Positions 1 through 37,465 of a stretch of DNA of 37,465 nucleotides are shown one piece after another (within the stretch, counting starts at the first letter, position 1; each line of letters begins with the position of its first letter). The DNA comes from Fragilaria crotonensis (taxonomy: Eukaryota > Bacillariophyta > Fragilariophyceae > Fragilariales > Fragilariaceae). The translations under genes and the position numbers were made by a program. The notes beneath the pieces were generated by a model, which did no database searches, had not been told where the DNA came from, and saw only the letters and a program-made list of their open reading frames with translations. The DNA is taken from positions 1 through 37,465 of the forward strand of contig JAKSYS010000617.1 in NCBI GenBank assembly GCA_022925895.1. Direction: 5' to 3'.

Positions 1-1284
1 TGCGACGGACGTTCCGGATTCGTGAAGCAGTGGTGTTTGCAACAATACCGGAGACATATCCTCGTTCCGAATGTGGCATTCCATGATTTCAAATCCAAGG
101 CATGGGTGCTCGCAGGTGATGGACGGGGACAATTCATCGAGGCGTTCGTGGATCGTCAGAGACCTCCAGATTGAGAAGAGGGAGATCCAGGCGATCAACA
201 ACGCCGTCATCGGCAAGGTTCCGAGAAGCTTTACGTTTGGAGGCGGTTCATCGAGATCGTTCATGCCCTCGTCGAAACGCGTGGGTGGCGGTCTTGACGG
301 TCGAGCTGCCAAGGTCGAAGTAATACATGACCTTCAGGGAGCGGAGTATCCGAGAAAATGCCGAGACGGGAGTTTGGGACGACCCGCCCGTATCGTGCGT
401 TCGGGCGGACATGGATTCGGCACCCGAACGTTCGGAGCTTTGCCAGATTCGGTAGCGGCGCGCCGCACATTTCGTATGGACTTGACGGTCGATCGCCATG
501 AGGCACGAAATTGTAGATGCGGATATAATGGTAAAACGCATATGGCCAGAAGTTCGCTGTAGGTTCGCACCGGAAAGCATGGTGCGAAGAGCATCGCCAA
601 TCGTCTGATGTGGGCGTCCCTGGTCCATTCTGGTGCGACGAGTCTGGACCGGTCAGCTCCATGATGTATCCAAAGTTCGCAAACGTACGATGGATGTCGC
701 GACACTTTCCGAGCTCACCACCTCCATCCATGGGACATACTTGTCGGGGCATTGTGGAGAGTTGGCGAGCCAGCTGTTGATCCAGTCGACAGGAGGTGCC
801 TTTGTTGCGAAGGCGCGCCAAAATCCGGCCACTGTAGTGGTCGGTCAGGAGGACATAGCACGTTTCGCCATTGAGGCCGACGAGAGTGTTGTGTCGAACT
901 GAGTCCCGGCTCTTCTGGACCATGAAGCCGAAATCGATTGACAATCCTGGTTACATGTCGTCGCTCTCATCGTGGTTCCGATTCCTTTCGGTGCCTTGCG
1001 GAGTTTGGCAGCGAGACAGATGGGACACCCTTCGATTTCGGTTGGGATCTGGAATTGCGGCATCCCTTTACGAAGCGATGCATTTCCGACAAACGACGAA
1101 AGTTGATGTGTCCGAGACGTTGGTGCCATAACATTCGCAGAGCTGAACGACTCAGGGAGCGCACGGCATACTCTTCCGTGAGAACCGGCGAGGAGAATTC
1201 CGGGAAGTGAACGTCGCCGTCCAAGATCGTTGGTTGAGCGATGAGATCTTCCGAGTGCTGGCCTTCATGACTTGGATGACTCAT
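1..1284 (-). pseudogene. Copia pol remnant: GAG-pre-integrase and integrase core
   Basis: Degenerate 5' part of a Ty1/copia pol, read right to left and cut by the window edge. From about 1180 to 1070 it encodes the GAG-pre-integrase motif LWHQRLGHINFRRLSEMH, followed in another frame (about 1045-1000) by CPICLAAK; together these form the integrase HHCC zinc site. The core follows with SIDFGF (first catalytic Asp), LLTDHYSG, DGGGELGK (second Asp) and PDSSHQNGPG. The expected Glu just after that last motif falls at a frameshift near 620, and the sequence resumes as HQTIGDALRTMLSGANL in another frame. Further on come a FGCR motif (about 440) and, near 230, FDEGMNDL...PPN, the linker before reverse transcriptase. 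At least four frame changes are visible, so no functional integrase is made from this sequence as given. Copia integrases insert element cDNA; this copy is inactive unless the frameshifts are sequence errors. Confidence 0.85.
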
Positions 1285-1285
1285 G

Positions 1286-4015
1286 TCAGTATTGACGGGG
1301 ACAACGAAATGAGACCCGCCGGAGCCATCCCTTGTCCAAAAACGTAGGTCTTGCGTTGCCGCTAGGTGAGACGGGCAACATGTCAGAATCCGGAACAGGT
1401 GGAGAATGACAGGCGTCGCAGGTCATGCCATCGATGGGATCGAGGATCGTTGCAGCGGTGACAGGAGAATGTTCGGTGCACAGCTTCCGAACGACTTGAT
1501 CCGATGGTAGCGGCGCCACATGGGCCTTAGCTGTTGGGGCAATCAAGGCCTCTGTGAACGTCAAGCCGCCGCGTTTGCCGTCGGCTGTGATGATGTAGAT
1601 ATCTTGTGAGCGACGGAGGCGGTGCGGGAAGTGAATGTGTCCGGCTGTCTCGGTGAAGCTCGACATGTGGTATCCATCGGTGCCGAGCTGCTTTGAAATA
1701 GCCGCATGGGAGATGATGATGCCTGGGATCGTGGGAGTGTAATACGTCCGAATGAATACGGACGATGGGCCTCCGGCATTTCCACGATTGTCAACCGGCA
1801 CACACAGGAAACCGACGCCAACAGGTTGATGCGCGTGATGACCTGCGTCAAAGAGACGAACGTTGGTTCGACTGAGAGGGCGATAGGCAAACAGAAGCTC
1901 GCGATCGTTGGCGGTGCAAGCCATTGACCCATTGTCGGCATGCGCGAACGACAGGTGGCGTGCATGGTCGTATGTTTCGGCCAATCGACGGAGCAGGATG
2001 GGATCCGGTGCGTCGTTGATGTGGATAGTCTCTGACGCAGGTAGTGCAGGGATCGTATCGGCAACCGGGACGGTGATGGAGTTGGTGCTTGGTACTTCGA
2101 AGCATGCTTCAAAGTCGACCTCCTCGGCGGCGGTGACACGGAGAGAATTTTGTTGGAAACCAACTAATTCGTCGTCGTCATCGTCGTCGTCCTTGTCATC
2201 GATGGCAGGGACCTCAACACTGGCCGGCTCATGTTCCAAGATGCAACGCATGGTCCGGTTGGTGGAGGGCGTTGGGCGACCACGGGCATTGGCTGAGTTC
2301 AGGCGGCTGCGAAATTGCTTGTGCGAGTTCGCGATCTGAGCCTTGAGCTGGGGGTTGCGTTGCGCCAAACCTTCGGCGACGATGTAGTCGACGAAACGGT
2401 TGCAGTCTTCCAGTTTATGGCCCGGCAATTGACAACCGAGACAAACAGAAGACGCATCTTGGTTTTGGGAAATGGCGCGAACCATCAGGTTGATCTCTTC
2501 GTCGTCGAGGGTTGTTTCGGACATGGACGATGAGAAGTCAGGCGACGCGGTTTCGATGCGCCGGATGATTGACGTCGACGTCCTCCCGGTTGACGGATGC
2601 TGCGAGGACGGTGGATCACGGCCGATCTCGGATGCATACTCGACGAACGTCGTCGCGAGTTGCGCCAACGAAAGTTTGAACGGGAGCGCGCCGTCGTGGC
2701 CGGTGCGCTTGTCGCGTTCGACTAGGCGTCGGATCTCGGGACGCCATTCGGACGTCAAGTTGCGGACAGATAGGTCAAGGGCTTCCGATTCGGTGTACGT
2801 ACGAGTGGCTTGACGCTCGCGTACCATGAAGTCTTGAAGCCGACGTATGTACAAGCTGAAAGGTTCGGTACGACGCTGGCGGGGGATTTCGCTAGCCGTC
2901 GAGAACACGGAGTGAAGGAGGGGGTGGTGTAGGCGGAACAATGAGTACACCACGTGATACCCTGCTTGGGGGGGACAACCTTCGACGGCGCTCTGTTCTC
3001 GTGAACCACTCGGGAAGGTGGATTCCTGGGTGAGGGCGGTGTAGATCAGTCCCGACATGAACGAATCCTTCTCGCGAACGGAAGCGGGCAGCCAAAGCCA
3101 CCATTTTCCATGGATCGAGTCCTCTTGCGCCGATTCGTATGGTGGGCACCACACTCCCCAGTGAAGGCATGTGGAACAAAATAGTTTGTACCAGTGAACA
3201 AATGAGTCGTTTTTAGACGAATCAAATTTCGTGATGCTCGCCTTCCGAAAGTCTTTGAACTTCACCTCTCCACACATGAACTGGCACATGTAGTCCTCAA
3301 AAGATTCGGCACCAAAGGTCACTTCGGCCGAAAACGGATGCATACGAGTAGGCGTACGGGTCAACGTTCCGGTACGAGTTGTCGTTGCGGAGTCGAATAA
3401 CGGACGAGGCGGAACCGCGTCGGGGGGGCTCTGAAAACGACCAGAGGCCATCGGTGGTCCGTGGCCACCGGTGGGTCGGGTATCGACCGGCTGTCCTCGA
3501 AAGGTCGGGGCGGCGATGGCAGGATCGTCATTCGTGTCGGCGTCGACACTTGGCGGGGGTTGATCTCCGTTCGTGGCAGCGACAGCAGGTGGCGTATCGA
3601 CATGTATGGATGTATCGATCACCGATGGTGGTCCTCGTCGGGAGTGCCGGGAACGGCTCTCGTGTACGCTATCGGAAGCAACAGAGGATCCTGGTGGTTT
3701 CGGGATGTCGATCGCAGGCATAAGGAAACGGATCAGGACAGGGACATGGACGAGGTCCGAGGGGCGAGAGCGATCCTTGAGGCGCTGGTTGATCAGGCGC
3801 TGTAGTGCAGGTTTTCGCAACGAAATGACGTGATTGCGATCCCGGGCATGATACATCCCGAAACCGGAGTCTGTCAACGAAGGTATCAAATCCTCCGAGA
3901 GCCAGGTGGTGTCTTGGAGTTGTTGAAGAACCGAATCGCGAATAACGTCGTGGTAGTTATCAAGGAGTGTCCTCGTGAGGATGTCGAAAACTTCTGTGAG
4001 TGGGATTTCCGCCAT
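1286..4015 (-). CDS. Copia-type Gag and protease-like polyprotein (about 909 aa)
   Basis: Single long open frame; I take the ATG at 4015, because the frame upstream opens only with GTG. The N-terminal ~230 residues are Pro/Thr/Ser-rich and disordered-looking. A Gag-like helical region follows (ITKFDSSKNDSFVHWYKLF onward). At about residues 523-537 there is a CCHC zinc knuckle, CLGCQLPGHKLEDC (C-x2-C-x4-H-x4-C), the nucleic-acid-binding signature of Gag. An acidic run (seven Asp) lies near 2185. Near residue 691 the sequence ADNGSMACTANDREL sits where the retroviral-type protease motif D-S/T-G is expected, with DNG instead. The frame ends just before the GAG-pre-integrase sequence, which lies in another frame across a short gap. 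Upstream, on the same strand, are a primer-binding site and an LTR edge, as expected for the 5' end of an LTR element. Gag would package element RNA in the cytoplasm. The frame is intact while pol is broken. Confidence 0.85.
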   Translation of the reverse strand: MAEIPLTEVFDILTRTLLDNYHDVIRDSVLQQLQDTTWLSEDLIPSLTDSGFGMYHARDRNHVISLRKPALQRLINQRLKDRSRPSDLVHVPVLIRFLMPAIDIPKPPGSSVASDSVHESRSRHSRRGPPSVIDTSIHVDTPPAVAATNGDQPPPSVDADTNDDPAIAAPTFRGQPVDTRPTGGHGPPMASGRFQSPPDAVPPRPLFDSATTTRTGTLTRTPTRMHPFSAEVTFGAESFEDYMCQFMCGEVKFKDFRKASITKFDSSKNDSFVHWYKLFCSTCLHWGVWCPPYESAQEDSIHGKWWLWLPASVREKDSFMSGLIYTALTQESTFPSGSREQSAVEGCPPQAGYHVVYSLFRLHHPLLHSVFSTASEIPRQRRTEPFSLYIRRLQDFMVRERQATRTYTESEALDLSVRNLTSEWRPEIRRLVERDKRTGHDGALPFKLSLAQLATTFVEYASEIGRDPPSSQHPSTGRTSTSIIRRIETASPDFSSSMSETTLDDEEINLMVRAISQNQDASSVCLGCQLPGHKLEDCNRFVDYIVAEGLAQRNPQLKAQIANSHKQFRSRLNSANARGRPTPSTNRTMRCILEHEPASVEVPAIDDKDDDDDDDELVGFQQNSLRVTAAEEVDFEACFEVPSTNSITVPVADTIPALPASETIHINDAPDPILLRRLAETYDHARHLSFAHADNGSMACTANDRELLFAYRPLSRTNVRLFDAGHHAHQPVGVGFLCVPVDNRGNAGGPSSVFIRTYYTPTIPGIIISHAAISKQLGTDGYHMSSFTETAGHIHFPHRLRRSQDIYIITADGKRGGLTFTEALIAPTAKAHVAPLPSDQVVRKLCTEHSPVTAATILDPIDGMTCDACHSPPVPDSDMLPVSPSGNARPTFLDKGWLRRVSFRCPRQY

Positions 4016-4227
4016 TGGGCAGTCCACAATGTTGATGGTGACAACAAGACAGTCATCGTCGTGTCGGAGCTCCCTGCGTCTGACATGTTAATATCAGGTC
4101 TTCAGAAATATGCGGTCCTGGATGGATGATTCGAATCGGAGTGGTTACGTGGTTCTTAGTATCGTGTGACACAGAGAACACGGAAGAACACAAACTTATT
4201 CGGAGGGCGAGAATTCAATCGTATGCT

Positions 4228-4243
4228 TTGGGCTCATAACCTG
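4228..4243 (-). promoter_or_regulatory. Candidate half-tRNA primer-binding site of the Copia element
   Basis: On the minus strand this reads AGGTTATGAGCCCAAA. It closely resembles the copia primer site, which is complementary to the anticodon arm of initiator tRNA-Met (GGTTATGGGCCCAG in Drosophila copia, established knowledge). It sits between the gag start (4015) and a TG...CA-type LTR edge at 4242, the right place for minus-strand priming by an internally cleaved tRNA. The cognate tRNA is not in the window, so the match to the host tRNA is inferred. Confidence 0.6.
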
Positions 4244-4520
4244 TGAGACCCTCTCTAGTACGGCGGCTCCACTCACATTGACTCGCTTGGGAGTCGAGTT
4301 AGTGCAGAACCGACGGGAACAGAAGAGGAGAACACGACAGCACAATGAACAAGAGCGCGGCGGTATCGAGAGGTGCGGCGTCGCGATGGTATCGATGTCA
4401 ATGATGGTGGTGTCGTGAGTCGTTGGCGTGGACGAAGCAATAACTGTACCTCTTCACCCTTACGATCGTAGACCGGCAAGAATGCAGTGGAGGTAATAGT
4501 TTTAGGCTAAGTTAAAGTTG
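4242..4520 (-). repeat. Probable 5' LTR of the Copia element (outer boundary uncertain)
   Basis: The inner edge, read on the plus strand, begins TGTGAGACCC at 4242, directly abutting the primer site, so on the element strand the LTR ends ...TCTCACA. The outer boundary cannot be fixed: the partner LTR lies outside the window, so there is no pair to align and no target-site duplication to see. 4520 is only a guess from usual LTR lengths. The stretch has no credible coding frame. Confidence 0.4.
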
Positions 4521-4749
4521 TGAGCCGATGGAGTACATCGGCCTTAAGCTAAACTAGTCGGAGTTGCGCATGCGTCATGCATGTCAACGACTGTAGATAG
4601 TAGACTGTGCGCGATTAGGCAATAGCACAGTAGCAAGAATGAAATTTGCACTGACAAGATGGCGATCTTTGCTTCGGGAGTATGATCAGTTTTCTCTATG
4701 GACTGCCGTTTGTGTGAGTGCTCGCGATACCATGTGGCAAGGTGATCCA

Positions 4750-5831
4750 CGTGCAAATGTGTAAACCTTCTATTGTTAGGGTCGCTAAGTTTTTGACTCC
4801 GAAAGCAACAATCTGGTCTTTTGCATGGGGAATATCTCCAGCAGCCTTGGCATTGGTCCTTTCCACATTGGACGTATGGGTTCGGGTGGGGAAAACATTC
4901 GAGCTCCCTGAAGATGATGTTCCATTGTGCAATGGTCTTAAAAAGTAGCCTGATGCATCCGGAGACTATTCAACGTTTGACAAGCTACTTTGCAGCAGTG
5001 ATGCCACGTCCATTCATTCATGTTGGTGAGTGCAACTTGGTAAGCCAAACAGAGAAAAATCGCCCTTTGTCGAATTTCAAAGACTTCTGCCTTTGTACAG
5101 ATATTGTCGGGGTCTCCACCTTTCACAATAGCACGCCAGCTATCTTCACTCTCGTGAACAGCCTGAAGCTGAATGATGCGGCGCTCCAAGGCCTCCTGGG
5201 GACTTTCAAGATTCGTCGTATCAGTATTGTCAACAATGACACCTCCACTGTACTCCCTCGGTCTGAAGAGCTGATAAGCTTCTGGACTTTCTGGCCAATA
5301 CAAACATGATGGTGATTGAGCAACATTATCAACCCTTTGGCGCTTAAGAGGGGAAGCATTCTCGTTTTCATTGGTGCCAGGATGCCCGACTCTTGTTGTT
5401 GGCAGTACTGGAGCATTTTCGACAGTACTCGGTCTCCCTCTTGTTGATGGAATTACAAGAACATTTGCAGCATGTTGGAGGACTCTTTCCTTCCATGTGC
5501 CATTTAAAGGGCGCGGGTAAGCCACCTGTCTTGTTTCATCAGTGAAATAGTAGAAGTATTGGTGTTGGTAATTGATATGGAACACGCCGGTCGCGTTTGA
5601 TCCGTCAAACCTTGTCATGAGTTCTCCAAATAAACTCGACTTTGACATGGCGGTATTAAATTTTTGCACGTCAATGATGAGAGAGCCATCAATGTGACCA
5701 GACTTTCTTATTGCTTCAACCCAAGTTGCAGCAGGAAGCCAACAATTGGACATTCGAGGCCCATATGTGTCATCGGCACGAAGCAACATGACAGCCCTGA
5801 ACAAAACGGTGTGGATGCCTTTGTCAGACAT
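4750..5831 (-). pseudogene. N-terminal part of a transposon-encoded protein, probably a transposase
   Basis: An open frame begins at the ATG at 5831 (MSDKGIHTV; an earlier GTG follows directly on a TAA) and runs to about 4938, with a 1-nt-type frame change into KTIAQWNIIFRELECFPHPN and another into DQIVAFGVKNLATLTIEGLH near 4790. The segment with NEWTWHHCCKVACQTLN followed by the QWN..FRE motif has the look of the helix-turn-helix region that precedes the DDE domain in transposases seen in diatom genomes, but I recognise it only by resemblance. The middle (residues ~110-200) is low complexity with a basic PLKRQR patch. No DDE catalytic domain follows: the reading stops near 4750, a few hundred bases from the Copia LTR edge. 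The upstream 533 bp is tandemly duplicated. Treat as a truncated, inactive remnant. Confidence 0.5.
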
Positions 5832-6523
5832 CAGTGCAATCAACCTCACTTAGTCAGTTGGCTTGCCAAGTGTATTGAGAAGGCTCCTGTCAGGGCTGGG
5901 TTGATTGCAAAGAGTGTAGGTGTCGCAAACGACGGCGTGCAATATCATTGTAGAACCCTTGCTTCCAGCACGACAACATACTCTAAACGTTAGAACATTT
6001 GCAGCATGTTGGAGGACTCTTTCCTTCCATGTGCCATTTAAAGGGCGCGGTAAGCCACCTGTCTTGTTTCATCAGTGAAATAGTAGAAGTATTGGTGTTG
6101 GTAATTGATATGGAACACGCCGGTCGCGTTTGATCCGTCAAACCTTGTCATGAGTTCTCCAAATAAACTCGACTTTGACATGGCGGTATTAAATTTTTGC
6201 ACGTCAATGATGAGAGAGCCATCAATGTGACCAGACTTTCTTATTGCTTCAACCCAAGTTGCAGCAGGAAGCCAACAATTGGACATTCGAGGCCCATATG
6301 TGTCATCGGCACGAAGCAACATGACAGCCCTGAACAAAACGGTGTGGATGCCTTTGTCAGACATCAGTGCAATCAACCTCACTTAGTCAGTTGGCTTGCC
6401 AAGTGTATTGAGAAGGCTCCTGTCAGGGCTGGGTTGATTGCAAAGAGTGTAGGTGTCGCAAACGACGGCGTGCAATATCATTGTAGAACCCTTGCTTCCA
6501 GCACGACAACATACTCTAAACGT
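5458..6523. repeat. 533-bp near-perfect direct tandem duplication
   Basis: Copy 1 is 5458-5990 and copy 2 is 5992-6523, separated by one base. By eye they differ by a single base: GGGCGCGGG in copy 1 against GGGCGCGG in copy 2 (a G-run, near 5517/6050). Each copy contains the start of the minus-strand protein described at 5831. The missing G throws copy 2 out of frame, so its reading ends after QVAYRAL. The near-identity means either a very recent duplication or an assembly artefact. Confidence 0.9.
6038..6364 (-). pseudogene. Duplicated, frameshifted N-terminus of the transposon protein
   Basis: Second copy of the reading frame that starts at 5831. From the ATG at 6364 it encodes the same MSDKGIHTV...FTDETRQVAY sequence, then goes out of frame through a one-base deletion in a G-run and stops. 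A TAA lies immediately upstream in the same frame, separating it from the frame at 6386-6730. It has no independent function that I can infer. Confidence 0.7.
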
Positions 6524-6730
6524 GACGTCACAGACGCAGCAAATCTTCTCTTCTGTACAATTAATACTGCAGCCTGCGCCAGGTTTCTTTGACGTGAAAC
6601 CAGCCATACGAGTCGATGTTGAATGAATCCTGTCATGAGTGCGGGATATTCGGACAAGCATACAAGGCGCGTGTCCCACGATGACGTGGAGGACTGCTGA
6701 CGCGCACGCACGGATAACCTGTTGGTCCAT
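6383..6730 (-). CDS. Short unrecognised frame upstream of the transposon protein
   Basis: A 115-residue frame begins at an ATG (6730, MDQQVIRAC) and ends with TAA directly in frame with the next minus-strand frame, so a single stop separates the two. It is rich in Cys, Arg and Ser, and I recognise no domain. The last part (GSTMILHAVVCDTYTLCNQP onward) also exists in the first copy of the duplication. It may be 5' untranslated or upstream coding sequence of the transposon gene, with the TAA either a real stop, part of an intron (the context TAA-GTGAGG contains a GTGAG donor-like string), or a mutation. Weak call. Confidence 0.25.
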   Translation of the reverse strand: MDQQVIRACASAVLHVIVGHAPCMLVRISRTHDRIHSTSTRMAGFTSKKPGAGCSINCTEEKICCVCDVTFRVCCRAGSKGSTMILHAVVCDTYTLCNQPSPDRSLLNTLGKPTD

Positions 6731-7409
6731 ATGGTGGGACCGGTTTTGGAACTAGATTCTAGATCTGCTCACTCTTTTTATAATTGATCAAGTTGCATGC
6801 CGCTTCTTGTCGGTTGTTATATTTTAAGGGTCAATCTCCGGCAATGGCGGATTTGCCGCACTTGCGGGAGATTTCACTGAATGTCATCTGTCAGCAAATG
6901 GCTTATGGTACTACCGGTACTGTTGTACAACACCGCGTTCAATGATTTAAGGGAGTACTGTAGTATAGCACTCTATACGTACGAAAATACATTAGAAGTG
7001 CGGAATACACCGTAGATTCTATGCAAGGTACTCGGAGTGGTCCAGTAGCGCAGTACTCGATTGTGAAACCTACAGTACGTTGATACCGGTAGCCTCCTGT
7101 TAAAATTGTTGTTGTCCTGGTTCCCTGTCAAAAAATGCATTGAATATCTATCAAAAACAACAAGTTTCATTCCCACAGTTACTACAACTGACTGTAATTG
7201 CTACATGCAATACAGACACAGAATGGAAAGTAAGTTAATTAATGAACTACAGAGATATTACATGCAGATTGTCTGCAGTTGAGGGTGCATTGTGCCAAAT
7301 TGCAATTGTGGAGTATTTGTGTGATCAGTTTTCAAAATGTGTACGATACCCGTACCTTGAGTACCATTTCTACGTACGCGTGTAGGAGACATACGTAACT
7401 CCCGTGGCT
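6731..7409. other. AT-rich stretch without a recognisable gene
   Basis: About 680 bp between the transposon remnant and the second Copia fragment. Only short frames without domain signatures occur. GTAC-containing strings recur (for example near 6965-7090), but I see no ordered repeat. Confidence 0.5.
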
Positions 7410-8778
7410 TTCAAATTCGGATTTGGGCGCGGCTCCGTCGACATGCATTTGGTAAGATGTCGGCGAGTAGAGGAATGGAGGAGAACTTTCTTGGCATGAA
7501 GGTAAGATAAAACGACGATTGCACGACAACCATCACCATGAAGGATTACTTGCAGGAGGCGATTGACGAGTCGGGGCTTGACATTGAAAAAGAAGTGTGA
7601 ACGTCCGCGATGCGAACCCTTTTTGATATCAACGACTCCGCATTGGCGCTGACCACTCAGCAGCAGTTGGAGCGTTTCCACAGCATGGTCGCGAAGCTTC
7701 TGTACGTGTCGCTTCGGGCTCACATGGGCCTTTTGTTGGCGGTGGCTTTCATATGCACCAGAGTATCCAGGGCCGCCGTACAGGACCTATTGAAGTTGAA
7801 ACGGGTTCTCGAATACGTAAAGGCACTCAAGACCTAGAGAACGTGGTGGGTGTGGACAATCTCGGCAAGCTGCGCTACTGGGTTGATGCATCGTACGCAG
7901 TGCAAGTGCATCCCGACATGCGGAGCCACACAGGCGGGATAAAAAAAAAACTTAATTTCAATGTTTAACGTGTTGCCGCAGCATCCTTGATAAGGAATAC
8001 TCGACCCACACGGATGGGCACTACCTCGGATAAGATAGCAGCCACCGTCCATACTGTCGCACGGTACCGTAAATTACCGTATAGGTGCAAAATAGGTTCT
8101 GTCGGGACAGGTGGCATCATGTGCAAGTCGTCAACAAAGCAAAAGCTCAACACAAAGAGCTCCACCGAAGCAAAGCTAGTTGGGGTGAGTGAAAACTACG
8201 TCCCGAACGCAATTCGGGCCAAGATGTTCCTCGAGGGACAAGGAACAAGGTGACCGAGTCCTGGTTAGAACAGGACAATGAAGGTGCCATCAGGCCAGAG
8301 AAAACAGACGCGCATCGGCCGGGTCGAAGTCCCGTCATATCGACATCCGTTTCTTCTAGGTAAAGGACCGCATATCCTCCGGCGACATCTCGGTCCGCCA
8401 CTGCCCGACCCTACCGATGCTAGCGGACTCTTTCACCAAAGCGCTCCAAGGAAACTTGTTTAGAAAGTTCAGAGACGTCATCCTGGGCATTAACCACATC
8501 GACGCCCTATCGTCTAAACCTTGCAGCCAGCTCGAGGACCGCATTGAGATCCGTCCTGCCAAACGAGGCACAGACAGTGCAAGTATTGCCACGGACGACA
8601 GTACGAAGAGAGGTGACTCAGAAATGAAAAAGGCGGATGCAACTACAACCGTATCTTGGGCGGACAATGTGAAGCGTACGCCAGCTACGGAACAGAGCAA
8701 CATAGTTGCTCGAGCAAAGAATCGACAAATTAACAAACTTGTTGCGATAGGGCATTCTATCGCAACAATCCCAAATTA
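7410..8778 (+). pseudogene. Copia pol 3' remnant: RT C-terminus and RNase H
   Basis: Decayed plus-strand 3' end of a second Copia pol, in several frames. FLGMKV near 7490 matches the F-L-G-M motif after the RT palm. MKDYLQEAIDESGLDIEKEV follows, then (7610-7837) a segment with FHSMVAKLLYVSLRA and TVQDLLKLKRVLEYVK-like sequence typical of Copia pol just before RNase H. RNase H motifs appear as YWVDASYAVQVHPDMRSHTGG (catalytic Asp) near 7880-7935, then an A10 run and an insertion, then KSSTKQKLNTKSSTEAKLVGV near 8130-8185. The terminal motif MLADSFTKALQGNLFRKF is at 8417, and the frame continues to 8778. This order is diagnostic. At least four frame breaks are visible. No matching LTR is obvious beyond 8778. 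It is in the opposite orientation to the Copia element at 1-4 kb, so it belongs to a different insertion. Confidence 0.85.
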
Positions 8779-9148
8779 GAAGCAAAGTTTGAACAACTTC
8801 AGTTTCTAGTTTATTACTCATCATCTACCGTAGCTTCGAGGACAATGGGTTGAAGCCCTACTATGCCGCGGTGAATAGTGTGCTAAACAACACATGTTAA
8901 GCTAATCCAGTGGGCGTTCCAGTGCTTGTCCTCAACCAGTATTCAAGGGGACCATGTGAAGCTACTGTGCTCGACAGTTCAGTACCATTTCTTGTTCTGA
9001 CACCTATCGATGACACAACCTTCTGCTTCCTTCCTTCAAGCCATTCTACTCTTCACGTTTTATTTAATCCTTTGTAATTGTTAACTTTTGTACACCTTTC
9101 ATCCCTTTATCGTAACTTGACCATGGTGACTTCTACTTGAGACATGGG
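8779..9148. other. Intergenic, no feature recognised; may hold a decayed LTR
   Basis: About 370 bp between the stop of the Copia pol remnant and the end of the convergent oxygenase gene. A 3' LTR would be expected here, but no TG...CA pair or polypurine tract can be defined by eye. Confidence 0.4.
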
Positions 9149-10536
9149 TTACAATGTTTTCAAAGTCCTCCTCAGGCACAGATTTGTTATGATTTCTCGT
9201 GGGTGACTTCTGAAAAGGAGTACACTGTACCGGCCAACCGACCGATAGATGGTGACAATCGTTACTATTAGTTCACAATTCACTACGTCCAGGGTGACCA
9301 TGTCTCTACAAACCTTTGTCTTTGGATTCTTCGGCAACTTAGGCTTCTTGCCCTTGGGTACCTTCGGCTTTTTGTAACACGTCAACTTCATCGTGGGATC
9401 ATGTGTAGCAAGATTCCACAAGGCCCCAGTTGCGTTCATGCATCCGAACAACATCTTCTTCTTAGCGCAGATTTGCGGAGAGGCACCGTAGTCAGTATAG
9501 TTCATGCAAGAATGCCAGCAATAAGATGATGTTGCATTGTTGCAAACCGGCGGATTGGGGTCGACGTGCAGGAGACGGGCAACACCCGAAGAGGAACACC
9601 CGATCGAGAGGAAATCTTCATCGTGCATGATCATGTTATCACGAATGAAACCGAAGGACTTGCCGTGGACAGGATGAAGAGCATCGGCGGGAGCCAAGAC
9701 CATACGACCGTACCAGAGGCGTTCCTCTTTGAGTTTTGGCATTCTCAAAGTATGCGGGAGGACTCTCATGGGACTCTTGCCTTCACTAATCAAAACAGGA
9801 TTGATGATTTGATTGACACCATCACCGAAGAAGAAGACAAGGTCGTCTTCCTCGTTGAAGTGAACCATCTCGGTCGATCCATCATCGAGCTGGATGTAGA
9901 ATCCATCGGTGGGTCGACCATTTGACTGTCCGGGGCTAAAGGCGAGCAGCAAACCTTGGTCAACGTGCCAATCGATGGTGGTAACGTTGAGAGTAGAATC
10001 ATGCATGGATGATGTGTAGTAGGCATGGAAATGTTCGAGGTGGTCACCCTCGTGAACGATATCCATGAGAGAAAATGACTTTTCCTTGAGAGTGGCATGC
10101 TGCAGGAGAGTCGTTTCCAAGAGAGAGCATCCTCCAGGAACGATCCAAAGTCGTTCACTACTTGACGAACGACCGCACGGAAGGCAACGTTCTGTGACTC
10201 AAAAGAGTCGCACGATTCTTCGTCGCCTGTCGAAGTAGCCTCCCACATCTCAGATCCTTGCGAGTGGGTCGCGATGGTGCGACGAACAGTGCCATCCGCA
10301 AAGGCTGTCTTCACACCAACGGCCTTGATACACTCTGGAAGAGATTGCAATAGAGCTTGCTTATGAAGGTCAGGAACGTTCGTGATGCTCACGATTCCAA
10401 CCGTTTGGAGAGCATGGAGAAGTCTATCCGCGTCGAGGTGCTTAACAACTGCTTCGTAGGAGACGCGCGTTGGAGAAATGGCGGCAGATGCAGAGTTCAC
10501 GCAGAAGAGGATCAAAGTTGCGAGTGAGAGGTTCAT
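9149..10536 (-). pseudogene. Secreted 2-oxoglutarate/Fe(II) oxygenase-like protein, one frameshift
   Basis: The ATG at 10536 opens a frame with a clear signal peptide (MNLSLATLILFCVNSASAAIS). An N-terminal region like that of isopenicillin-N-synthase/2OG oxygenases follows (LLHALQTVGIVSITNVP). The frame breaks at CTCTCTCTTGG near 10125-10132; restoring one base links it to the downstream frame. That frame carries DWHVDQGLLLAFSPG (metal-binding H-x-D), a beta-helix core, and VLPHTLRMP (distal metal His, about 9735). A Cys-rich stretch (seven Cys between about 9590 and 9440) and a Lys/Pro-rich tail follow, fitting a secreted, disulphide-bonded protein. The last ~50 residues before the stop at 9149 look non-native, and a 3' intron (GTTTGTAG donor-like near 9315) is possible. 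Such enzymes use 2-oxoglutarate, O2 and Fe(II); the substrate is unknown. With one dinucleotide-run indel in 1.4 kb it may be a real gene with a sequence error. It is the only gene here without an evident transposon link. Confidence 0.7.
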
Positions 10537-11486
10537 GATGATGGGGCCTTTGTAATCAGTGATGAAGAATGATGGCTGGCTGTATTTGCAAGCGGTCGGC
10601 AGTAGGCGGCTGTCAGTTGATTGACTGGTGAAGGTTTATTGTTTATCAAGAGGCAGCCTGCTGTAAACAAATTTTATGTCAAGTTTGAAGGATGCTGAGA
10701 AATAGTGCAAGGCGGCAAACGGCACCTCTGCTTTTCCTTCTCCTGGTGCATTGTACGCGGGACATGTATGAGGTATGTGCTGCCGGTGCCTGCCCATCAG
10801 AATGAAATTGCATTTTTGGATCTTTAGCTCCGTGCAGTTTTAGCTTACACATGTAACATAAGTTGAGCTATTTGTTTCGGAGCCTCGCCGTTTTTTGAAC
10901 TACACTTAAGGAAGAATGGCCTTCTGAAGGCCATACTTGAGAGGCCAGAATCACAGGCCAGGATGAAAACTGCTCAGCGCTGCCATGTCAGCGGCTGGAG
11001 AAAAATTACTTGTCCATTGAGGTGTTGAGTCCTGGCAAATATCTCGACGACGTTGCTTTTAAACGTCATTTGAGTCCTGTACAGTGTTACATACGTGCTA
11101 TCATTACTATACAAGAGCACGCCTTCCTTCTGAATAAAAAATATCGATAAGAAAATTACTTGCAGTTTTATCATACTGTATCCTGTATCCACATCCTTTA
11201 AGCAAACCGATTTTTTTGTGCACGCGCATACTTCCAGCAGGGTTTCAGAAAGTCGGTGAAATCCCGACGATGTCACACCTTCTGACCCCGGTACTAAACT
11301 TCCATATCCATGCTGAACCCATGCTGAAACCGTTTGCAGAGAGCAATGACATGGCCAACTTATCATGAAGATGCCCTTTTCAAGCTAAGAATTTGAGCTC
11401 AAATATTTTTGCGCACTAATGGATTTGCCTCGCCGCGCCAAGTATTTTGTTCGTAAGCTTCTACACAAGTTGTAAAATAAAATAAA
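10537..11486. other. Upstream region of the oxygenase gene, no further gene seen
   Basis: About 950 bp. It must hold the promoter of the minus-strand oxygenase, but I see no defined TATA or initiator element. Open frames here are short and lack domain signatures. A short inverted repeat (GAATGGCCTTCTGAAGGCCATAC) lies around 10914-10935. Confidence 0.4.
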
Positions 11487-11612
11487 ACAAGAACTTATCA
11501 TCGGGTTCTCACCGCGTGGTGACAATACGGCCTCCACTGTGCACCCACCCCGGTAGGCTATTCCCGCGAAGGCTTTGTGCCTGCATGATTGCTATCAGTT
11601 GTCAGTTCGTAC
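11487..11612. repeat. Dispersed repeat R1, copy 1
   Basis: An A-rich leader followed by TTATCATCGGGTTCTCACCG, CGTGGTGAC and CCCCGGTAGGCTA. The same order recurs at 26618-26710 (TTATCGGGTTTTCACCGCGT, GTGACAACC, CAGCAGGCTAG). Both copies start with an A-rich tract of the AAAACAAGAAC / AACAAAACGAAAAC type. It is probably one end of a dispersed non-autonomous element. The MITE-like element at 11615 lies directly to its right and may have inserted into it. Confidence 0.55.
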
Positions 11613-12975
11613 TAGTGTCTAAACGCCCGAAATCTTTAATTAAAGATCGCTCACTGGTGAAATCTTTAATTAAAGATCAATTTCGACCCTTACTCAACTT
11701 CTTCATTTTTCGTTTTGACAAAAATTAAGACGGCCAAAGTGTTCTCCATTGAGTTAAACCCCGTGGGCCAAATGGGTGTTTCTTAGTTAGCGACAGTTCC
11801 TGGTTTATGTTTTAGAAAGGAAAACTAGAGCCCTTTGGCGAGTTTTGGGGTCAAAAATAACACGTTTTCAGTACATGCCTACGCACTCTACACAAGGTCA
11901 GATCGTTTGAGGCCTTATTTGCCGCATTCTTTTCATCATCGTCCACTCCAATTGACTCAAAACGGTCCGCAAGAAATGTCTTGGACGTTCTCTGAAGTGA
12001 AGGTATGCAACGGATGACTATCTCTAAGTTTCAATTCTTCGTGAGTTAGAGACTGCAAATGAAGGTGATGTGGAACAATATTTTTTTGGTACATGCCCTA
12101 CGGAGGCTACGTAAGATCATTTCATTTGAGACCTCAATCAACGCATCGAATTCATCATCTTCGCCCTGATGCATTGATTCAAATGGTGAGCAACACTTGT
12201 CATGGAAGTTCTCTTGAGAGTAGGTTTCCTATGGAGGCCAATCTCAAATGTTCATTCATTGCAGTGTTATGGCGCTGACATTGAGTGCAATGTTCGGTAA
12301 TTTTGTCGAGCTCCAAATTACTTCGAATCCTGAGTTCTCACTACCTTTGCTCTGCTTAGACATGTCATGCTGACTTTGCCGCCAGCAGTCCCATCTGATG
12401 ACGGAGAACATGATACTTGTGCTTCTGTTCAGACAGAGGTGAGGTTGCAATCATTGCTGGTTGCATGCATTGCGTGGTTGTCAATCAAGGAGCGAAGCAC
12501 GAATGCAAAAGCTTGAGTTGGGGATCCAAGCAGTGGGACTTTCTGTCGCTTGGGATCAAAGAGGAGGAAGCAGGGAATTGCTAGTGGACAGTGCCCTGCC
12601 TTCTTTGTCTGTCTTTCAGGCCAACAATGCCAAGTCTGCCAGTTCTTCTTGTCAACATGGTCGTACTTCCTGTCCGATGAAAGCCTGTTTAGGACTGCAC
12701 CACGAGAATGATGATTTTCTGAAAGCTAGACTTTCATACACACCTAGCCTCCTGCCATGGTGAACAATCAATAGGTTCTAAATGTTACATTATGATCATT
12801 AGTGTAGATGTGTCAAGATATTGATGACGGCAATCGGCCATTGTCAATGTCAAATTTCGTGTTGATGGTGGTATCGAACGTACATTGACCGTCTTGCAAA
12901 ACGTACGAAAATGGCCATCTTTAAATAAAGACAGATTTGTCTTTAATTAAAGATACCCCGGGCGTTTAGACACTA
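11613..12975. mobile_element. MITE-like DNA element with 15-bp TIRs and TA duplication
   Basis: The left end is GTGTCTAAACGCCCG at 11615; its perfect inverse CGGGCGTTTAGACAC ends at 12973. Both ends are flanked by TA (11613-11614 and 12974-12975), the target duplication typical of the Tc1/mariner superfamily. Inside each terminus lie two copies of a 16-bp palindrome, ATCTTTAATTAAAGAT (11632-11647 and 11662-11677), with slightly diverged versions at 12917-12932 and 12939-12954. The interior (1.2 kb) has only short frames and a diverged direct repeat (about 11870-12000 against 12090-12225, both starting ACATGCC). No transposase is visible, so it would be non-autonomous. Confidence 0.8.
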
Positions 12976-13246
12976 GGAAAAGCGAGACATAAGAGTTTGT
13001 GATTGTTTTGTAATTTTTTTGCAATAGACGTGCCCTCCTAAGCCATCTGCTGCAGTTCAATTTGGTGGTGTTTAGTTGGGTATCAAGATTTTGATCACAC
13101 TGAAGATATGACCTTTTGAAATTTGTATGAATGTTTTTGCTCAGAATAACCCTAAAAGAACAGGATTATGTGTAATTTGATCAGGTTTTGTGCTAAATAA
13201 TAAGGTTTACTCCACTGTCTTCAAAATTATCAAGATCTAGGTTTCA

Positions 13247-13375
13247 CAGCCAGGACAACAGCCTGCTGCCGAGGCTATCCTCAAAGGGGAGTATTCAAAT
13301 AACGATCCGGACGACAACGTGTCTCTCCTTCTCCAACATCTGAAACAAACGGAAAGAATTGCAGCAATGCCCTAA
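13247..13375 (+). pseudogene. Short coding-like fragment cut by the left end of unit A
   Basis: A 42-codon open stretch (QPGQQPAAEAILKGEYSNND, then DPDDNVSLLLQHLKQTERIA) looks like genuine protein but has no start, and its stop TAA is supplied by the CCCTAAGG box that begins unit A. I do not recognise the family. It is preceded by TTTCACAG, a plausible 3' splice acceptor, so it may be an exon fragment of a gene interrupted by unit A. Confidence 0.4.
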
Positions 13376-13536
13376 GGGGGCGGGCTTTTATATCAATAAA
13401 TTATCATAAGGTATGGATACTTTTATTAGATACGTCGGGAGTGATTTTTGTACGTCGGGAGGGACGTTTTTGTGCGTCGAGAGGGATCCCACAGTATTGA
13501 TTCCTACGTTGGACGCTCGATTTTGTACGTCGGGAG
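13370..13536 (+). repeat. Unit A left end: CCCTAAGG box, AT scaffold, iterons
   Basis: It opens with CCCTAAGGGGGCGGG and then an AT-rich scaffold ending CTTTTATTAGA. Iterons of the form TACGTCGGGAG lie at 13431, 13451, 13473 (TGCGTCGAGAG), 13505 (TACGTTGGACG, degenerate) and 13526. Start-to-start steps are 20, 22, 32 and 21 bp, close to two or three helical turns. The same architecture with different iterons precedes B, C and D. Role inferred: recombinase/replication binding site, or promoter of the recombinase-helicase gene. Confidence 0.75.
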
Positions 13537-13653
13537 TTACGACCAATCCAAGTAGAATTCGGTACTTTCGAAATTGGCGCGGCTTCCGACTGACTTTATT
13601 TCACAGGCACACAAACATCACGGCTCATCCATAACAAACTCATCATTCTCATC

Positions 13654-13722
13654 ATGCCATCATCAAGCACTCCTCCAATACAAATGGTTAACGGAATCAT
13701 CAGTCCTGTTGTTGCGTCTTAG
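13654..13722 (+). pseudogene. Truncated start of the unit A helicase gene
   Basis: The ATG at 13654 opens a 22-codon frame (MPSSSTPPIQMVNGIISPVV). It lies where the helicase gene starts in B and D (about 120-135 bp after the last iteron) and sits in the same CATCATC-rich leader. The zinc-finger region that should follow is absent; unit B begins 70 bp further on. I read this as the stump of a helicase gene removed by deletion or by insertion of B. Confidence 0.45.
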
Positions 13723-13793
13723 CATTAAACCTTCTACAGTACTTGAATGATTTGTCTTTGGCTGCCACTACTGCTTGGAGTACAAGCAGCACT

Positions 13794-13950
13794 CCCTAAG
13801 GGGGCGGGGTTCAAACTAGATAAATATTCCTCAGATATAAATATTTTTACTTGATACCACAGGAGCTATTTTATTTAGAGAAAAGTACCACAGGAGCCAA
13901 ATTTCTGCCATTGGAGCCGCTTTTCAAATAGGAAAATATACCATAGGAGC
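13794..13950 (+). repeat. Unit B left end: CCCTAAGG box, AT scaffold, iterons
   Basis: CCCTAAGGGGGCGGGGTTC is followed by AAACTAGATAAATATTCC and a scaffold ending TTTTTACTTGA. Iterons of the form TACCACAGGAGC lie at 13855, 13886, 13906 (TGCCATTGGAGC) and 13939 (TACCATAGGAGC). Steps are 31, 20 and 33 bp. The scaffold is clearly homologous to those of C and D, while the iteron sequence is specific to this unit. Confidence 0.8.
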
Positions 13951-14069
13951 CACAGGACACCCCCGTAAGCTCCAGTAATGTTTAAATTTAAAAGTAACAC
14001 ATGGTCTGTGCTCTTGGAACATCACTGAATCACCACTTTTACAAAACAAATCATCAAACTGATCGCACC

Positions 14070-15398
14070 ATGACATCATCCAACACATTCAATTGCATTG
14101 ACCATCATCTTTCATCCATTCGAGAACTATTTTCCTTCTCTCCATTTGGTCTTCGCTGCCTTCAAAGCAACAACTGTGCAACAGTTGAGTTGGACAAGAG
14201 ATGCATCTGCCGCCACTTGAAAAAACATGGCTTGGACAGTAGGGTTTCGACAGTCCGTTCTCTCCTTGAAGAATATAAAAAGGAACTACTTCATGCAAAG
14301 GCTTTGGGAAGTATCGATCCGTATCGGAGCGACAGCAAAACCTATGCTGGATTTTCTTGTGTGTGTGGTCAATCCTTTGTAAAGATTGGAAATGCAAATC
14401 GACACTGCAAGACTGTGGGTTGTGATTCTTCAAAACTACAGAAAGTTGATCTCATCAAGCTTTGCTGCGGCAGGTATGTGACTCATGCTAAAGTCACTTC
14501 ATTTTTCAACGAATCACCACACAATTCAAAACAGCAATTTGATTATTGTGAGGCAAGAGCTGTGCTTTTTCCTATTCTTCCAAAAAGGGAAAAACAGGAT
14601 CATACGTACACACATATGTTTACACCCCTTATTCATGGATGCGGTGGTGGCAAACAATTTGTCCAGAAGATAAAATCCGACTTTTCTTCGATCCATTCAT
14701 CACCGTGCTCATCAACTGAGTTCTTGTTGGTTCAAATCCACAAGCATGCTGAGGATTGGCTCAAGTTTGTGCAAAAAAATATATTGATGGTTCCTGACAA
14801 TCTCCGCGCTGGACGTCAAACATTTGAAGGTGGTGAAATAGAAGAGATATCACATCGTTGTACCTACACAATGCAACACTATCCACGGAGTTTGCTTCCA
14901 GAGTTGAAAAGCTTTTATCCTTTTCTTACAGACGAGGTCTCTTTGCATCGAGAGGCTTTGACACAATCAATGCCTTTGCAGTGCCCTACTTTTTGAAGGA
15001 CTTGTTGCTTGAAGTCCCTCAATTGGTGGCATCTCTTCCCTTCGTTGCAGAGTTCTGTTTAATGTTTGCTTTCCGAGTCTCAACCAATGGTTCAGAAATC
15101 AACATGATCTCTTGTGACACAGTGTCCTCTGTCTTCTCAAAGATCTCATCAGTTCTGAAGGCAGCCGTTTGCTCCGTTATCTGTTCATTTTCCAACCAGT
15201 CATTTACAATTTTTGGTCCTGCACTTATCAAATCAGTACGTGAATCACCAGTGATTCACATTTTGTCACCGATGGTTCGTCAAATTCGTGAAATGCATCA
15301 TCGCATGCCTAAAAGGAGAAAGACAACACTTGATACGGTTGGCAACATTATGGTTGATCAATATTCTTTCTTATTTGATGACTGGTCTCGAATCGTCA
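14070..15398 (+). pseudogene. Unit B recombinase-helicase protein, N-terminal third only
   Basis: The start at 14070 (MTSSNTFNC) matches the leader position in D. It encodes the paired zinc-finger (OrsD-like) region: FSPFGLRCLQSNNC...HLKKHG, then YAGFSCVCGQSF...NRHCKTVGCD and LIKLCCGRYV, followed by EKQDHTYTHMFTPLI. Near 14909 one A is missing from an A-run (compare KKLL in C and D), which shifts the frame. The homologous sequence continues in another frame (VAEFCLMFAFRVSTNG, ISCDTVSSVFSKISSVLKAA, SPMVRQIREMHHRMPKR) up to WSRIV at 15397. There homology stops abruptly and CMC-transposon sequence begins. The recombinase and helicase domains are absent, and I did not find the 3' half beyond the insertion, so it may be deleted. 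Confidence 0.8.
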
Positions 15399-15743
15399 TC
15401 ACAAGGTGGCGGTGGTTACTTGTAATTATTTTATTACGTTTAGTGTATAGATTTGTAACTTTTTGTTACATTTTGTACACTAAAAGTGTACACGTATGTT
15501 ATCTAGCACATTTATACCAAAAAAATATCAATTGCAATTTTTGTAGTATCTGAAGCTTTTTATGCTAGACGGTTTGACATCTACGGTGTTCTTTATATGT
15601 TCCGTCATTGTTACAGTTTAAACATTCTTGTGTACGGCATTGCTGTTTTTCTGTTTATGCCGGTGACACCATTTTTGTGCACCTCCCTTTTTGTTGGTAA
15701 CACCCCGCACCGTAAAAAGCATACTGTTTGTTTCCATTTCATC
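15399..15743 (+). other. Left terminal region of the CMC-type transposon, with hairpin
   Basis: Begins ATCACAAGGTGGCGGTGG where homology to the unit B helicase stops, so this is a fixed left boundary to within a few bases. A nested imperfect hairpin lies at 15439-15484: outer arms TTTAGTGTA / TACACTAAA, inner arms TGTAAC / GTTACA, loop of five T. CAC-initiated ends are usual for CACTA/CMC elements. I could not find the matching inverted right end. Confidence 0.5.
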
Positions 15744-18700
15744 ATGAGCTCTCGCAGTCAGCCAACTCGCGAAGGCTTTGCCTTTTCTCCAGAGAAGGAT
15801 CAATGCACTTACTGTGGTCGTGTTGTTGTTGCCGGCCCGATGGGCCTGTCGCGTCATCTAGCTAGAAACCCTGATTGTCAGTTAGAGTATTCAATGGAGC
15901 ACAACGCATCTCGTTGTCAACAGTCACCAACTGGATTATTGCACGACACTGGTAATAGGCAATCTGATGATGTCTATATTCACACCAACAATGGGTTTTA
16001 AATGGTTTCAATCCGTCACTTTCTGATGATCAAATTGCGCGTTGCCCTCGTGAAGAAGATTTTTCCATCAATGAGCCAGTCGATGACGATTTTGCAATTT
16101 CACATGACTATTCTTATGATGAGCACATCATTATTCCCCATGCCGAATGTGTTGTTCCCGAATCTTTCAACCTTCCTACTGTCGAATGTCCACCCATCGT
16201 GCCTGCTCTTCCAGCGTGTCAGCTAACCCAACCTGCAACCAATCTTGGCGCTGATGGTTGTGCAGACACTTCAATCCTTGATGCATACGTCGCTCGTTCC
16301 GAATCTCTCAATGATGGTCTCTCTCTTTCTTTGTTCTCTGTTGAGGAAAAGGTTCAGGTGGACTTACTACAAACTCTCAAGAGACTTCGTGCTCCAATGA
16401 TTGCCTATGACGAGATAATGAGGTGGGCTGTCAGGTCTTCTTTACAAGGACACATATTTCGTGATGTTCCACTTAGTTCACGAAAGACTGTTGTAGAAAA
16501 GCTCAAAGTTCGCGTGGATCTTGACTCTCTGCGCCCTGTCGTAAAGGAATTGTATCTTCCATATTCCAAGCGTTTTGTTGAGGTTGTGTACTTCAGTGCA
16601 CACGCCATCTTTGGCTCATTTCTTTCCTGCTCTGAACTCAACCAAGACCAGAATTACATATTCAACGACGAAAACAATCCGAACTGCAATCCTTTTGCAA
16701 AACCCAACGGTGCCATGATTTCAGATATCAACACAGGCAGGTGCTACCTCCGTACTTATGATCAATTAGTAAAGAACCCCGAAGACATGCTACTTCCCTG
16801 CATTTTAGCAATTGACAAGACAACCTGTGACATTGTGGCGGAGGGCGTTTGTCACTGGAACCCATTGTCATATCCTATGGATTGATGAAGCACGACATAC
16901 GCAAAACGCCACTGGCGATGCGTGTTCTCGGTTTTATCAATACCTCCCCAATCCACCAGCGAAATTCGGCACCTGTAAATCGACCTGTTCCTGTGGGCAC
17001 AGAACCGCTTCCCTCTAGTTATAAAACTAGAGATGTGTCGGCTGCTACTTGGCGCTTAAACGAGTACCATATGCAGATTGACTTCATTCTTCGTGAATCT
17101 GGATACCTTGATCTCCAGCATTCAGGGCTGAAATGGAACCTTCAATTTCGAGGCAAAACCTATCCTGTCATCCTCCAACCTTTCATTCCCTTCATAATTG
17201 GAGATACTGAAGGTCATGATAGTCTCTGCGGTCATTTCAAGTCTCGCACCGATAACGTTGCCCAGCTCTGCCGATCCTGCGAGTGCCCTACTATGCTTTG
17301 TGGGTATTCGAAGTCTCGCGATTTTGCCCTTCGTCGACCCCGCATCATCAACAAGCTTGTCCGGGACCAGGACATCCCCGCACTTAAGTCAATGTCTCAG
17401 CATTATCTGAAGAATGCTTTTGATAATGTACGATTTGGTCTTCACAATGATCGCGGCATATTTGGCGCTTGTCCAGGAGAGATCTTGCACTTAATTCTTA
17501 TCGGGTGGTTCAGGAATGTCATTGACTCATTCTTCATTCAGATTGGGAAGGAGAGCCTCAAAGCTCAACTGTACGACACACTTCTGCATGACATTAACAA
17601 ATGCCTTGGGCGGCAAAGTGATCGTGATGTTCCATCTACAAGCACTCAGAAAGGGTTTTCCAGCACCGCCAACATTCCTGGTCATGAGTACACTGGTTGT
17701 TTGTTTGTCATGCTTATCTCATTTTACACTTCTCGCTTTCAGGAGATATTTCGAAGTGCTCGCGCATCAAAGAAACAAGATGCACATGACAAAGCATTAT
17801 CCAACCCTGCTTGGGTGAATGATTGGAAGACTCTCCTTAGTTCCTTACTGGAATGGCATATGTGGTTGAAGCAACCAGAGATTCGTCGCACCTCTGTAGC
17901 TAAATCAGTGTACGCCACATCACGCCTGATGCGATTCCTCAAGTTCGTTGCCCCTCGTCTGTCAGGGGGTATGTTGAACAACACCATAAAGACCCATCTT
18001 GTTCTTCACATCCACGATGATGTTCTAAATTTTGGCGTCCCCGAAGTCATGAATAGTTCTTATTCTGAATCTGGTCACATAACCATCTGCAAGGACACCA
18101 CTCGAAACACGCAGAAGCGTTCGCAAACGTTCACTTTGCAGGCTGCCATGCGTTACGTGGAAAATCTTGCAATAGCTCGCAGCTTCTCAGCAATCCACAA
18201 TAGCACTGGTTGTGCCAAATCTCCATTGAATCCATTCCTGCTTGCAAGCTCGCTGGGAAGTTGTTTGTCATTTCGAAGGATGTCAATGGCAACCCTTATT
18301 GCCGTCAACCGCGCTGCAGTAACAAAGCACGCGACTCTCTCGCAGATGCGTTTCCTTTGGATGCTCATGTATTTGAGACTGTTGCAGCGTACTGTCTTCC
18401 AAATGTTGATCCCCAAATTGTGTACTGTTACACTGAGTATCATCCCAAGTCGGGAGGTCAGCTGTATCGTGCGCACCCAAACTACTATCATGGGAATGGG
18501 AAACCATGGTTCGATCATTTATTCGTCCAGTGGCGAGGAGAGGCTGGCAAGGTATTGTTACATCCAGCTCGCGTCCATGTTTTCATTGACTTACACAACG
18601 TCCTCCCACGTTCCATCATCACATTTCCCGAGTCAGAGCAAGTTGGTTATTTCACAAAACCAGGCTTTTATGCTGTCATTGAGTCTTACGATCCTGTCGA

Positions 18701-19220
18701 AGAGCCTTTTCCCAATGCTAAGGTCAATCCTAACGAGAAGTTGATGGATGCGGATTTCGATTTCTCAGTTTTCCGTAAATTCCGTCTAACGCTTCTTCGC
18801 AAGAGCAGCAAGCCCAAGCTGTTCTTAGTCAATGTTGATTCCATTGTGGGTCCTACCGTTGCAATTCCTGATGCCTTTGGCGATACCCCCATCCAAGTTA
18901 GCGGCCCATCCATTCCCAACATAGATTACATATTCTTGACGTTCCGCCAACATGAATGGGCACAGACATGGGAGTCGTTCATCATGCAGCAAGATCTTCG
19001 AGTCAATGGCCCCGGTGGGTACGAATCAAACGATAGCGACTACGATGAAGAGGGAGGTGATCCAGTCTTCATAAATGCCAATGCCAATGATGATAACGTC
19101 ATTTCCGCAGAAAGAGTTAAGAGGAAAGGAAGCACTGGGGCAAAAATGGCAGCCGCAAAGTTGGTAAATGCAGCACCAGGACCAGTAAGAATAAGAGGCA
19201 GAAACGGAAGTAGTTGTTGA
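15744..19220 (+). pseudogene. CMC-superfamily (CACTA/Plavaka-like) transposase, frameshifted
   Basis: DDE-type cut-and-paste transposase in four frame segments. From the ATG at 15744: a zinc finger (CTYCGRVVVAGPMGLSRHLA plus a terminal C, C-x2-C...H...C). After a shift near 15990: an acidic linker, then helical sequence leading to LLPCILAIDKTTCD (first catalytic Asp, about 16810). After a shift near 16850: HDIRKTPLAMRVLGFI, FIIGDTEGHDSLCGHF (second Asp), the zinc site CRSCECPT, and GACPGEILHLILIGWF (candidate catalytic Glu), about 17195-17510. After a shift near 18220: a C-terminal region with VFETVAAYCLPNVD, LYRAHPNYYHGNGKPWFDH and an acidic/basic tail to 19220. The order D...D...PGE with an inserted CxxC-type zinc site fits the CMC group; the exact family is not certain. 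It interrupts the unit B helicase gene. Each break needs only one base, so it is either a recent pseudogene or an intact gene with sequence errors. Confidence 0.75.
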
Positions 19221-19409
19221 ATACTACTTCACAATGTAACCTTACAGTTGTTCAGCGACGAAGCACCACCACCAAGAACACGAGACTTAATAAGTAGGTG
19301 GTGTTGGACACACCACAAAACCAGGTTTCTATGCTGTCGCTCATGGTGTAGTCCTTTGGTCTTGTTCTCAAAATGAGGAAAAGACAAACCAGAAGATGAA
19401 TGCCAATAC
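19221..19409. other. Intergenic with a remnant resembling the transposase C-terminus
   Basis: At about 19315-19345 the plus strand reads ACAAAACCAGGTTTCTATGC, closely matching 18656-18675 inside the transposase (ACAAAACCAGGCTTTTATGC, encoding TKPGFYA). This looks like a short fragment of a second copy of the transposase gene. The stretch also separates two convergent genes. Confidence 0.4.
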
Positions 19410-21997
19410 TTATGTTTTCCTGTTGACAATGAAACCGACCTTTCTTGGAATGGTGGGCAACTCAGTTGCTTGGAATTCAGACGCAAACGCTACATTGCTT
19501 TTGGAGAGCGTGTCTTGCCAAATGCCCCTATCAACAATCCGTTCACCGACAAGGTCTGCTCTGATTCCCTCATCGACACTAGAATCGCTGTCGTTACCAT
19601 CTTCATCGTCTGTTCCGTCATCAGAATCGCCACCTAAGGGAACTGACCCATCATCAGAAACAGAATTGTCAAGAGTGCTGGGAGATGACGCAGACGTACT
19701 GTCATTCTGCACTACCTTACTTCTCTGAAGAATCCGTTTGTGTTTTCGGATTTTTCGATCCATTCCAAAGGTAACGATTGAAGACTTTGCTGCAAAAAAG
19801 GTCCCATAAACATGGCAATTTTTCTCTCGCTGCATCATTGATGTACAGTGACGTATCAGTCGCCCATCCCAACTGATGAGAACTCCATGAGTGAGACGAA
19901 TTGCCATCCCATTGTAAACTTTACCAGTTCCACTCTTTTTTCCAAACACGTTAGGCAAAACAAAGTACCATTCCTTAGTTGAACCAGGGTTATCTTCCGT
20001 CCAAATACTAAAACCTTGTGAAGCGTCGTTCACATCATAATGAGAGGAATTTGACAGATCAACGCTGACATCCATGGAGTGGGAAACACGCCTGTAGCAA
20101 CCATCGCCCGCCATCCCCATTGTCGGAGGATGTCTGAATCATCCTCGATATCCTGCATGACACGAAGGACACCTGGGATAGTGATTGCTGCCAATTGAGC
20201 GGATGCCCAGACCGCCCGCGCCAATGCTGGCTGCTCCCAATCAGCTGAGGAAGTAACGTACTGAGTTCGCCGCCGCTTGTCAAGGTGGATACGAGTCCCG
20301 ATAGCGTACATACGGCCTAAATCACCATGACCACTACGCACGACAGCACCCTTGTTCGGCGACTTGAGGAGACTTGCTGCATGATTGTGGATCATGCACA
20401 GTAAACGTTGGGAAGCTGGGCCGATATGTGGTAGGTATCTGACCTGCACTAAAGAATCCCTAACAAGGGCTACCTTGTCGGCACGATCTGGATGGACAAT
20501 GTGCACAGAAACGTTGACATCGGTATCGCCACAGACCGCGGGATCAATGACCCAAACAGAATTGGGATCGATGTGTTTATGCAGAAAACCTGCAACATAG
20601 TGGCGACAACCCCTCCTGGCTGTTGTCCCGTTTATGTAGCCGTGAATGAACGCTCTACGACGCTCATCCACAGTCCAATCATGAGAACGATCCACACCAT
20701 GAATGAAATCAGGAGGCAGACGTGGAGCATCTTCATCGACGCATTGATGAACCTCGTAAACAGTCTTGTTTTGAGACCTGTCAAAAGAGGGCAACAACGG
20801 CTTTCCCAATTTGACAGGAATCACAAATGCATTGGATTGGCGCGAAACTTTCCACTTCCAGATGCATTCTGGGTTGCCGTCCCACAATCGTGTAACATAA
20901 CCACCGTGGGAAAAACGGTTGTCGCGGCTGCCATTCTTGACAATGCGTAGCCAGTTAATGTCCATGGGAACATGAGCATTCGCAACACCGACGTACTCCT
21001 TCCTGCGCTCACGGTGACAATAGAACATGCCAGCCTCTGGAAGTAACGCAAGGAAGGCACGAAAGCAAGTATCATGCTTTTCACCCTTCAGCATGTCGTC
21101 GTCAATCTTCATCTTGACGGGAAAGTCGACCGTGGCCTTCGTCGATGTCAAAACCCGAGCTATCTTTTTGCTGCGAGCCAAAACAGCATCCATCACCACA
21201 ATCTCAAGGATATGAGGCACGTCAATAGCGTGTTGCTGGAAGCGATCACTGTTCATGTGATCACACCTTTCCAAGGAAACATTGTCGTAGCCAAAAATAT
21301 CCATGAATGCTACATGAATATTGGCAACAAATGTCCTGCCAATCTTTGCACCTAATGGAATTACACTTGGTAGCACAGTCGGGTGACTGAGATGATCCCT
21401 TTCATGAAACTTGGCCTGATGACAGGTCAGACTTTTAACAAAGGACTCCGATAAATGCCTGGGTATGCACTTTGCCAGAACACTACCAGCCTGATTCCGG
21501 CTGCACCAATAATCGCGACGGTACGTCGGATGACGAGATATTGCTGAATAAACACGCGGATTCATATACCCAGCAATGATTTTGCGGGCCAACTCGCCTG
21601 GAAATGTACGTCCGCCAACAACGTTGACAACATTATATCGACGCCGTTGCACTGAAGCAGCAGTCACACCAGGTTTGGTATTGCCCTTCTTGCGTTTGCG
21701 ACACGAGGAGGACGGAGAAAACTTGATGCAAGTTGCAGAATGAGCAGAAGTGGCAGCTTCATTTCTGGGAATGTACTTGGGTTTGCGAGATAAAGGACGT
21801 GACTCCTCCGTACCATCGGGGACCTTTGCCTCGAAATGAATCGGGACAACCTCCTCAGTTCGTGTCTTCGATAAACAATTGCGCTGGCAAACGGACGGAG
21901 GGAACTTGTCGATAACCACGGCGGATGAGGCGCTGCAATTCTCATGAGAACACGACGTCGTGCCGCCGTCAATTGCCTTCTTGAGCGTGTCGTCCAT
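19410..21997 (-). pseudogene. Large protein with a C-terminal 2OG-Fe(II) dioxygenase-like domain
   Basis: The ATG at 21997 (MDDTLKKAI) opens a long frame to about 20100; a one-base loss near GGCGGGCGATGG (about 20100-20112) then shifts it into the frame ending at 19410. About 860 residues in all. The N-terminal ~600 residues are unrecognised, with a basic RKRKKG patch near residue 110. The C-terminal segment has YRRVSHSMDVSVDL, then NSSHYDVNDASQGF (metal-type H-x-D), KEWYFVLPN and ISWDGRLIRHCTSM (distal His), the layout of a double-stranded beta-helix dioxygenase. An acidic tail (DSDDGTDDEDGNDSDSS) follows. I have the impression of similar algal transposon-associated proteins but cannot name a family; TET/JBP kinship is possible but unproven. 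It converges on the CMC transposase, so it may be the second gene of that element, or of the unit B element. Confidence 0.55.
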
Positions 21998-22094
21998 GTC
22001 TGCAGCGTGTCCAATGGAATTGTGTCTCACTTACTGTCAATACCGTCAAAAATGAAATCCCTCTAACAGTGGCTAGGTTTGCCAAATCAAAGCA

Positions 22095-22870
22095 ATCTGG
22101 CTTCGGACTTCTTACTACTAGTTATTGAACTTGACGTCCCAGCCAATCAAGAAGTCAATGTCGTTGTCGTCGTGCTGATTCCTTCACGTGTAGTAGAAGT
22201 TGGCGTTGCAATACAAAGTCGACGTCACGATCGCCGTTCAGTACTTGTTCAATATAGTCAGTACGTTATCAAAATCAACTTCACTATCACAAATCTCGCC
22301 GCAACAGTGGATACGTACTGGATGGTACCCTATCACACAATTGCAGCAGAAGAAATGGATGGTAAAAATCCAAGTCGACGTCCGTATCGAACAATATCGT
22401 CGAAGTCTAAAGCGGAGATCGGGCTTCGGACTTTTTACTTCTCGCTATCAAATTGGACTTCTTTCTTCTCGCTATCAAATTAAACGTCCCAGCCAGTCAA
22501 TCAAAAAGTCAATGCTGTTGTCGTCGCGCCGATCCCTTCACGTGTACTAGAAGTTGGCGTTGCAATCCAAAGTCAATGTCACAATCGCCGTTCAGTACTT
22601 GTTGGATAGTCAGTATGTTATCAAAATCAACTTCACTATCACAAGTCTCGCCGCAACAGTGGATACGTACTGGATGGTACCCTATCACACAATAGCAGCA
22701 GAAGAAATGGAAGGTAAAATCCAAGTCGACGTCCGTATTAAACAATATCGTCGAAGTCTAAAACGGTGATCGAGCTTCGGACTTCTATCTTCTCGCTATC
22801 AAATTTGACGTCCCAGCCAATAAAAAATCAACACTTTGATTGTGAACACGTACTGGATGGTACCCTGTTA
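22095..22870. repeat. Tandem repeats of about 323-351 bp, third copy truncated
   Basis: Copies start with the CTTCGGACTT string at 22101, 22424 and 22775. Each contains GACGTCCCAGCC (or a variant), CGCCGTTCAGTACTTGTT, CGCCGCAACAGTGGATACGT and ACTGGATGGTACCCTATCAC. Copy 2 is longer because CTTCTCGCTATCAAATT is itself duplicated. Copy 3 is shortened, keeping only the start and the ACTGGATGGTACCCT region. They lie just upstream of the dioxygenase-like gene (start 21997) and may be promoter or subterminal repeats of its element. Confidence 0.8.
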
Positions 22871-22881
22871 CACAATCAAAG

Positions 22882-23187
22882 ATGATTGATATAAAAATGA
22901 AGAAGCTTGGAAGGAGGCAGGATGGAGACAATCAAGTTTCAATCAGGGAGCTTGTACAACAAATTATGGAAGGAGCACAAAAACTGCGGGAAAGTACATC
23001 AAAAGCAACGTGGAAAAACTCCAGTACTATCATAAGAACAGGAATTGCACTTAGGAGACGTCGCAAGACTTGGACATGGGACTACAATTTTGGGGAAAAG
23101 CACATGCATTACACCGTAATTGAAACAATCTTAATAGTATCTGCAACATATACCGGTATTAATTACACATATACGGAGCATAATTAG
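22882..23187 (+). CDS. Hypothetical basic protein, 101 aa
   Basis: ATG at 22882 (MIDIKMKKLGRRQDGDNQ), stop at 23187. The first ~70 residues are charged and helical-looking, with two basic patches (KKLGRRQ, RRRRKTW); the rest is hydrophobic/aromatic. No recognised domain. It follows directly on the tandem repeats and may be chance coding. Confidence 0.25.
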   Translation: MIDIKMKKLGRRQDGDNQVSIRELVQQIMEGAQKLRESTSKATWKNSSTIIRTGIALRRRRKTWTWDYNFGEKHMHYTVIETILIVSATYTGINYTYTEHN

Positions 23188-23574
23188 TTAGTGAATATAG
23201 TACATGTAGCACTACTGTAATGCACATACCTAGTACTTAATGAGTATGACGCATGTACTAGAACATGCGTTACACAACGGCAAACTACTTTAGTAAGTGT
23301 AGCACTACTGTCGTATACATACCAAGTATTTAACTACGAAGTTTGCTGCGCGGCTTCGAAACCAGTCTGTTGTCGCTTCCGTCCTCGTTTGGGATTGCCC
23401 GATGCCCGCCCTTGGACTTAGTTTTGATGCATGAGTGTGCTGCTACAGATAATGCTGAGTCTGGTGTTTTGGCTTTGCCAGGGACTTTGTCCCGGCGGTA
23501 ATTCAGCTCCAACTCCCCCGGAGTTTGGTCGGTCCAGCCATTGAACCTTCTTTTGACCGACTGACCATTCTCCG
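23188..23574. other. Intergenic with a short direct repeat
   Basis: TGTAGCACTACTGT occurs near 23205 and again near 23298, each followed by a CATACC.AGTA.TTAA string, so this is a diverged ~93-bp direct repeat. The rest (23340-23574) may belong to the retroelement fragment to the right, but no domain is legible. Confidence 0.4.
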
Positions 23575-23823
23575 TCAGTGATGGATGTGAATCTTGCTGG
23601 TTTTGGTTCGGGACCCGTCGGGTAGCAACGTCGTTCTCTCTCGGGTGAGTGGGTCGTCCACGCTGGAGCGTCTTGAGTCCGCTGCATCGAAGAAGGTATC
23701 GTTCCTGATCATGTCGCCGCTCAGTTGGTTGGTCCATTCGAGGACCTGTGGCCGAATGTATACAAGGAATGCGTCTGACGACCACCGTCCCAGTATCATG
23801 ATCTTCGCAACTGGATGGTTCAT
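23575..23823 (-). pseudogene. C-terminal fragment of a tyrosine recombinase (DIRS-like)
   Basis: From the ATG at 23823 it reads MNHPVAKIMILGRWSSDAFL, then VYIRPQVLEWTNQLSGDM. The GRWSS...YIR pattern is the C-terminal box of tyrosine recombinases of DIRS-type retroelements: the Trp takes the place of the His of the R-H-R-H/W-Y set and the Tyr is the nucleophile. The upstream part (Arg/Lys boxes) is missing because unit C begins at 23834, so C apparently inserted into or joined this gene. It is unrelated in sequence to the recombinase region of the helicase genes. The tail (DSRRSSVDDPLTRER) is unrecognised. Confidence 0.55.
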
Positions 23824-23833
23824 GAGGAATAGG

Positions 23834-23979
23834 CCCTAAGGAAAAGGGGTTCAAACTGGATTAAAAATCCTCAAGTATAGATGCTTTTACTTGCTACGTC
23901 CGGAGTGGTGATTTTACGTCCGGAGGGGGATTTTTCACGTCCGGAGGGATTTTTTACTTAGGAATTATCACGTCCGGAG
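23834..23979 (+). repeat. Unit C left end: CCCTAAGG box, AT scaffold, iterons
   Basis: CCCTAAGGAAAAGGGGTTC is followed by AAACTGGATTAAAAATCCTC and AAGTATAGATGCTTTTACTT. Iterons of the form TACGTCCGGAG lie at 23895, 23915, 23936 (CACGTCCGGAG) and 23969 (CACGTCCGGAG). Steps are 20, 21 and 33 bp. The iteron differs from that of unit A at one position (C for G). Confidence 0.8.
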
Positions 23980-26767
23980 GTGGAAGACTCTATGAACCCT
24001 TCCTCCTAAAAAATATGGCGCAACAATCCGCCCGTATGTATAACCTGGTATCCTTGTTTTTGACTCTGTGGTGCATTTTTGGAGATATGCACTCGGCAAT
24101 TGTGCCTTCATCACGGCTGTTATCATATCGTATTGTTGACATGGTCACCACTGAAGATTTGCCGAATGCTAGAAGTGAAATGGTAGCACCTGCACTTTAC
24201 CGCCACACTTCTGTTACAGGCCAAGGAATTTTTTCCTTCTCTCCCTTTGGACTTGGATGTCGACTCTGCCCAAAAATTGTGTCTATCCGCCTCAATGAAA
24301 GATGCATTCGTGACCATCTTAAAAGACATGGACTGGAAAGGAGGTATGCCACAATCCCTTCCCTTTTTTGATACTCTCAGAATGAAAGTGGAAGAATTAC
24401 AGGCTACAGGAGCCATCGAGCCCTATCGAATCGACCAAAGTACTAACAATGGATTTTCATGCCTTTGTGGTCAAGTTTTTCCGAGAAAGGATAATGCGCA
24501 CCGCCACTGCCAAAGATTGGGTTGTGACCCCGCTAAATTGCAGAAAGTTGATTTAATCAAGCTCTGTTGTGGTCGATACGTGTCACATGCTCAAGTCGCA
24601 TCTCTTTTCCAGGAAAGTTTACCTCGCATCAGGGAACAATTCCATTACTCTGACTCGAGAGCTACTCTTCTTCCCTTTCTCCCACTAAGAGAAAAACAAG
24701 ATCACACCTACACACATATGTACACTCCCCTAATTACTGGATGTGGCGGTAAACAATTCATTGCAAAGATCAAAACTGACTTTGTCTTGATCCATTCACC
24801 ACCAAGTCCATGCGGAGAGTTACTTCTTACAAAAATCCACACGCAAGCTGAAGAATGGCTTCTGAACTTTGCGCAGAAGAATATATTGATGGTACCAGGG
24901 AATCTCCGTGCTGGGCTACAGACATTGCAAGCAGGTGAAGTTGATGATGTGTCACAAGGAAAAACCTACAGAATGCAGCATGACCCGACAAGTCTACTTT
25001 CAGAACTCAAGAAACTCCTCTCCTTTGCCTACAGACGAGGACTTTTTGCATCCAAGGGTTTTGATGACCGTGATGATTTTGCTGTTGCCTATTTTTTGAA
25101 AGATCTTCTGCTGGAAGTTCCCCCATCGATTGCCTTTCATCCCTTTGCCGTGGAGTTTTGTCTTATGTTCCCATTCCGAGTGAGAACTGATGGTTCTCAA
25201 ATTTCCATGATCTCCTGTGACACTGTGTCCTCGTTGTTTTCCAAAGTTTCTTCCCTTCTGAAGGCAGCGGTTTGCTCGGTCATCTGCTCCTTCTCCAAAA
25301 ACACCTACACAGTAATGGGGAATTTGCTTGTAGAATCCGTGCGAAAGGCTCCAGTTATCCATATTTTGTCACCAATGGTTCGACAGGTAAAGGAAATGTA
25401 CAATCGATTACCAAAGAGGCAGAAAACAATACTTCACCCTGACGGAAATATCATTGTTGATCAATTTTCTTTCTCATTCGACATCTGGTCACAGTTTGTT
25501 CCCTTGACTGTTTCTCTGCTGCGGGAGACACTGACTCATCTGGCAATCGGTGAATGGTGGGAGCCTGTTGTTGATCCAGCAACCATCATCAAAGTCAGCG
25601 TGGAAGACATCACTGCCGACATTTCATTGGTAGGTGTTTCTCCATTGTGGAATCAAGGTGCATGTTTGTCACTCGATCAGTTGGACAATTTTTCTGCCTT
25701 GTTGAAAATGGCATTTCATGGTTTTGGCGGTGGATCAGCAAGAGAGACAGAGTTGGCGGAGCCCACTATGTTTCATTGTCTGTACTGCAATGATACAGTA
25801 TACTATTCGATGACCTCACTGAAGGGTTATACAAGTTCCTCTCGTCATCACTTTCTGAAAGTGGAGCGAAAACTCCCTCCTGTGATTGCTCGATATTATA
25901 TCTTGTATCGATCACTTGTCAAATCAAATGTCACTCTCTTCACTGCAACTGGTACTTCCTTGATGTTTCCGACAAGAGTAACATCATCATGTGTTGGAAT
26001 CCCAAATGTCATACGCAATATTTTCAATTTGGATTCATTACCAAACATGCGACAGGTACGACAGCTCTGGGCTGGTGTTTCAAATATGGTAACAGGTGAT
26101 CATGGGAACAGGAATAATTTTTTGCGTGCATCTGCCAGTTCTGTGGGAGCATCCAAATTTGGCCACTCTGTGAAGACTCACGAGAATGTTTATTCAAGTG
26201 AGAGATTTGGTGGTGCAGAAGCACATTTCAATTCGTACCATTTTGCAATCGGCGACACTTCATATGAGATGTCACATCTCCAGTCCACCACAATTTCCTT
26301 GGGTGATATTCGGGGTGCCATGTCTCTTCGCTATCCGAAATCCATCTCATCAGATGGCCACCTCTACCTAACTGTGAAACAAAAGGCTTTAGTGGAATTT
26401 GGGTACGGGCACCAGTCACCTGGAAAACACCAGCATTGTTTTGGTCTTCTCGCACCTGGTGAGGGAAAGTCCGAATGTTATATCATTCCATCCATTGCCC
26501 GAAGGCTTGGAAATCAGAGGCCCCGAATGATTATTCATGTATCACCATACAATTTTTTGGCTGCGTATCAATTCAAGAATGCAACTGCTGCAATCAAGAA
26601 AGTGGGTTTTGCTTCAAAACAAAACGAAAACTAATTATCGGGTTTTCACCGCGTGACAACCGCACGGATGTCACAGTGTACCCCGCTCCAGCAGGCTAGG
26701 CCGGCGAGAGCTCATTCATTAACTATAACCTAAAACATGCATCCATGGAAGTGAAAATAGCCATTGG

Positions 26768-27658
26768 TCAGGTGTAGGGAGGATGGCTGAAGTGGGGGAA
26801 GATCCTGTGAAGAGTGGAGCCCTGCAGAGTAGTTGCATACTGGCTTGCAGTATGACCATACACAGTAGGGGGAAGGCTGGTAGAACAGTGGTTGGTAGGA
26901 CGGTAGTTGGTCGGACAGTAGTTGGTCGGATAGTAGTTGGAAAAGCAGTAGTCAGTAGGACGGTAGTCGGTAGAAAAGTGGACGGTAGGAAAGTGGACGG
27001 TAGGAAAGTGGACGGTAGGAAAGTGGACGGTAGGAAAGTGGACGGTAGGAAAGTGGACGGTAGGAAAGTGGACGGTAGGAAAGTGGACGGTAGGAAAGTG
27101 GACGGTAGAAAAGTGGATGGTAGGAGGGTGAACGGTGGAAAAATGGACGGTAGAACAGTAGTCGGTGGAACAATAGTTGGTAGAGCAATAGTCAGTAGGA
27201 CGGTAGTCAGTTGTACAGTAGTCGGTAGAACGGCAGTCGGTTGAACGGTACGATGAGCAGTAGTCGGTAGAACGGTAGTCGGTAGAACGGTAGTGGGAAG
27301 AACAGTAGTCGGAAGAACAGTAGTCGGAAGAACAGTAATCGGTAGAACGGTAGTCGGTAGAATAGTAGTTGGTAGGACGGTAGTCAGTTGAACGGTAGTC
27401 AGTAGTCGGAAGGTGGTGGTTCACAGAGAGCGCGGAAATTTGTTTGATTGTATTATCAGCTGCGTGGAATGCATACCAGGTACGTACGTAGGAATTGAAT
27501 TTTGGTGCTGAAAAAATGTCATCAAGCCTTTCAAGTTTCTCATCTCCCTGCTGCTCTTTGGAGTTCATTTTTTGAAGGACATCATTGTGCTGGCCAGTAG
27601 GACAGGAATCAATGGGCGAATCGAAACGAGGGGGTTCGGGGGCCCCCTCTTTGCTCAT
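26768..27658 (-). CDS. Repetitive open frame over the minisatellite
   Basis: Minus-strand frame from the ATG at 27658 ([18 protein letters not shown]) with a unique N-terminal ~75 residues and then about 44 five-residue repeats of the TDYRS / TVHFP type. Since the DNA repeat is 15 bp, any frame without a stop in one unit stays open, so length is no evidence of coding; a long frame also runs on the plus strand. The unique N-terminus ([19 protein letters not shown]) is moderately protein-like. It could be a gene of the inserted element or chance. Confidence 0.3.
26870..27415. repeat. 15-bp minisatellite, about 36 units
   Basis: Units of the form GGTAGGAAAGTGGAC / GGTAGGACGGTAGTC, 15 bp long. 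The central block (about 26975-27110) consists of nearly identical AAAGTGGACGGTAGG units; the flanks are diverged and include a few indels. The pattern suggests recent local amplification in an older array. Unit number is approximate. Confidence 0.85.
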
Positions 27659-29378
27659 CTTTGTGTTGCGCTCTAAGTCTCGTAGAAACAATACCAAGAA
27701 ACGGACGACGGACAGGAAGGTAGTACAAAAACTCGGGACGAAAAAAGTGTGTGGGTTTTGCTTCAAGCATTCCTACGTGCCTCCTCACAGGTCACGACAT
27801 CAATGTGGGATTACTTTCAGAGGAGCTCTCGAGTGTTGATCACCTCCCGAGTCTTCTTTTTCTCAACCTGGATGCTTTGTATAATCTATTTACTTTTCAT
27901 TTCGAGACTTTCAAATCATGGGCAGCAGAAATTGACAAGATTGTTATTGACGAGATACATACTTTTTTGACAGAGCTATGTTTTCGAGAGAAATATCAGG
28001 TTTATTGGAGACTTCCTGCTCTCGGAATTCCAATTGTGGCCTTGAGTGGATCTTTACCTACATTTGTTCTTCCGAAACTGGCCAAGCGCTTGTGTTTATC
28101 TGTCTCGAAAGACATGATAGATATCAATGTAATTCATGGTGGGGACATTGTCGGAAACTTCCCAAAAGGATTTCGAATCAAATTTTCTATAAGTGAAAAC
28201 TATGTCGAGAAGGTGGCCTCTTTTGTTGTTCATCGGTTGGGAGCCCAGCCAGTTGTTGGTGCAGCACATGTTTTTGTCACGGACAAGAAAGATGGAAAGC
28301 ATCTCCTCCAACTGCTCGAATCAAGAGCATACAAATGCATGTTCATCTCTTCTGATACCTGTCCGATGGAATTAGAGTTGGCGGCATCACAATGGGGAGA
28401 AGGAAAATTGGATGTATTGATTTCAACTTCGATTGCATTGGTTGGAAATGAAAATCCATTATGCAGATTTGTTGCCTGTGCTGGGTACCTGTTTGATGCG
28501 ATGCAGGTTGTTCAAGCCTTTGGTCGCCTCCGACAGTACATGCGAAGTAGTTCTGGACAAATTCTTTTTGTGGCACCAAACGCCTTGCCAGAGTACAGGA
28601 TAGAAGATGACGAGCATCGATTCACAAGGCTTCTGAACGAGAACCTCTTATCTCACCAAGACCTTGCCATTTTCAGAGCGACGATGACTTCTGATGGTGT
28701 CCGGGACTGGATAATGAATGGTGTTGCGAGGGACAAAGACTGTGCCTTGAAAATTCTATCGCAATCATTTGGAAAACTCAGGGATGGTTGCGGGGCATGT
28801 CCTTTCTGTCTCTCCAGTCCCACGAGAAGTGTCCAGACTGAAGCCATCCATCGCATGCAAATAGAAAAAAACAACGAGAAATCCACTGAACGTGTCCTTC
28901 AAAAGCTTGCATTGAAATGTCTGGTATGTCACAAGACTACTTGTCGCGGAATACCACTCTTAAAAGGAAAGGGAAGCAAATCCTTGCCCGAGAATAAGGA
29001 CTGCTGCTTTTCCTGGAGAAATTGTTACCAATGTGGTGTGAGCCAGCATGATCGAAGCCATTGTTTTGATAAGACTTACCTGAACAACATAGCCTGTTGT
29101 GAATGTTGGGTCTACAAAAAGGTGCCCGGTGCAACACATCACGAGACAACAGACTGTGAAATCAAAGGAAGGCTTCGAAGATTGCTGTCCTATAATTTTA
29201 CCAGCTTCAAGGTCAAAGGTACATTCAAGGAATATATCGAGGGCATTTACACCTCTTCGGCAAGCTTTTGCCAGTTCATGTCCAGTATGGAGGTAAAGTT
29301 TATGCAAACACAGATTAATTAAATTAAATTCTCGTTCCAAGAGGATTCCACTCCTGAAAGGCAGACACATTCCAAAAT

Positions 29379-30092
29379 TCACGCACGATCTGATTGGAGG
29401 GCGGGAAGAAATGTATTAAGAAGTGGCTGTTCCCTGATCAATCCCTGCATAATGAAACATGGTTCAGCACGAACCAGAAAGAAGACTCGAGCATCAACCA
29501 CTTCACCTCCAAGGCCCACGACCTCACCATTTTTGTTGTCAATGGTGGCCATGACGTAGTATATTCCATCATACCGATAGACAACTTTCTTCCCATTCGG
29601 ACAAGGGAAGTATTTGCCTTTGTCTCGGTTTCCATTTGATGATCTGAATACTCGAACAGGTTTCTGAGTCAAAAAACTCTTCAACAGTGTTAAAGGATGG
29701 GAATTGTCACTCGCAACATATGTAAGGAAATGATATTGATCATCATCGCGAGGATCAGATAATGCCTTCACAATAATGGAGGGACATCCAACTTTCATAT
29801 TCCCTGCAATGTTACCTTGTCGAGCAACATGTGCATTGCATTTCAACAAATGCTCACGGGAGTAACATTCTCCTTCTTGCAATATCTCAGCCATATTGCC
29901 AAACACATATTCATACGGCTTACTCGGAGAAACATCTTCCACACGCCAACCATTATCGTGACAAATTTTTGACTCACCATTCCTGAAAATAATTGCCATC
30001 CGCTGGTTGTTGGTGGATTCTTTTGTTTTCATCATTGCGTGAACAAAGGATTTCTGAACAAGCTCATCCATGGTGTAGACATCACCTTTCAT
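29379..30092 (-). CDS. SRA-YDG domain protein (modified-cytosine reader type), unit C cargo
   Basis: ATG at 30092 (MKGDVYTMDELVQKSF), 237 residues; the frame extends upstream with protein-like sequence (FQPAWSPEDGDQQLE) to a TGA near 30166, so the true start may be further 5' or spliced. From about residue 60 it follows the SRA order: GECYSREHLLKCNAHVA, then NIAGNMKVGCPSIIVK, DDQYHFLTYVASDN, QKPVRVFRSSN and VVYRYDGIYYV with the YDG signature at residues 174-176, ending VVDARVFFLVRAEP. SRA domains (UHRF1, SUVH proteins) bind 5-methyl- or hydroxymethylcytosine by base flipping, using a pocket around YDG. No RING, SET or nuclease domain is fused. It converges on the unit C helicase with a 56-bp gap and its 5' end abuts the left end of unit D. 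Inferred job: recognising the methylation state of the element or its target; not demonstrated. Confidence 0.8.
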   Translation of the reverse strand: MKGDVYTMDELVQKSFVHAMMKTKESTNNQRMAIIFRNGESKICHDNGWRVEDVSPSKPYEYVFGNMAEILQEGECYSREHLLKCNAHVARQGNIAGNMKVGCPSIIVKALSDPRDDDQYHFLTYVASDNSHPLTLLKSFLTQKPVRVFRSSNGNRDKGKYFPCPNGKKVVYRYDGIYYVMATIDNKNGEVVGLGGEVVDARVFFLVRAEPCFIMQGLIREQPLLNTFLPALQSDRA

Positions 30093-30201
30093 GGGAAATA
30101 ACTCCAATTGTTGATCTCCATCTTCTGGACTCCATGCAGGCTGGAACCGATTGTTCTCGCATCATCAGCTGGACCATCCACTGTGAGTGATGCCACTGTA
30201 T

Positions 30202-30359
30202 CCTAAGGAGAAGGCCCTGTTTCTAGATAAAAAGTCTTCAAGTATGAATGCTTTTACTTGATACCACTGGTGGTGTTTTTATTTAGGATCACATACCACC
30301 GGTGTAGATTTTTGTACCACTGGTGGGCCTTTTTAACTAGCAATATATACCACTGGTGG
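30202..30359 (+). repeat. Unit D left end: CCTAAGG box, AT scaffold, iterons
   Basis: CCTAAGGAGAAGG, then TTTCTAGATAAAAAGTCTTC and AAGTATGAATGCTTTTACTT. Iterons of the form TACCACTGGTGG lie at 30262, 30294 (TACCACCGGTGT), 30315 and 30348. Steps are 32, 21 and 33 bp, nearly the spacing of unit B. Each iteron is itself close to palindromic. The last iteron ends about 135 bp before the helicase start codon. Confidence 0.85.
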
Positions 30360-30493
30360 TACCGAGCTCCATACTACCAATGCACTGTGAACAATCCTGG
30401 TAATGCTTTTTTTATGTAGACAATTTTTCAAAAAAAGAGTGAGTATTCCATTGGACTCGCCATGCAAAAAATCTATCACACCCCATCATCATC

Positions 30494-33400
30494 ATGTCTG
30501 CAAAGCCAAATGCAACTATTGAGGTTGAACCAGTAATGCTTTTCACTTTCTCTCCCTTTGGCCTATCCTGTCAGCAATGTACAAACAATTTCACTATTCA
30601 GTTGGATACAAGATGCATCTCCCGTCATCTGAAAAAACATGGTATGGACAGCAGCATTGCTACTGCTCGTTCTCTTTTCAACACATTCCAAAAAGAACTT
30701 GAAGTTGTGAAGGCGTCTGGCACAATGGACCAATACCGAAGTGATATGAAAACTTACAATGGTTATTCCTGCCTCTGCGGTCAAAATTTCAATTCAAGAA
30801 AGGATAGTGCACGTCGACATTGCACAAGGTCAGGTTGTGATCCTTCTAAATTGCTGAAGGTCAACCTCATCAAGCTCTGTTGTGGTCGATATGTATCAGA
30901 ATCTCAAGTTAAGTTTTTTTTTGAGGATCAACCACCGCGTATCAGGGAGCAATTCGATTACTGCCAGGCAAGAGCGGCTTTGCTTCCCTTCCTTCCACCA
31001 AGGGAAAAGCAAGATCATACGTACACTCACATGTACACCCCCATCATTGCTGGTTGTGCTCGTCCACAAGACTTTGAAAGAAAGATTAAAAATGACTTCA
31101 TTTCTATCCATTCTCCACCGAGTCAAACTCTTGAGTCAGTTCTGATCAAAATTCATAACCAAGCTGAAAATTGGCTATTAAATTTTGCACAGAAGAATAT
31201 TTTGATGGTGCCAGGGAATCTCCGAGCTGGACTTCAAAATTTTGATCGTGTTGAAGTCAATGATGTTTCACAAGGAAAGACCTATACAATGCAGCATGAT
31301 CCAACCAGCTTACTACCTGAATTGAAGAAGCTTCTATCCTATTCGTTCCGCAAGGGCCTATTTGCATCAAGTGGTTTTGATGAAAGTGATCAATTTGCAG
31401 TTGCATATTTTTTGAAGGATTTTTTGCTTGAAGTTCCACCATCAGTTGCCACGCATCCCTTTGTGGTGGAATTCTGTCTCATATTTCCTTTTCGTGTATC
31501 CGCTCAGGAATCAAAAATCTCTCTGATATCCTGTGACACGGTGTCGTCTTTATTCGCCAAGGTAGCATCGCTTCTGAAAGCAGCAGTATGCTCCGTCATC
31601 TGTTCTTTTTCAGAGCAGTCATCCACTCATTCTGGAGATTTGCTTGTGTCATCTGTTCGCAAGGCTCCCGTACTACATATTCTTTCACCAATGGTTCGAC
31701 AAATAAGAGAAATGCACGAACGACTACCAAAAAGGCAAAAAACTATGATTGACTCAGGTGGAAATATCATTGTTGACCAACACGCATTTCCATACGACAT
31801 CTGGTCACGCATAGTTCCCACAGCTGTCACCTTGATGCGGGAGTCATTAACTCATTTGGCTGATGGTTCCTGGTGGGAGCCTGTGGTTGATCCATCAACA
31901 TTTGTCAGAATCCGTGTCGATGATGACACGGCAGACATTTCATTGCTCGATGTCACTCCCTGTTGGAATGTTGGACTTTCTTTCCTTGTTGATCAGTTGG
32001 ATTGTTTTATGGCACTGTTGAAGATGGCATTTCATGGTTTTGGAGGAGGATCGGCAAGGATGAGAGAGTTGACAGAACCGACTATGTTCCACTGCGTGTA
32101 CAGCAATGATGCTGTTTATTACTCCATGACGTCACTGAAGGGTTTTAACAGTTCTTCTCGTCGTCGGTTCAAGAAAGTCGAGCGAAAACTCCCTCCTGTT
32201 ATCACTCGATACTTTTTGTTGTATCGATCTCTCGTCAATGCGAATGTAAATCTTTTTGAGCAATCCGATTCCCTTTTGATTTTTCCAAAGCGGAGAACAC
32301 CTTCAAATTTTGGTGTTCCAAATGTGATCAGGAATATTTTCAATTTGGATTCATCACCCGATATGCGGCAGATTCGACAGTTTTGGGCTTGTGTATCGAA
32401 TTTCGTTACTGGTGATGATGAGGATGGAAAGGCCTTTTTGACGTCCACGGCAAGCTCTGTGGCGGCATCAAAAATGGGGCACTCCAAGATGACACATGGT
32501 GTTGCTTATTCAAGCAAACGACTCGGGGCTGAGGAATCACACTTCAATGCTTATCACTTCGCCATCGGGGACACATCATACGAGATGTCAAAAATCCAAT
32601 TGTGCAAACTCTCATTGGGTGATATTCGGATGGCAATGTCACTTCGGTACCCGAAGGCTATTTCATCAGATGGTCACAACTATCTTTCATCTCAACAGAA
32701 GGAACTTGTTGAGTTTGGATATGGTTGTCACGATGACTCAATGCAGATGCAACAACATTGCTTTGGACTTCTTCCCCCTGGTGAAGGAAAATCTGAAGTT
32801 TTCATTATTCCCACCATTGCAAGACGGATCGGCAATCAAAGAAGCAAAATGATAATTCATGTGTCGCCCTATAATTTTTTGGCCCTCTACCAATCCAATA
32901 ATGCAACCACTGCTTTTGACAAAGTCGGCTTTGGAACAAGCATTTCCACTTGCATCTTCACTGGCGGGGACATCAATGTTGGATTGTTACCCGATGAGCT
33001 TTCCAACAAGGAGGATCTCCCAAACATTCTCTTTCTCAACCTGGACGCTCTCTTCAACTTGTTCACGTTTCATTTTGAAACATTCAAGTCATGGATTGAC
33101 GTCATGGATAAGATTGTTATTGATGAGGTCCATACTTTTCTTACAGAATTAAGCTTTCGGGAGAAGTATCAGGTTTATTGGAGACTTGCTGTTCTTGGGA
33201 TTCCGATTGTGGCATTGAGTGGATCAGTTCCTTTGTTCATTCTTTCTAAATTTGCAATGCGACTTTGTTTGTCTCGTGACAAACAGATGAATGACATCAA
33301 GATTATTCACGGCGGGGTCCTTTTTGGACATTTTCCTCATGGATTCCGAATCAAATTTTCAGTCACACCGAGATACATACACCAAGTTGCCAGTTTTGCT

Positions 33401-34491
33401 ATTCATCGTGTGCATGAGGGTGTGGGAGCAGTTCATATCTTTGTTGTTGACAAGTGTGATGGAGAACTTCTTGAACAGCGCATTACATCCAAATCTGTAA
33501 ATTGTGTCTTCGTATCGTCTGATACCCCCGCAGAAGATTTGAAGGCTGTTGCTAAAAAATGGGGCATGGGAGGATTCGACATCCTGATATCAACCTCGAT
33601 TGCATTAGTTGGGAATGAAAACCCTGCTTGCCGATTCGTTGCTTGCGCTGGGTACCTGTTCGATGCTATGCAGGTTATTCAAGGGTTTGGTCGCCTTCGA
33701 CAGTACATGAGAATTCCTAGCGGCCAAATCTTCTTTGCGGCACCAGAAGCCTTGTCAAAACGAAGAATCAAGGACGATGAACAGCGATTCACAAGGCTTC
33801 TGAATGAAAACCTTGTATCTGAGGGGGATCATGCACTTTTTAGACAAACAATGACTTCGGGCGGTGTACGTGACTGGACCATGGATGCAGCATCAGGAAA
33901 CCGTGACTGTGCATTGAAGGTTATGTCACAGTCATTTGGAAAAGAGATGGAGAATTGCGGTGCTTGCCATTTTTGTCGCCACATTCCAACCCATAATGCT
34001 CAGGCTGAGGCCACCAAACGGATGGCAACTGAAAGGCGAAACGAACAAGCGACTGAACGAGTCCTTCAAAAGCTCGCTTTGTGTTGTCTTGCGTGCAACA
34101 AGACTTATTGTCGTGGAATCCCCTTATTGAATGGGAAGGGCAGCAAATCACTGCCTGAGAATAAAGGTTGTTGTTTCCTCTGGAAAACTGTTATCAATGC
34201 GGTGTGAGTTCTCATGACCGCCAGCTTTGTTTTGATAAGACCTATTTGAATAATGTGGCTTGTTGTGAGTGTTGGGTTTTCAAAAAGGTACCAGGCTCTA
34301 AACATCACGCAAAGACAGATTGTGAAGTAAAGGGTAGGTTGAGGCGGTTGTTGTCACATCATTTTGTTAACACCAAGGTTAAGGGATCATTCAAGGACTT
34401 CCTTGAGGGTATCTACACTTCCTCGACCTCGTTCTGTGAGTTCATGGCTGTGATTGATAGTACTTACAATACAAAAAATAATTCTATTTAG
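30494..34491 (+). CDS. Unit D zinc-finger/tyrosine-recombinase-like/RecQ-like helicase protein
   Basis: Start ATG at 30494 (MSAKPNATIEVE). Residues ~15-140: two zinc motifs, FSPFGLSCQQC...HLKKHG and YSCLCGQNF...RRHCTRSGCD with LIKLCCGRYV, resembling the fungal OrsD domain. Residues ~515-675: a tyrosine-recombinase-like layout, SARMREL (Arg 522), SLKG (Lys ~548), RQIRQFW (Arg 628; the usual His three before is Arg), MGHSKMTHGVAY (His 663, Tyr 672). Residues ~755-1100: SF2 helicase, PPGEGKSE (Walker A, ~761), DEVH (877-880), ALSGS, STSIALVGNENP, QGFGRLRQY (~1063). Then Cys-rich clusters CGACHFC, CCLAC, NCYQCG, CCEC. The domain order matches fungal telomere-linked helicases / Crypton-like proteins (family knowledge). 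One A is missing from an A-run near 34185 (compare WRNCYQCG in C), so the frame stops at 34207 and the last ~100 residues are in the next frame to 34491. Otherwise intact over 4 kb; likely a live or recently live element gene. Confidence 0.85.
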
Positions 34492-34512
34492 AGAAGAGCT
34501 AAGTTGTTGGAA

Positions 34513-34783
34513 GGCACTGGAATGTTTTGTTCGAGTAGCCCCGCGGAGATTTACTGTCCGTCAACCGGGGAACGCGGGGCACTGGAATGTTTTGTTCGAG
34601 TAGCCCCGCGGAGATTTACTGTCCGTCAACCGGGGAACGCGGGGCACTGGAATGTCTTGTTCGAGTAGCCCCGCAGAGATTTACTGTCCGTCAACCGTGT
34701 AACGCGGGGCACTGGAATGTTTTGTTCGAGTAGCCCAGCAGAGATTTACTGTCCGTCAACCGGGGAACGCGGGGCACTGGAAT
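34513..34783. repeat. 65-bp tandem repeats with internal hairpin, four units
   Basis: Units start with GGCACTGGAATG at 34513, 34578, 34643 and 34708, with a partial fifth at 34773; the period is exactly 65 bp. Within a unit, GCCCCGCG and CGCGGGGC form an 8-bp perfect inverted repeat around ~27 bases; units 3 and 4 carry substitutions in one arm. The array lies between the convergent unit D helicase and dioxygenase genes, so a termination/insulation role is conceivable. Confidence 0.9.
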
Positions 34784-34860
34784 ATTATCAAGTAATCATG
34801 AAGTGCGTAACAATCATCCAGATTGTTTGCACCTGTAAACACACAACTACTAAAACAGAG

Positions 34861-36127
34861 CTAATTCAAACTATTATCATTCTTACCAACCACAGCCGTC
34901 TTCAGGTACAAGGACAAACAAAAGACATCCACACTTTGAAATGCAGAAGTACGAGAGGACAAACAGTGGTGATACAGCGGATTGAAAATCAGCATGTCAC
35001 CTGGTCTCAATGCAACAGCGATTCCTTGTTCGGCAAAAGTGAAATAGTTACTGACATCAGCATCCATGCTGTACCTGTCAATGTCTTGCTGCAGTCCGTG
35101 CTCAGAAGTAACGGTTGTCAAAGAATAAAAGAAATCCTCATCAACATGGGAATTCAAATAGTAGTTCCGCCCACAAGCAAGACTTCCCCAGATTGGATTG
35201 GAGGACACTCCACTGATCTCCTTCCACTCACCAAGTACTTGTGCAATGCGCAGACCACGGAGTTCGTTTGATGGAATGTAGCCCTTGGCAGCTTCCTCAC
35301 AACGTGCCATTAACTTTCTAATTGAGTTCCTGTCAGCAATGTTCAATTTCTGCGGCCAGATCTCAGAAACGCCCACAGAGCCTCGGTTTGGTTTCAATCC
35401 CACTGTCACATACTTGCCATTGTCTTCCGCCACTGTGATTCGAGTCTTTCCACGCACTTCAGCTGCTCGCTTCGCATCATCTAAGGCATACAGAGAAGCA
35501 ATTGTCTTTTTCACATGTGTCATTTTATGGATTGCATCGTGACGGGGATCAAGGTAAACACAGTGTCACCAGCAGCAGACTCCATTCTGGCTCCAAAATG
35601 GTGTCGATTACCTTTAGATCTTCCATTGCTGAAAGCATAATGCCATTGTCAATGGGATTGGGGAGACTTCTCCTGGGTGTCCCACTATAAAACACAGGGC
35701 GCGTGCCCAAGAATGACCTTCCCATTGCGTGCACATTTGATGGCAACACCTCCTGAAGGCTGGCGATTTTCTTTGACTTCTTATTATCTCTACGTTTGCC
35801 CAGCTTGCTATTTGGCGTACCTTTTGTCGTCGATGCATCGTGTGCAACCATCACTCTGTGACTCGAATTTGTCTTCGACTTGTAGACATGCTGGAACCCC
35901 CGCTTCTTGGGATTGGGATTGTCATCACTTACATCATCATCTGAGTATTCTTTGCTGTGTGTATTCATGTCGATCTGGGCTCTGCCACCATTCCCGATGT
36001 CCAGACTAGCTGTGTCCATTTTCTCAATGATAGGGGGAAGCATGTATGCCGTCGCATTAATCATGCCCCCCCAGTCATTGGTCTCGGCGCTGCGGCTACC
36101 TGGTACATCATGGTGAGCAGCGTCCAT
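34861..36127 (-). pseudogene. 2OG-Fe(II) dioxygenase, unit D cargo, one frame break
   Basis: ATG at 36127 (MDAAHHDVPGSRS; the frame upstream opens only with TTG). The N-terminal ~190 residues are low-complexity and basic (NPKKRGF, KLGKRRDNKKSKK), suggesting nuclear localisation, and include a conserved-looking segment around SGTPRRSLPNPIDNGIML. The frame ends at 35549; the next begins in another frame upstream of 35523 (VYLDPRHDAIHKM), so one base, probably in GTGTTTACC near 35555, is wrong or mutated. The second part carries the catalytic domain: YYLNSHVDEDFFYSL (H-x-D, His codon at 35146), GIAVALRPGDMLIFNPLYHH with the distal His near 34967 and a nearby Arg (CLSSR), then CLSLYLKTAVVGKNDN. 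These are the metal- and oxoglutarate-binding positions of the fold. Substrate unknown; a nucleic-acid base (TET/JBP-like) is attractive given the SRA gene in unit C, but inferred. It converges on the helicase across a 65-bp repeat array. Confidence 0.75.
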
Positions 36128-36604
36128 TTCGCTACAAGAGTACAAACATTAAAGGGCAACACAGAAGCGATGCAGGATTAATGAGAAAACACAAAAAAAG
36201 TGATTCCAAACAGGTGCATTTGCTTTCTTGTTAAGAATATTTGTAAGTAATAAATTTTTAGTAAGACTTAATTTGCTAACAATTTAATTAGTATCCAAAT
36301 TCAATACACATACATGAAAGCTAAGTGTTTCATGTGTTAACAAGTCATGCAAAGGTATATTTAACAATGATGGGAGTTGAAAGATGCCGGTACTTAGATT
36401 ATTATTGACTTGCATTTAATTGTAATAAATAACTAAATGGTTGGATTAATATATTCTACACTTTATTTAATTAGCCTTAACTAGAAGTCTAAGATTCCTT
36501 AATTAAAGGAATCATGGACAAATCTGTGCGTTGAAAATAAAAACACGATTCATTTCGTGTAACAAAACTGACGTTTTGCGATGACGTTTATATACAATTA
36601 ACGT
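36128..36604. other. AT-rich region upstream of the dioxygenase gene
   Basis: About 480 bp rich in AAT/TTA strings, including the palindromic CTTAATTAAAG near 36497. It must hold the promoter of the minus-strand dioxygenase gene, and possibly the right end of unit D, but no CCTAAGG box or iteron copy is visible here. Confidence 0.5.
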
Positions 36605-37050
36605 CATGCGTTCGTACGTCACTTGGTACACGTACGTAAGTGGTAGAACTTGTTTGCATCCGTGTCACAACACAAAAGACAATCCTCTACGTATATTTCA
36701 ACGTAGGTTCGCACTGCGTCATTGTCATCACGCATACGACAAATTTTTACGTGTCTTTTCGTTCTGCGTTCGTACTGCGTCATTGTCATCACATGTTAGA
36801 CGACAATTTTCTACGTGTATTTAGTTACAAGGTTCGTACGCCGTCGGTGTCATCACACACACGACAATTGTCGTTTAGGTTCGTACGCCGTCAGTGTCAT
36901 CACACAGACGACAATTTTCCACGTAATCATCCACGTAAATTTGTACCGTGTTGGTGTCTTCACACACACAACAATTTTCTACGTAAACTTCCACGCATGT
37001 TTGTACAGTGTCAATATCGTTACACACACAACAATTCATCGCACACTGTA
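36605..37050. repeat. Degenerate satellite-like tandem repeat, about 60-65 bp
   Basis: Recurring order GTTCGTAC(T/G)CCGTC..TGTCATCACAC, then ACGACAATTTTCTACGTG. Clear occurrences are near 36707, 36770, 36832, 36880, 36942 and 37003. Units are diverged and vary in length. Long frames on the plus strand here (with repeated VRTxSVSSHT and FVRRQCHHT strings) are by-products of the repeat. Confidence 0.75.
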
Positions 37051-37059
37051 CAAACGTAT

Positions 37060-37465
37060 TGACGTCCGTTCAACGTCGAACGATGATTGCAACGTCGTCG
37101 ATTGCAACGTGCGACGTTGCCACGTTTCGATTGCAACGTCGTACCGTTGACATGTTGTGACAACATGCGGTCGTCGAACCGTTGACATGTTGTGACGACA
37201 TGCGGCCGATGTCATGTCGTCACGATGTGGTGTCGGCACTGTAGTGATGCCATACCGTTTATACACATTGTCGTTGTAGTCTGTTACTGTTGTCATGTTG
37301 TACTGTTGTAAGGAGGTACCGTCGTAGTGTGGTACCGTTGAATGGTTGTATCGTCGTAATATCGTACCGTCGTAGTGTGGTACCATTGTATCGGTTGTAT
37401 CGTTGTACCGTTGAATGGTTGTATCGTTGTATTGTTGTACCGTCATAGTGTGGTACCGTTGAATG
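37060..37465. repeat. Low-complexity GTTG/ACGTC-rich repeats at the window end
   Basis: First GATTGCAACGTCGT and CCGTTGACATGTTGTGAC elements, each at least twice (37080-37205). Then GTTGTA/CCGTTG-type short repeats with a longer unit, TACCGTCGTAGTGTGGTACC, seen near 37317 and 37366 and with one change near 37438. It continues off the right edge. No canonical TTAGGG telomere repeats are seen. Confidence 0.75.

Follow-up and report, generated by a model that had tools for sequence, protein, structure and literature searches.

To our knowledge, elements of the telomere-linked helicase or Y' kind have no recombinase of their own. HeT-A/TART and MoTeR are retroelements attached to telomeres, AcademH and KolobokH are DDE elements, and Helitrons combine an HUH Rep with a PIF1-type helicase and insert between A and T. 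The arm-type sites of lambda integrase and the iterons of plasmids are direct repeats in helical phase, which lie close to a site of recombination or to an origin and are bound by a separate DNA-binding domain. In the portion of PMC3212892 available to us, Cryptons, including CryptonS of oomycetes and a diatom, are tyrosine-recombinase elements with a short end core and eukaryotic stramenopile hosts. Yeast Y' elements occur in tandem and subtelomeric helicase genes, such as the fungal RecQ helicases of Ustilago, Magnaporthe, Metarhizium and Agaricus, adjoin telomeres (excerpts of PMC7473861 and PMC13177704), whereas Terminons attach to chromosome ends by one end, are truncated and form head-to-tail arrays (PMC6431247, in part). 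AcademH and KolobokH, described in the accessible part of PMC10799480, are DNA transposons that encode DEAD and Helicase_C domains.

Here we analyse 37,465 nt of the diatom Fragilaria crotonensis (the window), which carry what are probably one-ended DNA elements that live at chromosome ends and spread by replacing them. No description of such an element was found in the titles and abstract openings of the open-licence literature searched.

Results

Left ends and phased iterons

Four CCTAAGG copies in the window are tied to iterons and open the left ends of units U1 to U4 (Table 1), and the homologous start that the initial annotation ascribed to all four is present in each; a fifth copy, at 19633, had no iterons by template search. 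The window holds 11 exact matches to the iteron template against 1.2 expected, every one inside these four ends, and none of 100 shuffled windows reached that number. With degenerate units allowed, the first iteron lies at +61 (counted from the base preceding CCTAAGG) in 4/4 ends, agreeing with the start about 60 bp in that had been described, and U1 has five iterons, two of them degenerate, and U2, U3 and U4 four each, within the range of 4-5 first given. Successive spacings, again allowing degenerate units, are 20, 22, 32 and 21 bp in U1, 31, 20 and 33 bp in U2, 20, 21 and 33 bp in U3, and 32, 21 and 33 bp in U4, corresponding to two layouts, 2-2-3(-2) and 3-2-3 helical turns. The proposal that spacings of 20-22 or 31-33 bp place the repeats on one helix face is upheld in the window by a phase coherence at 10.5 bp of R = 0.86 (p ~1e-5 assuming 13 independent intervals, which are in fact non-independent). 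Iteron identity was 0.88 within and 0.65 between units, a separation matched by 0 of 20,000 label shuffles, so each unit does carry its own version of one template.

Table 1 Features of the window.
Feature	Position	Strand	Details
U1 left end	13371..13536	+	CCTAAGG, scaffold and 5 iterons, TACGTCGGGAG class; iteron starts 13431, 13451, 13473, 13505, 13526
U1 remnant	13371..13794	+	left end through to start codon (by eye); truncated by U2 left end
U2 left end	13795..13949	+	4 iterons, TACCACAGGAG class; iteron starts 13855, 13886, 13906, 13939
U2 zinc-finger/recombinase/helicase gene	14058..15397	+	tblastn; two frames, breaks off at 15397
U3 left end	23835..23979	+	4 iterons, TACGTCCGGAG class; iteron starts 23895, 23915, 23936, 23969
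U3 fusion gene	24141..29322	+	pieces 24141-24368, 24364-26616, 27751-29319; interrupted by minisatellite
U4 left end	30202..30358	+	4 iterons, TACCACTGGTG class; iteron starts 30262, 30294, 30315, 30348
U4 zinc-finger/tyrosine-recombinase/SF2-helicase fusion gene	30494..34473	+	frame break near 34190, upstream of Cys-rich C-terminus
U4 zinc finger 1	30569..30640	+	C-x2-C-x15-H-x3-H, aa 26-49
U4 zinc finger 2	30770..30838	+	C2HC type, aa 93-115
U4 tyrosine-recombinase catalytic domain	31736..32533	+	about aa 415-680; R522, K549, R628, H663, Y672
U4 SF2 helicase core	32750..33694	+	DEAD aa 753-911, Helicase_C aa 980-1067 (Pfam)
Two ORFs in distal segment	34861..36145	-	34861-35523 and 35549-36145; segment common to other contigs
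Subtelomeric satellite at window end	36600..37465	.	relative ~70% identical adjoins TTAGGG(G) telomere, contig C754

On contig C23, an element with an internal deletion that is related to the U1 remnant sits at the telomere. Across the genome assembly, a pattern search returned 77 left ends, against 3 in the control; a left end has CCTAAGG, the scaffold and, as a rule, four or five iterons in helical phase. We read 70 left ends; an iteron could be scored in 63, the first lying at +61 in 52. Among 23 left-end representatives, chosen by hand and some from one family, 62 of 73 intervals measured 20-22 or 30-33 bp, so the non-random spacing, mostly of two or three helical turns, extends to other copies.

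The fusion gene and covariation of its zinc fingers with the iterons

In complete elements, the gene beside the left end encodes a fusion of two zinc fingers, a tyrosine recombinase and an SF2 helicase; the initial annotation had rightly called its product a helicase but had not foreseen a tyrosine recombinase in the same DNA-binding protein. Pfam matched DEAD and Helicase_C, the latter below the curated cut-off in the U4 copy, and gave no Rep family, no PIF1 and no reverse transcriptase for the fusion protein. The recombinase domain has a fold of the Cre/XerH type, as in the catalytic domains of tyrosine recombinases. Against the R-K-H-R-H/W-Y catalytic set, a mapping taken from aligned ranges puts R, K, R, H and Y in invariant columns and R or T at the first His position. 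No solved structure matched by sequence, and no confirmed relatives were found in viral contigs or prokaryote genome contigs.

For ten families one and the same genome supplied both a left end and an N-terminus that could be read. Among them iteron similarity rose with identity across both fingers (Mantel r 0.54, p 0.0015), the correlation between repeats and adjacent protein anticipated at the outset. This held with residues 121-240 and 301-390 removed (partial r 0.56, p 0.002). No correlation with the iterons was seen for the linker (r -0.01), residues 121-240 (r 0.10) or residues 301-390 (r 0.12), and finger 1 by itself was weak (r 0.24, p 0.08). The variable iteron bases go with the base-contacting finger residues of the same element: in finger 1, residue 44 predicts iteron base 4 and residues 43 and 44 predict base 5, helix position +6 being the sole perfect predictor of base 4 among 159 variable columns, and in finger 2, which was unreadable in families M and N, Ser/Asn105 pairs with T/A at base 10. 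Proteins that are alike in their other parts have swapped zinc-finger modules. In families B, C, E and J the GTC iterons are nearly the same and the fingers resemble each other, and these families may recognise one another's iterons, so strict own-end recognition goes beyond the evidence; of the co-evolution first proposed, the covariation with a DNA-binding protein is supported at the level of sequence and exclusivity for an element's own end is not.

Target joins, missing right ends and chromosome-end position

Left ends join flanking DNA at CC in 22 of 26 empty sites, although left ends were searched by CCTAAGG, and at CCT in 17, with only 0-5 bp of shared sequence at the joins. The empty site of U3, GAATAGGC^CCATTGCGG, was found at contigs C333 and C270, and that of U4, CATAT^CCTCACC, at contig C410, in a relative (87% identical) of an SRA-domain gene. 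That gene (29379-30107) was considered as element cargo and rejected, because a search with 29323-30201 matched only itself and one partial relative and because the C410 relative runs unbroken through the U4 insertion point. The expected right half of the target was found downstream of 0 of the 31 left ends tested, 13 of which combined no match at all with more than 4 kb of downstream sequence, and no right junction with it was found in the window for U3 or U4; at many left ends the available downstream DNA is shorter than a full element. The elements appear one-ended. Of the initial likening to transposon ends, the defined left ends stand, but since no matching right end was found they are unlike the ends of ordinary transposons. 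On contig C271 both target halves surround ~0.84 kb, which proved to be a separate insertion with a 15-bp duplication. Truncated segments lie on contigs C121 and C847; on C121, in the sequence read, the segment ends with no left end.

On 15 of the 15 contigs carrying several left ends all point in the same direction, and each of the four contigs on which terminal telomere repeats were detected carries elements pointing toward the telomere, a subtelomeric place beside telomere repeats like that of telomere-linked helicases. In the U4-type order, left end and fusion gene are followed by the distal ORFs and the satellite, and distal segments are near-identical on different contigs. Repeats of 65 bp lie at 34513-34837.

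An ordinary two-ended, Crypton-like transposon, whose circle integrates at CC(T) via a short core and whose right ends were lost by subtelomeric deletion or exchange or lie beyond the available DNA, is rather unlikely. The recombinase domain, the short CC/CCT core common to the joins and the short sequence after many left ends would all suit it, and Cryptons, which have terminal repeats of 4-6 bp, occur in a diatom (PMC3212892, in the portion available); it is opposed by the consistently missing right halves, by strands never mixed on the 15 contigs and by elements facing every telomere-capped contig end found. We regard as improbable that these are passive subtelomeric repeats in the style of Y' or fungal telomere-linked helicases, spread by host break-induced replication only, with a relic recombinase and CC(T) joins made by microhomology repair. 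Preference for a CC target, putative catalytic residues kept in invariant columns and iterons that track the fingers argue against such passivity, whereas the subtelomeric place, satellite and helicase, the near-identical distal segments and the brevity of the shared sequence at joins speak for it.

Equally doubtful is that the iterons are operators only, through which the zinc-finger protein keeps its own promoter repressed, while something else makes use of the ends. The iterons do lie between the DNA end and the start codon, and the end-to-start-codon distances of U4 (292 bp) and U1 (about 283 bp by eye) are similar, so the fixed iteron place cannot separate operator function from end recognition; against a purely regulatory role stands the constant distance to the DNA end, and the two functions are compatible. 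Replication-origin iterons of a plasmid-like element, suggested by helical phasing and an AT-rich scaffold, are very improbable given chromosomal arrays and a fusion protein with DEAD and Helicase_C but no Rep family, and a Helitron was ranked lower for its lack of PIF1 or Rep matches, the DEAD/Helicase_C domains and the CC(T) targets.

Discussion

Recombinase-driven replacement of chromosome ends is the best reading of these data, its mechanism being one that we infer from sequence. We lean towards single-ended mobile DNA in which zinc fingers guide a tyrosine recombinase, coupled to a helicase, that cuts in at CC(T) and moves a whole chromosome tip, so that all sequence as far as the telomere is replaced, and in which exchange of zinc-finger modules gives recognition of an element's own phased end repeats. 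The fingers would bind their own element's iterons on one helix face, as at arm-type sites, and position the recombinase at the terminal CCTAAGG, where it would exchange or nick strands between the CC(T) of the left end and a CC(T) elsewhere. The stretch from left end through telomere would thereby be installed at the target and the old chromosome end replaced. The near-identical distal copies suggest copying, perhaps resembling break-induced replication with help from the helicase, over simple reciprocal exchange. Repeated rounds would leave same-strand arrays of left-end stumps facing the telomere, and swaps of zinc-finger modules would keep element specificities diverging.

If this is true, the elements are a DNA-based counterpart of telomere-attached retroelements, with a recombinase of two- to three-base target that rewrites a chromosome end in a single step, bringing genes along. 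They would also offer a possible mobile origin for subtelomeric helicase genes, and recognition could be studied on the set of zinc-finger/site pairs that nature supplies.

Cryptons, which have a recombinase as main protein and no helicase, differ from these elements, in which zinc fingers, recombinase and a DEAD/Helicase_C helicase form a single fusion, whose iterons are phased and element-specific, and which appear one-ended and directed at the telomere; a right-end direct repeat was not found here, and the word helicase is absent from the available portion of PMC3212892. Compared with Y' elements and fungal RecQ genes, the diatom elements have a recombinase of their own, target CC(T) and begin with a defined left end that bears iterons; the Agaricus article uses neither "recombinase" nor "tyrosine" in its main text. 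In contrast to AcademH and KolobokH, the recombinase here is of the tyrosine type. Unlike telomere-attached retroelements, they are DNA elements with recombinase and helicase, attached by the 5' end, and unlike lambda arm-type sites or plasmid iterons, their fingers and iterons co-vary between families of one genome.

Left ends share a phased iteron layout

The initial annotation described the left ends of the four elements of the window (U1 to U4) as CCTAAGG followed by an AT scaffold and 4-5 iterons, short phased repeats, and this was borne out in all four. The window makes up the whole of contig C578 (37,465 bases) in an assembly of 62.1 Mb and 881 contigs. There one pattern retrieved 77 left ends against 3 for the reversed control, and a looser search gave a different set of 70 in the DNA examined; 63 of them had one or more scored iterons, the first lying at +61, counted from the base before CCTAAGG, in 52 of the 63. 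Among 23 representatives picked by hand, several belonging to one family, the layouts were +61/+92/+113/+146 (3-2-3 turns) and +61/+82/+103/+135, at times +156 (2-2-3-2 turns). Intervals were of 20-22 or 30-33 bp in 62 of 73 cases, phasing statistics that overstate independence because layouts are common by descent; the others measured 9, 12, 14, 19, 34, 38, 53 or 54 bp, with a single 12-bp step in element families J and O. Three alternative starts follow CCTAAGG (GGGCGG, AAAAGG, AGAAGG), each found with different scaffolds, as if exchange had occurred inside the first 14 bp of left ends.

Iterons covary with the zinc fingers of the adjacent protein

The fusion protein combines two zinc fingers, a tyrosine recombinase and an SF2 helicase. 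Its N-terminal module was readable for 19 of 25 left ends attempted. The comparison took a single module from each of ten families (A, B, C, D, E, F, H, I, J, K); nine near-duplicates were left out (including Q, H2, E2, E3, B2 and By), some unreadable at finger 1 through frame breaks, and families G, L, O and P, which proved unreadable, fell outside it. The covariation of iterons and finger residues anticipated by the initial annotation was found across these ten families: iteron similarity rose with finger identity for both fingers together (r 0.54, p 0.0015) and for finger 2 alone (r 0.45, p 0.0095), less for finger 1 alone (r 0.24, p 0.08), with no correlation for the linker, aa 121-240 or aa 301-390.

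Among 159 variable columns, residue 44 (U4 numbering), helix position +6 of finger 1, alone predicted iteron base 4 without error in the ten families: Arg accompanied C (A, D, K), Asp or Glu G (B, C, E, J), and Ile or Asn A (F, H, I). Of 5,000 shuffles, 101 yielded a perfect column of any kind, and 18 yielded one that fell at a canonical contact position. The left-out family Q, near F, has Leu44 and agreed, and so did two families read later with base 4 G, namely N (RD) and M (GE, read in a single copy; frame breaks fall there in the other two of the three). Base 10 was predicted by six columns, including residue 105 (finger 2, +3; Asn with A, Ser with T), a weak association with just two T families in the sample. 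In the zinc-finger code, Arg at +6 reads G and Asn at +3 reads A.

The module itself appears to have been exchanged between proteins. Fourteen pairs closest over aa 301-720 (80-97% identity) shared just 57-71% over aa 1-240, and nearest neighbours over aa 1-180 differed from those in three other windows for 28, 27 and 28 of 29 proteins, compared with 16, 15 and 11 of 29 among the other windows themselves. The two part-trees were mutually rejected by KH, SH and AU tests, with 5,000 replicates, few for AU. Such exchange would be partial or old, since identities over aa 1-240 and aa 301-720 still correlate overall (0.76).

Left ends mostly abut CC(T) targets for which no right half was identified downstream

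An uninterrupted target copy was found for 26 left ends, two having one target in common. The target began with CC in 22 of 26 and with CCT in 17 of 26; the four others start TCG, TTG, GCT and TAG, the TTG target becoming CCT under another alignment of its C run. U3 joins a repeat (C333, C270; contigs of the same assembly) at GAATAGGC^CCATTGCGG, where ^ marks the junction, and U4 an SRA-gene relative (C410) at CATAT^CCTCACC; neither right half, the target part expected downstream, is in the window. Searching downstream of the 31 left ends that have a donor gave no sign of the right half in 21 (4-13 kb examined for 13, just 1.4-2.3 kb for 8), and the other 10 gave non-decisive matches to diverged homologues or the donor copy itself. 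A contig-level comparison gave no match to the distal portion of the U4-type segment beyond the joins on C588 and telomere-capped C592; on C592 about 20 unmatched bases precede the left end.

Also on C592 (15500-16700, locus L084), three left ends lie 200-650 bp apart, and a CCT-containing 16-bp minisatellite is the target of one left end. One flank with the same join base carries two different element families at C121:83993 and C23:1482, as if two left ends had been exchanged.

Elements point toward telomeres on the four capped contigs

None of the 15 contigs with several left ends, which hold 63 of the 77, was of mixed strand. A search with three exact TTAGGG/TTAGGGG patterns found four contigs ending in telomere repeats, always at the left (C23, C592, C754, C490), and on all four the elements point at the telomere. 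C23 carries, flanked by its telomere on one side and other DNA on the other, a reduced element consisting of the left end and the last ~57 residues of the protein. C754 has a satellite, related to the right end of the window, that leads into its telomere. Relatives of this satellite occupy the left ends of C411, C413, C490 and C754, with all elements pointing to them, and one lies on C44, where the left-end pattern search found no element. Interstitial telomere repeats occur on C411, and in opposite orientations at C427:70402-70628 and 97108-97150, on a contig likewise devoid of elements in that search.

Contig position is a weaker test of telomere-directed placement than orientation: the mean left-end position fell in the outward half on 21 of 29 contigs (p 0.024; opposite on C271, C273, C300, C521, C665, C754, C783 and C847), the innermost on 17 of 29 (p 0.46).

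Other features of the window
Feature	Position	Strand	Remarks
Gag-like and integrase-side ORFs	1286-4027 and 261-944	-	261-944, weak Pfam SH3_retrovirus match; presumably copia-type retrotransposon
Identical 300-nt direct copies	5516-5815 and 6049-6348		
Insertion ending U2 gene at 15397	15398-19300		ORFs at 16199-18744, the first with weak Pfam match to Plavaka-type transposase (E 0.095), which we take them to resemble
Tandem duplication, ~350 bp	22095-22876		
15-nt minisatellite interrupting U3 gene	26842-27420		Other strand open as reading frame
SAD/SRA-domain gene, cut by U4	29379-30107	-	Pfam E 1e-11; uninterrupted relative at C410
65-bp GC-rich tandem repeats directly after U4 gene	34513-34837		By eye, look able to form hairpins

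Proposed mechanism

One crossover by a tyrosine recombinase, with a left end and a CC(T) site as partners, would make linear chromosomes swap tips. Distal segments are 100% identical on C269 (over 1.95 kb) and on C551 (over 1.76 kb), and such identity on several contigs fits copying as well as or better than tip exchange; subtelomeric gene conversion could also be its source. We adopt the reading that chromosome ends are replaced in a process started by the recombinase and guided by zinc fingers on the phased iterons, its chemistry, binding and copying being inferred.
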